A DNA stretch of 52,624 nucleotides from a virus. The notes under the pieces are model-generated. The model was not told the origin of the DNA. It saw only the letters and a program-made list of their open reading frames with translations, and searched no databases. The stretch is taken from the IMG/VR virus record IMGVR_UViG_3300045738_000739, positions 1-52,624 of that record; one strand, 5' to 3'. This document shows, in pieces, positions 1 to 52,624 of this stretch. How positions within the stretch are numbered: position 1 is the stretch's first letter; every line of letters begins with the position of its first letter. Position numbers and translations under genes: made by a program.

Positions 1-122
1 CGAAGACGCTCAAGAATCGGCGACAATTCAGGTGGGCAACACGACGCATTGAGAATCATGTTGCAGGTCACCCGCCGCGCGTGCGCGTTTGCGGGTAGGT
101 TGTTGATCGTTGCTAGTGCCAT
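1..122 (-). CDS. Partial unknown protein running off the left edge
   Basis: An open frame starts with ATG at 122, preceded by GGAG eight bases upstream, and stays open to base 1 (about 40 codons). The visible peptide begins MALATINNLPANAHARR and later has a CC pair. I do not recognise it. It continues the one-directional gene order after a 56-base gap that carries a copy of the dispersed AATTGTCG motif at 159. The call rests only on the start, the ribosome site and the open frame. Confidence 0.45.
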   Translation of the reverse strand, partial: MALATINNLPANAHARRVTCNMILNASCCPPELSPILERL

Positions 123-178
123 TGTTTTAACTCCGTTTGCTTGGTTGCTTGGTCGGTCAATTGTCGTCGCTAACTGTG

Positions 179-388
179 CTAGTCAGCGTGCCCCGCGAAA
201 GCGCGAAGCCTCTCGGTTTCGAGACAGGCAGGGCAAAGATCCACTGACTCGTGGATCGTGCGCCGGTCGCTCGCCTTCAGACGACGACGAGCCATGCGCG
301 TGGCCCGCTTCTTGGGAGCCTCCTGGCAGCACGAGCAAACGTGCCCGTGCCCACGAAACCCTTTAATCCGCTTCTTGTGTGCGTCCAT
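179..388 (-). CDS. Small zinc-ribbon-like protein
   Basis: This is a basic protein of 69 residues. It has one cysteine cluster near the N-terminus (HVCSCC, about residues 17-22) and a second near the C-terminus (CPAC), the spacing expected of a small zinc ribbon or knuckle. Between them is a run rich in Arg and Lys, which would suit nucleic-acid binding. The start is placed at ATG 388 because AAGGAG lies six bases upstream; the GTG at 391 is too close to that site. It overlaps the end of the 84-residue gene by 26 bases in another frame. The specific role is unknown; small zinc proteins of this sort are common in phage early or accessory regions. Confidence 0.6.
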   Translation of the reverse strand: MDAHKKRIKGFRGHGHVCSCCQEAPKKRATRMARRRLKASDRRTIHESVDLCPACLETERLRAFAGHAD

Positions 389-617
389 CACGATCTCCTT
401 CTTGTGCCCGTAGTTGCTGACGTGACAGCTCGTAGTTTTCGCTGCACATCCAACACGAGCAAGGACGGCAACCTGTAGACGCCCACCTGCCTACACGCGC
501 TGGAGTATCACTCAGCGGGTGTACTACCCAGGATGGCGCGTTCAAGATGCCCAATACCTTGCGCGCGTTACGTTTTGCTCGTTGCTCTTTTGCGAGCCTG
601 TATCCTCGATCTCTCAT
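363..617 (-). CDS. Small basic protein with PCSCWMC motif
   Basis: The 84-residue product begins with a strongly basic helix-like stretch (about residues 2-22). It then has the motif PCSCWMC (about residues 52-58). I recognise this Cys-rich motif from many small uncharacterised bacterial and phage proteins (commonly PCSCWMCGNPR). The cysteines look like a metal site. The ATG at 617 follows AAAGG at a short spacing and lies one base after the stop of the preceding gene, so the genes are probably translated from one mRNA. The family's function is not known to me. Confidence 0.65.
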   Translation of the reverse strand: MRDRGYRLAKEQRAKRNARKVLGILNAPSWVVHPLSDTPARVGRWASTGCRPCSCWMCSENYELSRQQLRAQEGDRDGRTQEAD

Positions 618-618
618 T

Positions 619-1464
619 CTAACCTTTCTTCTGCTTCGGCTTAGGCTTCGCCTTCTTGTTCAAGTTGAAGAACCTGATCAGCGTCATGCGATGCCCTTGT
701 TGCCACTGCCCCGCGTTTCGCGTTCGCCGACCATCGTCGGCGAGCGCATGGCCCATGAGCGAGCGAAACATGTTGCTCGCAGTCGGCCACTCGTCACCCA
801 CTTTCACGTCAGTCCTATTTCCCTTGAATTGGAGCAGTTTGTACCCGCCGCCGGCTACGCACTCGATCTGGTAGAAACATTTCCCCCAGCCTCTTCCGCG
901 ATGGGTTTTGTGAACAGACAAGATGCGACCCTCGGCCCAGCCGGCTACCTGCGTCGGATGTTTGCAGCCTGCACCGACTCGGCGCATCTTGCCCTTTTTG
1001 GTAGCCTTTCTGGTGGCGACAATTGACACCTTGTCGTCTTCTTCGGAAGTCAACTCGGGGTCGATCCCGTCGCCGGTCAAGTCACCCGTCAGCTCGATGC
1101 CAGCCGTCAACTCCTCTTGATCTCCTTCTTCCACCAGCTCTGGCTCGGGCTTCGGTGGCTCAGCAACCGAGATTGTCTCTTTGTCGATCCGCACCAGATC
1201 CATAAACCACGTCAGCCAGTCAACGTCGTCTTCGGATACTGCGACGGTATCGGATTTGACGATGTTGATCGCCTTCGGACGCGCGCACTCCTCCAAGTCT
1301 TCTGCGATGGAACCGCTGCCGTTCTGGAACGACACCTCGTCGTCGGTGCCGTCTTCAAACGACAGCTTGAAACCGCAGATCACGGGATAGCCAGCGTCGT
1401 CAATCAGCTCCTCGCCGCTTTCAGCGCGGCGAGTGAGCAACGTGAACTCAGTCAAAACTCTCAT
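619..1464 (-). CDS. Unknown protein with acidic linker and basic C-terminus
   Basis: The product is 281 residues. The first 95 residues are a compact, mainly hydrophilic domain. An acidic, Pro/Glu-rich linker follows (about 96-145), then a Cys-containing domain with CKHP and KCFYQIEC, and the protein ends in a Lys-rich tail (KKAKPKPKQKK). The start is ATG 1464 because GGAGG lies five bases upstream; an upstream in-frame ATG at 1476 has no such site. The upstream gene's stop (TGA at 1466-1468) ends one base before this ATG, which suggests translational coupling. I do not recognise a family. The acidic linker and basic tail would suit a DNA- or protein-binding accessory factor, but that is inference. 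Confidence 0.6.
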   Translation of the reverse strand: MRVLTEFTLLTRRAESGEELIDDAGYPVICGFKLSFEDGTDDEVSFQNGSGSIAEDLEECARPKAINIVKSDTVAVSEDDVDWLTWFMDLVRIDKETISVAEPPKPEPELVEEGDQEELTAGIELTGDLTGDGIDPELTSEEDDKVSIVATRKATKKGKMRRVGAGCKHPTQVAGWAEGRILSVHKTHRGRGWGKCFYQIECVAGGGYKLLQFKGNRTDVKVGDEWPTASNMFRSLMGHALADDGRRTRNAGQWQQGHRMTLIRFFNLNKKAKPKPKQKKG

Positions 1465-1465
1465 A

Positions 1466-1705
1466 TCAGCCTCCATGCTTTTGCTCTGGGTATTGCAGCT
1501 CTTGGGAGTCTTCCCACGAAACCGCGAGCTTTTCGTTGTCCCACCGCACGCAGTAAATCACTGTGCATGGTGGAGCACCTACAGACGCCTGCACCAGAAT
1601 GTCCCCGGCACCTTTGTCCTTGTGTTCACAGGCACCCAACGCTTCCATCGTCGCCGCCTGCTCTGGGATCCCCAGACCCCAATTGTCCTTCTGTTTCTTG
1701 GCCAT
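1466..1705 (-). CDS. Small unknown protein
   Basis: A 79-residue protein starts at ATG 1705 with a strong GAGGAGG ribosome site. The N-terminus is basic (MAKKQKDNWGLG), followed by a helix around residues 13-25 and a C-terminal part with two cysteines (CTVIYC). The same frame stays open upstream to 1804, but only ATG 1705 has a good ribosome site. It is coupled to the 281-residue gene downstream. No function is assigned. Confidence 0.55.
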   Translation of the reverse strand: MAKKQKDNWGLGIPEQAATMEALGACEHKDKGAGDILVQASVGAPPCTVIYCVRWDNEKLAVSWEDSQELQYPEQKHGG

Positions 1706-1832
1706 GATTTTCCTCCTCTTGCTTGGCTTCGTAGCGAGTCTTGAGACTCGCGAATCTTTCCCGACCTGCTTCGGTCTTTGACCACTTCGTGCAGCCGCCA
1801 ACACATAAATCAGTGCCGACTCCCCCCCTCAC
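1626..1832 (-). CDS. Possible small protein with CVGGC motif
   Basis: A frame starting at GTG 1832 (weak AAGG five bases upstream) encodes CVGGC followed by a charged stretch ending EAKQEEENHG. It looks more protein-like than the other frames here. Its last 80 bases overlap the next gene and are probably non-informative. A run of seven G/C bases lies near the start (about 1822-1828). The frame also stays open upstream of the GTG for some codons without a usable start. It may be the remnant of a longer gene, or chance. Confidence 0.3.
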   Translation of the reverse strand: MRGGVGTDLCVGGCTKWSKTEAGRERFASLKTRYEAKQEEENHGQETEGQLGSGDPRAGGDDGSVGCL

Positions 1833-1889
1833 ATACGCCTTCGCCAGCTCTTGTTTGATCTCTCCTCCCAGGAGAGTTGAGTTTAGAAA

Positions 1890-1976
1890 TCATATAGGTC
1901 TCAAACATTTGAGACACCTGGCGAACTTCTCACCGGGAAACTGACTTGCGTTGAACTGATTAGTGAACGGGTTCAT
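1890..1976 (-). CDS. Possible 28-residue peptide ending in CLKC
   Basis: An ATG at 1976 follows AGAGG at eight bases and opens a 28-codon frame, starting MNPFTNQFN and ending in a CLKCLRPI stretch. The last codons fall on the inverted repeat at 1898-1915. The context (after the primase gene, ahead of small accessory genes) fits a small leader or zinc-knuckle peptide. Length alone gives little support. Confidence 0.25.
   Translation of the reverse strand: MNPFTNQFNASQFPGEKFARCLKCLRPI
1898..1915. repeat. 18-bp inverted repeat in a 240-bp gap
   Basis: The sequence GTCTCAAACATTTGAGAC has perfect 8-bp arms around a 2-bp centre. It lies in the largest gene-poor stretch of the window (1833-2072), between the primase gene and the small left-hand genes. 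No U-run follows on either strand, so an intrinsic terminator is unlikely. An operator-like protein site or RNA processing hairpin is possible. The same gap also holds a copy of the AATTGTCG motif at 2007 and, at 1860-1876, a small 7-bp hairpin. Confidence 0.5.
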
Positions 1977-2072
1977 GATCTTCGCCTCTACAGGTCTGTA
2001 TGCGCGAATTGTCGCACTGCTCCTGCACTACTAAAGACGGATACGACCTGGCAGCGAACCGGAACTGCAAGC

Positions 2073-3128
2073 TCAACTTTTATTGATGTATCTCAAACCC
2101 TTTAGATTACTGGACTTCTTGGCAGATTGGAGGGGTTGCACTGCCCCCGAACCGGGGCAGTTAGCCGACAATTCGAGACATGCACTTTTTCCAAGCTCAG
2201 CCGGATCGGTGCCTGACGGACACCGCGCCACGCGCACGGGCAGGAACGACGCGAGCAGCCCCGCTGCCGCCCTTCCGCCTTTGTCCCCGGCATCGTCCCC
2301 GTCGTACATCACGACGACTTCAGACGGACTCAGGGACGACAGGAGGTATGCTTGCGCGAGACTGAGCGAGCTGCCCATCGTCGCCACGAACTGTGGACCG
2401 CACACCACCGCGTCCAGCGGACCCTCGACAAGATAAATTGGCTCACCTGGACGGCACAGATGAAGCCCGACCAGCACCTCATTTCGAGTCGCGCAGCCAG
2501 GCACAATTGTCAGCCCCCACTCGGCGTGTTTGTCGGGTGCCGGTAAATTGATGACTTTGATCTTGCTCGCGCCGGTATCCCGCGCGATCCAATACACGAA
2601 TCTTCGGGTGAGATCCCACACCGGAATGAGTAGCCGCCCGGTCAAAAGCCGGTCAGCTTTTGACCCGCTTCGGTCACCCCGGAGAGACGACAATCCGAAC
2701 AGCCGGCAATTGTCGTCGGAGATCCCACGCTCCCGCGCGTACCGCTCAGCTCGTCCGTCGAGCTGCCAAGTCGTCCCCGGTGGCGCAGCCGCTTCAGGCA
2801 GTAGGCGTTGCATGGCCGCACTCGCCTTCTCACGCTCTAACGGCTCGACGTGGGTGCCAACACCCATCGCTGCCTGCTCGACCACCCTGGCCCCTTCTGC
2901 GGGTCCAGAACCAAGCACCGCTCCGACGAGCACGGCTGGGTGTCGCCCACGAAATCCGCAAACCCAGCACTGGAACGCCATCTTGAGCACATTGACAGCG
3001 AACTTGTCGCGCCCGCATCGCGGACAGTCGCAGATCCATTCGTTGCCGGATTTCGAGTAGCAAGTGATGTGTCGGTCGAGCCATCCCGCAAGATTGAATC
3101 GCCGATCGATAGGCGACAATTGGCTCAT
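2073..3128 (-). CDS. DnaG-type primase (zinc finger plus TOPRIM)
   Basis: This 351-residue protein would synthesise RNA primers at the phage replication fork. A zinc finger occupies about residues 33-57 (CPRC, then CWVC 16 residues later), the CHC2-type site of DnaG/phage primases that recognises template. The TOPRIM fold follows: the conserved acidic residue is in LVEGPLDA (about 232-240) and the metal-binding DxD is in YDGDDAG (about 275-281). There is no helicase domain, so it is a stand-alone primase, shorter than bacterial DnaG. The start ATG overlaps the stop of the DnaB-like helicase gene (ATGA), the natural partner. The C-terminus after about 320 is low in recognisable features and may bind the helicase. 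Confidence 0.9.
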   Translation of the reverse strand: MSQLSPIDRRFNLAGWLDRHITCYSKSGNEWICDCPRCGRDKFAVNVLKMAFQCWVCGFRGRHPAVLVGAVLGSGPAEGARVVEQAAMGVGTHVEPLEREKASAAMQRLLPEAAAPPGTTWQLDGRAERYARERGISDDNCRLFGLSSLRGDRSGSKADRLLTGRLLIPVWDLTRRFVYWIARDTGASKIKVINLPAPDKHAEWGLTIVPGCATRNEVLVGLHLCRPGEPIYLVEGPLDAVVCGPQFVATMGSSLSLAQAYLLSSLSPSEVVVMYDGDDAGDKGGRAAAGLLASFLPVRVARCPSGTDPAELGKSACLELSANCPGSGAVQPLQSAKKSSNLKGLRYINKS

Positions 3129-4483
3129 CGCCCATTAACCGGCGGCGGTGGCGGCGGTGGTTCGCCTTGATACCCTAGATCACTGAACCCGCCGCGCTCG
3201 TAATCTGTCTTCACCCGCACGAGCACGCCATCTTCAGCGTCCCGATACTTGCCGAGATAGACGCGCGCCAGCCTGCTCTGCTGCTCGTCAATCGTCCGGT
3301 TGATCGACAGGATTATGTCGGACACACGAACCTTCTCGTAACAGTCGGCAACGTCGCGCGGGCGCAAGACATGCTCTCTGTTGTCGGCTCCTTTGTCGGG
3401 CCTGACAGCTTGCGTCGGTGAGCACACTGCGTAGCCGCGATGCCCGCGAAACTCGATGCGTTCCGACAGAGCTTTGAGCTGCCGGAAGCTGGTCTTCTGG
3501 CGCATATACTCCGACTCCCCCTCGCTATGCAGAAGGTCACCGTAATCAACGATGATCAAGTCTGGCACCCACCCGTGGTTCAGCCTCAGATCCTTGATCT
3601 CGGATAGCAGATCAGCGTAGCTCGCCTGCCACGCTTCACCGTCGTTGAACCCCCGCGTCACCAGATTCGATCCGAGCACCCGGTATTCGCGCTGCATCGT
3701 CGCCATCATGCTGGAGTCGATGTCGCCGCGCTTGACTCGCGCATACACGGTCTCGGCGAACCGGGCTTCGTAGCGATCTTCAGTCTTGCCCCTGCCACCT
3801 TCCAGCACGAAGTGGAGCACCTTCCGGCGAATACGAGCTGCAACGAATCCACGCTGAACGCACCAAAATGTTTTACCGATGCCGCTGTACGCCATGACGA
3901 CTTCCAGCTCACCGCTCGCGAGCCCGCCGCCCATCGACTTGTCTATCTTGTCGATCCCGCATGGGTTACCAGCTCGATTGTTCTCGTTCGCCATCCGTCT
4001 GAATTGTCGTTCGCCGAACTCGGTAAAGAACCACGAGCGGTCAGCCAGCTCCAACTGGATCGCACCCATCTCTTCGATGCGTGCCATCATTCGGCTCATC
4101 GCTTCGTCCGTGTTCCCGTCGTTCCACGATTGCCGGGCTTCCTCAAACCCTAGATGGAACACTTGTCGCCTCGCCCACTCGACCACCTGATCGCGGACGT
4201 ACTCAGAGTCGCGCCAGTCAACATCGGTTTCAATGATGGAATCCGCGCCGACAATTGCAGGATCGTCAGCCATCAGCCGCAGTCGTTCAGTCTTGAGCTT
4301 CAGCATCGATGGATTGTCGTCTACCGAAACGATCTGCCAGGCCCACAGGCTAGCCGGGTCGGTCCAGCCCAATTGACCCGCCCGCATGAACCGCTCGACA
4401 AGAACACGGAGCCCATGATCGTCCATCATCGCTCTGATCAATTGCCGCTGGAATGCGACTCCAAACTCATCAGCCCCCTGCAT
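3125..4483 (-). CDS. DnaB-like replicative helicase
   Basis: This 452-residue RecA-fold ATPase is expected to unwind DNA at the replication fork as a hexamer. An N-terminal helical region (about 1-150) resembles the primase-binding domain of DnaB-type proteins. The ATPase core has Walker A in YSGIGKT (about 199-205), preceded by GGGLASGELEVV as in DnaB/RadA. Walker B is in LIIVDYGDLL (about 309-318), with a sensor-like SPTQA motif further on. The ribosome site AGGAAGGT lies before ATG 4483. The gene overlaps the preceding gene by 14 bases and the primase by 4. The C-terminus ends in a short polyproline run. The family is clear, and oligomeric state is inferred from the family. Confidence 0.87.
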   Translation of the reverse strand: MQGADEFGVAFQRQLIRAMMDDHGLRVLVERFMRAGQLGWTDPASLWAWQIVSVDDNPSMLKLKTERLRLMADDPAIVGADSIIETDVDWRDSEYVRDQVVEWARRQVFHLGFEEARQSWNDGNTDEAMSRMMARIEEMGAIQLELADRSWFFTEFGERQFRRMANENNRAGNPCGIDKIDKSMGGGLASGELEVVMAYSGIGKTFWCVQRGFVAARIRRKVLHFVLEGGRGKTEDRYEARFAETVYARVKRGDIDSSMMATMQREYRVLGSNLVTRGFNDGEAWQASYADLLSEIKDLRLNHGWVPDLIIVDYGDLLHSEGESEYMRQKTSFRQLKALSERIEFRGHRGYAVCSPTQAVRPDKGADNREHVLRPRDVADCYEKVRVSDIILSINRTIDEQQSRLARVYLGKYRDAEDGVLVRVKTDYERGGFSDLGYQGEPPPPPPPVNGR

Positions 4484-4994
4484 GCCTGACCTTCCTGATC
4501 TGCAACGGTAGAGCAGTTTTGCAGTCTACTGCCAGCGCACATGCTCGGCACCATACACTCTGCGGATGCCAGCCCAGCGTGATGTCGTGGGACGCTAGGC
4601 AAACTTCGGGAGTCGCCGCAAATTCAGCCTTCGCTGACTCGGACAAAACCGTGAGTGTGATGTCGCGATCCGTGTCCTCGACCACAGCATCCGACAGCTT
4701 TTCATCGAGCTGCGTGCTCGCCTGTTTGCCATCGCCGAACTCACGGAACTTCGCAAGGAACCCCGGCTGCACTTGGTACAGTCGAGCAAGCGGCACTCGG
4801 AAGCGCCAACCCGTCGCATCGTGACGCGAACGGATGAAACGATCAGGGTCGATGCTGTTGGAGCCGCAGAATTTGAGAAAGCCTTCGCACTGTGCAAGTG
4901 CATTCGTTGTGACTTTGCGAGGAAAGACGCGCAGCCCGTCGCAGAAGCGTGCGGTCAGTCGGTTATACAGACGAAGGCATTCTCTTGCGTTCAT
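4470..4994 (-). CDS. Unknown replication-module protein with Cys-rich C-terminus
   Basis: Starting at ATG 4994, which overlaps the upstream stop as ATGA, the protein is 174 residues. No good ribosome site exists for the longer frame upstream, so coupling to the previous gene is likely. The C-terminal third holds several cysteines (VCLAS, WCRACALAVDC), possibly a zinc site. It sits between an unknown gene and the DnaB-like helicase, so a helicase-loading or accessory role is conceivable, but nothing in the sequence shows it. Confidence 0.6.
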   Translation of the reverse strand: MNARECLRLYNRLTARFCDGLRVFPRKVTTNALAQCEGFLKFCGSNSIDPDRFIRSRHDATGWRFRVPLARLYQVQPGFLAKFREFGDGKQASTQLDEKLSDAVVEDTDRDITLTVLSESAKAEFAATPEVCLASHDITLGWHPQSVWCRACALAVDCKTALPLQIRKVRHAGG

Positions 4995-5458
4995 TCCTCG
5001 CGCATGCCCGCAACAAATTTCTGTGCATCGAGACATCCGCTTGTCGCGTTCTCGCCGCCGACCACAATGTCGTAGTCGAGCCATTCCGGCACAGCTTCGA
5101 TGCCGTCGCTCTTGCACTGCTCTTCGTACTGAGCGAACACCTCTTGAAGACGCGCCGCAAGCGGACCCGCGCAGCCGCGCAGCAATTGATCGACCCGCAG
5201 CATAAACCAGCGATGCCCCTTCTCCTGATAAAACGACAGCAGCCCCTCGCTCGTGAGCACTGGGATGCCTTGGGAGTCAGGCGACTTCCACAGCACAGCC
5301 GTGCCTTCGGGATTGATGACAGGCGCGATCTCAGGACCACGCCAGCCAAGCTCGTACAGCTTGGTCAGGATGTTCGCCACGTCGTCAGCGTCGTGCTCCA
5401 CCGTCAAAAAGCTCCAGCCAGATTTACCGATTCGTTTGTTCCAACCATTGGGTTGCAT
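4991..5458 (-). CDS. Unknown replication-module protein
   Basis: The protein is 155 residues from ATG 5458, chosen because AGGAGG lies about nine bases upstream; the frame is open further, but without a start site. It looks soluble, with aromatic-rich segments (GWSFLTVEH, RWFMLRVDQLL) and an acidic C-terminal half. There is no known motif. It lies between the SF2 helicase and DnaB-like helicase genes in the same direction. Its stop overlaps the next start. Its role is unassigned. Confidence 0.62.
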   Translation of the reverse strand: MQPNGWNKRIGKSGWSFLTVEHDADDVANILTKLYELGWRGPEIAPVINPEGTAVLWKSPDSQGIPVLTSEGLLSFYQEKGHRWFMLRVDQLLRGCAGPLAARLQEVFAQYEEQCKSDGIEAVPEWLDYDIVVGGENATSGCLDAQKFVAGMREE

Positions 5459-5507
5459 ATTATTCTGTCCTCCTGTTCTCCTGTATGGGTCTACCCGCAC
5501 AAGAATC

Positions 5508-7052
5508 CTATTGTCGTCCAAGCCACTGCTTGAAGCTCGGCACATCCAGAACGCTCGACTCGAAACAATCCTCTTCGCGGTAAAGCATCATGCGATGAAC
5601 ACTGTGCTCAAGAAGTTTCGGATGATGCAAATCAACCACGTCCACGATGATCCCAGTTCGCTTGCCACGGCTCTCGGTCAAGACTCGAAAATAGTCTTGC
5701 TTGACCTTCACTCTCGACTTCCCCCCTGCCGCATACACCAGGGCATCTGCGGCAGGCACGTCCCGACCCTCGCCGATTACGGATGTGCCTACCACGGCTG
5801 GGACCACGCCAGACGACAATTGCCGAAGCCGCTCATCGACCACTTCGTTGTCGCGACCATCGACTTCGACTGCGCCTGGAATCATCCCGGCAAGCACTTC
5901 CGCATGCCCGATCTGCTTCGTCAGCACGAGCACCCGACAACCTGCTTCGATCAAAGTAGTGGCGGCAGACGCCAGGATCGCGTTGCGCTCTCCGTTCTCC
6001 ACGACTCCGATCCGATAGCTCGTCTTATTGTCGGCTATCGTTGAGCCGGGACAACGGAGCATCGCGATCCGCGCCGGCACCAGTCTTCCAAGCTCGACCA
6101 TCTCCGAAACCGAACGACTAAACGCCGACCGGCCCAACACGCCGGCCATCTCCATGTCGCGACCGTCTGCCCGATAATGCGTGCCCGTCAGACCTAGCCG
6201 CCAATACGCGCCCGTGAGCTTTTCACTGACCGCCTGCCAAGTCGCGGCAGCCGCATGGTGAAACTCGTCAAGGACGAGTAGCTGCCGCGCGTGAAGATTC
6301 GGCAGTGTGATCGCTGTTTGGGGTGTGGCCACCCAAACGAGCGCATTAAGCAATTGTCGCCTTTCTTTCGCGTTGGGTTTCCCGCGCTGGCCGAACACAC
6401 TTCGATCAGGAAAGAACTCGCGAAACGCTGCAACTGTTTGAGTGACGAGACCGACCGCTGGCGTGACGTAAAGCGTGGGCACGCCTAGCTGGGCGACAAT
6501 TGCCATCGCGATGCGCGTTTTACCGGAACGCGGTGGAAGATCGATAACGCCACGACCCGCTTGAACGAATGCCTCAACCGCTTCGCGCTGGTAAGCGTAG
6601 AGGTCGGGGGTTGGCAGTGGAGTGCCACAAGGTGGATCTCCACGATTGTCGTCTAATGCGAAAGGGGTCTCACACCGAATCCGCAACTGCCTTCTGACCA
6701 AGGCGAGCAAGCCAGTCGGAAATGAGCCGTCGCCCTTTACCATCCTCACCCACCCGTCCCAGATCCCACGCTGCCGCAGTACACGCTCCAGCATCGCAGG
6801 CGTGAGCACGGATTGAGCCAGATCAGCATCCGTGAGAGCTTGAGACACCGTGCTGTCGGCCCAGAGCCGTCGCAGGTCGGTCACCGACCCGTAGCGGCGA
6901 CTTCGGCTGAAAAAGGCTTTGATGGTCCGCTGCGCGTCGAGCGTCGGCATCACCTGTTCCTGGTAGGCAACTCCGTGACGCACGATGCGCAGATGGTCAG
7001 TCGAAATATCTTCGATCTTCGACCACACGTTCCCGACGACAATTCGCGTCAT
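5508..7052 (-). CDS. SF2 DNA/RNA helicase (UvsW/XPB-like)
   Basis: This 514-residue superfamily 2 helicase has a Q-like motif YAYQREAV (about 153-160) and Walker A LPPRSGKTR (about 172-180). Motif II is the DEFH box (about 262-265) and motif III is LTGT (about 288-291). The second lobe carries VGTSVIGEGRDVP, typical of motif V, so both RecA-like lobes are present. The roughly 130-residue N-terminal extension before motif I is lineage-specific. Phage relatives such as T4 UvsW remodel replication and recombination intermediates, which suits the position in the replication module. The start overlaps the stop of the HTH gene (ATGA). The C-terminal arginine-finger motif is not obvious to me. Confidence 0.87.
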   Translation of the reverse strand: MTRIVVGNVWSKIEDISTDHLRIVRHGVAYQEQVMPTLDAQRTIKAFFSRSRRYGSVTDLRRLWADSTVSQALTDADLAQSVLTPAMLERVLRQRGIWDGWVRMVKGDGSFPTGLLALVRRQLRIRCETPFALDDNRGDPPCGTPLPTPDLYAYQREAVEAFVQAGRGVIDLPPRSGKTRIAMAIVAQLGVPTLYVTPAVGLVTQTVAAFREFFPDRSVFGQRGKPNAKERRQLLNALVWVATPQTAITLPNLHARQLLVLDEFHHAAAATWQAVSEKLTGAYWRLGLTGTHYRADGRDMEMAGVLGRSAFSRSVSEMVELGRLVPARIAMLRCPGSTIADNKTSYRIGVVENGERNAILASAATTLIEAGCRVLVLTKQIGHAEVLAGMIPGAVEVDGRDNEVVDERLRQLSSGVVPAVVGTSVIGEGRDVPAADALVYAAGGKSRVKVKQDYFRVLTESRGKRTGIIVDVVDLHHPKLLEHSVHRMMLYREEDCFESSVLDVPSFKQWLGRQ

Positions 7053-7408
7053 AGGATCGTGTAGAGGTTAACTTTGCGAGCCGATGAAAAGAATCGCTTC
7101 GACCGCTCGATGAATGCAGCCGACTCCAGCGTAGCCAGCGCACGGAACACCGTGGCTCGACTGAACCCGGTGATCCTGCACAGCGTCTTGACTTTGGGGT
7201 AGCACTTGCCCGTGTATCGCCCGGCGAACAGGCACAGGCTAACGTAGACGCAACGCTGCGCTGGCGTCAGTCGGCGGTAACGGTTGCTGTCAACGTCCGA
7301 CATGCGGACGACCCCGAACGAGTCTTTCCGCTTGTCCTCGACAGCAAATTCGTCTGTGGACGTGGCAGCCATACACACGAGTATGTGTGTGGCGTGGCCA
7401 CCATCCAC
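7049..7408 (-). CDS. Winged helix-turn-helix protein (replication initiator-like)
   Basis: The protein has up to 119 residues. Its C-terminal part forms a winged-helix HTH: a helix around RRLTPAQRCVYVSLCLF, then YPKVKTLCRITGFSRATVFRAL (with the recognition helix) and a wing. This resembles the HTH domains of phage replisome organisers and plasmid/phage initiators, and its position directly before the helicase and primase genes fits such a role. A transcription regulator is the alternative. The start is uncertain: neither ATG 7408 nor the internal ATGs (VCMAATST, VRMSDVD) has a convincing ribosome site. It is a candidate reader of the dispersed motif, but only by elimination. Confidence 0.7.
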   Translation of the reverse strand: MDGGHATHILVCMAATSTDEFAVEDKRKDSFGVVRMSDVDSNRYRRLTPAQRCVYVSLCLFAGRYTGKCYPKVKTLCRITGFSRATVFRALATLESAAFIERSKRFFSSARKVNLYTIL

Positions 7409-7423
7409 GTCCGTGTCACGAGG

Positions 7424-7654
7424 CTATTCCTCTTCTTCTTCCTCTTCCTCTTCTTCCTCGACTCCGTTGTCACGCAGCCCAAGAGGACGATAGGTGTCGA
7501 GCCCAGCCGTCGCCAGCAAGAGACCTTCGATGGTCATCAATGTCTCCATGGAAATACTGAGCCCGTAGTGCTCACTAACTTCCCGCAACACTGCGATGCC
7601 GATGCCGATGACCAAAAGCCACAGCCTTGTCGATTGTTTTCTATTCTGCTCCAT
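7424..7654 (-). CDS. Small membrane protein with poly-Glu tail, holin-like
   Basis: The protein has 76 residues from ATG 7654, with GGAGGT seven bases upstream. There are two hydrophobic segments: RLWLLVIGIGIAVLREV (about 9-25), and a second more amphipathic one, TLMTIEGLLLATAGL (about 37-51). A short soluble part follows and the protein ends in 11 glutamates. The layout recalls small phage holins and holin-like proteins (SRKLW... then two helices), and it lies directly after the tail-tip genes, where lysis genes often sit. No endolysin was found nearby, so the lysis role is tentative. The acidic tail would lie in the cytoplasm if both ends face inward. Confidence 0.5.
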   Translation of the reverse strand: MEQNRKQSTRLWLLVIGIGIAVLREVSEHYGLSISMETLMTIEGLLLATAGLDTYRPLGLRDNGVEEEEEEEEEEE

Positions 7655-7735
7655 GTGAAACACCTCCGACTGAGTTATACTCCAATTGTCGCCTAATTGC
7701 GCGGCACCCCCATCATCTTGTGTTGTTCTTCCACA

Positions 7736-10700
7736 TCACGGATGATGGGCAAAGACCTCGAAATCGAGTTCGATACCCGCGAAGGGGGCTAGGTTGCTAC
7801 CTCCCCCTCCTTGTGCCGCTGGGGCGGCCACAATCAGCATTAGCTTACCGTACTCATGGGCTCGCTGATCGTCCTCTGGAATCGGGTTTGCTCCGCTGTC
7901 AAAATCCCAATTGTAGAAACCATTATCCATGGTCAGTCCGGTTGTCACATGGTTCAAGTTTTGGACTCTGCCGCTAAGACCGTCGAAACTATTACCCGCT
8001 GTGAGTTGGGCAATAGTGACGAACCCGGTCCCATGAAAAGCCGTTGGTGTGGTCGTGGCGTGCGGGTAATTCTCGCCGACAATTACATCTTGGTAGGACA
8101 CGAGAGTCAGCGACGGCAGTAGGTCTGCCGGTGCCAAAGCGGTGCCAACACCCATATACACCCGAATCGCCTTCAACAGCACGCGCGGCATTTGAGTGAA
8201 AAGCCCTCCTCCAGATGCCGCGTTTCCTGCATACTCGTTCAGATGGAGTAGGAGGAAAGGCGGGATGCTGCTCCCGCCTACAATCTGCGGCTGCACATAA
8301 CCGAGTGTCAGGTGGAGTTGGGGCGTGATTACGGTAGACGGGTTGATCAACTGGTAATTCCATGATTGGAATGCCGCTGGTCCGACGAACCGTCGCACCC
8401 GGTGTCCTTGCGGGTCACCAGTCGTATTGCTGCGGAACATGATGACGTGCGGATCAAAGCCGGGGAGGAAGTTGAAATTGCCAGTCAACGAAAGGTTCGC
8501 GAGCATGTTTCGCCCAAGCGCACCGTTGAAGATGATTGATTGGTTGTCACCAGTACCAACTGCGGTGAGATTGGCGGGTGAACCCCCAGGTATGCTGTCT
8601 ATTTCGACATTCCCAAAAAGCCTGACAAGGGGCTCTGCGCCGACCTGGACCCCTTGTTGCCGACCAATGTAGACGCCATCGACAGCCGCCGATCCTGGGC
8701 TCGGCACACCGGAGGATAGGACGACAGAATCCCATCCGATATTCGCATTTCTGCGGACATGAAGATCGCCTGGTCCGACTTGTGCGGCTCCCGGTGTTTG
8801 CACGCCACCGCCGTGTTCAACAAGCTCTGGCGAGTTGAAGAACAGGTCGTGCTCGATGTTGAATCCACCTTTGAATAAAACATCCAAAGTCTCACCAGCT
8901 AGGTTAGGGCCCGATGTGCCATGCCTCGTCGCACGCATCGCGCCAAGCTGAAGCTCGCCAGTGCGGTCGTCGCTAGCCCCCTGCTGGGGAACGGGGAAGT
9001 TGGTGTTGATAGCAGTGAGCAGCATCACGTTGCCCCACACATTCACTTCACGAGGCTGGATGGATAGCGGGTAGGATAGGCCCACCGTAACTTTCGTCGG
9101 GACTCCACCGAAATCTTCATTGTAAGACAAATGCGTGTTGTTGAAGACTCGGAAATGATCTTGGTGGAGCGTGCTACCGTGTGGATTGTAGTTGTGATCG
9201 ATGTGATCACGCAGGATCAGCATGCTTACAGGCGTGCCACCGGGTATGGGACCATCAATATCGATATTCGCCGGATTGAGCGGATCTCTGTATCCACTCG
9301 TCGTCGGCATCGGGCTGTACCAGCCCTTGGTGTAAGTCGCTTCTCGGAGCGATTCGTCCAAGCCGAGAAGCGTATTGATCGTGCTCGCAGCGACGGGGGC
9401 TACTTGCAGTTGGCCACAGTCCGACATCTGAAAATTGAGGATCGCAGCCGGGTTGTAGACTTTGGTGCGTGTTAAGACTAAGCCGTTGTTTGGCCCAAGC
9501 GTTGCCGTGACCCCATGGTCATCAGCCGGATTTCTGTAGGCGGCATTGATAGAGGCTAGCAGCGCGTCCGCATCAGCCTCATTGTTCGCAGTCCATTGAG
9601 CTGTCCAAGACAAAATAGCGTCAATGGTGACGATCAATGTCTCGTTGGTGATCGCCGGAAAATTGTTGACTAGATCGATGGTTCCTTCGATGGTCACCGC
9701 ATCCGAAACCGTGTCCCCACCGGGTGCAGGATTGTTAACCCCTTGGATGCCGTTCTGAACCGACTGACCTCCGATCAAGTCGGACAATTGTCGCCGGATT
9801 GCACCATAAAATTCGGCTGTCGATTGCACACCCCAAGTGAGTCGGTCTGGACTTCGGTCACTCAGCGGAATTAAACGGTCAGACCTCGCAGGCTCGGCCA
9901 TGCCTTGAACACCCAAACGACCAGCATCTCCCCACGTTCGACTCTTCGCCACAAACTCTGGCTCTGTCGGTGATGGTGTCCAATTGATGCTGGCCCAGTT
10001 CGTCGGGCGAAGGGGCTGGCCAGCCAATTTGATGTTGTGCAACACGCCTTCAAACAGCGAGTTGGTAAGCTCTGAAATGGTACTCGTGGCCCAGTCTGCC
10101 CCGTCCCAGACAGCGAACCCGACCATCGCCCAACCATCTTCGGCTACGGCTGGATTGGCGTTTTGTGGGTCCATGCTCGTAAGGTCGATGGACTTGAGAT
10201 GGACATTCCACGAAGCCGACTGCCGTGTGGTCACAGTCTGCGACAATTCAGATGCAGTCGAGTTATTCCAAAACACACGGGCTCCGGGTGCTGCATCGTC
10301 CCAGACAGCAGAGACCCAGATACCGTAAGGTCCAGCAGCAAGCCCGCTTGTGTCGATAGTGATCGACGTGTCGCCTTCCAAGCCGATGACAACTCCAAAC
10401 TCGCTGACAGTGTTTGGATCTGGATCCGTAACCCCGACTGCGCCGACTCCCGCTACGACAGTCAACGACTGTAGCGTTCCAGTAACTCGGAACGGGCTGT
10501 AGAAGATGCACTTGTCGTAGCCAGTCAGGCTGTCAACGAAGTAAGTGCCGACCCCGATGAGTCCTAAATTCTCCTCGCCAGGCTGACCTGTAACCGTCGC
10601 AGCATACTGGTGCCAGAAGGCCAGCTCCCACTCTGCACCCGATGGCGACGTATTGTCGTAAGTCGGAGTGTGGATCTGAGCTTCGGTGTGCTCTCCACGG

Positions 10701-10837
10701 TCGTAGTCGCCCGTCACACACATCGCCTGAAGAACTTCACGAGTTTCCGAACGACAATTGGCCTGGACTGCCGTGAAGTCCGGCAAATCGATCCGCTCGT
10801 TGGGGTGAACCTTTACTAAGTCTTTCTTGCCAGCCAT
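7736..10837 (-). CDS. Large tail-tip / fibre structural protein
   Basis: The protein has 1,033 residues and is rich in Gly, Thr, Asn, Pro and aromatic residues typical of beta-structured virion proteins. There is no signal peptide or enzyme motif. It starts with a short charged N-terminus (MAGKKDLVKVHPNERIDLPD) that could attach it to the baseplate. A middle part has beta-sandwich-like stretches, and the C-terminal half has many repeats of short beta strands, as in trimeric fibres. ATG 10837 overlaps the stop of the preceding baseplate-type gene (TAATG). As the last gene of the tail-tip block it is a good candidate for host attachment. The assignment is by context and composition, since I recognise no family. 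Confidence 0.7.
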   Translation of the reverse strand: MAGKKDLVKVHPNERIDLPDFTAVQANCRSETREVLQAMCVTGDYDRGEHTEAQIHTPTYDNTSPSGAEWELAFWHQYAATVTGQPGEENLGLIGVGTYFVDSLTGYDKCIFYSPFRVTGTLQSLTVVAGVGAVGVTDPDPNTVSEFGVVIGLEGDTSITIDTSGLAAGPYGIWVSAVWDDAAPGARVFWNNSTASELSQTVTTRQSASWNVHLKSIDLTSMDPQNANPAVAEDGWAMVGFAVWDGADWATSTISELTNSLFEGVLHNIKLAGQPLRPTNWASINWTPSPTEPEFVAKSRTWGDAGRLGVQGMAEPARSDRLIPLSDRSPDRLTWGVQSTAEFYGAIRRQLSDLIGGQSVQNGIQGVNNPAPGGDTVSDAVTIEGTIDLVNNFPAITNETLIVTIDAILSWTAQWTANNEADADALLASINAAYRNPADDHGVTATLGPNNGLVLTRTKVYNPAAILNFQMSDCGQLQVAPVAASTINTLLGLDESLREATYTKGWYSPMPTTSGYRDPLNPANIDIDGPIPGGTPVSMLILRDHIDHNYNPHGSTLHQDHFRVFNNTHLSYNEDFGGVPTKVTVGLSYPLSIQPREVNVWGNVMLLTAINTNFPVPQQGASDDRTGELQLGAMRATRHGTSGPNLAGETLDVLFKGGFNIEHDLFFNSPELVEHGGGVQTPGAAQVGPGDLHVRRNANIGWDSVVLSSGVPSPGSAAVDGVYIGRQQGVQVGAEPLVRLFGNVEIDSIPGGSPANLTAVGTGDNQSIIFNGALGRNMLANLSLTGNFNFLPGFDPHVIMFRSNTTGDPQGHRVRRFVGPAAFQSWNYQLINPSTVITPQLHLTLGYVQPQIVGGSSIPPFLLLHLNEYAGNAASGGGLFTQMPRVLLKAIRVYMGVGTALAPADLLPSLTLVSYQDVIVGENYPHATTTPTAFHGTGFVTIAQLTAGNSFDGLSGRVQNLNHVTTGLTMDNGFYNWDFDSGANPIPEDDQRAHEYGKLMLIVAAPAAQGGGGSNLAPFAGIELDFEVFAHHP

Positions 10838-12813
10838 TACAATTCCTCCAACTCAATTAGCGATGGGATCACGCCAGCCGCAGTGATCACGTCTAACAGC
10901 CCTTTGATCGTCGCGTGCTCGTCCCATAAATAAAACGGATACTGGTCGTTCCCATCCTGAGTCCAAGCCGCCTTGAGCTGCGAACTAGGAATTGTCGTGT
11001 AGTCTAAGAACACTCCCAACGGATCCGGCAGAGTCCCGCCAACCATCGGATCGGGACAGGTAACAGTGAGATTCGGATTGTCGAGGACCGACCGATCCAT
11101 GAACAGATTGACGGCTGCAACATTCCCGAAGTTGGGCATCACTCGAAAGCTGACGCCACCGTTGTCGCTCGTAAACGGGACGACATTATCGAGGAAGATG
11201 ACGTTGTTGTTGTAGTAGCCAACGATGTTGAAAACGCCCCAGTTGTTTGGGTTGACGCTGTCGGTGATCTGGAGTCGGTGCCCAACCATCCAACTCTCAA
11301 ACGACGGGAAAGGCGTGTAGAGCCGTTGAGGATATGCCGACACCAGAACTCCACCGCCTTGGATGGCTTTGCCGAGAATAATCGCAGTCCCACCGATGAC
11401 TGCTTGGATCGTCCAATAGTCGTTCCTGTTTTCAAACCGGAGACCCTTGCCAACGTCAGTCGGCACAAATACTGGATTCATCGAATCCGCGCGATCAGGA
11501 TTAGCGGCAACAGTGCTCACTGGGAATTTCGCCTCAAGAAAGTTGATGCCTTCGCGGTTAGGATCATCATGCGCCCACATGCCGTAGGCGAGAGCCATCT
11601 CTTCTGGAATGACGACGACGCTTCCAGCGATGTCAGCAGGATCGATCTCCACGCGATTGGACATGAATGCCTTGCCCTTGTAGCTGTCAGTGAGCGAGGA
11701 GATGACGCCAACGAAAACCTCGTTATGGTGGGTCCACTCTTCCTCCCATATCTTGTAGAACTCCTTACCCTTCAAGACATCCATGATCTTCTCGATTGAG
11801 TAGATCGTGGATGCGTCAAGAGCGATCATCACTTTCAGCAATTCTCGAAAGAGCAAATCCGACAATCCGAACGGACGTTCGAGTCCGTAGTTGCGCGCGA
11901 TCTGATCGAGATCAGCACCCTCGGCAGTGTCAACAAAGAAGGTAAACTTGAACTTGTCGAAATCCGTCTGCGGAGTGGCGTCGTCACCTTGCGACGGGTC
12001 AGACGACAATAGGAGAATTACGTCGGTTTCCTTGACCATCACGGACAAGCCGTCAGCAGTTCCAAGCAAGCCCACGCACTCCACGTCGTTGATCGCCCAA
12101 TTGTCGCCTGTCGAAACGCTATAGCTGTCCTGCACCCAGCGGATCATGATCTCACCCGCAAAGTTGAGATCAACCTTCTCGGTTTGCCACCCGATCAAAT
12201 CACCCCAGTTGGCGTCGTCGGGCACATGGGTCGCAACAACGATCCAGTTCGCACCCGCGTCAAGGCTGTACTCGAAACGTAAGTTTTCGAGCGGAGCAAG
12301 TTCAGGCTTGTCCATGTCGAGCCCCGCAGCGTTGCCGTCTTGGAACTCACCTTGCGCGTAGCCGTACTCAACAGAAACAGGACCGATGATCTCACGACTC
12401 AGGTAGCGCTCTTCGGGCGAGTTGCCTCCGCTCAACACGTAGGCTTTGTTAGCTGGAGCCGCCATCCACTCGTCGCGCACCTCGCCGGGTGCATTCGGGT
12501 TCGTGAGCCAGTCACCGATCCCGCCAGTGAAGTCATCCGAATAAACGACCTGATCGAAGAACGGGTTGTAGTTGGTCTCGACATCGTAGAGATGCGTCGT
12601 GTCGATCCCGTTGTAGAAATGCCGCGCACCGTTGACGACGATAACCCCGTGGTCTGGCCACCGATGCGTGCCCTCGACCTCCAGCGTGCGCTCCCCGATC
12701 TGGTGCAGCTTGGTCGAACGGATCAGAAGGTATCCAGATTGCGAATACAGCTCGTCGCCAAACGTCGTGCTGATCGCGTTCCAGATTCCCGGTCGGCTAT
12801 TCTCTATGCCCAT
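10837..12813 (-). CDS. Baseplate/tail-tip protein
   Basis: The protein has 658 residues. A central stretch around residues 300-345 (DLDQIARNYGLERPFG, followed by a helix-rich FRELLKVMI segment) looks like the LDxIGxxxGLPR-type segment of baseplate wedge proteins such as gpI/J relatives. The N-terminal part is beta-rich with SDDFTGGIGDW, and the C-terminal part is also beta-rich. The gene follows the fibre and baseplate J genes in order and is followed directly by the large fibre gene. It is probably a wedge-to-fibre connector. The family match is weak and positional. Confidence 0.6.
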   Translation of the reverse strand: MGIENSRPGIWNAISTTFGDELYSQSGYLLIRSTKLHQIGERTLEVEGTHRWPDHGVIVVNGARHFYNGIDTTHLYDVETNYNPFFDQVVYSDDFTGGIGDWLTNPNAPGEVRDEWMAAPANKAYVLSGGNSPEERYLSREIIGPVSVEYGYAQGEFQDGNAAGLDMDKPELAPLENLRFEYSLDAGANWIVVATHVPDDANWGDLIGWQTEKVDLNFAGEIMIRWVQDSYSVSTGDNWAINDVECVGLLGTADGLSVMVKETDVILLLSSDPSQGDDATPQTDFDKFKFTFFVDTAEGADLDQIARNYGLERPFGLSDLLFRELLKVMIALDASTIYSIEKIMDVLKGKEFYKIWEEEWTHHNEVFVGVISSLTDSYKGKAFMSNRVEIDPADIAGSVVVIPEEMALAYGMWAHDDPNREGINFLEAKFPVSTVAANPDRADSMNPVFVPTDVGKGLRFENRNDYWTIQAVIGGTAIILGKAIQGGGVLVSAYPQRLYTPFPSFESWMVGHRLQITDSVNPNNWGVFNIVGYYNNNVIFLDNVVPFTSDNGGVSFRVMPNFGNVAAVNLFMDRSVLDNPNLTVTCPDPMVGGTLPDPLGVFLDYTTIPSSQLKAAWTQDGNDQYPFYLWDEHATIKGLLDVITAAGVIPSLIELEEL

Positions 12814-12816
12814 CGA

Positions 12817-13305
12817 TCAATCCTCATCTGAAATCTCGTAGGGTCCGACATCGCGCGGCGGTGGCCAGTGCTCGCGCAAACGATAAAGATTCGTGACGAA
12901 CGACCTGTGGATTACCTCCAACTCATCGAACAGCGCATCTTCAAGAAGCCCATCCGTAGAGTAAACATGAATATCGTAATTGTCGTCTATTGGCAGCGGA
13001 GGAACCCAGCAACGCATCTGCGTCATCGAATCCGGCTTGCAAATGTCGGCTCGACCGACGATGCCGGAATAACACCGCTGCGGCTCAAAGTCGGGATCCT
13101 CTTGGCGGTAGATGTCAACGAAGTAGTCTTTTGTCGTCGGAATCGAACCCGTCAACTCGATCTCCCAACCACCGTCATCACCGACGACAATTGGATTCAC
13201 GAGTGCAATCTTGAGAACGATTGCACCCGACGAAAACATCCCGTCACTCGATGTCGCAGTAGAGTTGCCGGCGATTCCGGTTTCAGCAAGATCCTTCGAG
13301 AACAC
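12817..13305 (-). CDS. Tail-tip protein with IPT/TIG-like Ig domain
   Basis: The protein has 162 residues and begins at GTG 13305, with GGAGG six bases upstream. The middle follows the IPT/TIG pattern: an IALVNPIVVG strand, WEIELTG, then a Cys-containing CWVPPLP segment and the closing strand YDIHVYSTDG. Such domains are carbohydrate-binding or structural parts in phage tails. It is flanked by a repeat-rich fibre protein and a baseplate protein. The fold is inferred from this pattern only. Confidence 0.5.
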   Translation of the reverse strand: MFSKDLAETGIAGNSTATSSDGMFSSGAIVLKIALVNPIVVGDDGGWEIELTGSIPTTKDYFVDIYRQEDPDFEPQRCYSGIVGRADICKPDSMTQMRCWVPPLPIDDNYDIHVYSTDGLLEDALFDELEVIHRSFVTNLYRLREHWPPPRDVGPYEISDED

Positions 13306-13315
13306 CAGTTTCCTC

Positions 13316-15121
13316 CTACGTTACTTTGACCGTCCTGTAGGTCGAGGGTGACAGGTCATTCGGGTCGAATGTCGCATCGAACGCATACGAACCGATCGAC
13401 AATGCACCCGTCGTGTTTGTGTCGGCTGCGCAGTCTGCGGCATTCGCGTAAATGTAGATGACTCCGCTTTCTGGAATGCCGGCTGAATTGTGTGTCAGAT
13501 ACCTGATCCGCATGTTGTGCTGACGAAGACCCAACATCCTGATCAGTGCATCTCCGAACGTGCCTGGATTGTCGTGATCCACAAGCAGTGCATCAAAGAA
13601 GGCTGCTGGATTCAGCTCGGAGGCTTTGTAGCCCCACACAAACAGCTTATCCATCATGTTGATCGTGATGTTCTCTGTCTCGTCGCTGATCCGTTCGAGC
13701 TGGAAGAACCCATCGCCATCGTCTTCGACAGAGACAATCTTGACCGGGGTGCTTTCATTGGTGGCGTCAGAAACCACCATGCCGCTCAACGTGGCGAACT
13801 CGGTGTTCTCAGCAGGCGGCGGCGTAGTCGCGCCGCCGTAGAAGTGGCCAATCGCACTCATCTGAGCGGCAACCCACATGTTCTGGCCCGTCGTCGTTGC
13901 CTTCTTCAGCAGCACCGCAGTCAAAGCCGCGACACGCGCGCCCATCGTCTGTGGGTTGGTGATGTCTTCGTGGTCTGTTGCCAGCCGATCCCAAACGTGA
14001 TCTGCGATCTCCTCGGCAGCCAAGCTGCCCAGCTCCATCGCGTCGATGGCGGCAGTCGCAATCGCGTCCGCGTCGATCGCATCCGTAGCAATCGCCGAAG
14101 CGTCAATCGCACCCGCCGCAATAGCGTCTGCGTCGATAGCGTCCGTAGCGATAGCAGCCGCATCAATCGCGCCAGCAGCAAACGTGGTGTTCGTGATGGC
14201 ACCGGCAGCAAACTTAGTGTTCGTGATGGCACCGTCCGCAAGCTCGTCAGATCCGATGGCATCTGTCGCGATGGCGTCGGCATCGATAGCGTCGGTAGCA
14301 ATGGCGGCAGCATCGATAGCTCCAGCCGCAAACTTCATGTTGGTGATGGCACCGTCCGCGATCTCAGAAGATCCGATGGCGTTTGCAGCGATGGCGTCGG
14401 CATCGATAGCGTCGGTAGCGATGGCATTGGCATCGATTGCCCCCGCAGCGAAAGTAGCCGCGTCAATCGCAGCGTTCGCAATGGCAGCCGCGTCAATCGC
14501 TCCGGGCGCGAACTTCGAAGTGTCAATCGCTTGATCCGTCAGTCGGACACCCTCACCGAAAGTATCGAAAGTTCCAGATCCAATATGAGCAGAGAGGTAC
14601 TCATCCCAAGGCGCATCCATGATGATCTGCGTGCTGTGGGAATAGGATTTGATCATCCCCCCGATAGGCCCGACTGTAACCGTTCCGGTGTAAGCATCCA
14701 GAAAACCGAGATCCACCACAGTGAACACAAATCCTTTGCGAATTTCTTGATTTGTCATTCCTGAAGCTGTCAGCTGAATGTCCTGATAGTAGACACCAGG
14801 AACCCCCCAATAAATTGGCCACCCGGAAGGCGAGGACGAGAACAAGCCGTTGGTGTGCCGAACAAAGTCTTGGTCGTACATCCGGGGCCTGAAGGCATCG
14901 AGCCGTCGCGGTGCCCAAGGCCAGGTGGCCATGCCGTTGGCGAGAAACTTGTTATCGCTGTGCCGCTGCAAGGAGAAGGCGAGGCGTGTCAAGAAACTGG
15001 GATGAGTCCTAGTCCTGCCGAAGAGGTCAGTCGCTTGGTAGAGAAGACGGATCGAGATGTCCGCGCCCACTGGGCCTTGCCCGGCATTGTTTGACAAAAT
15101 GTGGAAACCCATGTTCTTCAT
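13316..15121 (-). CDS. Repeat-rich tail fibre protein (AxDAxAIA repeats)
   Basis: The protein has 601 residues. An N-terminal part of about 190 residues is followed by a long run (about 195-370) of short degenerate repeats built on AID-A-AIATDAID-ADAIA and AGAITNTKFA. This is the pattern of many phage fibres and trimeric shaft proteins. A segment resembling AAEEIADHVWDRLATDH closes the shaft, as seen in related proteins. The C-terminal 230 residues are a globular, Cys-containing head, likely receptor-binding. In DNA, a 32-bp block is exactly duplicated 120 bp apart (14268-14299 and 14388-14419), giving a 40-residue super-repeat. The start is ATG 15121 after GGAGAG. Confidence 0.8.
   Translation of the reverse strand: MKNMGFHILSNNAGQGPVGADISIRLLYQATDLFGRTRTHPSFLTRLAFSLQRHSDNKFLANGMATWPWAPRRLDAFRPRMYDQDFVRHTNGLFSSSPSGWPIYWGVPGVYYQDIQLTASGMTNQEIRKGFVFTVVDLGFLDAYTGTVTVGPIGGMIKSYSHSTQIIMDAPWDEYLSAHIGSGTFDTFGEGVRLTDQAIDTSKFAPGAIDAAAIANAAIDAATFAAGAIDANAIATDAIDADAIAANAIGSSEIADGAITNMKFAAGAIDAAAIATDAIDADAIATDAIGSDELADGAITNTKFAAGAITNTTFAAGAIDAAAIATDAIDADAIAAGAIDASAIATDAIDADAIATAAIDAMELGSLAAEEIADHVWDRLATDHEDITNPQTMGARVAALTAVLLKKATTTGQNMWVAAQMSAIGHFYGGATTPPPAENTEFATLSGMVVSDATNESTPVKIVSVEDDGDGFFQLERISDETENITINMMDKLFVWGYKASELNPAAFFDALLVDHDNPGTFGDALIRMLGLRQHNMRIRYLTHNSAGIPESGVIYIYANAADCAADTNTTGALSIGSYAFDATFDPNDLSPSTYRTVKVT
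14046..14534. repeat. Internal repeats encoding the fibre shaft
   Basis: The DNA is made of related 15- to 30-base units, with an exact 32-bp copy at 14268-14299 and 14388-14419 (period 120 bp, 40 codons). Both strands stay open in several frames because of the repetitive composition. They encode the AID/ADAIA repeats of the fibre protein. Repeat-number change by recombination is a likely source of fibre-length variation (inference). Confidence 0.8.
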
Positions 15122-15152
15122 CGTTCTCTCCAGTCAGTCAGCCAGTTGGCCC

Positions 15153-15169
15153 AATTGTCGCCGACAATT
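15153..15169. promoter_or_regulatory. Intergenic palindrome of two motif copies
   Basis: AATTGTCG and CGACAATT face each other around a single C, making a perfect 17-bp palindrome in the 55-bp gap between two tail genes. The geometry recurs at 52384-52399. The site is suitable for a dimeric DNA-binding protein; its function is unknown. Confidence 0.55.
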
Positions 15170-15176
15170 CATCCAC

Positions 15177-15557
15177 TCAAGCTAGGTAAGGGGCCGCCGC
15201 CGCATCAACCGCAGCCTCATCAGCCGCCGCAAGTACGGCATCAATGTGTCCTTGGGCCAGCGCCCTCTCTGCCAATACAGCAACAGAAACAGCAGTCACG
15301 ATCGCCGTCAAATCGGCGCTGTCGGTAATGCCGTAGGCCACGCGCTCGTCAAACGTATAGACAGCGAAAGGGTAAACCACGAGACCGAGCGATTCCATCG
15401 CCACGAGCTTTGACCAATCGGACTGGCTTGAGTCCGAGCACGAGAAGAGGTTGCCAGACGCAGCCGGGTATTCCGCCTGCACCTCGAAACCAAGACGCTG
15501 GCCTCGCTCGTAGATCAGTTGACCTACGATCATGTTCTTGTAGCTATCCAGTGACAT
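15177..15557 (-). CDS. Tail-fibre-associated protein (DUF4376-like pattern)
   Basis: The protein has 126 residues from ATG 15557, which overlaps the upstream stop as TAATG and has GGAGGG just upstream. The longer frame lacks a ribosome site. The pattern of an N-terminal helix, a CSDSSQ-W motif, a VVYPFAVYTFDE strand, and a helical Ala-rich C-terminus (ERALAQGHIDAVLAAADEA) resembles small fibre-assembly or fibre-associated proteins with DUF4376-type helices. It probably helps form or attach the neighbouring fibres. The family is inferred by eye. Confidence 0.5.
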   Translation of the reverse strand: MSLDSYKNMIVGQLIYERGQRLGFEVQAEYPAASGNLFSCSDSSQSDWSKLVAMESLGLVVYPFAVYTFDERVAYGITDSADLTAIVTAVSVAVLAERALAQGHIDAVLAAADEAAVDAAAAPYLA

Positions 15558-16267
15558 TATGCCCTCCACCGTAGCTTGAGCCATACGACGGGTTCACGGC
15601 ACCTGTCGTTGTCCACAAACACTTGCAGCATTCCGTTTTGGTTTACATCTACATCAAGCGTCTTGTCTGAATCCCCGACGCGGTTGTTGGGCGAGAACAG
15701 GTCTGCGCCAGTGCTCGATCCGTTGCGGCGAACCTCGAAGGTGGGGTCCGTTGCCTCCTGTCGCCGGGTGTACGCCAGCTCACAGATCGTTGCGTCACGC
15801 GATAGCCAATATCCACGGGACGAGGACAGGGTGACATCCCCCACCTGGAGGTATGAGTTGTCAGCACGGTCGTGGGAAAATACAGGGCACCACACCTCTC
15901 GCGAGAGCCACTTGACCCGTGTGTCGTCGTAGAACATCCACAAGCCGAGCGCAGTGTTGAAGTACGTGTCACCGGGGGCACCGTCTGGCGGGTCGGACGC
16001 CATTGGGCTCACCGTCTCCGCTGCCGAGGCGACGGGTGCGGAGATATTCAGCGATTGCTCCTGCGTCAAGTCGGCGGTTCCGTCGTTGAGAATGACCGTG
16101 CCCGCTTGAATATAATCCTGAAGCTGTCGGTCTGACTGGATAGCGATGACGGTGTTGTAGTCGGTCAGTGTGATCTGACCCCCGGCTGGCAGTTCCGCAT
16201 CTGGAACGGATAGCCCGCTGATCTCCAGACCAGCACCCGACATTTCTTTGACGATGATCGTGCTCAT
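15557..16267 (-). CDS. Tail-tip protein, paralogue of the 431-residue spike C-terminus
   Basis: The protein has 236 residues and starts with ATG 16267, overlapping the previous stop (ATGA). The C-terminal two-thirds share a pattern with the neighbouring 431-residue protein: DGAPGDTYFNTA...MFYDDTRVKWLS against QDGDQYYNTT...MMYDGTRAKWLS, and both end in W..(I/L)RWR. The N-terminal part (about 1-75) is a separate attachment-like region. Gene duplication within the tail-tip block is the simplest explanation. It is likely a structural spike or fibre component. Confidence 0.65.
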   Translation of the reverse strand: MSTIIVKEMSGAGLEISGLSVPDAELPAGGQITLTDYNTVIAIQSDRQLQDYIQAGTVILNDGTADLTQEQSLNISAPVASAAETVSPMASDPPDGAPGDTYFNTALGLWMFYDDTRVKWLSREVWCPVFSHDRADNSYLQVGDVTLSSSRGYWLSRDATICELAYTRRQEATDPTFEVRRNGSSTGADLFSPNNRVGDSDKTLDVDVNQNGMLQVFVDNDRCREPVVWLKLRWRA

Positions 16268-17559
16268 GTGTCTCTCCAGCGTATTCTCGCCCAGCCCATT
16301 ACGTTAGTCGTCGTCAGAAGCCCAAGGTTGCGAGCCCCAAGAATATCGTTCTGCGAGAAGTCCGCGTCCATAGATACGTTGTGCCCGTTCACGGCTGACG
16401 TTGCGATGTTCCCACCCACGATTGGGCTTCCCGTGGCTGTGATTTGGAAATTGGTTAAGACTCCAGGGAACTGGGAGAAAGTCATGCTGACGAGCGTTCC
16501 GTTCCACTCCGCGTAGCGCCCCCATCGAGAGAAATACGCGAAGCCACCGGGGCCTTTGTAGAACGCCCCGCCAGCGGTAGAGGCGGACCCAAAGAACAGG
16601 TCTTGCTCCGCGATGCTTAGCCACTTGGCGCGGGTTCCGTCGTACATCATCATCATTTTCATGGTGGTGTTGTAATACTGATCACCGTCTTGAGGAGCAG
16701 GCAATAAAGGGTCCGTGCTCTGAGCGTCGTGGGTGTATCTCCAGTGATCAAAGTCGCGGACGATGTTGCCGTTGTTGATGAGCGGATTCCACCTAGTGCT
16801 CTGATCCACAAAGACAGTGGTGTTTGCTGCAACCTCCAACCCTGCTGCGGCGGATCCACGAAGCCAACACCCCTGAAGCCGCACCACCAGGGTGGCACCA
16901 GTCGCGAACAACCCGGCAGAGCTGTTGATCCAACAGTCCCTAAAATTCATTTCCCCGGTGGCGGCAACGGTGACTCCGGTCATTGACCCCGCAAGCTGGT
17001 AGATGGCCACCCGATCAAGCGTAATCCATGCGTTGTTTGAGGAACCCGTGCCCGCAATGGACACCCCAAACATGGGACCGGCAGCCGATGAGGTTATCTT
17101 GAGATCGTGGGCAACGGACGATTCAGATGTGGTGCCTGGAAAGGAGACCGCGAAGGAGATCGCTCCAGAAACCTCCAGGGTGAGGTTGCCCAGTGTGCAA
17201 AAGTCACCCATTTCCACCAACGTGCCGCCACCCGTGTTGCGGATAACGCAGCGGTCTCGCTCGATCCCCTTTAGCGTGACCCCGTTTGAAAGCACCAACG
17301 GAGGTTCGTTGTAGATCCCTGGAAGGACCATGATGGTGGTGCCCCCGCCAGATGCAGCTGCGCCAACCGCAGCCGCTATGGTGAGGAACGGCAAGTCCAA
17401 CCGCCCACCGGCACCCGTTCCGTCGTTGCCGTTGAGAGCGTCAACCCAAATTACGTTGCCAGTGTCAACAGTCCCGCCGCCCCCGGACAAATTCGGGTCG
17501 TAGTTTGTGAACGGAACGTCGCGAACATACGAATAAGTTGAAAACGGAATTGTCGGCAT
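16264..17559 (-). CDS. Tailspike-like protein with beta-helix pattern
   Basis: The protein has 431 residues. After a short Gly-rich head, about residues 34-110 follow the pattern of right-handed parallel beta-helix tailspikes: WVDALNGNDGTGAGGR, PFLTIAAAV, IMVLPGIYNE, GVTLKGIERD. Short repeated strands continue to about residue 280. The C-terminal 120 residues (about 295-431) are the domain shared with the next gene. Beta-helix tailspikes usually bind or cut surface polysaccharide; I see no catalytic residues that decide this. ATG 17559 has GGAG upstream. Confidence 0.72.
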   Translation of the reverse strand: MPTIPFSTYSYVRDVPFTNYDPNLSGGGGTVDTGNVIWVDALNGNDGTGAGGRLDLPFLTIAAAVGAAASGGGTTIMVLPGIYNEPPLVLSNGVTLKGIERDRCVIRNTGGGTLVEMGDFCTLGNLTLEVSGAISFAVSFPGTTSESSVAHDLKITSSAAGPMFGVSIAGTGSSNNAWITLDRVAIYQLAGSMTGVTVAATGEMNFRDCWINSSAGLFATGATLVVRLQGCWLRGSAAAGLEVAANTTVFVDQSTRWNPLINNGNIVRDFDHWRYTHDAQSTDPLLPAPQDGDQYYNTTMKMMMMYDGTRAKWLSIAEQDLFFGSASTAGGAFYKGPGGFAYFSRWGRYAEWNGTLVSMTFSQFPGVLTNFQITATGSPIVGGNIATSAVNGHNVSMDADFSQNDILGARNLGLLTTTNVMGWARIRWRDT

Positions 17560-17564
17560 GGTTT

Positions 17565-18224
17565 CTACTCCGAACCTGCGCGGTCAATCCAAAGACTGAT
17601 CACCGCCAATGTTTGCAGCACAATATCGGACTTTAAGTACAAGTTCATGTCGGCATCCTCGTCGCACTGATACCAAATCTCGTCTTGGATGACGGCGTTG
17701 AAGTATTCCTGATTGACATCCTCATTGCCGTGAAGAGGGTACAACCCATACATCACAGGAGGCAGTGTGTTAGGACCGCCGGCAACATTGAACCACGCAT
17801 TGTGCGGCTGCACCTCGATCCGCGTAAACATGAGCGGCGACTCAATCCGAGAAACCACCCCCTGTGGATCGCTAATCTCGAAAGCGTCGATAAGAGGGGT
17901 GTGGATCGAAGCCAGCCGAAGTTCGATCTCGGTGGGTGGGGAGGCTTCCCATAATGCGAAATTGGGATCGGCGACCGGATAGCCAGGATAGAGCTTCAAC
18001 GCGATCTTGCGAAGCCACCCAGCCGTAGGAAGCAGCGGTGGATCAGGCGGTAACGGGCCGCCTCCCGCAATACAGTCCTGAACAGCCTGGGGAAGATCGC
18101 CATACGTTGTAAACGTCCGTGGGCCGTCACGCTGAACGACGTTCGTGAAATCTTGAAACTGCCCGGTGACCGAATCAAAGCCGCCGGTCGTCACCAAATC
18201 AAACCGTTGTAAGGTTTTCGACAT
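17565..18224 (-). CDS. Unknown baseplate-adjacent protein
   Basis: The protein has 219 residues from ATG 18224 (AGGAG six bases upstream; the stop of the baseplate J gene ends one base before). It contains a Pro-rich loop (PLPPDPPLLP, about 58-67) and beta-rich segments. There is no recognised domain. It lies between baseplate J and the tailspike-like gene, so it is probably a structural link between baseplate and fibres. Confidence 0.6.
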   Translation of the reverse strand: MSKTLQRFDLVTTGGFDSVTGQFQDFTNVVQRDGPRTFTTYGDLPQAVQDCIAGGGPLPPDPPLLPTAGWLRKIALKLYPGYPVADPNFALWEASPPTEIELRLASIHTPLIDAFEISDPQGVVSRIESPLMFTRIEVQPHNAWFNVAGGPNTLPPVMYGLYPLHGNEDVNQEYFNAVIQDEIWYQCDEDADMNLYLKSDIVLQTLAVISLWIDRAGSE

Positions 18225-18225
18225 A

Positions 18226-19806
18226 TCATGCTCCTGTGAAGATAACGTCAACGGACTTGATTCGGCACAGCTCGCCCTCGCCGATGATCGTGTTGACCAG
18301 AATGATCGGCGAGCCACCAGTCGTGAAAATCACATCATGGACTCCCGACACTGCTTGCATCACAGCTACGATCTCCGTGACGATTACGTCACCATTGATC
18401 GGCAACGCATTGATGTACCCCAGCACAGCCGATCTGCATCCGTCGATAACAGGCTGTTGCTCGAATCCCGCATCAACCTGAATTGTCGCCTCCAAAGTCA
18501 GTTGAATGATCAGCGGGGGTAAACACTGAACCTGCACGCCGGCTGCACGGAATCCGGGGAACTCTTTCCGGTCGTCAACATCGCCTTCGATGATCTTCTG
18601 GGCCAGTGCCAGCAGCCCTTCGTACCACTGATAGCGGATGGTCACCGCATCACCCGGCTGCAAACCCTCGACCTGTCCTGGCACCGTCCCGTCTGGAATC
18701 CCAGACGGACCATTCGAGATGAGCGTGAGCTTCCCAGATCCGCGATTGATCAGAACATCGTAAGTGCCCGGTGCGTCCACATAGGGGTCGCCCACCACGA
18801 GCAACGTATCCACACCCATGAGCCCACCGACCCACCACGTCACCACAAGCTGCCCACCCGGCACATGCGGTCTGTGGATCGTGTATAGCCTCACCTCGCC
18901 ACCCGATGCGCTCGTCACCACGACTTCGGGATTGAGTCCAGTCGGTGCCATCGTCACTGGGTCGAACTCCAGATTATGCCCCTGGATCTCAGCCGACGTG
19001 CCTGTCCCGTCATCGACGTACAGCAGCACCTCGCCCAGCCGTGGCGGCAGCAGCTCCACCACCGAAGCCACCTGTATGCGTCCGTGCAGGGGTAGAGATG
19101 CCCCTAAAACCGCCGACTCCAAGGCGAACGGAGTTGCCCTACTGAGTGACCGGAGATACGTCTTGACCCGCTCACGCAGCGAAGCATCACTCTCTAGGTC
19201 ACTGCCCCCGGTGATCAACGACGTATTCTTCACGCCATCGACCCCAGCAACGGGGGTCACGAACTTGCTGATGCCGGTCGGACCTCCGGTGTCGTACAGT
19301 GGATCCCAGTCGGGTAGGCCAAGATCAGCCGACAATTTGCCAAGGAACAAAATGTTGCCGATGTCGCCCGGTGCCAGCGCACCCACGGGAACCTCGTCTG
19401 AAGATGTCTGCCCATTGGCGATGAACCCCTCGTCGATTGTCGTGTAACTTTCGCCGCCATCAACTCCGAGTTGTACTCCTTCGGGAATGACGATGCTGCC
19501 GACGTTGCTGGCCCGATAAAAAGTGACCTTACCCGTCGCATTCACGGCGGGTGCCCGACTGATTTCATCCGGGTTAACGTCCGCAGCGCGTGAATCCAGA
19601 TCACTGCCAGTTGCCGTGTCGATGTCCCAGATGTCCTGCATTCGGACCATCTGGTAGTGCAGGTCTTCCAATTCGCGGGCAAACGCAGCGATGATCGTGA
19701 GTAGAACACCACCGTCTTCAAGATCGTTGAGCTTCGTGCGGGCGACAATTCGAGCCGCCATGCGGCGCACGAAGTCGGGGAATGTTTTGGGCTCAAACTT
19801 CGCCAT
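18226..19806 (-). CDS. Baseplate J-like wedge protein
   Basis: The protein has 526 residues. The N-terminal helix with LEDGGVLLTIIAAFARELEDLHYQM, then TGSDLDSRAADVN, is the start pattern of baseplate J / gp6-type proteins. Typical later elements are RASNVGSIVIPEGV and SLRERVKTYLRSLSRAT. These proteins form the wedge ring of contractile-tail baseplates. It is the expected length for the family. ATG 19806 follows GAGGTAGGT. It follows the LysM/gp25-type gene, the usual order. Confidence 0.88.
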   Translation of the reverse strand: MAKFEPKTFPDFVRRMAARIVARTKLNDLEDGGVLLTIIAAFARELEDLHYQMVRMQDIWDIDTATGSDLDSRAADVNPDEISRAPAVNATGKVTFYRASNVGSIVIPEGVQLGVDGGESYTTIDEGFIANGQTSSDEVPVGALAPGDIGNILFLGKLSADLGLPDWDPLYDTGGPTGISKFVTPVAGVDGVKNTSLITGGSDLESDASLRERVKTYLRSLSRATPFALESAVLGASLPLHGRIQVASVVELLPPRLGEVLLYVDDGTGTSAEIQGHNLEFDPVTMAPTGLNPEVVVTSASGGEVRLYTIHRPHVPGGQLVVTWWVGGLMGVDTLLVVGDPYVDAPGTYDVLINRGSGKLTLISNGPSGIPDGTVPGQVEGLQPGDAVTIRYQWYEGLLALAQKIIEGDVDDRKEFPGFRAAGVQVQCLPPLIIQLTLEATIQVDAGFEQQPVIDGCRSAVLGYINALPINGDVIVTEIVAVMQAVSGVHDVIFTTGGSPIILVNTIIGEGELCRIKSVDVIFTGA

Positions 19807-19813
19807 ACCTACC

Positions 19814-21655
19814 TCAAATCAAGCTCGTCGGGATGCTGATCCCCTCTGAAACGCCGATCGGAAATGCTGTGACATCGATCTCTACCACATCTTTATCAAT
19901 TGTCGTCTTTGTTTGTCCAACCCTAAGAATCCGAGAATCCTCCAGCACCGCAGCTCGCACTGCGAGCTGGATAGACTGGGATTGCCACCACGGCAGATTC
20001 AGCCCAAGCATCCTCGGCAAGCCGTAGCGCGGAAATAGAGGCATCGTCCCCTGCTCTGTCCAAACCCGCATTTGAGTAGCTTGCACAAGGTTCTCTTTTC
20101 CGCCGACAATTGCGATGTCCCGACCTGTCGAGTGATCGATAGGGATGTCCACCACTGGCCTACCTGGCATCGAATCTACCGTTTCGGTGAGTGCGATATT
20201 CACCCCCCACAGAAGCTCTGGAGATTGTCCACTTTGAGCCCCCATAGTTTTGAGACCTAAAGTCGGGTTCTGCTTCTTAGGGACGATGAGCTTGTCGCCT
20301 GGTTTGATTGTCCCGTTGAGCCCAGTCGCAGTGATGTATGGGTTCTTGAGGTTGTTTGCGAGAACGATAACCTTCCACAAGCCCGCATCGCCGAGATACT
20401 TTTCGGCAAGACTCATAAGCGTATCTGTCGCGCCAAGAGCGATGGTCTCCGCACCGTCGTATTCGGGCAACAAAGAAGAAGTTTGGAATGAGGAAAGGCT
20501 CGACTGGATGTCAGGATTTACTAGCTCACTGGCAGCAAAATTCGCCTTTGCTTGAGCATAAGACGCTGAATCGGTGTTGTCGCCACCGTGCATGAGAGCA
20601 AGCTCCACTCCGTCTGTTGCCGCCATCAGAGCTGAATGGGCTACGCCAAGCGGACTTTCCGAACCCCCCAGTGACTCTCCCGGTGGGAATATCTTATGAA
20701 CTTCCCGGTTGAGGTCGTCTTGCGCTTTCAGCAACTTCAGACCCAAGTCCTCGAAAGACCGGCCCAGGCTCTCACCAGCGTCTTTCATGTTCTTAGTTTG
20801 CTCAGCAAACACAGACAGATTGGTGAAGAAGACCTCGACCCCAGCAAGCATACCGCGCACTGACCCCAACACTGCGCTCGCTGTTAGCGCGGCATCGCCG
20901 AGAATCGCTGTTGCCATCTGCAACCCAGCAGTCACATTCGATAGAAACTGCCCAACTTGGCCGATAATGCTGCCATCTATTGACGGCTGTTCGATCTCAT
21001 CGGCCTCGCCAATGACTTTGAAAGAGATGCTGAACGGATACATCAGTCGCGTCGTGATTTCTCTGGCAATGGAGACAGATTCAGGAACGACGACAAAATG
21101 ATTGCTGTCCTTAAAATTGTGCCAAGTCATCACTGTTTGATTTGCCCACCTCGGGTTTGCCTTCAAGTGGGCATACTTGTCGAAAATGTGATGAATCATT
21201 CGCAACGTCCACTGCGGTCCAGAGAACGGCCCATCAATCGTCGGAAGATGACCCTTCGTAAACTTCACATCCAACGGATGTGTGCTGTCTGATCCGTACT
21301 TCGCCTCTAATCCAAAGTTTCCGCTGATCCTCAGATCAAACGGCCCGTAGCCGGCTTCTTCTGTGTAGATTCCACCTAACGTCGGTGTAACCCGCTGACG
21401 GAAAACGCGCGTAAGATCAAGCCCCTGCGGCTGAACTGGGAAGGTGAATACGGCTGTCTCGCCAAACATGCCTGAGAATACGTCAGTCGGCATCTTCAAA
21501 GCGATGACATACGGGAAACAGCCGGTATATCTATCGTCCTGTTGAATCGCTTGCCGAATGTCTTCGGCGGCACGCGCGAGCACCCCCTTGAGGGGGATCC
21601 CCATCAAGTTCCAGAGTTTGGTTTCACCCCCTTGTGATTCGCCGAGCAAAGGCAT
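19814..21655 (-). CDS. LysM-containing baseplate protein with gp25-like C-terminus
   Basis: The protein has 613 residues. The N-terminal 230 residues form a structural domain starting at MPLLGESQGGE. Residues about 405-465 are a LysM module (IALGATDTLMSLAEKYLGD..., IKPGDKLIVPK), a peptidoglycan-contacting module common in tail-hub proteins (gp53/gpX-like). The last 90 residues (GTMPLFPRYGLPRMLG, RAAVLEDSRILRVG) resemble the gp25/GPW baseplate protein family that triggers sheath contraction. A single gene fusing both is notable, because these are usually separate genes. ATG 21655 follows the upstream stop directly. Confidence 0.72.
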   Translation of the reverse strand: MPLLGESQGGETKLWNLMGIPLKGVLARAAEDIRQAIQQDDRYTGCFPYVIALKMPTDVFSGMFGETAVFTFPVQPQGLDLTRVFRQRVTPTLGGIYTEEAGYGPFDLRISGNFGLEAKYGSDSTHPLDVKFTKGHLPTIDGPFSGPQWTLRMIHHIFDKYAHLKANPRWANQTVMTWHNFKDSNHFVVVPESVSIAREITTRLMYPFSISFKVIGEADEIEQPSIDGSIIGQVGQFLSNVTAGLQMATAILGDAALTASAVLGSVRGMLAGVEVFFTNLSVFAEQTKNMKDAGESLGRSFEDLGLKLLKAQDDLNREVHKIFPPGESLGGSESPLGVAHSALMAATDGVELALMHGGDNTDSASYAQAKANFAASELVNPDIQSSLSSFQTSSLLPEYDGAETIALGATDTLMSLAEKYLGDAGLWKVIVLANNLKNPYITATGLNGTIKPGDKLIVPKKQNPTLGLKTMGAQSGQSPELLWGVNIALTETVDSMPGRPVVDIPIDHSTGRDIAIVGGKENLVQATQMRVWTEQGTMPLFPRYGLPRMLGLNLPWWQSQSIQLAVRAAVLEDSRILRVGQTKTTIDKDVVEIDVTAFPIGVSEGISIPTSLI

Positions 21656-22015
21656 CTAGGCCACCGTCCCTGTTCCCGAACCCGACAAATACGTTTCAGC
21701 GGGTGAGGCTCCGACTGCCGTATTCACAACGGTTGTCGTAACGATTGCGTTGGCGATAATATGCTCCATGTGCTTGGTCGCAATCGCCGTGACCATCCCA
21801 TCCAGATGCGTCACCACGCTCTTGCCGATGGCTTCAGCAAGGTTGTCCATCGCGTTCGCCATGTCGCCGTCAGTCCATGCAGGCTCGCCGACAATTGCCT
21901 CCAGCTCGGTCAAAAAGTTCGCTTTCAGCTCTTCTTGCCAAGTCGGTAGCGCAGACGCAAAACCACCGACCGCGCCCCTGACTTCTCCGTCCAATCCTGA
22001 TCCGTTCAACGGCAT
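21656..22015 (-). CDS. Small unknown tail protein
   Basis: The protein has 119 residues. It has a Gly-rich N-terminus, two amphipathic helices (LKANFLTELEAIV, NAMDNLAEAIGKSVVTHLDG), and a flexible Gly/Ser/Thr C-terminus. ATG 22015 has AGGAG upstream. It is placed between the OB-fold spike and LysM/gp25 genes. A PAAR or small spike cap would be expected in this area, but I see no PAAR motif. Its function is not assigned. Confidence 0.55.
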   Translation of the reverse strand: MPLNGSGLDGEVRGAVGGFASALPTWQEELKANFLTELEAIVGEPAWTDGDMANAMDNLAEAIGKSVVTHLDGMVTAIATKHMEHIIANAIVTTTVVNTAVGASPAETYLSGSGTGTVA

Positions 22016-22016
22016 G

Positions 22017-23102
22017 TCATGCTCCTCTCAATGCGTCGGTAAGTAGCGCGGCAAGTTCGTTGAGCGGATCACCGGCTGCGCCCCCACTCAGCGCAGCAAT
22101 TGTCGTCGGTGTCTTCACGAGCGGGATGCCGAACAACGCTGCTGCTGCCGTGATGACTGGTGCCCACTCTGTCAACAGCCCTGCAAGATTCTTGAGAGCT
22201 GAGGCTGTCATAAGTTTCTGAAGCGGAGCCACGACTGGAACCGGGTCTCCCAGCTGAATCGAATCGGGACCACCTCCGGTCACCACGAGTTTTGACAAGA
22301 ACGGCAACAGCTCAATTGCCGCCCCTAGCGTGTTGACCGTGAACGTAACGGTCGGAGCCAAAACTTCCAACGTCGGATCGGGCGAAGGGGTCTCGCTGCC
22401 ATCCGGTAGAACAGTCCCGCCAGTTTGATCTTTGATGCTGACGGTGACCTTCCCGCCATCCTCGACTCCGGTCAGATTACCTCGAATCGTGCGCCGCCAT
22501 TTGTAGTCAGGCATGTCCAACATCGTGGCGACAATTGTCGCCTGCGGATGCGGCAGTTGACCGATGATGATCGGATAGCGAAAATTGTTGTCACGCCATG
22601 TCACGAGAACACAGTCACCGTCACAGCTTGACAGATCAGACGGCTCGCCCTTCGACTCATCCAAATTGAGCAAACCGCTCGTAATGTCCACCGTCGCAGC
22701 TCTTGGCTTCCACAATTCGGTATCCGTAACCCCATGCGAACGGGTCATGACCTGCGCGCCGACAATTGGGCCAACCAAAGAACCCGACCCACAGAAGACA
22801 TCACAGAATATGCCCGACCCACCCGAAGCGTGATCTGTGAGACCCTTTGACTTTGGAGAGCCTGGTGCCGAGATGTCGTCGCCAGTATATGTCGCTATCA
22901 CGAACCCCATCACGACCATCCCAGCCGAATTGAGCGCAGTAGTCGGCAGCCCGCCCTCCTTAGCCGTCGTTCCTGTAGCTGTTGAAGCATCGTACCGTGC
23001 GCCTGGAGTTTTGGTTGCGCCTGCGAAAAGTTCAGGCTGCACTTCGGCAAGTCCGAATGCCGTAGAGCCATACCCAAGATTCAACCTGTAAGGCTTGGTC
23101 AT
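22017..23102 (-). CDS. Baseplate central spike protein (gpV/gp5-like OB fold)
   Basis: The protein has 361 residues. The stretch CDGDCVLVTWRDNNFRYPIIIGQL (about 160-182) is the hallmark strand pattern of the OB-fold domain of gpV/gp5-type spike proteins. Preceding strands with GPIVGAQVMTRSHGV suit the same fold. The C-terminal part is Ala/Leu-rich and helical instead of the usual triple beta-helix. It starts at ATG 23102, overlapping the hub gene (ATGA). The perfect motif palindrome at 22527-22542 falls inside this gene. Confidence 0.7.
   Translation of the reverse strand: MTKPYRLNLGYGSTAFGLAEVQPELFAGATKTPGARYDASTATGTTAKEGGLPTTALNSAGMVVMGFVIATYTGDDISAPGSPKSKGLTDHASGGSGIFCDVFCGSGSLVGPIVGAQVMTRSHGVTDTELWKPRAATVDITSGLLNLDESKGEPSDLSSCDGDCVLVTWRDNNFRYPIIIGQLPHPQATIVATMLDMPDYKWRRTIRGNLTGVEDGGKVTVSIKDQTGGTVLPDGSETPSPDPTLEVLAPTVTFTVNTLGAAIELLPFLSKLVVTGGGPDSIQLGDPVPVVAPLQKLMTASALKNLAGLLTEWAPVITAAAALFGIPLVKTPTTIAALSGGAAGDPLNELAALLTDALRGA
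22527..22542. repeat. Perfect 16-bp palindromic copy of the dispersed motif
   Basis: GGCGACAATTGTCGCC is the complete symmetric form of the dispersed motif: two half-sites GGCGACAA joined head to head at AATT. It is inside the spike gene and so is not constrained as an intergenic site. It defines the inferred full recognition sequence. Confidence 0.75.
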
Positions 23103-24832
23103 GAGTCAGACTCCCCATCCATGTTCTTTGCATCCGGCTGCTTTAACTTTTCGAGTGCGGCTTTTGTCTTCACCTCAGTCTTCGCTATCCACTTTTTCCG
23201 CATAGTCATCAAATCGTCAACACGCTTGTCTTCTGGGTAGCCACGTGTGACCTGCAACTGGGTCTCCCCGGAAGGACTGATCCCGGTGTCCCAAGAATGC
23301 TGAACTGCTTCGACGTAAAACGTCATACACGTCCCGCAGTCGAGCCCATCCTTCTCACCGGAAGGGATCAACGGAAAAAGAGGAGACGGTCCCCCCGTGA
23401 TCACAGCCTTCATGCCGACCCGGATGTCAGGACGACCAGTTGCTAGCGTAATCACCCCGGAATAGTAAAACGGATTGAGAACATTCCAGTCCGTAACCAT
23501 GCCGATCCATTCTTGCGACTCCGTAGCCCAATCCGCCATCCCCCCTTTGCCTGTTTTCGTTGTTGCAAGAAAGTTGCTTTGAAACTCAAGTTGTTTCATC
23601 CCATAAACCGACATGTCTTCAAGGTTCACATGTGGAGGCGATAGTGGGAGGGACATCTGCTGCGACCCATTGGGCGGCTGCACGATGATGTGGATGTGAT
23701 TCACACGGTTGTTGCCACGCGACACGCTGATACCCTTGACCTGAACCAGCGGCACGTCCTTCGGGATAAGCTCAAACCAAGGCGAGCTAGTGCCCTCCTC
23801 CCCGTTAACAAATGGGCGTTCACGAAAGAAGAAAGCCAAGTTTGAATTTGCATCGCCCGGATCATCCGTCACATCGAACCAGCATTCATTCAAAGACGGA
23901 TTTTGATACGTCGTCGCCCACTGCCAGATCGATAACGTCTGCGGTGGCTTGAGCACTTGAGGGTCGTATATGTACCCACGTCCTTCGCTGACGAAGGAGT
24001 CCCAGTCGATGACATCGGCCCATTTTTTGGGCTCGTCGCCGAACAGCCCTTTGGGAACTTTCGGAGGCAACCCGTAACCAAGCCCTGTCCCAGTGCCCAC
24101 TTTGAGCAGCTTTGGAACAATGATCCCACCGGGACCGCTGACCACATAGCCTGGATTCATGTCGTCCGCAGTCATGGCTTGCGCAACAAGCATCCCGTGA
24201 AGATTGGAGTTCAACGCAGTGTCATAAGGATTGAAGTAGCAAGGCGTGTCCATAGCCGCTGCACCGATGTCTCGACCTGAAATCACAACGGTGCTTTGTA
24301 TTGTTCCATGGCCATCCACTGACAGCCCCACAGTAATCTTGTCGATCTTGCCGATCATCACCAGAGAAGTGAACCCTGTGTGCCACATCGCCTCGATCCG
24401 CACCCAGTCTCCGTCCCCTAGAATGTTGTCCCAAGTCGCTCCCGCGTAATCACCAACATTGATGAACGGAAACAGTTCCATCTGCCACGTCCCAACAGGA
24501 TCGGTGATCGATTTAGTTGTCGTGAGCGACTTCAACGACGAGACCAGATTTTCACCAGACGCATCGCCGAAAATTCCCATGCGCCCGGATCCATCCTTAC
24601 CGGCTCCTGTCTTGAAATTTGCCCCTGACCCCATCGCGTCAACTTGACCGGAAACAGAAAAGGCGTCAGAAATCTCTCCCGTATTCGCCATCATCGTGTA
24701 CTCGTATTGTCGGCCAAGAAGTTCTTGTTCAAAAGCAAAGAACGTAATGATCGGAACATTACGGGCATGACCAGACAAACCGAGACCACCAAGGTCTGGT
24801 TTCTCTCGTTTTAACTCTTTGCCTTCCGCCAT
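23099..24832 (-). CDS. Tail hub protein (gp27/gpD-like)
   Basis: The protein has 577 residues. The region with WVRIEAMWHTGFTSLVMIGKIDKITVGL and VVISGRDIGAAAMDTPC matches the general pattern of baseplate hub proteins, in which beta barrels form the ring at the base of the tail tube and cradle the spike. It is between the tape measure and the spike, the standard place. ATG 24832 has GGAG upstream. The length is above that of gpD and gp27. The fold is inferred from pattern and context. Confidence 0.68.
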   Translation of the reverse strand: MAEGKELKREKPDLGGLGLSGHARNVPIITFFAFEQELLGRQYEYTMMANTGEISDAFSVSGQVDAMGSGANFKTGAGKDGSGRMGIFGDASGENLVSSLKSLTTTKSITDPVGTWQMELFPFINVGDYAGATWDNILGDGDWVRIEAMWHTGFTSLVMIGKIDKITVGLSVDGHGTIQSTVVISGRDIGAAAMDTPCYFNPYDTALNSNLHGMLVAQAMTADDMNPGYVVSGPGGIIVPKLLKVGTGTGLGYGLPPKVPKGLFGDEPKKWADVIDWDSFVSEGRGYIYDPQVLKPPQTLSIWQWATTYQNPSLNECWFDVTDDPGDANSNLAFFFRERPFVNGEEGTSSPWFELIPKDVPLVQVKGISVSRGNNRVNHIHIIVQPPNGSQQMSLPLSPPHVNLEDMSVYGMKQLEFQSNFLATTKTGKGGMADWATESQEWIGMVTDWNVLNPFYYSGVITLATGRPDIRVGMKAVITGGPSPLFPLIPSGEKDGLDCGTCMTFYVEAVQHSWDTGISPSGETQLQVTRGYPEDKRVDDLMTMRKKWIAKTEVKTKAALEKLKQPDAKNMDGESDS

Positions 24833-24843
24833 GCTGACTCCGC

Positions 24844-27303
24844 TTACTTGAAAAGTTTGAAGATGTCTTTCAAGCTCATCCCGCCATCAAGTATCTTGTT
24901 GAAAGCAGCAGTCATTTTCTCAATCTTATCCGTAAGTTTGTTGAGTGCCGGTCCTAACACCTTTTGGACAGCGTTTGACAGATTGAGCATTGTCTTCTGA
25001 AGGGCAACAACCTGCCCTTGAGCCTGCCGACCCGCATCGGCTCGTGCCGCATCGAGACCCGCTGCTGTCCTCATTGTGCTGAGTGCGCTTACCGGACGTG
25101 CCGACTTGCGCATACGCGGGATGATGTCACGTCCGACAGTCGAGATCCCAGCCGCATACTGTTCCGCTCCAGGCTCCCCATAACCGAGAGCATGGCCGGC
25201 TTGGGACATGCTGATGTCACCCATCCCCGGAATCCCCTGGAACCCTTGCTGCATGAACATCGATTGCACAAGCGGAGAAAACCCACCGACTTTATGCTGT
25301 GCGATAAACTTAGCCATGATCTCGTCGGAGCCCAATCCGCCGCCTGCCCTTTGTAGCTTTTGCTTGCCAACAGCCATCCCATGCAAGCCCGTCCCAGGCT
25401 CCCAGCCTGTCGAACGCATAAGAGCAAACTCCATCGGGTTGCTGACACCTCCGCGATAGCCAACCTGTGAGACCCCCGCGCCAAACGACAACGACATCCT
25501 AGAGGCAACTTGACCGGCTACACCCGCGCCTGACAGCCTCAACATAGTTCGCATAAAGCCTGTCGGGTCACCCTTCTCCAAACCTAGTGAATACTGCTTC
25601 TGCATCGCGCCCGCCATATCCTTGAGATATTCAGTCGCCTCAGAATCCCTAAGACCAGATACGACGGCAGCATACAAGGCGCGAGCCATGACATGCCGCG
25701 CGTCCTCACGCTTACCGGCAACCTTCTTCCACGACGGATCATCCTTAGACCCCAAATTGGCATAACGTGTGTCTCGCTGTGTCCCCGTAACTCCTTTCAT
25801 GAACATGCCGGTAGTGCCCATCTCGACACCGTAGCCAGTGTTCATCATCTCAGCAAAATCGTATTGAGATTTGTTTGGACGTTTTCCCAAACCCTGGGCC
25901 TGGCCGAATGCCCGTTGGAGAGCTTCAGGGTTGGTGCGACCCCACCTTCGCCCAACAAGCTCAAGATCAGCAGTGCTTTCGTTGTTTCTGTAGTTTGCAG
26001 CCCAGCGAGCTTGCATGGCGGCACGTCGTGCTGCTGCCGCTGCGTTAACTTTCAGATCCTTATCCGACATATTACTCAGGATCGCCTGGACCTCTTCGGT
26101 GCCTGCTCCTCGATCCCTAGCCGCCCGAACTGCTTGGGCTGCTGGGCCGTCAGGGTCCATGCCCTTTGATGTGAAATACAAGTCGGGAATAGCCTTCGTG
26201 TATTTCTCATTCACCATGTTGGGCACTGTCTTTGTTTTGTTGATCCCGGCTGTTGTCCCGAAGCCCGCTTTTTCGGCTGCTTCTGCCGCGCCACCGAAAA
26301 CGTCAGCAACGGCACCACGAGCCCCTGGGATTCTGTCCAAGATGCGGTCGCCGCCGATGGCCGCCATCGCTGGTGGAGTGAACCCGGAATTTACCCCCAT
26401 TTCGGCGGCTTGGAGATCGCGAGCTAAGCCGCCACCGAAAGAGACCCCGGTGCTCACTTCCCTCGTGCCACGTTGGACACTGCGCGTTCCTTGGCCGCCT
26501 ACGGTGCCAGCATCGCCTACCCCGGCAATAATCGCGGCACGTTGTTTCTTGGTCAAACGAGCCTGTATAGCCGCAAGCTGACTAGCACTGATCTTGGCAT
26601 GAGAAGCGGGTGTAACTCCCAACCGGCCAGCAAACCCGCCAGCACCTCTCCCCCCAAGAAGTGCATAAGTGTCGCGTCGAGCACCTTGGTGCTGTACCCA
26701 ATTTCCGTAATTTTGATGAGCGAACATGAGTGCGCCGCCCATAACTCCACCGACAATTGGAATCGTGCTGAACAATTCAGCCATCGCTTGGCCTGAAGGC
26801 GCAGGCATCTGGTAACTGCGAACACCCTTTGTCCGACGAGATGCACGCGCGAGCAATCCCATCTTGGCTGCGCCGCCACCCGCACCACCACGAGAAGCAC
26901 TCTGCCCGGCATGACCACCGCTGCCAGCAGCTCCACCAGCACCACCGCCAAAGCCGCCACCGCCGAAGCCAGCACCGGGTGCGCCCCCGGCACCACCGCC
27001 AGCCTTTGCCAACCGCTCAAGCTCTCGGCGCAGCGCAGCCGCTTCAGTCTTAGCTTCTCTAAGCGTGTTCTTGAGATTCTTGTATTCGCTGACCCCTTTT
27101 TTGGAGCCGACAATTGCCTCGTTGAGCTTTTTGAACTCACGAATGGTGACTTGAACCTGCTTCGTGAGTTCCGCGAGAGCCTTGTTGAAGTCTCTTGTGG
27201 TATCCCGCTTGAACGTCTTCCGCAGCTTTTGGTCGAGCCTGTTCAGTTCTCGCGCATTGACCTTGATGTCTAGCTGCGTAGTGGTGATTCCGGCACTCGC
27301 CAC
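24844..27303 (-). CDS. Tail tape measure protein
   Basis: The protein has 819 residues and begins at GTG 27303, with GGAG six bases upstream, four bases after the previous stop. The N-terminus (TTTQLDIKVNARELNRLDQKL) and a basic helical region to about residue 95 form the usual coiled-coil start. A Gly-rich low-complexity stretch follows (about 97-145), then helical segments with hydrophobic patches and a C-terminal helix (NKLTDKIEKMTAAFNKIL). The rule of about 1.5 angstrom per residue would give a tail of roughly 120 nm. It is the only long helical protein between tube and hub, so the call is firm by context. Confidence 0.85.
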   Translation of the reverse strand: MASAGITTTQLDIKVNARELNRLDQKLRKTFKRDTTRDFNKALAELTKQVQVTIREFKKLNEAIVGSKKGVSEYKNLKNTLREAKTEAAALRRELERLAKAGGGAGGAPGAGFGGGGFGGGAGGAAGSGGHAGQSASRGGAGGGAAKMGLLARASRRTKGVRSYQMPAPSGQAMAELFSTIPIVGGVMGGALMFAHQNYGNWVQHQGARRDTYALLGGRGAGGFAGRLGVTPASHAKISASQLAAIQARLTKKQRAAIIAGVGDAGTVGGQGTRSVQRGTREVSTGVSFGGGLARDLQAAEMGVNSGFTPPAMAAIGGDRILDRIPGARGAVADVFGGAAEAAEKAGFGTTAGINKTKTVPNMVNEKYTKAIPDLYFTSKGMDPDGPAAQAVRAARDRGAGTEEVQAILSNMSDKDLKVNAAAAARRAAMQARWAANYRNNESTADLELVGRRWGRTNPEALQRAFGQAQGLGKRPNKSQYDFAEMMNTGYGVEMGTTGMFMKGVTGTQRDTRYANLGSKDDPSWKKVAGKREDARHVMARALYAAVVSGLRDSEATEYLKDMAGAMQKQYSLGLEKGDPTGFMRTMLRLSGAGVAGQVASRMSLSFGAGVSQVGYRGGVSNPMEFALMRSTGWEPGTGLHGMAVGKQKLQRAGGGLGSDEIMAKFIAQHKVGGFSPLVQSMFMQQGFQGIPGMGDISMSQAGHALGYGEPGAEQYAAGISTVGRDIIPRMRKSARPVSALSTMRTAAGLDAARADAGRQAQGQVVALQKTMLNLSNAVQKVLGPALNKLTDKIEKMTAAFNKILDGGMSLKDIFKLFK

Positions 27304-27306
27304 TTG

Positions 27307-27669
27307 CTACTCCAGTACAGGTGTCATTCCTGCGGCTATCTCACGTTCCCATTTATCGATCTGCGGATCCCCCGTTCGTGCCGCCTCGCTCCAAGGCACT
27401 TTCCCAAGTGTCGGCGGACCCCAGCGGCGATTGCGCTCGATAGTGGTTGTTTCTGGATCTGAATTGTCGTCCGCTGATTTGGGATCAGCGATCTCATCCG
27501 TGAAAACCAGAAACGCCAAAAGTTCGACAACCGTGTAATCCTCGAACTCTCTAGGCGGTTTCCCCGTCTTCTTCCACCAAACCCACGATGTCGCCCAAGA
27601 AATGTCATCAGCTTTCCATCTCGCCTTCGCTACCTGTTTCGGATCCTGTGCCCCAAAACGTAGCCTCAT
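27307..27669 (-). CDS. Tail assembly chaperone-like downstream protein
   Basis: The protein has 120 residues from ATG 27669, which has AAGGAGG nine bases upstream. It is Trp-rich (ARWKADDISWATSWVWWKK) and helical, followed by an acidic middle. It sits just before the tape measure gene, where phages keep a pair of tail assembly chaperones. It overlaps the upstream gene by 62 bases in the frame +1/-2 to it, so it may be made independently from its own ribosome site or as a frameshift extension of the upstream product. The function is inferred by position. Confidence 0.6.
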   Translation of the reverse strand: MRLRFGAQDPKQVAKARWKADDISWATSWVWWKKTGKPPREFEDYTVVELLAFLVFTDEIADPKSADDNSDPETTTIERNRRWGPPTLGKVPWSEAARTGDPQIDKWEREIAAGMTPVLE

Positions 27670-28189
27670 GCGAGACAACCTCCTTGTAGATCGCCGCCAA
27701 CACGCCTACGTCGCGCACCTCATCAAGATTCTCTGCCCACTCAGGTGTGGCCGATAGGCTGACCGCGAGATGCGCCTGCATCTCCAGCAGCATCCCAGTT
27801 GTTTCATCGAGTGCGGCAGCTGCGACACCACCGGCCATCCGGCTGCGCGTAAGGCCGACCGTAGCGCGCTCACGAATCGTCAGAATGTGCGACGTAAAAG
27901 AACCGGACCAGTGGTAGCCACGACCGTCCGTGTAATCGAGAACGAACGTCTTGGTGGCTTCGACTGTACCGTCCGCACTTTTAGCGTCGTTGTCAGGACC
28001 AGACTTTTTGACTTCCTTCGCCGCTTCTCCCGCAGTCGGTGCATCAACCGGCTTGAGTCCGGTCGTTGTCCCGTTGCCCCCGTTCGCCTTGCTCTTGAGC
28101 TTTGGCTTCTTCGGCGGGTTCTTGCGCCTGCGCTCGGCTCCGATCCCATCGACTTCAGCCTGCGCTGTAACTTCCTCTTCGCTGATCAT
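27608..28189 (-). CDS. Tail assembly chaperone-like upstream protein
   Basis: The protein has 193 residues from ATG 28189 (GGAGG five bases upstream). The first 70 residues are Lys/Pro/Gly-rich and probably disordered. From about 75 it has the layout of a tail-assembly protein: a TKTFVLDYTDGRGYHWSGSFTSHILTIRERA strand pair, then helices and an acidic tail. It lies between tube and tape measure genes and overlaps the next gene, like lambda gpG and its relatives. A role as a chaperone for tape measure assembly is inferred. Confidence 0.6.
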   Translation of the reverse strand: MISEEEVTAQAEVDGIGAERRRKNPPKKPKLKSKANGGNGTTTGLKPVDAPTAGEAAKEVKKSGPDNDAKSADGTVEATKTFVLDYTDGRGYHWSGSFTSHILTIRERATVGLTRSRMAGGVAAAALDETTGMLLEMQAHLAVSLSATPEWAENLDEVRDVGVLAAIYKEVVSHEATFWGTGSETGSEGEMES

Positions 28190-28233
28190 GTTTGCCTCCA
28201 TGCAACATGGACGATCTCAATTGTCGTCCGGTT

Positions 28234-28683
28234 CTAGGTCATGTCGGATTCGTCCTTGCAACGGATAGCGACCATCGACACGTTGGAGCCGACGACTCCG
28301 CGCGCAACGACATTCATATTCCGCTCCGAGATACGGACACCTTCGATGTTCATGATCACCAGACCACCATTCGCCACGTCTTCGATACTGGCAGTCAGAT
28401 CGCCCGACGCGAGAATGTTGGTAAGGTGATCTTCCGGTGTGGTCCCTTGTTTTGGAAACCAACCCGAACTCTTGATCGTAGAGCCGACAATTCGCACGAA
28501 GTCGGCGGTCATCGACACCTCATAATCGGTGGCAACATGCTCTTGGACTTGGATAGAATCTAAAACTTTAACGGGCTCATAGGTTATCATTTCCCGAACC
28601 GTCACGCCCGTTGCATAGCCTACCTTGACGCCGTCGATTGAAAACTTCGCTCGTGCGCCTGTTACTACATTTCCTGTTGCCAT
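28234..28683 (-). CDS. Tail tube protein
   Basis: The protein has 149 residues. It starts ATGNVVTGARAKFSIDGVKVGYATG, followed by VTVREMITYEPVKVLDSIQVQEHV, the pattern of contractile-tail tube proteins where a beta hairpin stacks between rings. The length is standard for the family. ATG 28683 has GGAGG upstream. Placed right after the sheath gene, this is the inner tube through which DNA passes. Confidence 0.85.
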   Translation of the reverse strand: MATGNVVTGARAKFSIDGVKVGYATGVTVREMITYEPVKVLDSIQVQEHVATDYEVSMTADFVRIVGSTIKSSGWFPKQGTTPEDHLTNILASGDLTASIEDVANGGLVIMNIEGVRISERNMNVVARGVVGSNVSMVAIRCKDESDMT

Positions 28684-28703
28684 CTTTTAGACCTCCATGT
28701 CCT

Positions 28704-31478
28704 CTAAGCACCAGCGGAGAACGACGACGACACAAGGTGAACAGTCGTTTTGATGAAGTTGACTGGGATCACCGGAGCGATCTCCACGTCAATTGTCATC
28801 ACATCGTTGTTCAGCTCAACCGTCAAATTCTGCCAGTTCGTAATTGCGCCGACGTTGATCAACTGACCCAAGACACCAACTGAGATACTAACCGTCGCAG
28901 TAACGGTGCCAGCAAAGCCCTTCTTCCCAATCATCACTTCGAGTGATTGACGGAAGTTGTAGACTGCATAATTGACAGCCTCGTTCACGCTGGCTTCGAT
29001 ATACGCGAGGTTGTTATCGATGAGATGCGTAGTCACGTTGCGAAGCCACCGAAAGCCCTTGTTGGGCACCTTTTCGATCATCGCGAGACCAGCCTGAATC
29101 AGCTCGTGACCGTCGTCCTTGATCGTGTAGCTCGAATCCTCAATTGTCTCCAGAATGTTGAGGTACTTGAACGTGAGCGAAGTCCCAACGCTTGAGCCCG
29201 CCTGCATTCCCGCAGCTACGCACGCAGTGAACGGTGGTTCCATCTGCTCCACTGCGCCCAGTGTGTTGAACCGCTTCACGTCCTGAATATACAGACGAGC
29301 ATGCCGCGTGTTGAGCGCTAGCGAAGCCGACTTCGCATCGTTCAACGTCGTACCGCTCGGTGCCCCAAGCAAACAGTCTCGTTCGCTTCTTCCCGGTCCA
29401 CCCATGTAGTTGCAGTGGCTCACGGTCGCTGCGTGAATCGCTGGACTGTCGGTCAGAACCACAAGCGTGTTGATGCGGAAGTCACGAAGCAGATCGAGAG
29501 CAGCCTGCCAATGGCTGAACATCGTCGTCCCCTCGATCCCACCGCCGAGTGCGATTGGGTTGGGGGTATTCGCGGGTGCCTGCGTGCCGAGAACCTGCGC
29601 AGTGACGTAAGCAGAGCCTCCGTTCAGAGCCTCCGCAATCGCCTCCAGAATCGCTGTCAAGCCCGCCGCGAGTGCGCCTGTGCCCGCCGGTACGCTCGTC
29701 ACCTTGTCCAGATTCGAGACATCGTAACCTGCCGGATTCGGCTCGTCCGTGGACATCGACCAATCGCCAAGCGTGGCGAAGAAGTCTGACCAGTCTTTCA
29801 GCGTGGCATACGTCACCACTGGCAGGCTGTAGAGGTCGGCGGTAAGAACAAGATCGGCTCCGCGTAGGTGGCCCGTCGCCACTCGCTCTAATGAACCCCA
29901 GGTGCTCGCAGTTGTTCCGTTCGCGCCTGTACCAAGATCGACAACTTCCATCTGCGGTGCTCCGCTGGGATCTGTGCCGACGAGCAGCACATCGCTCGTC
30001 GATGCCGTCGCCCAGTCAACCGTGTTGCCTTGGATCGACAGGTCTTGCGCGAACTCTTCAAGTCCTCGCGAAAGCTGCCCCACTGTCAGTGTGAAAGCCA
30101 ACACGGAATCCTGCTGGCCGGAAACGCTGATCGTGCCGTTCGCCGAAGACGACAATAGAACTCCGTACAAGACCGACCACGTTCCAGTCGATGTCGCCGC
30201 AGCCATGCCGGTCAGGACCACATTCTCCGATTGCACTGCGCCGAGATTGTCGAGCCCGTACAGCGTTGCCGTCTGAATATCGAGCGCACTAGCCGAAACA
30301 AGCTCGATCTGGTCACCACTGTTGAGCAAGAGCCCGCTCGCCTGCACCACCTTCGCATCTGCGACCATCCCGGTGCCAATCGACGTGATGGCTGAGTAGC
30401 CCAAAAGCGCATCGACAGGTGTCGTCGCATTCAGGATTACGATCTCAGACTGATCCGCTCCACCGTTGTCCTTGCCGTAGAGCACGACCGCTTGAGTCAC
30501 ACCCGCTTCTGAAGTGAGCGTCACCGTGCTGTTGTTCTCGGCCAGCTCGATTGGACCTGCAAAGTCGTTCAGGCCGAACTGAAGCTGACCTGCCGCAATC
30601 GTGAAGACCACGGTCGCGCTCATGTCCTCGAAATGGACATTTCCGGCTGCGACTCCATCGAGCTGCGCGGCGTAGATGGCTGACCATGTGATCGCCGATG
30701 CCACGGTATTTGTCCCGTTGAGGGCGAGAACTTCACTAGCCAGAAGTCCCGTATTGTCGTCTTTGCCCCACAGTGTGATCGATTGAGTCGTGTCCCCAGC
30801 ATCGGAGCTTTCGACCGTGCCCATATCAGGCAAAGTGCTAACGTCAGACTGACCCACCGACGTGACCACCGTAGTGCCCTGGTACTCTCCGAGAGTTTCG
30901 GGGATCGTCTTCGACGCTTGTGCCGTCAACCCGGTCGCTGGATCGAATGACGCATCAGCCGTCCAGTCGCCCGCATAGTCGAGACTGACCTTATCGTCCG
31001 CACCGATGTCGTCAAAGTCTTCGACCTCGGACTCAAACTCGATGATGAGCCGTTTGCCTGCCACCGTGCCGTCGCTGACCTGCACACGGATCTTCTCGGT
31101 GAACTGCCCCCAATCGCGCGATGTCAGTAGCAACGAATTGCCCGCATTGTCGTCTAACAATGTGAGAGACGATTGGGTCGCCGGGTTGATCTTGACGAAC
31201 TTGACCTCTTGCGCACCACCCGGAATGTCGGGGTCTTTGCTGGGGTCGAATAGAATCTGTCCAGCCTCGCGTACATCGCCCGACCTGAACAGTCGCCCGA
31301 TCTTGCCGGGGTTGCTCACGCTCTGGACAATCGCCGGCTCACCGCCTTCGCACTCGCCAAGACAAGCCACGATTCCAGATGCGCCCAAATTGATTGTCGC
31401 CAGCCCGCTTGCATCGACCTCGGAATAGCTGCCAGGAATGGAGGTCACTCGACCATTGAAGTAAATTGTCGTCGCCAT
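28704..31478 (-). CDS. Tail sheath protein with four inserted repeat domains
   Basis: The protein has 924 residues from ATG 31478 (GGAGG upstream); the longer open frame lacks a ribosome site. The C-terminus has the sheath signature: an alpha-helical handshake region, then VGVLGQLINVGAITNWQNL and PVNFIKTTVHLV. The N-terminus resembles the sheath start (PGSYSEVDASG). Between about residues 230 and 550 lie four related units keyed on (L/V)YGKDNxGAxQSE-V-L (about 231, 328, 402, 494), each about 50-95 residues. They are arranged as two superrepeats of about 170 residues. Such inserts likely decorate the outside of the tail. The protein is longer than most sheaths (typically 400-660 residues) because of this insert. 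Confidence 0.85.
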   Translation of the reverse strand: MATTIYFNGRVTSIPGSYSEVDASGLATINLGASGIVACLGECEGGEPAIVQSVSNPGKIGRLFRSGDVREAGQILFDPSKDPDIPGGAQEVKFVKINPATQSSLTLLDDNAGNSLLLTSRDWGQFTEKIRVQVSDGTVAGKRLIIEFESEVEDFDDIGADDKVSLDYAGDWTADASFDPATGLTAQASKTIPETLGEYQGTTVVTSVGQSDVSTLPDMGTVESSDAGDTTQSITLWGKDDNTGLLASEVLALNGTNTVASAITWSAIYAAQLDGVAAGNVHFEDMSATVVFTIAAGQLQFGLNDFAGPIELAENNSTVTLTSEAGVTQAVVLYGKDNGGADQSEIVILNATTPVDALLGYSAITSIGTGMVADAKVVQASGLLLNSGDQIELVSASALDIQTATLYGLDNLGAVQSENVVLTGMAAATSTGTWSVLYGVLLSSSANGTISVSGQQDSVLAFTLTVGQLSRGLEEFAQDLSIQGNTVDWATASTSDVLLVGTDPSGAPQMEVVDLGTGANGTTASTWGSLERVATGHLRGADLVLTADLYSLPVVTYATLKDWSDFFATLGDWSMSTDEPNPAGYDVSNLDKVTSVPAGTGALAAGLTAILEAIAEALNGGSAYVTAQVLGTQAPANTPNPIALGGGIEGTTMFSHWQAALDLLRDFRINTLVVLTDSPAIHAATVSHCNYMGGPGRSERDCLLGAPSGTTLNDAKSASLALNTRHARLYIQDVKRFNTLGAVEQMEPPFTACVAAGMQAGSSVGTSLTFKYLNILETIEDSSYTIKDDGHELIQAGLAMIEKVPNKGFRWLRNVTTHLIDNNLAYIEASVNEAVNYAVYNFRQSLEVMIGKKGFAGTVTATVSISVGVLGQLINVGAITNWQNLTVELNNDVMTIDVEIAPVIPVNFIKTTVHLVSSSFSAGA

Positions 31479-31488
31479 CGTCTTCCTC

Positions 31489-31869
31489 CTAGCCCAATCG
31501 CTCTGGGCTCGCCTGGTGACTGCCGCCTTCTGGGCCACGACGACAGCCGTAAATCGGTTGTGCCGCGAACTCTGCAAGCAGGGTCGTCCACTCTTCGGCT
31601 GGCCTGTACTGGTTAGTGTTCACACCCTTCGACTTGCAAAAGGCCGCGAACGCATCGCCGCCTTTTGGGAACAGGTCCGACTTGTTGCCAGCATGGGATG
31701 CCGTGATCTTTGGCCCGCCTGTCGAGGCTGCCTTTTTGGTCCCCGTGACGCCGACTCCAGTCGAAGAATCACGTCCTCGCAGGATCGGGGCTGCTACAGC
31801 CGAACTCGACCCAGAATCAGAGGCGACAATTGCCGATTTGGTGGCGGGGGCTCGTCTTTTCCTTGCCAT
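31489..31869 (-). CDS. Small basic head/tail-connector region protein
   Basis: The protein has 126 residues. The first 55 are basic and Ser/Thr/Gly/Ala-rich (probably disordered), and the rest has helical elements with a Cys pair (FAAFCKSKG and PIYGCRRG). ATG 31869 has GAGGAG upstream. It precedes the sheath gene by ten bases and follows a 129-base gap. No function is recognised. Confidence 0.55.
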   Translation of the reverse strand: MARKRRAPATKSAIVASDSGSSSAVAAPILRGRDSSTGVGVTGTKKAASTGGPKITASHAGNKSDLFPKGGDAFAAFCKSKGVNTNQYRPAEEWTTLLAEFAAQPIYGCRRGPEGGSHQASPERLG

Positions 31870-31882
31870 TATTCACTCCTCA

Positions 31883-31903
31883 CTTGTTGCGCGAGTCAAC
31901 AAG
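31883..31903. repeat. Stem-loop ahead of the small pre-sheath gene
   Basis: CTTGTTG and CAACAAG form a 7-bp perfect stem with a 7-base loop, in the 129-bp gap at 31870-31998. It lies between the tail-completion gene and the small basic gene, about 15-35 bases before the ATG at 31869. It could act as a processing hairpin or a translation control element; no terminator U-run follows. The gap also holds dispersed-motif copies at 31911 and 31964. Confidence 0.45.
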
Positions 31904-31998
31904 AGATCCGATTGTCGTCCTCGCAGAAAACATTACCATGCTCAGCTTTGCTTGCCTACCGGCGAATTGTCGCCGAACAATCTCTAGCCGCTGAAAAT

Positions 31999-32682
31999 TC
32001 ATGAACCTGTCCCGATAATGTGCATACCCGGATGTGAGTTGGGATCGTCCACATCTTCATGCACCATCGGCAGCACGGTGCCTTTCGATTCGGCCAGCCC
32101 GAAAGCCGCAGCCAGCGCATCGTTGTCCACCCACTGCTCCTCGTATTCGACGGCGACAATTAGCCGACGAATGAACAGATGATCGGGTGCGAATTTGGGA
32201 TCGGGTGCAAGCTCTGCCCCCGTAAGCAACGGATCGTAAAGATGATTCTTGATCAGCCACTTGCACCCCACGTTCACGATCCGCCTGACAACCCGGTAGA
32301 ACGCCAGACAGATGTCGGGATGTTCAGCGTAAATATGGATCCCGTACTGCCCGTTGAGCCGTCGCTTATACAGATCGAAGTCGTCAGAGTCGTCGCCGAT
32401 CAGCGGACCCTCGTCAAATTCCTGCCCCAGCCCCACATAGTCCTGTTGAACCGTTTCCGTCATCAGCACGATGGCGATGCAGGGAAACGGGCCAGACATC
32501 CGTGCGTAGCCGCTGACGACGCTGGGGGGGTTAGATGCCCAGTAGTCTTTCACTACTTGGCGATCTTTGACGCTCATGCCGATCAAGATTGGATCGAGCA
32601 AATCAACATCGCCTGAAATCGCACTGACACCCGTCTTCAACAGGGTCGCGATCAATTGCTCTGGGACAGTAACAGCTGGCAT
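31999..32682 (-). CDS. Probable tail terminator / neck protein
   Basis: The protein has 227 residues from ATG 32682 (TAATG overlap with the previous gene). It begins with an N-terminal helix (VTVPEQLIATLLKTGV), then beta strands with a YGIHIYAEHPDICLAFYRVVRRIV segment. This helix-then-strand layout fits tail terminator or neck proteins that close the tail before head joining. The longer frame upstream has no support. Context: it follows a connector-type protein and precedes the sheath. Confidence 0.6.
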   Translation of the reverse strand: MPAVTVPEQLIATLLKTGVSAISGDVDLLDPILIGMSVKDRQVVKDYWASNPPSVVSGYARMSGPFPCIAIVLMTETVQQDYVGLGQEFDEGPLIGDDSDDFDLYKRRLNGQYGIHIYAEHPDICLAFYRVVRRIVNVGCKWLIKNHLYDPLLTGAELAPDPKFAPDHLFIRRLIVAVEYEEQWVDNDALAAAFGLAESKGTVLPMVHEDVDDPNSHPGMHIIGTGS

Positions 32683-33545
32683 TAGTCGTGTGCCCCCGTG
32701 TGTACGGCAGTGGCGAACCCTCGGTTTCCACCCTTCATCATGCCCTGGAACATCAGGTTGGTGATAGCCGGGATCTTCCGGGCTGCTTTGTCGAAAAAGT
32801 GATGCGCGGTGATCCCACCGTGAAACCACGAGCCTGGATCTGAATTGTCGCTTACCCGCCGGAAGGTCGAATACTTGTTTTGCGCAGCCGCCCGGTAGGT
32901 TTTCTCCTGACGGACCATCCCGCCATAAATGCTCGACTTGTGCTTGTAGCCGGTATGGCGGTTCTGATGAGTCGGAGCACCCAGGTGAGCTGCTGCGTGG
33001 TGGCTCAGCCGCTCGCCCCACTTAGTCCCGTGATCAGCATGGGATTTCGTTGCCGTCAGCTTCTCAGCCGCCCGGTGAACCTTCTTTCCCAGCATTTCAG
33101 CCTGCGTGCGCGACATCCCCCGTTTGCGCTCTAACCCGCCCATCGGAGTGCCCACGCGCCCGCCCGTCGTTCCGGGTGTACCGTGGCGGAAATGGACGGT
33201 GTTGTACCGGATCCCGGTCTTGCCTACTTTCGCATTCGGACCAGACAAAAGAGCCGGCTTCATGTCGCCGCCTGCCCAGCCATGCTCGATCATGTTTGGC
33301 ATCTGACCCGTAAGGATAATCGACGCAAACGTCTTGGGTGCTCGCTTGAGGTCGGTAGGCGAGACCGCGAATTGCATCAATTGGAGAGACGAAACGTAGT
33401 CCTGCTGCGAACTGTTCAGAGTCCGCGTTGCCTCGGCAACGATCTCAGTCTTCACCGCCTCGGCTATTTCCGGCAGCATCCGCAAGACCAACTCAGGAAT
33501 GATCGACAATCCGGTCGGGATGTGAATCTCTTCGACGTGGATCAT
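32682..33545 (-). CDS. HK97 gp10-like minor tail / neck protein
   Basis: The protein has 287 residues from ATG 33545, overlapping the upstream stop (ATGA). An N-terminal helical region (IIPELVLRMLPEIAEAVKTEIVAEAT) and a segment ILTGQMPNMIEHGWAGGDMKP match the gp10-like pattern of head-tail joining proteins. The middle is His-, Lys- and Gly-rich and contains many HxxxH-type runs. The length is greater than usual for gp10 (about 150 residues), with the extra part at the C-terminus. Confidence 0.6.
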   Translation of the reverse strand: MIHVEEIHIPTGLSIIPELVLRMLPEIAEAVKTEIVAEATRTLNSSQQDYVSSLQLMQFAVSPTDLKRAPKTFASIILTGQMPNMIEHGWAGGDMKPALLSGPNAKVGKTGIRYNTVHFRHGTPGTTGGRVGTPMGGLERKRGMSRTQAEMLGKKVHRAAEKLTATKSHADHGTKWGERLSHHAAAHLGAPTHQNRHTGYKHKSSIYGGMVRQEKTYRAAAQNKYSTFRRVSDNSDPGSWFHGGITAHHFFDKAARKIPAITNLMFQGMMKGGNRGFATAVHTGAHD

Positions 33546-34357
33546 GAGCCCGCCGCCTGTGTCATGTAGTCCAGCCGAACCTTGAACGTCGTCGGCAAAT
33601 TCTGTGGCTCTTTGAGACCCTTCAGCCCTTCCTCCGGTCCTCGTAAACTCTGGATGCCGTAGGTGGCGTCGTCCACAATCCAAGTTGGGCGACAATTGTA
33701 GTGAACCGTGAACAGCTTCCCGACTGTCGGACCTTTGCCGGCAAGAAACTTCATTCGTCGCGGCTCTGCTTTCGTTTCTTCCAGCATCTTGTAATCGGCT
33801 TGAGGAAAGTAGCGGACCTTATCCTCATCTGCGATGAAGTTAACCGACAATGGATGATAACGCATAGCCTCTTTTTGACCCTGCGTGGAGCGGCCCGACT
33901 TGCCAACCGCAATTGTCGTCCCTTGACCGCCAGACTCCAGCAATTCGGTCCACGCCATCTCCTGCTCGATCCCGATGAATCGATCCCGGTAGCTCACGCG
34001 CGCCTCATCCTGAAATGTCATGATCGCATCCGCGAACGTGAATTGCCCGAAGTTCTCGAAGAGACTCGGTTTCAGATTCGCCTGACCAAAGACGCACTTG
34101 ACCTCGATGTAATCGACTGTCGTCGGGAGATGCCGCGTCTCCAGCGAACTGGGGGAGACGTACCACCAGCCGTCACCTCCGCATTCCGGGCAGGTCGGAT
34201 CGAATGTGTCGGTCCCTTCCATGCGGCAAGGACACTCGACAGCTCTCGACCACCGAAACACCAACCCCAGACCTTGAATCGCTTTCGCGAAAAGCCTCGG
34301 GTCAAACGTACCTAGTGGCCCAAACTTGAGTTCTTTATCCGGTGGAGAACCTGCCAT
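33542..34357 (-). CDS. Head closure / neck protein with Cys4 zinc site
   Basis: The protein has 271 residues. It contains an N-terminal Cys cluster (CPC, then CPECGGDGWW, about residues 43-65) typical of a rubredoxin-like zinc site. The rest is beta-rich with aromatic strands (FENFGQFTFADAIMTFQDEARV). ATG 34357 has AAGGAGG upstream. Zinc-containing connector proteins of this sort appear in head-completion modules. The position between the 449-residue connector and gp10-like genes supports this. Confidence 0.6.
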   Translation of the reverse strand: MAGSPPDKELKFGPLGTFDPRLFAKAIQGLGLVFRWSRAVECPCRMEGTDTFDPTCPECGGDGWWYVSPSSLETRHLPTTVDYIEVKCVFGQANLKPSLFENFGQFTFADAIMTFQDEARVSYRDRFIGIEQEMAWTELLESGGQGTTIAVGKSGRSTQGQKEAMRYHPLSVNFIADEDKVRYFPQADYKMLEETKAEPRRMKFLAGKGPTVGKLFTVHYNCRPTWIVDDATYGIQSLRGPEEGLKGLKEPQNLPTTFKVRLDYMTQAAGS

Positions 34358-34369
34358 CAGCCCTCCTTC

Positions 34370-35719
34370 CTACACCACAACCATACGTGTGTTCTTGCCG
34401 TAGTAACGCCGCAAGTTAGGCAGCATTTCCTTGATCTCTTTTTGGTACTCGATTACGCGGGCACCGTAGCCAGAATTGGTCGCGCTCGAAGTCGTACCGA
34501 TGTTCTGGGACAGCCCCGGAATCGAAATGCTCTTCGTGGCGATGCCAGCACCAGCGATCAAGTCGCCAGCGATGTTGAGCACGCCGATGCTCGCCCACAT
34601 CGCGATGATGTGCTTGACATCAGGCGGGACTTTGCTGGGCTCGAATCCGGCACGATAGTCGAAATGCCAGATGCCGGGAATCCTGCCTGTGCGTCCCGAC
34701 CACAGCGGCATGAGCGCACCCGGAATGATCAGCACGTCAGCGATGCTGCCGCGACCGGGAACGATCTGGATAACGCCAGAAGAGCCGCCATCCGTGAGTG
34801 TGACCCATTCGTTGCTGATGATGACCTCTTCTTGCATCGACGGATACTGGAAGGCCACCTTGTCCACGCGAGTGACCGGATAATTCCAGAGCTGGAAATA
34901 CCCCCAGCGTCCCCAGTCTGTCGCGTAGTGGTCTTGAGTCTCCCTCACAAAGTCATGAGCGATCAGATGGATGTCCAGCTCTTTGCTCAGCCAGTCCGCA
35001 CCCGCTTGAATGTAATGCTCGAACATGCGGCGAGGGAAAGGCTCGCCATCATCTTTTGTCAGGTCCGCTCCGAACAGGTAGATCGCCTTCAGCTCATCGA
35101 CCGAGATGAGCAGCGCCTCTTCGTCGTGATCTTCCGTCGCGATGGGCTCGGAATACAGCGACTCGTCAAGCGTGCTGCTATGCAGGTACTTTGCGCGATA
35201 ATAGGATCCGGCTAGCGCACCTTCGTGCGTGTGCTTGTAGAAAATCTTGTCGCTGTGCAGCTCAATTGTCGTCAGTGCGACGTAAGGACCGGCCAGCGCA
35301 AGCGATGACTCCACGACAATTGAATCGTACCGCTGCCGCACAGTCTGAATCGACTGGGACTGGACGACAAGATACGTTCTCCTGATGCCGTCTTCTTCGG
35401 TTCCTTGCGGCGCAGCTTCGACAGCCGGAATCAGCCCAAGCAGGTCAAATCGAATTGTCGCCTGCAAAGGGGCGATGAAGCGTCGCTGATAACCAATCGC
35501 CGGAATGGCCAACTGGTATCGGAAGCCCTGAATCGAATCCAGGCTGAACGCTCCTGCGTTGTCCGTAACAATCTCGACGGGATCCGCAACGACGCCGATC
35601 CCGCCAATCGACTCAGAGGCTCCAACTGACTCTGGCGATGGGGCAAGGCGAACAACGACGTTCTCGACACCGACGCCAGAGGCATCTTGGATGGTGCCGG
35701 TAATCTCCAACGTAGCCAT
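34370..35719 (-). CDS. Head-tail connector protein with N-terminal Ig-like domain
   Basis: The protein has 449 residues. The first 90 follow a carboxypeptidase-regulatory-like / Ig-type pattern (LEITGTIQDASGVGVENVVVRLAP..., then FSLDSIQGFRYQLAIPA). From about 200 on it has an LFGADLTKDDGEPF-to-HYIQAGADWLSKELDIHL segment that resembles the helical core of phage head-tail connector (gp6/adaptor) proteins. The C-terminus has helices around VIEYQKEIKEMLPNLRRYYG. ATG 35719 has GGGAGG upstream. A fusion of an exposed Ig-like domain to a connector is suggested. Confidence 0.55.
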   Translation of the reverse strand: MATLEITGTIQDASGVGVENVVVRLAPSPESVGASESIGGIGVVADPVEIVTDNAGAFSLDSIQGFRYQLAIPAIGYQRRFIAPLQATIRFDLLGLIPAVEAAPQGTEEDGIRRTYLVVQSQSIQTVRQRYDSIVVESSLALAGPYVALTTIELHSDKIFYKHTHEGALAGSYYRAKYLHSSTLDESLYSEPIATEDHDEEALLISVDELKAIYLFGADLTKDDGEPFPRRMFEHYIQAGADWLSKELDIHLIAHDFVRETQDHYATDWGRWGYFQLWNYPVTRVDKVAFQYPSMQEEVIISNEWVTLTDGGSSGVIQIVPGRGSIADVLIIPGALMPLWSGRTGRIPGIWHFDYRAGFEPSKVPPDVKHIIAMWASIGVLNIAGDLIAGAGIATKSISIPGLSQNIGTTSSATNSGYGARVIEYQKEIKEMLPNLRRYYGKNTRMVVV

Positions 35720-35741
35720 TCACGCCTCCCATCCTTCTGTC

Positions 35742-36308
35742 CTAAGACCCTTCCATTCGCCGAATCCCGAACAAGGTGAATCGCGAGTCGTCAAAGTCCG
35801 CGCCCCCGTCGTCGCCGCCCGGTCGGAATCGCATGTAGTTGCCAGCACAGCGTGTCGTGACTGCGAAGTTGCGATCACCGTTCGCTGCGCCATCCAACGC
35901 TGTCCAAGGTCCGAGAAACGACAGCGAGGGATCCGCACCGACAAGCGGCACGGTGCCAGCACCACCCGTCTGCGTGTGCCAGTGCGTATCGAAAGAAAAC
36001 ACCTGATCGAACCATGGTCCCGCCGGATCCATCGCACTCTGGATCGACAACTCGAAGCCGCCGCCATTGGCCACATCGATATTGCCAGCGATGAAGATCG
36101 CGAACAGATCCATCGAGTCGAAGCCCTGCACGTTGATCGAAGCTGACCACGTACTGTTCGCCGACACATCCATATCGACAGCACTGTATTGGCTATCAAT
36201 ATCGATGCGTCGATCAAGCGGATTCAGGCCGCGAACCTGCGCGACACGGAGCCGTCTGGCCGACTGGCTGCCCGGATCGATCTCTGTAGGGATCGGAGAA
36301 CCCGACAT
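35742..36308 (-). CDS. Unknown beta-rich virion protein
   Basis: The protein has 188 residues. It is composed of beta strands and loops with many Gly, Ser, Asp and aromatic residues, and has no known motif. ATG 36308 follows AGGAGG. It lies between a small unknown protein and the connector gene, downstream of the capsid gene. It may be a head decoration or completion protein (context only). Confidence 0.5.
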   Translation of the reverse strand: MSGSPIPTEIDPGSQSARRLRVAQVRGLNPLDRRIDIDSQYSAVDMDVSANSTWSASINVQGFDSMDLFAIFIAGNIDVANGGGFELSIQSAMDPAGPWFDQVFSFDTHWHTQTGGAGTVPLVGADPSLSFLGPWTALDGAANGDRNFAVTTRCAGNYMRFRPGGDDGGADFDDSRFTLFGIRRMEGS

Positions 36309-36320
36309 CAGTCAATCCTC

Positions 36321-36679
36321 CTATCGATGATCCACGAGTAAAGTTACGAGACAGGTATCCGCACCGGGATCCTGATCGATGGTGACAGTCACCTCGGTCG
36401 CCGACGTTGCCTCGACGGAAGCGATCCGCTCAGCATCTCCGACAGGGAAGGCCAGATTGCAAAGCAGCTTCGCTGTCTGGGCATCTCCACCCGCGACCGT
36501 GACGACGACAGTTGTGTCACCGTCAGCCACCGTGCCTTGCAGAATCTCGACGGCGTTCTGCTCATCGATCATCGATTGCAACTTAGTCGCCAAATCGACG
36601 TTGCCGTCTGGGCGATTCGACAACGACGGAAGGTAATCCCGCAGTCGCCTGGTCTCTTCGGTTGTGAGTGATGTCAGGC

Positions 36680-36683
<4 letters not shown>
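36321..36683 (-). CDS. Small head-region protein
   Basis: The protein has 120 residues. A helical N-terminal part (LTTEETRRLRDYLPSL) is followed by a beta-sandwich-like stretch (VADGDTTVVVTVAGGDAQTAKLL, then EVTVTIDQDPG). The start ATG overlaps the previous stop (ATGA). It is part of the small-gene group after the major capsid gene. Its role is unassigned. Confidence 0.5.
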
Positions 36684-37183
<500 letters not shown>

Positions 37184-37216
37184 TTGCATCCCTTCAGTCA
37201 GACGACAATTGCACCT

Positions 37217-38740
37217 TTACGCGAACGCACCCGTTTCGAGGTTGCCGATGTTGGTGTAGATGCCGTTCTTGTTTGGAGCCATGATCTGCAACGCTAAATA
37301 CAAGACCTGCATCCAACGTATGCTCGTGTCGATGGTTGCCAGTGGGATCTTGGTAAACGGCGCGAGTTGTTTTATCTTGATGACATCGCTGGTTTGCGTG
37401 AGCATGTACGCCTTGTTCGTTCCCGGTAGGAAACGATTCATGTCAGTTCGCGCCGTGTCTTCGCTTCCCGGCTGTACCGGAATCTTGAAGATCAAGCGTG
37501 CCGTCGAGATGTCCGCGCCAGCGACGGTGCGATAAACCTCGTAGTACGTTGCTGCGTTAGCACCGCCGAACGACGAATCGCGAATCGTGAAATCGACCAC
37601 GTTGTCCGTAGCCGTAACGGTCGCGGCTGCGGCTGCATCGACGGGTGCCGTCTTACCGTGACGGTTGCACGCAACCACACGGTACTCGTACACACCGACT
37701 TCGCTAGTCGTGAAGAACGCGACCTCGCCGGGATTCGCATTGTTGAACGCGCGAGCAGCCGGATCGGACTGCCATGACGGCACACCCGGAATTGCTCCAC
37801 CACCGATGGCTCCGACAGCCGGAAGACCGGAAGTCGGAATGAAGATGTCGCTGTTCAGTGAGATGTCGCCGAACGGAGTAGCGATCCCCTTGATCGCGAT
37901 GCCAGCCAGCCCATTCTTGGGAGCGGGCAGGTCGTAACGCTCTTTCGGGTACAGGATCTTGCTCAGATCCTTCATGGGTGCCGGCGGCAACCACAAGTCG
38001 GAAGGAGCACCGTAGTTTGGCTCGGAGATCAAACGCTCGGTCATGTCAGCAATGTGATCCTCTGAGAGAGGAGCACCACGCATGTCGATCACGTTGTCCG
38101 TCGCATAGCCGCTGTACTGACCGTCTGCCTGACGGACGTTACCGAAGCTGTGTACGAGGGTCTTTTCCAAGCCGTCGAACTGGATACCTACGAGGTCTTC
38201 GTCGCCATCGAAAAGCGAACGCTCCAATTGTCGTAGCAGGAACAGCGTTCCGTTCACGGTCTCGCGAGCGACGACATCGCCGTGTGCGGCTTTGAGCAAG
38301 CTCATGACATGGGTCACGCGCCGCGTAACGCCCATGAACTTGATCCGCGTGTAGTTACGACGGTAAGTGCTGTCGTCCTCGGTCGGCAGTTCGCCTTCCG
38401 CCATGAACGACGCAACACCGGAGCCGTAACCGAGAAGTTGGTTGAACTCCTCGACGGTATTGTATGCGCTATCCTTGTACAGCGCCTTCCAGAATTTGAC
38501 GTCGCTCGCGCGATACGTGACGTTGAACAGCGTCGCGTCGAGACTCTCGACACGGAGCGGGAAACCTTCACCAGCGGCAACAGCCGGGGCGTTGATGTCC
38601 GCGCCAGCCGTCAGTGCCTTATTCAGCTCACTGACATCAGTTGCAGATGCGGTGCCGCCGATGAGTCCACTTTCTGGCGTTCCCATCGAGGCATTCGCAA
38701 GACCTTCGTAATCTCGCCATGAAACAAATTCACCAGCCAT
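37217..38740 (-). CDS. Major capsid protein with fibronectin-like insertion
   Basis: The protein has 507 residues. It follows the protease and scaffold genes, and a region with RVTHVMSLLKAAHGD and long helical elements is consistent with the HK97 fold. The C-terminal part (about 445-507) has the closing strand and the helix of the P-domain. About residues 345-425 contain a FN3/Ig-like pattern (VGVYEYRVVACNRHGKTAP, then ATYYEVYRTV), likely an externally exposed insertion domain. ATG 38740 has AAGGAG upstream. It is larger than typical (about 300-400 residues) because of this insertion. No maturation cleavage site is certain. Confidence 0.8.
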   Translation of the reverse strand: MAGEFVSWRDYEGLANASMGTPESGLIGGTASATDVSELNKALTAGADINAPAVAAGEGFPLRVESLDATLFNVTYRASDVKFWKALYKDSAYNTVEEFNQLLGYGSGVASFMAEGELPTEDDSTYRRNYTRIKFMGVTRRVTHVMSLLKAAHGDVVARETVNGTLFLLRQLERSLFDGDEDLVGIQFDGLEKTLVHSFGNVRQADGQYSGYATDNVIDMRGAPLSEDHIADMTERLISEPNYGAPSDLWLPPAPMKDLSKILYPKERYDLPAPKNGLAGIAIKGIATPFGDISLNSDIFIPTSGLPAVGAIGGGAIPGVPSWQSDPAARAFNNANPGEVAFFTTSEVGVYEYRVVACNRHGKTAPVDAAAAATVTATDNVVDFTIRDSSFGGANAATYYEVYRTVAGADISTARLIFKIPVQPGSEDTARTDMNRFLPGTNKAYMLTQTSDVIKIKQLAPFTKIPLATIDTSIRWMQVLYLALQIMAPNKNGIYTNIGNLETGAFA

Positions 38741-38789
38741 CGTCTTCTCTCCTTAGATAATCAAAGGGCGAGAACGCCCCTTCTTGGGG

Positions 38790-39821
38790 TCAGGATGCTG
38801 CGCCTACCTGTCGGATTGCAGCCATCACGTTTTGAGGGATGTTTCCAGTTTGCTCGAACAATGCCGTTGCATGCGTGATGCGATCCATCGCAGCGTCGTC
38901 AGTCTGCTCACTCGCGTGAATCATGAGAGTCCGAAGACCACTCTTGATGTCACCTTTAGTCAGGTCATCGTTGCTTTCACCGATCACAGACTTCGCGAGC
39001 TGACGCGAAACGACTTGACCAGTCGAAGTTTGAATTGCGCGTCGCGGAGCCGGCGAACCTTCGACGGTCTCGACACGATCGCCCAGACCCTTGATGATTC
39101 CGTCCTGCTCGGCGATCACGTTGCACAGACCTTTCAGCAGAGAGCCCTGCGCCTTCAGCAGCTCGCGCGTTGCGCGACCGTCGCGACACACCTCAGTCTC
39201 GACCGCATCCATACGCTGGTCGATGCCACCGACAAGCGACTTCAGAAAGTCGCTAGCGTCCACGAGGTTCGACGTGTCTTCGTCTTCTCCGAGAACGTCC
39301 GCAACACTCTTGCTCAGAGCCTCGCTATTGTCGTCTTCGTCTTCGTCAGCCCAGAGGCGTCCCAGCTCTTGCCGTTCGCTCTTGGAAATGGTGCCCGAAT
39401 CGAGCCTCGCCTGGAGAAAGGACTCCCGGCTATTGCCGCTTTCCGACAGTGCCTCTTCGACGGCTGTGTACGCTTCGACAGACTTCATCAAATCTGACAC
39501 GGATACGTCGCCCGACTTCTTCGCCTTCTTCTTCTTCTCCATGTCTTCACCTTCTTCTTCCGACTCGTCGTCGTCGTCCGTGTCTTCCTCTTCGTCGTCG
39601 TCGTCGGGGGAATTGTCGCCTTCTTCGACGGGCAGCGCTTTGAAAGTGTCCTCGTCCAGAAGTTCGTCGTCACCGCCCTTTTCGAGCATGATCTCTGAGT
39701 ATGATTTGTACGTCAGATCCGCTGGGCGCATTCCGCGCGCCAGCACTGACAACGCCCGACCTGCTGGGGTGAGCCCGCCTTCGGGATCCGGCTTTCCGAG
39801 TTTCTGACTTGCTGCTGCCAT
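38790..39821 (-). CDS. Acidic scaffold-like protein
   Basis: The protein has 343 residues. An acidic Asp/Glu run with a Lys cluster (about 75-105) is followed by a long helical region with repeated charged heptads (about 105-240). Between the prohead protease and major capsid genes, such a protein is the classic internal scaffold removed by the protease. The stop of the protease gene lies two bases before the GGGAG-led start. Exact domains are not recognisable. Confidence 0.65.
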   Translation of the reverse strand: MAAASQKLGKPDPEGGLTPAGRALSVLARGMRPADLTYKSYSEIMLEKGGDDELLDEDTFKALPVEEGDNSPDDDDEEEDTDDDDESEEEGEDMEKKKKAKKSGDVSVSDLMKSVEAYTAVEEALSESGNSRESFLQARLDSGTISKSERQELGRLWADEDEDDNSEALSKSVADVLGEDEDTSNLVDASDFLKSLVGGIDQRMDAVETEVCRDGRATRELLKAQGSLLKGLCNVIAEQDGIIKGLGDRVETVEGSPAPRRAIQTSTGQVVSRQLAKSVIGESNDDLTKGDIKSGLRTLMIHASEQTDDAAMDRITHATALFEQTGNIPQNVMAAIRQVGAAS

Positions 39822-39823
39822 CG

Positions 39824-40807
39824 TTATCTCCCGCTGTGGCTGGCCCGGTCCACGATCAGTTCGACCTGTTCAGCCGACAATTGAGGTTTCATGGAGCCGA
39901 CAATAAGTCGAGCCTCAGATTTTGTCATCTCCATTTCGACTGGTTCCTTACTGAACTCTGCCATCGCATCGGCCCAATGGTGGGCGTAGTCAATTGTCGT
40001 CATGACTTCAGGCGTAGCCCGCACTCTGGCCGAATTGTCGCCTTTCGTCAAGTGCGGGTTTTTGCCGGCCACACCGCCTTGATTCGGCTGACCGCCATCT
40101 TCGGACGGAACTGCGCTCAGAAACGAGAGCCCGAACTCTTCTGCGATGGCTTTCTTCTTCTTCTTGCGTTTCTTCGGGGTCTTCTTTTGGTCGTACTGAG
40201 AACCGTCCAGTGATTCTGTTCGTAGCGCGAAACCGCTATCGGTCGCGCCTGCTTCGCTGCCGACCGTATGCCCAGCCGACAATGCCTTGGCAAGCGCAAT
40301 CATCTCGGTCGAGGTATTCACCGGGCAGTGCGTGATCGCCACGTTGCGAACTTCGGCGGCGACAATACGCGAATTGTCGTCTTTGTCGCGACGAAGCACC
40401 TTCCCCTCGATGCTGAAGCCAAGCCGTCGCTCTCCTCCAGTTTTCTGGAGTGCGGCGCACAAGTCGTAAACACGGCGACCTTCGTCGGTGTTCAGCAAAT
40501 AACCCTCTGTCCACCAGCCCTTTTTGTCCGCACGGCGGCCATTTGGCAGCATTGCGCCCTTGGTCACTTGATACGCAGCAGTCGGATAGCCCAGGACATC
40601 AACAGTCTTCTGCCCGTGGTTGTCGTTGAACCAGCCATGCGCCAGGAACGGGCTAAAGTCGAGACCGTCTTGGACGACAACCTCTTGCTGGCGATCGAGG
40701 TCTTGCGTGCTGACGACTCCCCCAACGCGCATCGAACAACCGTCTTCAGCTTCAGACTTCTCCCAAACGCTTAGGGGGATGTGGAATTTGAAAGCTCGGT
40801 CAGACAC
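39824..40807 (-). CDS. Prohead protease
   Basis: The protein has 327 residues, starting with GTG 40807 (GAGG seven bases upstream). The fold follows the HK97-type prohead protease pattern: a catalytic His in NDNHGQK (His about 64) and the Ser in RLGFSIEGK (Ser about 132). The later AITHCPVN strand (about 157-164) also fits. After about residue 175 there is a basic Lys-rich segment (KKTPKKRKKKKK) and an acidic helical tail; many such enzymes are fused to a scaffold-like tail. It is followed by the separate acidic scaffold-like protein, then the capsid gene. It cleaves scaffold during head maturation. Confidence 0.83.
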   Translation of the reverse strand: MSDRAFKFHIPLSVWEKSEAEDGCSMRVGGVVSTQDLDRQQEVVVQDGLDFSPFLAHGWFNDNHGQKTVDVLGYPTAAYQVTKGAMLPNGRRADKKGWWTEGYLLNTDEGRRVYDLCAALQKTGGERRLGFSIEGKVLRRDKDDNSRIVAAEVRNVAITHCPVNTSTEMIALAKALSAGHTVGSEAGATDSGFALRTESLDGSQYDQKKTPKKRKKKKKAIAEEFGLSFLSAVPSEDGGQPNQGGVAGKNPHLTKGDNSARVRATPEVMTTIDYAHHWADAMAEFSKEPVEMEMTKSEARLIVGSMKPQLSAEQVELIVDRASHSGR

Positions 40808-40837
40808 CTGGGATCCTCATCATCGGAGCACCCCGTT

Positions 40838-40853
40838 GACGACAATTATCGTC
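40838..40853. repeat. Near-palindromic motif copy ahead of the protease gene
   Basis: GACGACAATTATCGTC reads the same on both strands except at one base pair. It lies in the 92-bp gap just upstream of the prohead protease gene, 35 bp from another copy at 40886. Its position between genes makes a regulatory role plausible. Confidence 0.6.
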
Positions 40854-40899
40854 GGGCCTTTCACCGTCCTCCGAAGTTTGTCTTGAATTGTCGCCTTTG

Positions 40900-41130
40900 T
40901 CAACCCCGTCGCACACGCAGAGCTGGGATAACACCGGGCTTGTTGGCTAACAACCCCTTGTTGAGCGCACTCGCTACGGCGACAACAACATCTTGTTTGC
41001 AGCTAGGACACGGGCCATGGATCTCACCGTTGTCGGGGTCCACGAGCACGATGCCCAAGCGGAGCCGAAATCCGCCATCGGTAGCTGCGCCACCAATCGA
41101 CTTGCAGCAATGCGGGCATCGAATCTTCAT
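40900..41130 (-). CDS. Small zinc-ribbon protein (Com-like)
   Basis: The protein has 76 residues from ATG 41130, overlapping the previous stop as TGATG. The N-terminus has MKIRCPHC with a second pair CPSC about 40 residues later, a four-cysteine zinc ribbon. Small zinc-ribbon proteins of the Com type regulate translation of the phage mom gene, but this one has no mom neighbour in view. It sits between the giant protein and the head genes. The specific function is unknown. Confidence 0.6.
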   Translation of the reverse strand: MKIRCPHCCKSIGGAATDGGFRLRLGIVLVDPDNGEIHGPCPSCKQDVVVAVASALNKGLLANKPGVIPALRVRRG

Positions 41131-41468
41131 CAGTAAACCTGAAGCCCCAGCACACCCGCAGCCGAAGCTACCCGCGAACCCATGTGGCAGCGGTGAACGG
41201 AGCACGCCTTGGCGACTCCACGAAGCACCCTCTGTAGCCCGTCAGAGCCGTGGTGGCGCATGATGTACGCGCAGGTTGACTGGTGCTCCAGCCAGTCAAC
41301 CAGCCAGTCCAGACGGTTGGAGTCCCCTTCCTCGTAGAGCCGGTCGAATGCCGAGATGTTGGGCAGGGGTAGATCGACCTCGCCGGGCAGCCCGGTCGGT
41401 CCAGCTGACCAGAGAACGTGCTCCAAGCGTAGCCCTCTTGGAAGCTCAAACTGTTTGCTGTGTGGCAT
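41130..41468 (-). CDS. Small unknown protein
   Basis: The protein has 112 residues from ATG 41468, six bases after AAAGGAG (the nearer in-frame ATG 41474 is too close to that site). It has His-rich segments (IMRHHGSDG, VHRCHMG) and two cysteines near the C-terminal third. It overlaps the last bases of the giant protein gene and couples to the zinc-ribbon gene. No function is assigned. Confidence 0.5.
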   Translation of the reverse strand: MPHSKQFELPRGLRLEHVLWSAGPTGLPGEVDLPLPNISAFDRLYEEGDSNRLDWLVDWLEHQSTCAYIMRHHGSDGLQRVLRGVAKACSVHRCHMGSRVASAAGVLGLQVY

Positions 41469-44400
41469 CGTCATCTCCTTTCATGAGTTTGCGAGCAAAG
41501 TCGAAAACTAGGCGAATCGCCTTGGTGATAACAGTGCTGCTAGCCTTGGACAGCGACAGTGAATCGACCTGCTCAAAATGGCCCGCGACCGAGAAGTCTG
41601 TACCTTCCTGCACGTTTCGGATGATCTGTTCAAAGCTGATCTTGCGGCTTCTGCCCATCGCTCGGGTGCGCCGCTCAGTCGCAACGGGGTGCTCTTTCTC
41701 GTAGCCGGTAAAAACGCGCTGTGGGTCCGGTTTCTCACCATCCACCTTTTTCGGATGGTGAACATGAACCTGGCCAACATTCCCAGATGTGCCCAGCACT
41801 CGCACGTTGACGAGGTATTTCTTCGTTTTAAGCACCGCTCGATCTTCGGGAGTCAGCATGTCGATGAGGCGATTCTGGACATCGTCGTTGGAAACGATGC
41901 CACCCATCGGGCCAGCCTTCATAGCCTGCTCAACTTCGTCCCGCTTATCCTCCATCCAAGTAAAAATCTCGTCAGCTCGAATCGCGAGGTACACCGCAGC
42001 AGCATCGTGCGAACCCGTGCCCGTCGCGGGGTCGTGCTGAACGAAGCCTGCATCCATGACAGCCTTTCGCTCCGCTTCGGAGAGTTGGTAAATCGTGTCG
42101 CCGACTGTCACCGCTTTGCCGTCTAGCGCGTCACGCACTGCGCTCTCAGCATTGACGCAGTGCATAGGCCCGCCACGCGCTAGCGAGGCGTAAGTGCCTG
42201 ACTCAATCTTTTCGGCGAGGTCTACCATCTCCCCCTGCGGAATCGAGATCACTGTTCCGGTACCGCCAGGGATTTTCCGTTTATTCAGCTCATTTAAGAG
42301 CTGATACTGGGTGTTTGCGCCAAGCGTGGCCGCCGTCGCGCACTTGTTGGCCAATAACGTCCACTCGGCAGCAAGCCGGCGTATCTGGGAGCGCGATTCG
42401 CTGGACGGTGGGGCTCCAGGGCAAAGGCGAGTGCGATAATCCTCAGACACCTCAAGACAGCGTGTGCGGATCAACGACAAGGCACCCTCGAACTGCATAC
42501 TTTTAAGCTGCTCGCCTTCGCGTCCAGCGATAGGCCCATTCAAAGTGAGCTTGCCGATATGGCCGACTGGGCGGTCACGCGGACCCGCCTCAAAGATGGC
42601 AGCTTCCATATTTCTGATCTTGCTGAATGGCCCGCTACCGTCGTACTTGGGCCGACCCTTGTCGTCGTACTCCTGAACCATGAACGGGATCTTCTTGCCG
42701 TTCTCGTCCAACTTCGGTTGATTCTGGTCGTCGGTCTCCCAAACAGATTCACCCTTGTGATTCTTCTTCTGAGACATGATGGCGCGACCCAACAGCTTAC
42801 CTTTGACGGCTGCCGGCAGCATCCGCGCGCACCGGGTCGTCCGCTGATCCTCTGCCATCGGGCTCGCCAACGTGTCGTACTTGAGCATTTCGGTGGCATT
42901 ACCGAGATTCATTCCAACCTGCGCAGCATCGGAACAAACGATGACCTCGCAGTTGTTGAAAACCGTCGTCTGCTTAGACGACAATACAGGCGTGTCAGTC
43001 GCACCCTGTTTTGCCAATGCGGTGTACTCTTCTTTCAACGATTGAAGTTCTCTCTTCGCACCCTTCTGGTCGTCGTCAGCCATCTTGTTCGGATCCCCAA
43101 TCTTGGCGATTCGACTCAAAATAGCAGCAGAGCGTTTCGTCCCGTTAAAAGCACGCTTCTCTGTCGTACCATCGCCTTTGGAAACCAAAACGAACGACTC
43201 CGGTGCTTCGATCTTGAACTGCGCGAAAATCTGACTGCGCTGCTCTGCCGTCCACTGGCTAAGCGCAACGTCGTCGGGAGGCTTGCGGTCACCTGGATAG
43301 AGCATCCAGTTCGATTCGTATTCTTTGCCCTTATCCCCAAACACACCCTTCGCGTCCTTCCACGTACTCGCGGGACGGGGCTCAGTGCATTTATGGACAA
43401 AGAGAGAGACCTCGGAATCGCGCTGTAGTGCATCTTTGACCTTCTGGAAGATCGCGACATTCAGCTCACGATCGCCTGTATAGGTCGCGCCAATATAGGT
43501 GACAAAATACTTGTCGTTGGGACTACCATTCTTGGTCGTCTTGTCCTCGGGATCGTAATGCGGCGAACCTTCGAGAACTTCGTTCACATCCCGAAAGCCC
43601 ATCTGCCGCATCTTCGCTTCCATTGTGCGGCACGAGTCGAGAATGCTGTTACCGAACATAACTAGCTGACGCGCGCCATCCGGTCCTGCCTTCCCACCCT
43701 GGCTATAGAACCGGGTGACGTGATCCTCCAGCTCATCCGCCTTCGCGTTCTGGTGGGTACACGCTATGTCGAACTTGTTGCGCTCAGCACGCATGCCGGG
43801 GTCAAAGATGCTTTTGACGAGTGCCGAAACATCCTTTTCCTTGACGATCAAAACCTCGCCGGTCCCAAGCACGCGAACACCCGCTTGACCCACTGGTGCT
43901 GCGATGTCGGGATCATACCGAAACTGCGGAGGCACCCAGTTCTTACGCGCCTCTTTCGCAGCCTCGCGCTCTTCGGGTTGCAAACCGCGTGGCACTCCCG
44001 GCGGAACGATACCCGCAGCCTTCATCGCGCTAGCCGACAATTGGACTAGAGCACCCGACCTGACTGCCGCGAAACCTTCCTTGCTCAGATCCTTGGGCCT
44101 GTGATTCTTCTCATCCCAGTCTTTCGGCATGAAGACCACATGCTGCGATCCTTTGGGATCCGAAATCCAATTGTCGTCGGTCGTGAGCTGAACCGGATCG
44201 CCGCTGTGGTCGGCTGACCACGACTGCTCAATGATCGTAGGCGAAGGGTGGATCTGGAGCAGCGCTCGACCTTCCTCCAGCGAGATCCCAAGACGGTTGC
44301 AGACGTTCTGGAGACCTTCCTCCCAATCCCCGTCAGGCGGCTCAAGCTGAAGCTCCGTGCGCAGCGCACGCTGAAAGTGCAGCGCTCGGTCGATCTCATC

Positions 44401-47400
44401 GACCCGTGCAGCCCGCTGCCCCAGCAAAGCCTTCTGGGCACTGCCAGAGGACCGCCTGATGCGCTCGTTGATCTCGTCCAGCCAGTTGATCCCGTGACCG
44501 CGAAAACGCACACCCAGCTCACCCGCGTCGGGGTTCTCGATCTTCTTGCCTAGTGGCGCATCCCAGCCAGCATCGACCATGCGCTTCAAAGCTACCTTCG
44601 TCTGTGCTGCCGTGGGCTTGCCTGTGCCCTTGTAACCCGGCATCCCGGTGCCGATCCACTTGCCCGCAAGCTCAGCATACGGCTGCCCCAGAACTTCCTG
44701 GCAGTACAGATCATAGACGGCAGCCTGCTCAGGTCCGATCTCCTCGATGCGCTTAAACTTCCCTTTCGCAGTGCCTCTGGACTTGTCCATCAGTTCCGAA
44801 GGTCGGAACGTGGTGAAGTCAACCCGTGAGTTTGATTCACCACCCGACTTGTTAAAAGTGACCGTCGTCACCCTAATAAACTTCTCGGGATTGCCCGCTT
44901 TATATCCAATACAATTGGTGATCGCCTTGGCTGCCTTCGTCAGCTTACGTGTCTCCTCGTCACTGATGCGGTCGATCTCTTCCGGGTCAAGTCCAGCTCC
45001 ACCCGTATCCGAACCTAGTGACGCCATATACAGGTTGAACAGCGTTTCCTGGATGCCCTTCATCTCTGCGAACTTGCTCTCCTCTGTACGGACACCGGGG
45101 AGAACCTTGCCTCGCACATCCTTCGGTAAAGCTATGTCCATCCACTTCGCGAGAATGGCCGCAAGCTCACCCATCTTTTCCGCCTTAACCGACAGCTTTG
45201 CACCCTTTCCAGATTCGCCAAGCTGCCCAGGAACGGGCGTCTCCTCCAAATACTCGTCAATGAATTTCTTGCTGGTCATGTCGGGCCATTCTTTGCCCTT
45301 CGACAATAACCGCACATACTCAACGAAGTCGGTCGGTGATGTCGTCATCGGAGTGCCGGTCAACAACATCAGCATCTTCATGTCGTCATTCCACTCACGC
45401 ACTACACGATTTCTCTCAGCCGTTTCATTCTTGATGCCCATGTGAACCTCGTCCACGATCAGCCCATCGAATCCACACTGCTTGAGTTTGGCCGCATGCT
45501 TCGTAAAATACTCAGGACCGACGACAACCAGATCGCCGCGCGAACTATCTTTCATCGCAAGAAATTCATCTGCTGAAATATCGCCTGACCCGCGACCGAC
45601 CACTTGCGCTCCCTCATCGAAATCGGCACATGCTTTACGCCACTGCTCAACGGTGTTGAGCGGAGCGACAACCAGCACACGCTTCGGATTACCCGGATTG
45701 CGCCGCGTATTGTCGAAAGGATTATTCTCGTACCAATCTTTGATGTCCTCCGCTGTCATCTTGGCTTTCTCAGCCGATGAGAGCTTCGCGCGAGCAGGAC
45801 GTTCCATCATCATTTTCGCGGCGACAATTGCGGAGACAGTCTTGCCCGTGCCCATATAATGAGCAGCAAGAACTCGACCATCGTTGTCTATCATTTTCTG
45901 AAGCAGCTTTTGCTGATGGCCGCCCAACGTGAACTCTTCGCCCGATGGCAAACGCTTGTTGAGCCCTGCGCCCCAATTGTCGGCGAGATTTGCGGGATCG
46001 ATCTCAGCCAACGACATCTCGTGCGCGTCAGCCGACATCGACTTCTCAGCATCCACAAGATGATCAATGCGCTGCTTCAGATAAGTGTCCACCTCGCCAG
46101 TCAACGAAAGCCCACCAAGCATCTTCCGCAACTCGGGGAAGCGGTCAGCTGGAACCTCGACCGCAGTGATCTCACCCCTCAAACCTGGAACTAGCTCTGG
46201 GCCTTGATCGGCAGCAACCGCTCCTTGGATGGCGAGGATGGAATCGGCGGACACACGTCCGTTCTTCGGTAGCTTGACCCGCAAACTCTTGTGCATCGTC
46301 GCGCCCGTTCTCGGATCGACATCGTGGTGCATGTAGACCAGCACCTCATTTTCGAGAGCTTCTGGCGTGTGTGAGCCCTTTGGCCAGCTCGTTGAAGAAC
46401 GAACTGCGTCCTCACCGTAGCGAATAAAAGTACGACCCGGCGTGCCGCCGCCGACTTCGCCTTTGAAGAGGTAAGCAGTCGGATACGCTTTCGCCTTCTC
46501 CGATTTGTACGTCGATCGGTACGCCGCCATCGCGGGGACGAAGTGGGCATTGAACCACTCTCGATACACGTCGCCGCCATTGTACCACTCGGGAAGAAGA
46601 CCCTGTTTGATGTAGCCCTTCTCAGCCTTGGTGAGCTTCTGCCCATCGGGAACCGGGTGCGACGGCGTCAAGTTTGGGATGTAGTTCCCAGCCAAATCCT
46701 TGGGCATGCGATCCCAACCAGGCTTTGGCGGCGCTTCACCGGCTTTCTTACCCATGATGATCCGCTCAAGACGAGCGACAACCGTCTTGTCCTCAATGAC
46801 CGGATCTGTTTTAGCAGTGGCGTCGATCAGAACACGCGAACCCTTTGTAGGCAGCGCACCCTTTGGCGGCTTTGCAGGCGGGTTGAGTGTGATCTGCTGC
46901 GCACCGATGACAGCGCGTGCGCCTTCACGAAAAGCGAAGATCGGATCGTCCTTCAGCAAGTCGTCGATGCGCGGCTCATCTTTGCCAAGACGACTCGCCC
47001 ATTCCTTGCCCATGATCTTGGGCTGGCCGGAACCATCGTACTCGACCTGCATGTGGTAGACGTGTTCGCAGTCGCCCTTCTTCCCCATCTTCCATTTGCC
47101 GTTAGCCTTCTGAATGCGCTCACGGTCAGTGCGAACAGAGATCCAAGTAGTGCGCTTTTCAGCAGCCGCCTTCTTGCAGAAACGACGCAAATCGTCGGCA
47201 GAGTTGATCGACTCACCATACGGAGTAAGCAACGCTGACCACATTGGATCGGAGACTCGGAAGCCTGTCCCCCTGGGATCGCGATGGCAGTCAATTGTCG
47301 TCGTCGTTCCATCCGGGTTGTCATTCACAAAACGCTTGGAATCGAAAATGGGCTCGACCTTGCCGGTCACATGGTTGACAGCCGTCACCACATCAGCACG

Positions 47401-49629
47401 GGTGAAATGTCCCTTGGCGTTACGCGCCATTTTGATCTTGATTCCAGGCTGCTTTTTGCGCAGCTTGGTCAGCGCAAGACGCTTCTGCTCGTCTGTCTGC
47501 GCGCGTTGCCACGCGCGCATCTCGGACTCGCCCGCCGTGTCCCAACGGTCGTAAGAGAACGTGCCAGACCTCTGACGGAACTCGCGACAGGTAAGCTCGT
47601 GCGGGCGCATAAGCGCAGGCTTTGGCGGTTTGCCGTTAGCGTCGTTGTAAGCCGCCTCCATCTTAGCCAGCTCATCGGCAGTCGCCTTACGTTCTGGCTT
47701 CTTGAGCGTCCACGCTTTGCCGCTCTTGATCGCAACAACACCCTTCTCAAGTGCTTTTTCGAGTAAGGCTTGACCGGCAGTAGTCGTATCGCGCAGAAGG
47801 AATTTTGGACCCATCTTGTCCACCAAGGCTTGGACCTTGGCTGCCTTGGCTGCGGACACTTTAGAACCCGACTTCTTACTCTTGAGACCTGTCGGGAGAT
47901 CGAGAATGTCTTGCAGCGTAACGTCGAGCTTTTTGCCTTTGACAGTAACCTGCGCAATCTTCGCTTTGGGGTCGTCGAACTGGTCCTGCATCAGATGCCA
48001 GTAGATCAAATCCCGATCAAGAGGCTGACGGTTTTCGTCAAATACCTCTTTGATGTCCTCTGCCCTGATCACTGCGTTATTGGACGACTGACTCGGATCA
48101 GACGGATCCCAGTTAGGCTTTCCCATGTCCCCATCAACCGACTGTTTGCCATAACGGAAATAAATCGTCCTACCCCGATAAGACATCTCGAAGAATCGAT
48201 CATGCAGCCGCTTCGTCTGACGACCGATTTTGTCTTCGTCAGGCGGATCCGCGACGTACTGAGTCTCGCTAGTCTGCGGGGGACGCGGAACAGCCTGGAT
48301 CAGCTTGGCCACTGGCTTGACTTCTTTTCCGGCGAACCAGGCCAACCTCTCATCCTCGAAATCCATCTCGTCCAACCCGTCCAACTTGTCGAGTCTCTTT
48401 TGGACGGCAGCCTTGTCGGCTGGGCTCCGCGCTGTATCAAGCTCAGCCTTTAGCTTCTCGATCCCAACCTTGTCGGTCGTGAGCGGAAACATCTCATCGG
48501 CACCGATGAATTGTCGCATCCACTCATACGTCTTCGGGCAGCTCACGGACATCTGCTTCGGGTACAGGATCGAACAGGAAAAGCTCTCAGCGAACCGCTC
48601 CTTCATGTGGACATCACGACCCTTTTGAGTGATCTCAGCGTAAGCCGTGATTCCCGGCTCTTTGCCCTTACCCACGAGGTTCTTCTCGAAGAACGAAACC
48701 CAGTCCTTCCAAAGAGGCCCGTCATAATCCGGCCCCATATCGTTCGGACCTCGCGCACCCATCTTGTTGTGGATCGCGTGCGCCATCTCATGGACCAGAA
48801 TATCTACAGAAGATGTGCCCGCATCGAACTGAGGAAGATGCTCCCCTCTCGGAGCGATCCTAGAACCACCCCAGGCGGGCTGTTTTACCCCTTTCCCCGG
48901 CGTCTTCCCCGACCAAGATCCGTCTGCGCCAGTCAGGTCGAGTCCCAATACGATCTTTGAACCCTGAGTCCCCCAGCCTCCAGCCATGCAATAAGCCGAA
49001 GCAGAACCACGACGGAGATAAGCGTCTTCGTCCTTGGTCGTCACCAGAAGCTCGGAAATAGAGCCGGAAAAATGCTTGCGTATATTCGACGGGATCTGCC
49101 GGAACCCTAAGTCGAGAATCCTGAGAGCGTGGATCTTCTGCCCGTACAATTCGTCGGGCTCACCTCCCAAGTCCGCATAATGTTCCTCGACCGCATCCTT
49201 GAAAACCGACTGCGCTACAGGCGACAATACAATCTCGGGCGGCTTGTCCCACGCTAGAAACTCGGTGACCAGATCCACGGTCAAATCTTTTAACTCGGTA
49301 CGCGCCGCACGCAGCTCCGGGTGATCGCCCTTAAACTCGGAGCGCAGACCACCCTCATGCTCTTCGACAGGAGCCTGCGGGGCTTTGCCTTGCAGCTTCT
49401 TAACCTGCTTCTTCTTGCGCTTGATCTTGCGCGCCTGCGACTCCAAGAACTGCTTCCGACCCTCTTCGTTGTCGTAGTAGTATTTCCACCGGAGCTTGCC
49501 CTGCGACATCGTGCGGACTCGACGCCAGTATTTGTGCCCTGCTTGCGCGCCTCGTGCGAAGCCAACGCCCGCTTTCTCAAGCTCGTCGGGTGTGTACGTG
49601 GGATGATCCAAATTAAGCCCGAACTTCAT
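41446..49629 (-). CDS. Giant polyvalent-type protein: zincin peptidase plus split SNF2 helicase
   Basis: The protein has 2,727 residues from ATG 49629, after GAGGAGG; the stop of the preceding gene overlaps (ATGA). An N-terminal part with a basic patch is followed at about residue 280 by the zinc-peptidase motif VHEMAHAIHNKM, with a further Glu in ERFAESFS about 60 residues later, as in gluzincins. A SNF2-like helicase begins near residue 1235: GTGKT (motif I, about 1256), DEVH (motif II, about 1395), LLTGTPM (motif III, about 1423). The second lobe has motif V/VI-like CSDAAQVGMNLG and DQRTTRCAR (about 2230-2265), so roughly 800 residues separate the lobe motifs. Such multi-domain giants packaged in virions are known as polyvalent proteins; DarB of P1 is a simpler relative. 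The position between portal-side genes and head genes fits delivery with the DNA, perhaps for defence evasion or DNA remodelling. Confidence 0.75.
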   Translation of the reverse strand: MKFGLNLDHPTYTPDELEKAGVGFARGAQAGHKYWRRVRTMSQGKLRWKYYYDNEEGRKQFLESQARKIKRKKKQVKKLQGKAPQAPVEEHEGGLRSEFKGDHPELRAARTELKDLTVDLVTEFLAWDKPPEIVLSPVAQSVFKDAVEEHYADLGGEPDELYGQKIHALRILDLGFRQIPSNIRKHFSGSISELLVTTKDEDAYLRRGSASAYCMAGGWGTQGSKIVLGLDLTGADGSWSGKTPGKGVKQPAWGGSRIAPRGEHLPQFDAGTSSVDILVHEMAHAIHNKMGARGPNDMGPDYDGPLWKDWVSFFEKNLVGKGKEPGITAYAEITQKGRDVHMKERFAESFSCSILYPKQMSVSCPKTYEWMRQFIGADEMFPLTTDKVGIEKLKAELDTARSPADKAAVQKRLDKLDGLDEMDFEDERLAWFAGKEVKPVAKLIQAVPRPPQTSETQYVADPPDEDKIGRQTKRLHDRFFEMSYRGRTIYFRYGKQSVDGDMGKPNWDPSDPSQSSNNAVIRAEDIKEVFDENRQPLDRDLIYWHLMQDQFDDPKAKIAQVTVKGKKLDVTLQDILDLPTGLKSKKSGSKVSAAKAAKVQALVDKMGPKFLLRDTTTAGQALLEKALEKGVVAIKSGKAWTLKKPERKATADELAKMEAAYNDANGKPPKPALMRPHELTCREFRQRSGTFSYDRWDTAGESEMRAWQRAQTDEQKRLALTKLRKKQPGIKIKMARNAKGHFTRADVVTAVNHVTGKVEPIFDSKRFVNDNPDGTTTTIDCHRDPRGTGFRVSDPMWSALLTPYGESINSADDLRRFCKKAAAEKRTTWISVRTDRERIQKANGKWKMGKKGDCEHVYHMQVEYDGSGQPKIMGKEWASRLGKDEPRIDDLLKDDPIFAFREGARAVIGAQQITLNPPAKPPKGALPTKGSRVLIDATAKTDPVIEDKTVVARLERIIMGKKAGEAPPKPGWDRMPKDLAGNYIPNLTPSHPVPDGQKLTKAEKGYIKQGLLPEWYNGGDVYREWFNAHFVPAMAAYRSTYKSEKAKAYPTAYLFKGEVGGGTPGRTFIRYGEDAVRSSTSWPKGSHTPEALENEVLVYMHHDVDPRTGATMHKSLRVKLPKNGRVSADSILAIQGAVAADQGPELVPGLRGEITAVEVPADRFPELRKMLGGLSLTGEVDTYLKQRIDHLVDAEKSMSADAHEMSLAEIDPANLADNWGAGLNKRLPSGEEFTLGGHQQKLLQKMIDNDGRVLAAHYMGTGKTVSAIVAAKMMMERPARAKLSSAEKAKMTAEDIKDWYENNPFDNTRRNPGNPKRVLVVAPLNTVEQWRKACADFDEGAQVVGRGSGDISADEFLAMKDSSRGDLVVVGPEYFTKHAAKLKQCGFDGLIVDEVHMGIKNETAERNRVVREWNDDMKMLMLLTGTPMTTSPTDFVEYVRLLSKGKEWPDMTSKKFIDEYLEETPVPGQLGESGKGAKLSVKAEKMGELAAILAKWMDIALPKDVRGKVLPGVRTEESKFAEMKGIQETLFNLYMASLGSDTGGAGLDPEEIDRISDEETRKLTKAAKAITNCIGYKAGNPEKFIRVTTVTFNKSGGESNSRVDFTTFRPSELMDKSRGTAKGKFKRIEEIGPEQAAVYDLYCQEVLGQPYAELAGKWIGTGMPGYKGTGKPTAAQTKVALKRMVDAGWDAPLGKKIENPDAGELGVRFRGHGINWLDEINERIRRSSGSAQKALLGQRAARVDEIDRALHFQRALRTELQLEPPDGDWEEGLQNVCNRLGISLEEGRALLQIHPSPTIIEQSWSADHSGDPVQLTTDDNWISDPKGSQHVVFMPKDWDEKNHRPKDLSKEGFAAVRSGALVQLSASAMKAAGIVPPGVPRGLQPEEREAAKEARKNWVPPQFRYDPDIAAPVGQAGVRVLGTGEVLIVKEKDVSALVKSIFDPGMRAERNKFDIACTHQNAKADELEDHVTRFYSQGGKAGPDGARQLVMFGNSILDSCRTMEAKMRQMGFRDVNEVLEGSPHYDPEDKTTKNGSPNDKYFVTYIGATYTGDRELNVAIFQKVKDALQRDSEVSLFVHKCTEPRPASTWKDAKGVFGDKGKEYESNWMLYPGDRKPPDDVALSQWTAEQRSQIFAQFKIEAPESFVLVSKGDGTTEKRAFNGTKRSAAILSRIAKIGDPNKMADDDQKGAKRELQSLKEEYTALAKQGATDTPVLSSKQTTVFNNCEVIVCSDAAQVGMNLGNATEMLKYDTLASPMAEDQRTTRCARMLPAAVKGKLLGRAIMSQKKNHKGESVWETDDQNQPKLDENGKKIPFMVQEYDDKGRPKYDGSGPFSKIRNMEAAIFEAGPRDRPVGHIGKLTLNGPIAGREGEQLKSMQFEGALSLIRTRCLEVSEDYRTRLCPGAPPSSESRSQIRRLAAEWTLLANKCATAATLGANTQYQLLNELNKRKIPGGTGTVISIPQGEMVDLAEKIESGTYASLARGGPMHCVNAESAVRDALDGKAVTVGDTIYQLSEAERKAVMDAGFVQHDPATGTGSHDAAAVYLAIRADEIFTWMEDKRDEVEQAMKAGPMGGIVSNDDVQNRLIDMLTPEDRAVLKTKKYLVNVRVLGTSGNVGQVHVHHPKKVDGEKPDPQRVFTGYEKEHPVATERRTRAMGRSRKISFEQIIRNVQEGTDFSVAGHFEQVDSLSLSKASSTVITKAIRLVFDFARKLMKGDDDATQQTV

Positions 49630-49970
49630 GCCACGCCTCCTCGCCCAGTTGGGCAAACGCGCGTCAACGGAAACTTGCGAATTGCAGCGCCGAAGTGCTT
49701 GGGGTCGTCAGCCGTCACCACACCAGACATCATCACGTCCATGTTTGGGTCGTCACTCTCCCCCGCCCACCGTGTCCACACCGGCTGATCCATGAAGGTC
49801 GCTAGCTCAGCCCAAAACGAACTGTCGGCTACTTTGGCATCGAACTCGACAACACGGAACCCATGGTCAGCGCTCTCGTCGCGCTCCAGCGAACATGCCC
49901 AGCGGAACTGCGGACGATGCGCGCGGTAGTACCTGTGTAGGTGATAAATGTCTTTCTCTGCATCAGCCAT
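49626..49970 (-). CDS. Small unknown protein
   Basis: The protein has 114 residues from ATG 49970, which has AAGGAG six bases upstream; the longer open frame lacks one. It is Trp- and Asp-rich with an acidic middle and a loop ending in CPTG. It overlaps both neighbours by a few bases, tying it to the giant protein and the sigma-like gene. No family is recognised. Confidence 0.5.
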   Translation of the reverse strand: MADAEKDIYHLHRYYRAHRPQFRWACSLERDESADHGFRVVEFDAKVADSSFWAELATFMDQPVWTRWAGESDDPNMDVMMSGVVTADDPKHFGAAIRKFPLTRVCPTGRGGVA

Positions 49971-52488
49971 TGTCATCTCCTTGTGACGCTGCTTCTTCTT
50001 TGGTGGGCACTCTGCGCGCCGCACCGGAAAGTTCTGCTCGATAGCGCTGCGCTGCTTTGCGGCCCGCCGCCGAAGCCGGATCAGGCATCGGAACCCGACC
50101 TGTAAATTGCTGGAACCGTGCCGGCGACATCACCTTCGACTCGCCGCCAAACGACGGACCTCTCCACGTCGTCGGATCCGATCCGCGTTTCAGCAGGGCT
50201 TGCATGTAGCCCCGCATCACCTCGTCCGCGTACAACCAGCTCGACTCTGGATCTGAGCCGGTCGGAATGGTCTCCACTTCGTCACTGCCAACGGACCTCG
50301 TTCTGCCGTATCGTAGAAATTCTGACAGCCGCTCTCGATCACGTTGCTCGTGATAAAGCTGACGAACCTCACGCTTCTCGGCAGCCGACGCTTTGCCTGA
50401 CTTTTCCCTCTTCAGAATCTTGCCAACGCGATCACCCCGCCCTGCTCTCACACCAGCCGCGTAAATCCTGACCCGCTCGTGTTCGAGCCCTTCAACATGT
50501 CCTGTCAGCACTGCAATCCTAGACGACAATTGATCCTGATTGTCGTCCTTCGCAGTATCACGCTTGGAACGCAATTGTTCAATCTGCTTTTTCGCGCTTG
50601 CAATAGCTTGTTTGTCAGCACCAAATCGAGCAAACAACTCGCGATAGCTGGGACCGGGCGACTCCTCGGTACCGAAGAACTGGCCCGGAGCACCAGCCTC
50701 GATCCACTTCTGCGCATGCAGTCGCGCCTCCGCACCCTTCTCGTGCGCAACACGCTGAAACATCTCGGTCGCCGCGCTGCGTGCCTGGGCTCCCAGACCC
50801 CTCTTGTGCCGCGCCGAATGCCCCTTTTTGGCGATGCCTAGCCGCTCAGCCAGCTCCTCGTTCGACATCACGACGTTGCCGCTCAATTGTCGCCTACCTT
50901 CGCCGGGTTCAGCGTCCGGTGTGAGGCCAAACAGCAACTCGATGGCTCGCGCATTCTGATGGCCGATCTTCCGCTCGTCGCTTCCCGGCTTCCCCACCTG
51001 TTCCATGTCGCTCAGAATGTCATCGATCTCACGACGCAGATGGAGCTGCGTCCCAACTGGAAAATCGGGATCAGTGTGCGGACCCGCCACCTCGTGCGGG
51101 TTTTGATTCATCCACTCAGAGTCGAGCACCCGGTGACCATCGAGCACCCGGTCGAGCGTGCTGATGAGTCGATCCTTGCCCGGCAGTTCCTTGCCCAGCT
51201 CCTTGCCGTCTGGAGCCCTAACCTGCCACCCGTCGAACGGAACTTCTTCAGTCGCCTGATCGACAACCTTGCCTACGTCGTTGTGGTAGACACCAAGTGT
51301 CGCCGCTCGTCCGGTGAAGGTGTCACGCTTCTGGAGTCTCCACGCTCTCGCGATTGCCTTCTTGGTGGGCTCCTCATCGGTCTTGCGACTGGCTCGGTGC
51401 TTGGCCGCGATGTAGCCGTGCATCAGGCGCATCGTCTGGTGCGGCACAGAGGGACCACCGCCGCCCAGCGCAGACCGTGCCGCATACGACGCATAGGTGT
51501 TGACGTAATCTTGGGCGATCATGGCAAACGGCTTGCCGCCTGAATAGCCACGCAAAGCCATCAAGAATCCAAGATTCGCACCGCTCTTGATCTCCTCGAA
51601 GTCGGGCGACTCGTTGCCATCGGAATCACGCATGTCGATTGCGTGGCTCGCGGCAACTTTACGCGATGCAGAGTGCAGCAGCCCTTTGAACTCCTGCAAC
51701 ATCCCGGCTTGGTCAGCCTTCGGAATGAAGATCCCTTGAGACTTCTTCGCGCGCAGCCCGCGCTCGCGATCCACGAAAGTCGCCAACGGATAATGACCGT
51801 TCTCGACCTTGTGCAAGAACGTACCAGCCTTGGCTCTCGAATCCGCGAACACCTTCGACCGCTCGGCTTCTTCGGAGACAGGATGATCTCCAGAACCCTG
51901 CTTTATGGGCTCTGTAATCGCCCTTCCTGGGGGTAGCTTTCCACCGGGTGTGCCGGCCCGTTTCTTCGGCGGTGGACGCCTGGGGGCTGTCCTACGGGGC
52001 TTCACGGGGGCTTTTGGCTTAGCCTTGCCCTTCATCGGCTGGAGTTTTGACGATCTGACCCGGATAGGCTCGCCAGCCGCCCGACCGTGCTCGGGATCGA
52101 ACGTGGTGACATGCGTGTACTTTCCGTCGTCGTCGGCTGCATCCGGTGTCCAAACGAACAGACCATGCCGACCTTGGATGCTGACGAACTGCCCCGCCTT
52201 GATGTCCGAGATCCCGGTCTTGCCGTAGTCGGCTTCCCAGTCGTGATGATCCCCGTGCTTGTGCTCTGTCGGGTACCAGTAGATCCAGCCTCGGCCCTTG
52301 CGCTTGCGGAACCCCCTATGCTTTGAGTTGGGGATCGAGCTGTAGCCGGCTGGTGGTTTGGTCACGCCGGCTTTGCTCAAGCTATTGTCGGCGACAATTG
52401 CTAGGGTCAGCTTCTTCGGTTTCGCCTTTCGAGCAGACAAGGGTGTTGCAAAAGCTGCCTGTATTTCTCGCACATGTGAAGGGTTCAT
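49963..52488 (-). CDS. Large protein with sigma-70-like regions and KOW/SH3-like N-terminus
   Basis: The protein has 841 residues. About residues 48-115 show a basic SH3/KOW-like pattern (SSIPNSKHRGFRKRKGRGWIYWYP, then GQFVSIQGRHGLFVW). A basic Pro/Lys linker follows (about 152-180). Residues about 300-385 resemble sigma-70 region 2/3 (LGFLMALRGY, YVNTYASYAAR, VPHQTMRLM, PTKKAIARAW). Residues about 511-570 resemble region 4 (ARAIELLFGLTPDAE, then SNEELAERLGIAKKGHSARHKRGL). A long helical C-terminal part follows (about 575-841) with possible coiled coil. The pattern suggests a virion- or early-expressed transcription factor, but the match is by eye and the motif spacing is loose. ATG 52488 has GGAGG ten bases upstream. 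Confidence 0.55.
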   Translation of the reverse strand: MNPSHVREIQAAFATPLSARKAKPKKLTLAIVADNSLSKAGVTKPPAGYSSIPNSKHRGFRKRKGRGWIYWYPTEHKHGDHHDWEADYGKTGISDIKAGQFVSIQGRHGLFVWTPDAADDDGKYTHVTTFDPEHGRAAGEPIRVRSSKLQPMKGKAKPKAPVKPRRTAPRRPPPKKRAGTPGGKLPPGRAITEPIKQGSGDHPVSEEAERSKVFADSRAKAGTFLHKVENGHYPLATFVDRERGLRAKKSQGIFIPKADQAGMLQEFKGLLHSASRKVAASHAIDMRDSDGNESPDFEEIKSGANLGFLMALRGYSGGKPFAMIAQDYVNTYASYAARSALGGGGPSVPHQTMRLMHGYIAAKHRASRKTDEEPTKKAIARAWRLQKRDTFTGRAATLGVYHNDVGKVVDQATEEVPFDGWQVRAPDGKELGKELPGKDRLISTLDRVLDGHRVLDSEWMNQNPHEVAGPHTDPDFPVGTQLHLRREIDDILSDMEQVGKPGSDERKIGHQNARAIELLFGLTPDAEPGEGRRQLSGNVVMSNEELAERLGIAKKGHSARHKRGLGAQARSAATEMFQRVAHEKGAEARLHAQKWIEAGAPGQFFGTEESPGPSYRELFARFGADKQAIASAKKQIEQLRSKRDTAKDDNQDQLSSRIAVLTGHVEGLEHERVRIYAAGVRAGRGDRVGKILKREKSGKASAAEKREVRQLYHEQRDRERLSEFLRYGRTRSVGSDEVETIPTGSDPESSWLYADEVMRGYMQALLKRGSDPTTWRGPSFGGESKVMSPARFQQFTGRVPMPDPASAAGRKAAQRYRAELSGAARRVPTKEEAASQGDDNG
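50522..50547. repeat. Motif pair facing inward in the sigma-like gene
   Basis: GACGACAAT and ATTGTCGTC are exact complements separated by 8 bases, inside the 841-residue coding gene. It shows a second spacing variant of the paired motif (another, at 40358-40381, has a 6-base spacer and one mismatch). Confidence 0.6.
52384..52399. repeat. Motif pair with one-base spacer, same geometry as 15153
   Basis: ATTGTCG, one G, then CGACAATT form an inverted pair inside the coding gene. The encoded stretch is AIVADNS. This reproduces the 15153-15169 layout with a different centre base, which suggests a preferred pair geometry. Confidence 0.6.
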
Positions 52489-52624
52489 AAGTGTTCGACC
52501 TCCACATACCTGACGGTAAGCTCGTCATGGAGCTTTTCGTCACGAACGGACTTCACGCGCATGCTGCCTGAACTTATCACTTCGTCTTCACCCGAATAGG
52601 CAGACACCCCATCGACGTAGGTTC
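52485..52624 (-). CDS. Partial unknown protein running off the right edge
   Basis: A frame open from the right edge ends with TGA at 52485-52487, overlapping the start of the 841-residue gene as ATGA. The last 45 residues end with VKSVRDEKLHDEL and then VEVEHL. In this position a portal-, terminase- or MuF-type gene might lie further right, but the visible part has no diagnostic motif. The overlap and direction support coding. Confidence 0.5.
   Translation of the reverse strand, partial: TYVDGVSAYSGEDEVISSGSMRVKSVRDEKLHDELTVRYVEVEHL

What the first reader, a model, noticed from the sequence alone, without database searches (positions are those of the whole stretch)
41446..49629. 2,727-residue protein joining a zinc peptidase motif to a widely split SNF2 helicase
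The zincin HExxH motif and a downstream Glu are near the N-terminus. SNF2 motifs I-III are near 1256-1423 and motifs V/VI near 2230-2265, separated by a very long insert. This fits the polyvalent-protein idea of multi-domain cargo delivered with the DNA to counter host defence. The exact domain set looks unusual, and other domains probably remain unrecognised between 400-1230 and 1450-2000.
Basis: partly seen in the sequence, partly recalled or inferred. Interest (0 to 1): 0.58.

Follow-up and report, generated by a model that had tools for sequence, protein, structure and literature searches.

The report
Giant phage protein: protease plus DNA motor
A tailed bacterial virus carries, inside its head-building genes, a very large protein that joins a zinc-protease fold to a DNA-pulling motor; it is probably packed into the virus head and injected with the DNA, and next to it sits another likely cargo protein that resembles the bacterial factor which starts transcription.

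Summary
In detail: one intact 2,727-residue ORF, on the MINUS strand (ATG 49629, stop at 41446), with one HExxH plus a downstream Glu and SNF2 motifs I-III and V/VI at the stated positions. It is not chance. Eleven other distinct metagenomic viruses carry it. HExxH is kept in 11 of 12 and the zinc Glu in 12 of 12. The SNF2 motifs are invariant in 7 aligned copies; an eighth has a likely intein in its Walker A. A model of residues 1-1200 gives a zincin fold nearest M34/PPEP/MtfA peptidases.

The gene lies in a ~14 kb block between portal and prohead protease, where related SPO1 has 76 bp. The block also encodes a MuF-like protein and a neighbour with InPase (relatives), SAM lyase (one relative) and a sigma70-like core. 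This is the setting of head-packaged "polyvalent" cargo (Iyer 2017); zincin+SNF2 combinations are already in print. Packaging and injection remain inferred.

Differences from known SNF2 cargo (P1 DarB): no methylase motif, a peptidase on the same chain, a long conserved insert, a recurring hairpin-like module. The most distant relative keeps part of the peptidase domain but lost both zinc histidines. Verdict: new variant of a known kind.

The parts
41446..49629 (-). giant gene, 2,727 aa: zincin-like peptidase domain plus split SNF2-type ATPase
   Evidence: homologues in 11 other distinct viruses
49462..49560 (-). residues 24-56, N-terminal hairpin-like module HKYWRRVR...GKLRWKYYY, best conserved N-terminal stretch; candidate capsid-targeting tag
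   Evidence: invariant columns H32 K33 Y34 R37 G44 Y50 Y52 in 12 of 12; two strands in the model at pLDDT about 50-68; also on an unrelated 710-aa protein next to portal in L033/L034
48496..49296 (-). residues 112-378, zincin-like metallopeptidase domain
   Evidence: model pLDDT mostly 70-89 with low stretches, chiefly 145-164 and 235-272; VIA Z 11.0/9.2/7.6 to M34, PPEP, MtfA folds; hhalign to E. coli MtfA 1.4e-5, next of 39 is 0.015; Peptidase_M90 in L008 7.5e-6
48778..48792 (-). HEMAH, residues 280-284
48586..48600 (-). ERFAE, residues 344-348 (E348 the likely zinc Glu)
   Evidence: E348 in 12 of 12, E344 in 11 of 12
45019..45918 (-). residues 1238-1537, SNF2 ATPase first half, motifs I-III
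   Evidence: Pfam PF00176 E 1.1e-16; motif columns invariant in 7 of 7
43678..45018 (-). residues 1538-1984, conserved insert of unknown fold between the SNF2 halves
   Evidence: present in the aligned giants; residues 1540-1950 give no clear match to any of 39 test proteins
42820..42960 (-). residues 2224-2270, Helicase_C motifs V and VI
49626..50024 (-). small conserved gene, 132 aa as called; its stop overlaps the giant's start
49963..52488 (-). 841-aa neighbour, family with sigma70-like core; several relatives carry an N-terminal InPase domain that this copy lacks
50830..51669 (-). residues about 274-553 of the neighbour: sigma70-like regions 2 to 4
   Evidence: hhalign: RpoD 9.2e-6, RpoS 2.2e-4, best of 37 others 0.049
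52264..52359 (-). residues 44-75 of the neighbour: PPxGYxxIPxxKHxGFRK..GWxYWYP module
39824..40807 (-). head maturation protease
   Evidence: phrog_1028 E 2.3e-47
38790..39821 (-). head scaffolding protein
   Evidence: phrog_15087 E 1.1e-5
37217..38740 (-). major head protein, SPO1 gp6.1-like (33-35% identity)
   Evidence: phrog_752 E 2.2e-79

Best explanation
The gene encodes a head-packaged, injected cargo protein of the polyvalent kind. Inferred course: during prohead assembly the protein is recruited to the portal/MuF region through its conserved N-terminal hairpin-like module and enclosed; on infection it leaves with the DNA. In the cell the SNF2 module travels along the incoming double-stranded DNA using ATP and clears or blocks host proteins on it (restriction or other defence complexes, or host RNA polymerase). 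The zincin domain cuts either the giant itself, to free its parts, or a host protein. Shown: intact conserved gene, predicted zincin fold with zinc site, SNF2 motifs, position in a conserved block inside the head operon. Inferred: packaging, injection, enzyme activities, targets.
For: Zinc site kept in 11 of 12 distinct viruses. Zincin fold in the model, MtfA by profile, M90 at the edge of its cut-off. SNF2 by Pfam/PHROG, motifs invariant in 7 of 7. The giant is followed by prohead protease in 8 of 8 distinct loci that reach that far, and preceded by the 841-type neighbour in 11 of 11. 14,397 bp (L001) and 14,053 bp (L007) lie between portal and protease, where SPO1 has 76 bp. Cargo-type neighbours: InPase above cut-off in L001, L019, L032 and a SAM lyase in L019. 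MuF-like protein by weak profile match. Iyer 2017 (sections read) puts zincin MPTases, SNF2 ATPases and InPase in such proteins near late genes. P1 DarB, an SNF2-bearing virion protein, has its capsid signal in its first 30 residues (PMC9024508, abstract and passages).
Against: No proteomics: packaging is not shown for any member. The methylase that nearly always accompanies SNF2 in polyvalent proteins is not detected (no [NDS]PP[YFW] in 5 of 5 giants tested; no Pfam MTase). The zincin does not match the MPTase-PolyVal Pfam model, nor P1 DdrB above background. The most distant relative, L032, lacks both zinc histidines, so peptidase activity is not indispensable. The packaging role of the hairpin is a guess.
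Confidence: 0.68

Rival explanations
1. It is a head-assembly factor: the zincin helps process head proteins, and the SNF2 part has a role in packaging or DNA handling during assembly; it is not injected.
For: It lies directly upstream of prohead protease and scaffold in 8 of 8 loci that reach there; BFVD's top structural match is a minor capsid protein (E 8.6e-3, prob 0.99).
Against: A dedicated prohead protease is already encoded; related SPO1 builds its head without the block; neighbours belong to injected-cargo families (InPase, SAM lyase).
Confidence: 0.15
2. The block jump-starts transcription: the neighbour acts as an injected sigma factor for host RNA polymerase and the giant's SNF2 motor, RapA-like, frees or remodels polymerase on the incoming DNA; defence evasion is secondary. 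(A version of the best explanation with another target, so the confidences overlap.)
For: Neighbour aligns in order with RpoD regions 2-4 (9.2e-6; next non-sigma 0.049). RapA is the best of 39 test proteins for motifs I-III (7e-6). Iyer 2017 section 33 names establishing transcription as the phage's first challenge.
Against: Against the whole PDB the SNF2 part is nearer RAD5/RAD54-like chains (4.7e-8) than RapA (0.018), and NCBIfam/PADLOC put DpdE/DrmD first. Pfam sigma models give at best 0.055 and 0.2, each in 1 of 9 members; PF04542 found nothing in the window, L001 or L002.
Confidence: 0.25
3. The SNF2 part is a defence-type enzyme (DpdE/DrmD/BrxH relative) made late in infection to exclude other phages.
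For: Best PADLOC and NCBIfam rows are DrmD/DpdE/BrxH helicases.
Against: All far below the families' NCBIfam cut-offs (29.8 bits against 500); no partner gene of those systems was seen in the window's family scans; the gene sits in the head operon.
Confidence: 0.05
4. Artefact: an assembly or frame fusion of separate genes.
For: Very long ORF with two unrelated parts in a metagenomic contig.
Against: Eight distinct viruses have it as one uninterrupted ORF of 2,177-2,843 codons in the same place.
Confidence: 0.01

Closest known systems
Polyvalent proteins of phages (Iyer et al. 2017, PMC5512222)
   Same: Multidomain cargo next to late head genes; zincin and SNF2 are two of the commonest domains; a printed example (Acetonema longum protein) holds both; InPase only in phage-type proteins.
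   Different: No methylase detected; the zincin matches M90/MtfA and M34/PPEP folds better than the Pfam MPTase-PolyVal model; sigma-like neighbour (the word sigma does not occur in that paper).
P1 DarB (antirestriction virion protein, record NC_005856)
   Same: SNF2-type ATPase in a >2,000-aa protein encoded next to portal; N-terminal packaging signal in DarB, conserved N-terminal module here; weak similarity at motifs V/VI (BLAST pairwise E 0.003).
   Different: DarB has an adenine methylase N-terminal to the ATPase and, by what was read, no zincin on that chain; P1 carries its MPTase in DdrB (Iyer 2017).
M90 (MtfA), M34 (lethal-factor-like) and PPEP peptidases
   Same: Zincin core, HExxH then a Glu 48-81 residues on; fold match Z 7.6-11, MtfA profile match.
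   Different: Part of a giant phage protein expected to act in bacteria; 10-17% identity in the structural alignments; substrate unknown.
SPO1-like myovirus head module (Herelleviridae)
   Same: Portal, protease, scaffold, major head protein in the same order; major head protein 33-35%, portal (of L001) 35-38% identical in the best rows.
   Different: About 14 kb of extra genes between portal and protease.

Membership tests
Phage polyvalent protein | Several domains of unrelated biochemistry on one chain | tested here: met
   Zincin fold and SNF2 ATPase
Phage polyvalent protein | Encoded among late virion genes | tested here: met
   8 of 8 loci reaching there have prohead protease next; for SPO1 order
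Phage polyvalent protein | Packaged and injected with DNA | not testable with these tools
   Needs virion proteomics and transfer assays
DarB-like methylase-SNF2 dyad | SWI2/SNF2-type ATPase | tested here: met
   PF00176 1.1e-16, PF00271 5.6e-5; motifs invariant 7 of 7
DarB-like methylase-SNF2 dyad | Adenine MTase with NPP(Y/F) N-terminal to the ATPase | tested here: not met
   No [NDS]PP[YFW] in 5 of 5 giants; no MTase family in Pfam scans
Zincin-like metallopeptidase | HExxH with a Glu in the following helix, three-strand core | tested here: met
   11 of 12 and 12 of 12; strands 191-197, 212-215, 224-229 and helices 270-292, 342-355 in the model
MPTase-PolyVal (PF18818) | Match to the family model | tested here: not met
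   0 of 3 records at E up to 10
Peptidase M90 / MtfA (PF06167) | Match at the curated cut-off | tested here: inconclusive
   L008 26.1 bits against cut-off 26.2; L019 E 0.17; the window itself not listed
Sigma70 factor (neighbour gene) | Regions 2, 3 and 4 in order | tested here: inconclusive
   hhalign RpoD 9.2e-6 over 196 columns; Pfam models weak or absent

The most novel reading that the evidence does not exclude
The ~14 kb block is a self-contained entry kit of an uncultured branch of SPO1-like phages: a head-packaged sigma70-like factor (with InPase, sometimes SAM lyase) that points host RNA polymerase at phage promoters as the DNA enters, plus a protease-tethered SNF2 motor that clears the DNA, both marked for the capsid by short related hairpin-like modules that also sit between cargo domains. 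A virion-packaged sigma factor was not listed in the searches made.
Probability: 0.3. Interest if true: 0.78.

Novelty: new variant of a known kind. Interest (0 to 1): 0.55.

Why it matters
If right, it adds a well-bounded family to the cargo that phages carry into cells, with a natural comparison built in: the same head module with (this branch) and without (SPO1) the cargo block. It suggests a packaging tag that could be tested directly, links an SNF2 motor to a possible injected sigma-like protein, and includes a relative whose peptidase domain has outlived its zinc site, which asks whether the domain has a second, structural job.

Tried and rejected
MPTase-PolyVal (PF18818) and Sigma70_r2 (PF04542) searched in the window record, L001 and L002: nothing. 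Single-sequence phmmer of the giant against the PDB: best E 0.66, unrelated. First structure job on the zincin with two sequences: mean pLDDT 39, not used. Foldseek with the second model: no match at E <= 0.001 in PDB or BFVD. Residues outside 112-378 were barely tested there, so nothing is said about the fold of 400-1230. The insert 1540-1950 and the C-terminus 2290-2727 clearly matched none of 39 test proteins; a motif IV candidate is by eye only. hhalign of the whole giant profile with P1 DarB: only motifs V/VI, probability 1.2. tblastn in 50,697 phage records: no match for the window's or L007's giant; L019's giant gave 24 records, the ten listed being helicase-region matches of 7-9% coverage. 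Two scans of bacterial/archaeal genomes found no relative. Papers: PMC5512222 outline, passages and sections 8, 14, 18, 23, 32, 33; PMC7824862 passages only; PMC9024508 passages only, including part of its abstract; others seen only in listings.

Rows dropped before counts: loci of one contig fetched twice (L004, L009, L021, L031 with L001; L005 with L002; L011, L013, L028 with L007; L020 with L008; L029 with L019; L003 is the window itself), and near-identical viruses (L002 and L014 with L001; L015 with L016; L018 with L019). L033/L034 carry only the hairpin module and are not counted as giants. The structure model used 9 of the 12 distinct N-termini and residues 1-1200 only.
Full report
What is there. 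The stated interval holds one open frame on the minus strand, 49629 down to 41446, 2,727 residues, with ATG preceded by GAGGAGG and overlapping the stop of a small gene. The plus-strand reading is full of stops. The whole record is a 52,624-base viral contig. Its major head protein is 33-35% identical to SPO1-type phages, and it has sheath, baseplate, scaffold and prohead protease genes, so this is a fragment of a contractile-tailed phage related in its head to SPO1.

The SNF2 part. Pfam SNF2-rel_dom matches 1238-1537 (1.1e-16) and Helicase_C 2224-2270 (5.6e-5), with PHROG 62 'DNA helicase' at 1.2e-30. GTGKT, DE[VA]H, TGTP and the motif V/VI blocks SDAAQVG.N and QR.TR.AR are found in W, L001, L007 and L019, and their core columns are invariant in 7 of 7 aligned copies. 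L008, the eighth full copy, has an insert of about 164 residues inside its Walker A that begins with Cys and ends HN before Thr, and Pfam's Intein_splicing model matches it at 1e-5, below its cut-off: probably an intein in the ATP-binding loop. Which SNF2 group it belongs to is open. Of 39 test proteins RapA is best for motifs I-III (7e-6) and DarB second (0.0084). Against the PDB a RAD5 chain leads (4.7e-8) and RapA is at 0.018. NCBIfam and PADLOC list DpdE/DrmD/BrxH-type helicases, far below the NCBIfam cut-offs.

The peptidase part. HExxH alone would be weak evidence (124 of 2,000 shuffles). Across 12 distinct viruses H280 and H284 are kept in 11, E281 and E348 in 12, E344 in 11. A second structure job with 9 sequences gave mean pLDDT 60 over residues 1-1200, with most of the zincin domain at 70-89; the HExxH helix (270-292) and the E344/E348 helix (342-355) follow three strands. 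VIA-align gave Z 11.0 (184 residues, 3.9 A) to the peptidase domain of lethal factor, 9.2 to PPEP-1 and 7.6 to the Klebsiella protein 3khi, which I recall to be MtfA. Foldseek itself gave nothing at E <= 0.001. By profile, E. coli MtfA is the best of 39 test proteins (1.4e-5; next 0.015), and Pfam M90 is reached by L008 at 26.1 bits against a cut-off of 26.2. So the fold is that of zincins of the M90/M34 sort. The exception is L032, the most distant relative: the C-terminal half of the domain is recognisable (7e-12, for a search of that one protein) but both zinc histidines are replaced. There the domain has probably lost peptidase activity while keeping its place.

The setting. In every distinct locus that reaches far enough the order is the same: the 841-type neighbour before the giant in 11 of 11, prohead protease after it in 8 of 8. 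A MuF-like protein precedes the neighbour in all 10 distinct loci that reach it and a portal in all 8. The MuF assignment is weak by profile: phrog_8089 'head morphogenesis' 0.0035, Pfam Phage_Mu_F 1.5. In L001 14,397 bp and in L007 14,053 bp separate portal and protease (coordinates); in SPO1 the gap is 76 bp. So the giant is part of a block that this branch has and SPO1 lacks. Relatives were found only in viral metagenome contigs: none in two genome-collection scans and no whole-length relative among 50,697 phage records.

The neighbour. In several relatives it begins with an inorganic-pyrophosphatase domain (InPase, L001 3.6e-12, L019 1.8e-17, L032 1.3e-37; 5 of 9 members in one scan, the window not among them; [quoted passage not shown] In L019 it also has an S-adenosylmethionine lyase domain above cut-off (4.4e-9). 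The common core aligns, in order, with regions 2 to 4 of E. coli RpoD over 196 columns (9.2e-6; region borders recalled), RpoS second (2.2e-4), best of 37 other proteins 0.049. Pfam's own sigma models are weak (0.055 and 0.2, one member each of 9) or silent. I regard a sigma70-like fold as likely and a sigma function as possible.

Hairpin-like modules. A short segment (PPxGFxxIPxGKHGGYRK..GWxYWYP) occurs once in the neighbour of W and of the other relatives tested, three times in that of L019, where it precedes or separates domains, and once in an 823-aa protein upstream of the portal in L007. A related-looking segment (HKYWRRVR...GKLxWxYYY) is the best conserved N-terminal piece of the giants, invariant at seven positions in 12 of 12, and also occurs on a 710-aa protein encoded next to the portal in L033/L034. 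P1 DarB's capsid signal lies in its first 30 residues (PMC9024508, abstract and passages). A packaging tag is the natural guess; it is untested, and the kinship of the two segments with each other is by eye.

How it most likely works. Best supported: cargo enclosed in the head and injected, the SNF2 motor acting on incoming DNA, the zincin freeing parts of the giant or cutting a host protein. Against a simple 'it is DarB': the methylase that Iyer 2017 describes as nearly always present is not detected. Packaging, injection and all activities are inferred.

Known or new. Zincin plus SNF2 on one phage-derived chain is in print (Acetonema longum protein, Iyer 2017, passage), so the finding is a new variant of a known kind. 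What adds interest is the conserved block as a whole, its sigma-like partner, the repeated module and the relative with a lost zinc site. The literature searches were made; none listed a virion-packaged sigma factor, but the library lacks most subscription papers.

Noticed in passing
L008:6606-15137 (+), residues about 1282-1445 of its giant: Probable mini-intein splitting the Walker A motif of the SNF2 domain (Cys start, HN end, Thr after); Intein_splicing 1e-5, below cut-off.
   Followed up: partly
49963-52488 (-): Neighbour protein with sigma70-like core; the window's copy lacks the InPase domain that several relatives have.
   Followed up: partly
L019:6647-11602 (+), residues 805-923: S-adenosylmethionine lyase domain (4.4e-9) in the neighbour homologue, between two copies of the hairpin-like module; an anti-restriction enzyme in other phages (recalled).
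   Followed up: partly
L032:6870-13403 (+), residues about 240-320: Zincin domain of the giant keeps its C-terminal part and the zinc Glu but has lost both histidines of HExxH; SNF2 motifs intact.
   Followed up: yes
L033:1795-3927 and L034:462-2594 (+): 710-aa protein encoded after the portal that shares only the HKYxRRVR hairpin-like module with the giants.
   Followed up: partly
L014:222-4577 and L001:1-1731 (+): Up to 1,451-aa protein upstream of portal with repeated segments of the kind VIGHTGSGKPIYASHAG and DNPDLVKGGKEGS; no convincing family found.
   Followed up: no
28704-31577 (-): Tail sheath gene of 957 aa whose sheath match starts at residue 649, leaving a very long unexplained N-terminal part.
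   Followed up: no
10837-12813 (-): Baseplate-type protein with a Reelin_subrepeat-B match (4.6e-6, 26.9 bits against cut-off 27).
   Followed up: no
5508-7052 (-): A second, separate helicase (phrog_16, 1.9e-50) near DnaB-like helicase and primase genes, so the giant is not the phage's only helicase-type motor.
   Followed up: no

What the first reader, a model, noticed from the sequence alone, without database searches (positions are those of the whole stretch)
49963..52488. Large phage protein with sigma-70-like regions fused to a KOW/SH3-like head
Residues about 300-385 and 511-570 resemble sigma regions 2/3 and 4, in an 841-residue protein with a Lys/Pro linker and coiled C-terminus. It sits beside head genes and is therefore possibly a virion protein, which would be an unusual place for a transcription factor. 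If real, it could redirect host RNA polymerase on entry.
Basis: partly seen in the sequence, partly recalled or inferred. Interest (0 to 1): 0.6.

Follow-up and report, generated by a model that had tools for sequence, protein, structure and literature searches.

The report
Sigma-factor domain inside phage polyvalent protein
This phage gene, which lies among the genes for building the virus particle, really does contain a distant relative of the bacterial transcription-initiation (sigma) factor, fused into the kind of multidomain protein that phages are thought to inject with their DNA, so it may help seize the host's RNA polymerase on entry.

Summary
The sigma-like regions are real. The 841-aa ORF is on the minus strand (49963-52488). 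Alone it matches nothing in Pfam, PHROGs or PDB sequences. A profile of 12 viral homologues, with no sigma factor included, hits only sigma-70 factors in the PDB: 56 of 56 matches, best SigA at E=1.9e-9, regions 2-3 and 4 collinear. Profile-profile comparison with four E. coli sigmas gives 96.4% probability, score 73.7 against at most 22.5 in 100 shuffles. Reverse and leave-one-out searches agree. Homologues carry polyvalent-protein domains: InPase in five (a sixth by eye), GNAT, ART-PolyVal. All 12 sit before a giant SNF2-helicase gene, nine of them after a Mu-F-like gene. The founding polyvalent-protein paper's main text never mentions sigma (PMC5512222). Best reading: a sigma-70 module in a phage polyvalent protein, probably packaged and injected to steer host RNA polymerase. 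Homology is shown; packaging is inferred; activity is open, because several core-binding and promoter-melting residues are changed. No cultured relative was found.

The parts
49963..52488 (-). 841-aa polyvalent-type protein with a sigma-70 module; the whole gene
   Evidence: ORF; 11 viral homologues; 40% identical syntenic homologue in L002
52264..52359 (-). residues 44-75: ~32-aa KPPxGfxPIPxSKhGGyRKrxGxGYxYWYP tag
   Evidence: same tag 1-4 times in many large phage proteins (the loci were partly fetched through this motif)
   Evidence: sequence pattern only, conserved in the near homologues; fold not tested
51874..52038 (-). residues 151-205: Lys/Pro-rich basic linker, net charge about +13
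51442..51714 (-). residues 259-349: sigma region 2-like domain
   Evidence: profiles A8 and A9 against PDB; AlphaFold2 helices, pLDDT 82.8 for residues 254-396
51313..51441 (-). residues 350-392: sigma region 3-like segment (EPTxxxIAxxW...)
51037..51312 (-). residues 393-484: enlarged segment in the place of sigma region 3.2, with an invariant GK pair
   Evidence: profile-profile alignment
50746..51036 (-). residues 485-581: sigma region 4-like helix-turn-helix
   Evidence: second collinear stretch; long C-terminal helix in the model
49966..50733 (-). residues 586-841: conserved C-terminal region of unknown role
   Evidence: aligned in near homologues
49626..50024 (-). small gene next downstream (conserved; true start probably near 49976)
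   Evidence: homologues in seven relatives at the same place
41446..49656 (-). 2736-aa protein with SNF2 helicase domain and a zincin-like HExxH motif near the N-terminus
   Evidence: Pfam SNF2-rel_dom 1.1e-16, PHROG 62 1.2e-30; homologue follows the sigma-like gene in all 11 relatives; HExxH read
37217..40807 (-). head maturation protease, scaffold, major head protein
   Evidence: PHROG hits; SPO1-type capsid by tblastn
52485..52622 (-). 3' end of the gene upstream, overlapping the start codon (ATGA)
   Evidence: read; no match found

Best explanation
The protein is a phage polyvalent protein whose central part (residues ~259-581) is a divergent sigma-70 module: region 2, region 3, an enlarged 3.2-like linker and region 4. 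SHOWN: homology to sigma-70 factors over both parts in the right order, in 12 divergent viral proteins; fusion in relatives to InPase, GNAT or ART-PolyVal domains; a fixed place in a gene block with portal, Mu-F-like head gene and giant SNF2 helicase. INFERRED: the protein is built into the virion, enters the cell with the DNA, binds the host RNA polymerase core as a sigma-like subunit and directs it to phage early promoters before any phage gene is expressed.
For: Profile against PDB: 56/56 sigma factors, E 1.9e-9, collinear. Sigma2-3 alone: 24/24 sigma factors. Profile-profile 96.4%, beyond 100 shuffles and reversal. Reverse search from E. coli sigmas finds L037 at 1.8e-6. Leave-one-out stable. 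Foldseek ranks sigma/RNAP entries first. Polyvalent domains in relatives. Conserved block. Literature: phage polyvalent proteins lie by virion genes, are likely injected, and include an N4-type virion RNA polymerase to start transcription (PMC5512222).
Against: No virion proteomics and no cultured relative. Residues matching RpoD Q406 and E407 (core binding) and W433 and Y430 (melting) are not kept. The window copy itself has no InPase or other recognised polyvalent domain. Structural matches are individually not significant.
Confidence: 0.5

Rival explanations
1. Repurposed sigma fold: the domain descends from sigma-70 but no longer starts transcription. In an injected or internal head protein it binds DNA or occupies the sigma site on host RNA polymerase to shut off host genes.
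For: Core-binding and melting residues are changed and the 3.2 segment is enlarged; all polyvalent-context evidence applies equally.
Against: All of regions 2, 3 and 4 are kept in order across 12 divergent members; an acid at the D403 position is kept in 11 of 12 and an aromatic at the W434 position in 10 of 12.
Confidence: 0.3
2. Late sigma factor: an ordinary phage sigma made during infection, coded among late genes and not packaged, that switches the host polymerase to late promoters.
For: Many phages code stand-alone sigma factors for gene-expression switching (PMC7824862; PMC13282480).
Against: Fusion to InPase, ART-PolyVal and GNAT domains and to the shared tag is typical of polyvalent proteins, not of stand-alone sigma factors.
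Confidence: 0.15
3. Chance resemblance of a helical protein to sigma regions; no homology.
For: The single sequence has no hit in Pfam, PHROGs or PDB sequences.
Against: Family profile E 1.9e-9 with only sigma hits, shuffled and reversed controls, reverse search and leave-one-out.
Confidence: 0.02

Closest known systems
Sigma-70 family (RpoD/SigA, RpoS, FliA)
   Same: Regions 2, 3 and 4 in order; significant profile similarity
   Different: Embedded in an 841-aa protein with tag, basic linker and C-terminal region; enlarged 3.2 segment; several core-binding and melting residues changed
Phage polyvalent proteins (Iyer et al. 2017, PMC5512222)
   Same: Multidomain, beside virion genes; relatives carry InPase, ART-PolyVal and GNAT
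   Different: Sigma is not mentioned in that paper's main text; the window copy lacks a recognised enzymatic domain
N4-type virion RNA polymerase
   Same: Polyvalent context and presumed role of starting transcription on entry (PMC5512222)
   Different: Brings a whole polymerase; here only a sigma-like module that would need the host core
Sigma-like subunits of jumbo-phage polymerases (AR9 gp226, phiKZ gp68)
   Same: Phage-coded, sigma-like promoter-recognition parts (PMC9209446; PMC13282480)
   Different: They serve the phage's own non-virion polymerase and have almost no sequence similarity to sigma
Stand-alone phage sigma factors (SPO1 gp28, T4 gp55; from general knowledge)
   Same: Phage sigma-70-type factors acting on host polymerase
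   Different: Made after infection and not part of polyvalent proteins
T4 Alt
   Same: Injected protein acting on host RNA polymerase (PMC5512222)
   Different: An ADP-ribosyltransferase, not a sigma factor

Membership tests
Sigma-70 family | Significant sequence-profile similarity to sigma-70 factors | tested here: met
   E 1.9e-9, 56 of 56 PDB matches sigma factors; 96.4% by hhalign; controls
Sigma-70 family | Regions 2 and 4 both present and in order | tested here: met
   Two collinear stretches; profile-profile alignment spans both
Sigma-70 family | Sigma2 and sigma4 folds | tested here: inconclusive
   Sigma/RNAP entries rank first by Foldseek, but best E 0.018 and low global TM-scores
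Sigma-70 family | Core-binding and -10 melting residues of RpoD | tested here: inconclusive
   D403 and W434 positions kept in character in 11 and 10 of 12; Q406, E407, W433, Y430 not kept
Sigma-70 family | Binds core RNA polymerase and directs promoter-specific initiation | not testable with these tools
   needs biochemistry
Phage polyvalent proteins | Several disparate effector domains in one polypeptide | tested here: met
   Met in relatives (InPase, InPase+GNAT, ART-PolyVal with the sigma module); for the window copy only the sigma module is identified
Phage polyvalent proteins | Gene lies beside virion structural genes | tested here: met
   capsid, scaffold and protease downstream; portal and Mu-F-like gene upstream in relatives
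Phage polyvalent proteins | Packaged in the virion and injected with the DNA | not testable with these tools
   needs virion proteomics
Virion RNA polymerase (N4 type) | RNA polymerase catalytic domain | tested here: not met
   no such domain in the protein; PF00940 search of the contigs was empty but had no positive control

The most novel reading that the evidence does not exclude
A family of uncultured tailed phages carries in its virion a sigma factor fused to other host-takeover domains and injects it, so that host RNA polymerase is reprogrammed to phage early promoters before any phage gene is expressed: a virion-delivered sigma factor in place of a virion RNA polymerase.
Probability: 0.42. 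Interest if true: 0.85.

Novelty: new variant of a known kind. Interest (0 to 1): 0.66.

Why it matters
Injected phage proteins are known that bring a whole RNA polymerase (N4) or modify the host polymerase (T4 Alt). A sigma-70 module among polyvalent proteins is not mentioned in the founding survey's text and was not found in the papers searched here. If it works, it is a further way to start transcription on entry and a compact injectable reprogramming factor whose promoters could be mapped. Even if the fold is repurposed, it adds a sigma-70-derived domain to the polyvalent set and a family that Pfam and PHROGs miss.

Tried and rejected
Single-sequence searches in Pfam, PHROGs, PDB sequences, cultured phages and genome contigs gave nothing. 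Profiles of 6 and 8 sequences gave only hints (FliA E 0.6 and 0.19); significance came with 12. Foldseek on the sigma2-3 model alone was not significant, although sigma/RNAP entries fill the first 18 rows; the larger model has TM-scores below 0.2 over its whole length. The RNA-polymerase search of the viral contigs was empty but lacked a positive control, so absence is not shown. Chance resemblance was rejected by shuffled, reversed and leave-one-out controls. Literature searches for a packaged or injected sigma factor found none, but the library holds open-licence papers only. The idea that the N-terminal tag marks virion proteins could not be tested: no cultured phage record matches it.

Full report
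Where and what. The finding's coordinates hold an 841-codon open reading frame, but on the minus strand; the plus strand is full of stops. The window is a whole IMG/VR record of 52,624 bases. It has a SPO1-type major head protein (about 35% identical to Bacillus phage capsids), head protease and scaffold, a tail-sheath domain, baseplate proteins and replication genes, all on the minus strand, so it comes from a contractile-tailed phage of unknown host.

The sigma claim. Alone, the protein has no match in Pfam, PHROGs or PDB sequences and no tblastn match in 50,697 phage records. The neighbouring giant helicase led to a contig (L002) with a 40% identical protein in the same place. From there 12 distinct family members, the window's included, were collected and aligned over about 370 positions (A8). 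No sigma factor was put into the alignment. The profile matches 56 PDB sequences up to E=10; all 56 are sigma factors, best SigA at 1.9e-9, and for the best ones region 2-3 and region 4 align as two separate stretches in the right order. Regions 2-3 alone match 24 sequences up to E=1, all sigma factors. A five-member profile of the window's nearest relatives matches 40, of which 37 are sigma factors, best 6.6e-5.

Controls. Profile-profile alignment with E. coli RpoD, RpoS, RpoH and FliA (fetched) gives 96.4% and E 1.2e-9. One hundred column shuffles reach at most score 22.5 and probability 1.3%, against 73.7 and 96.4%; the reversed alignment gives 0.1%. The reverse search, from E. coli sigmas to all ORFs held, finds member L037 at 1.8e-6 through both regions and L008 at 5e-4. 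Dropping any one member leaves RpoD and RpoS as the two best non-family matches, except that one unrelated ORF never passes them; a profile without the window still finds the window protein at 1e-117. Homology to sigma-70 is therefore shown.

Structure. AlphaFold2 on residues 205-603 with 8 sequences gave mean pLDDT 74.8, and on residues 254-396 with 12 sequences 82.8, all helical. Foldseek ranks sigma/RNA-polymerase entries first for both, and annotated phage sigma factors are among the best rows of the viral library. No match is below E 0.001. Structure supports the fold but does not prove it.

Functional residues. Aligned to RpoD (numbering checked), an acid at the D403 position is kept in 11 of 12 and an aromatic at the W434 position in 10 of 12; Q406 is mostly Ser, E407 is Gly or Ala in all, W433 is aromatic in one only, and Y430 is mostly His. 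The segment in place of region 3.2 is enlarged and has an invariant GK pair. The roles of these RpoD residues are established knowledge, not tested here. A true sigma with altered interfaces and promoter preference, and a repurposed fold, both fit.

Polyvalent context. L008 adds a GNAT acetyltransferase, and L007 an ART-PolyVal and a TMEM65-like domain. All 11 relatives are followed by a homologue of the window's 2736-aa SNF2 helicase; nine are preceded by a Mu-F-like gene and seven have a portal gene within the stretch held. The name Mu-F-like rests on position and a weak Pfam score. Iyer et al. describe phage polyvalent proteins with InPase, ART, GNAT, helicase and N4-type virion RNA polymerase, coded near virion genes, probably packaged and injected, with jump-starting of transcription as one theme (PMC5512222). 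The word sigma does not occur in that paper's main text. The window copy itself has no InPase.

Mechanism proposed. Packaged with the DNA, injected, bound to host core RNA polymerase through the sigma2-like part, aiming it at phage early promoters. Shown: homology, architecture, gene context. Inferred: packaging, injection, polymerase binding, promoter choice.

Novelty. A sigma-70 module in a polyvalent protein was not found in the sources searched. Nearest in concept are AR9 gp226 and phiKZ gp68, which serve phage-coded polymerases (PMC9209446, PMC13282480), stand-alone phage sigma factors, the N4 virion polymerase and T4 Alt. It is a new variant of a known kind rather than a new category.

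Noticed in passing
window 52264-52359 (-); L010, L013, L015, L020, L024, L025, L026 and others: A ~32-aa tag (KPPxGfxPIPxSKhGGyRKrxGxGYxYWYP) recurs one to four times per protein in many otherwise different large phage proteins. Loci were partly fetched through this motif, so frequencies are biased. It may be a virion-targeting or inter-domain tag; no cultured phage record matches it.
   Followed up: partly
window 41446-49656 (-): The 2736-aa SNF2 helicase protein begins with a related basic-aromatic stretch (AGHKYWRRVRTMSQGKLRWKYYYD) and has a zincin-like HEMAH motif; it looks like a polyvalent protein too.
   Followed up: no
L037 1561-3564 and 6366-11684: Both the Mu-F-like protein and the SNF2 helicase of this contig appear to hold inteins; the helicase one interrupts the ATP-binding GTGKT motif (read by eye).
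   Followed up: no
L042 (contig of L008), from 1444: The same contig codes a second, separate protein with a recognised Sigma70_r2 domain at its N-terminus and a long Lys/Pro-rich tail.
   Followed up: partly
window 52485-52622 (-): The gene upstream ends with a sequence unlike the Mu-F-like genes of the relatives and reminiscent by eye of an ADP-ribosyltransferase C-terminus; no database match.
   Followed up: partly
window 28704-31577 (-): Tail-sheath domain lies at the end of an unusually long 957-aa protein.
   Followed up: no
L007 about residues 746-845 of the 1597-aa protein: A TMEM65-like membrane domain (E 7e-15) sits between ART-PolyVal and the sigma module.
   Followed up: no
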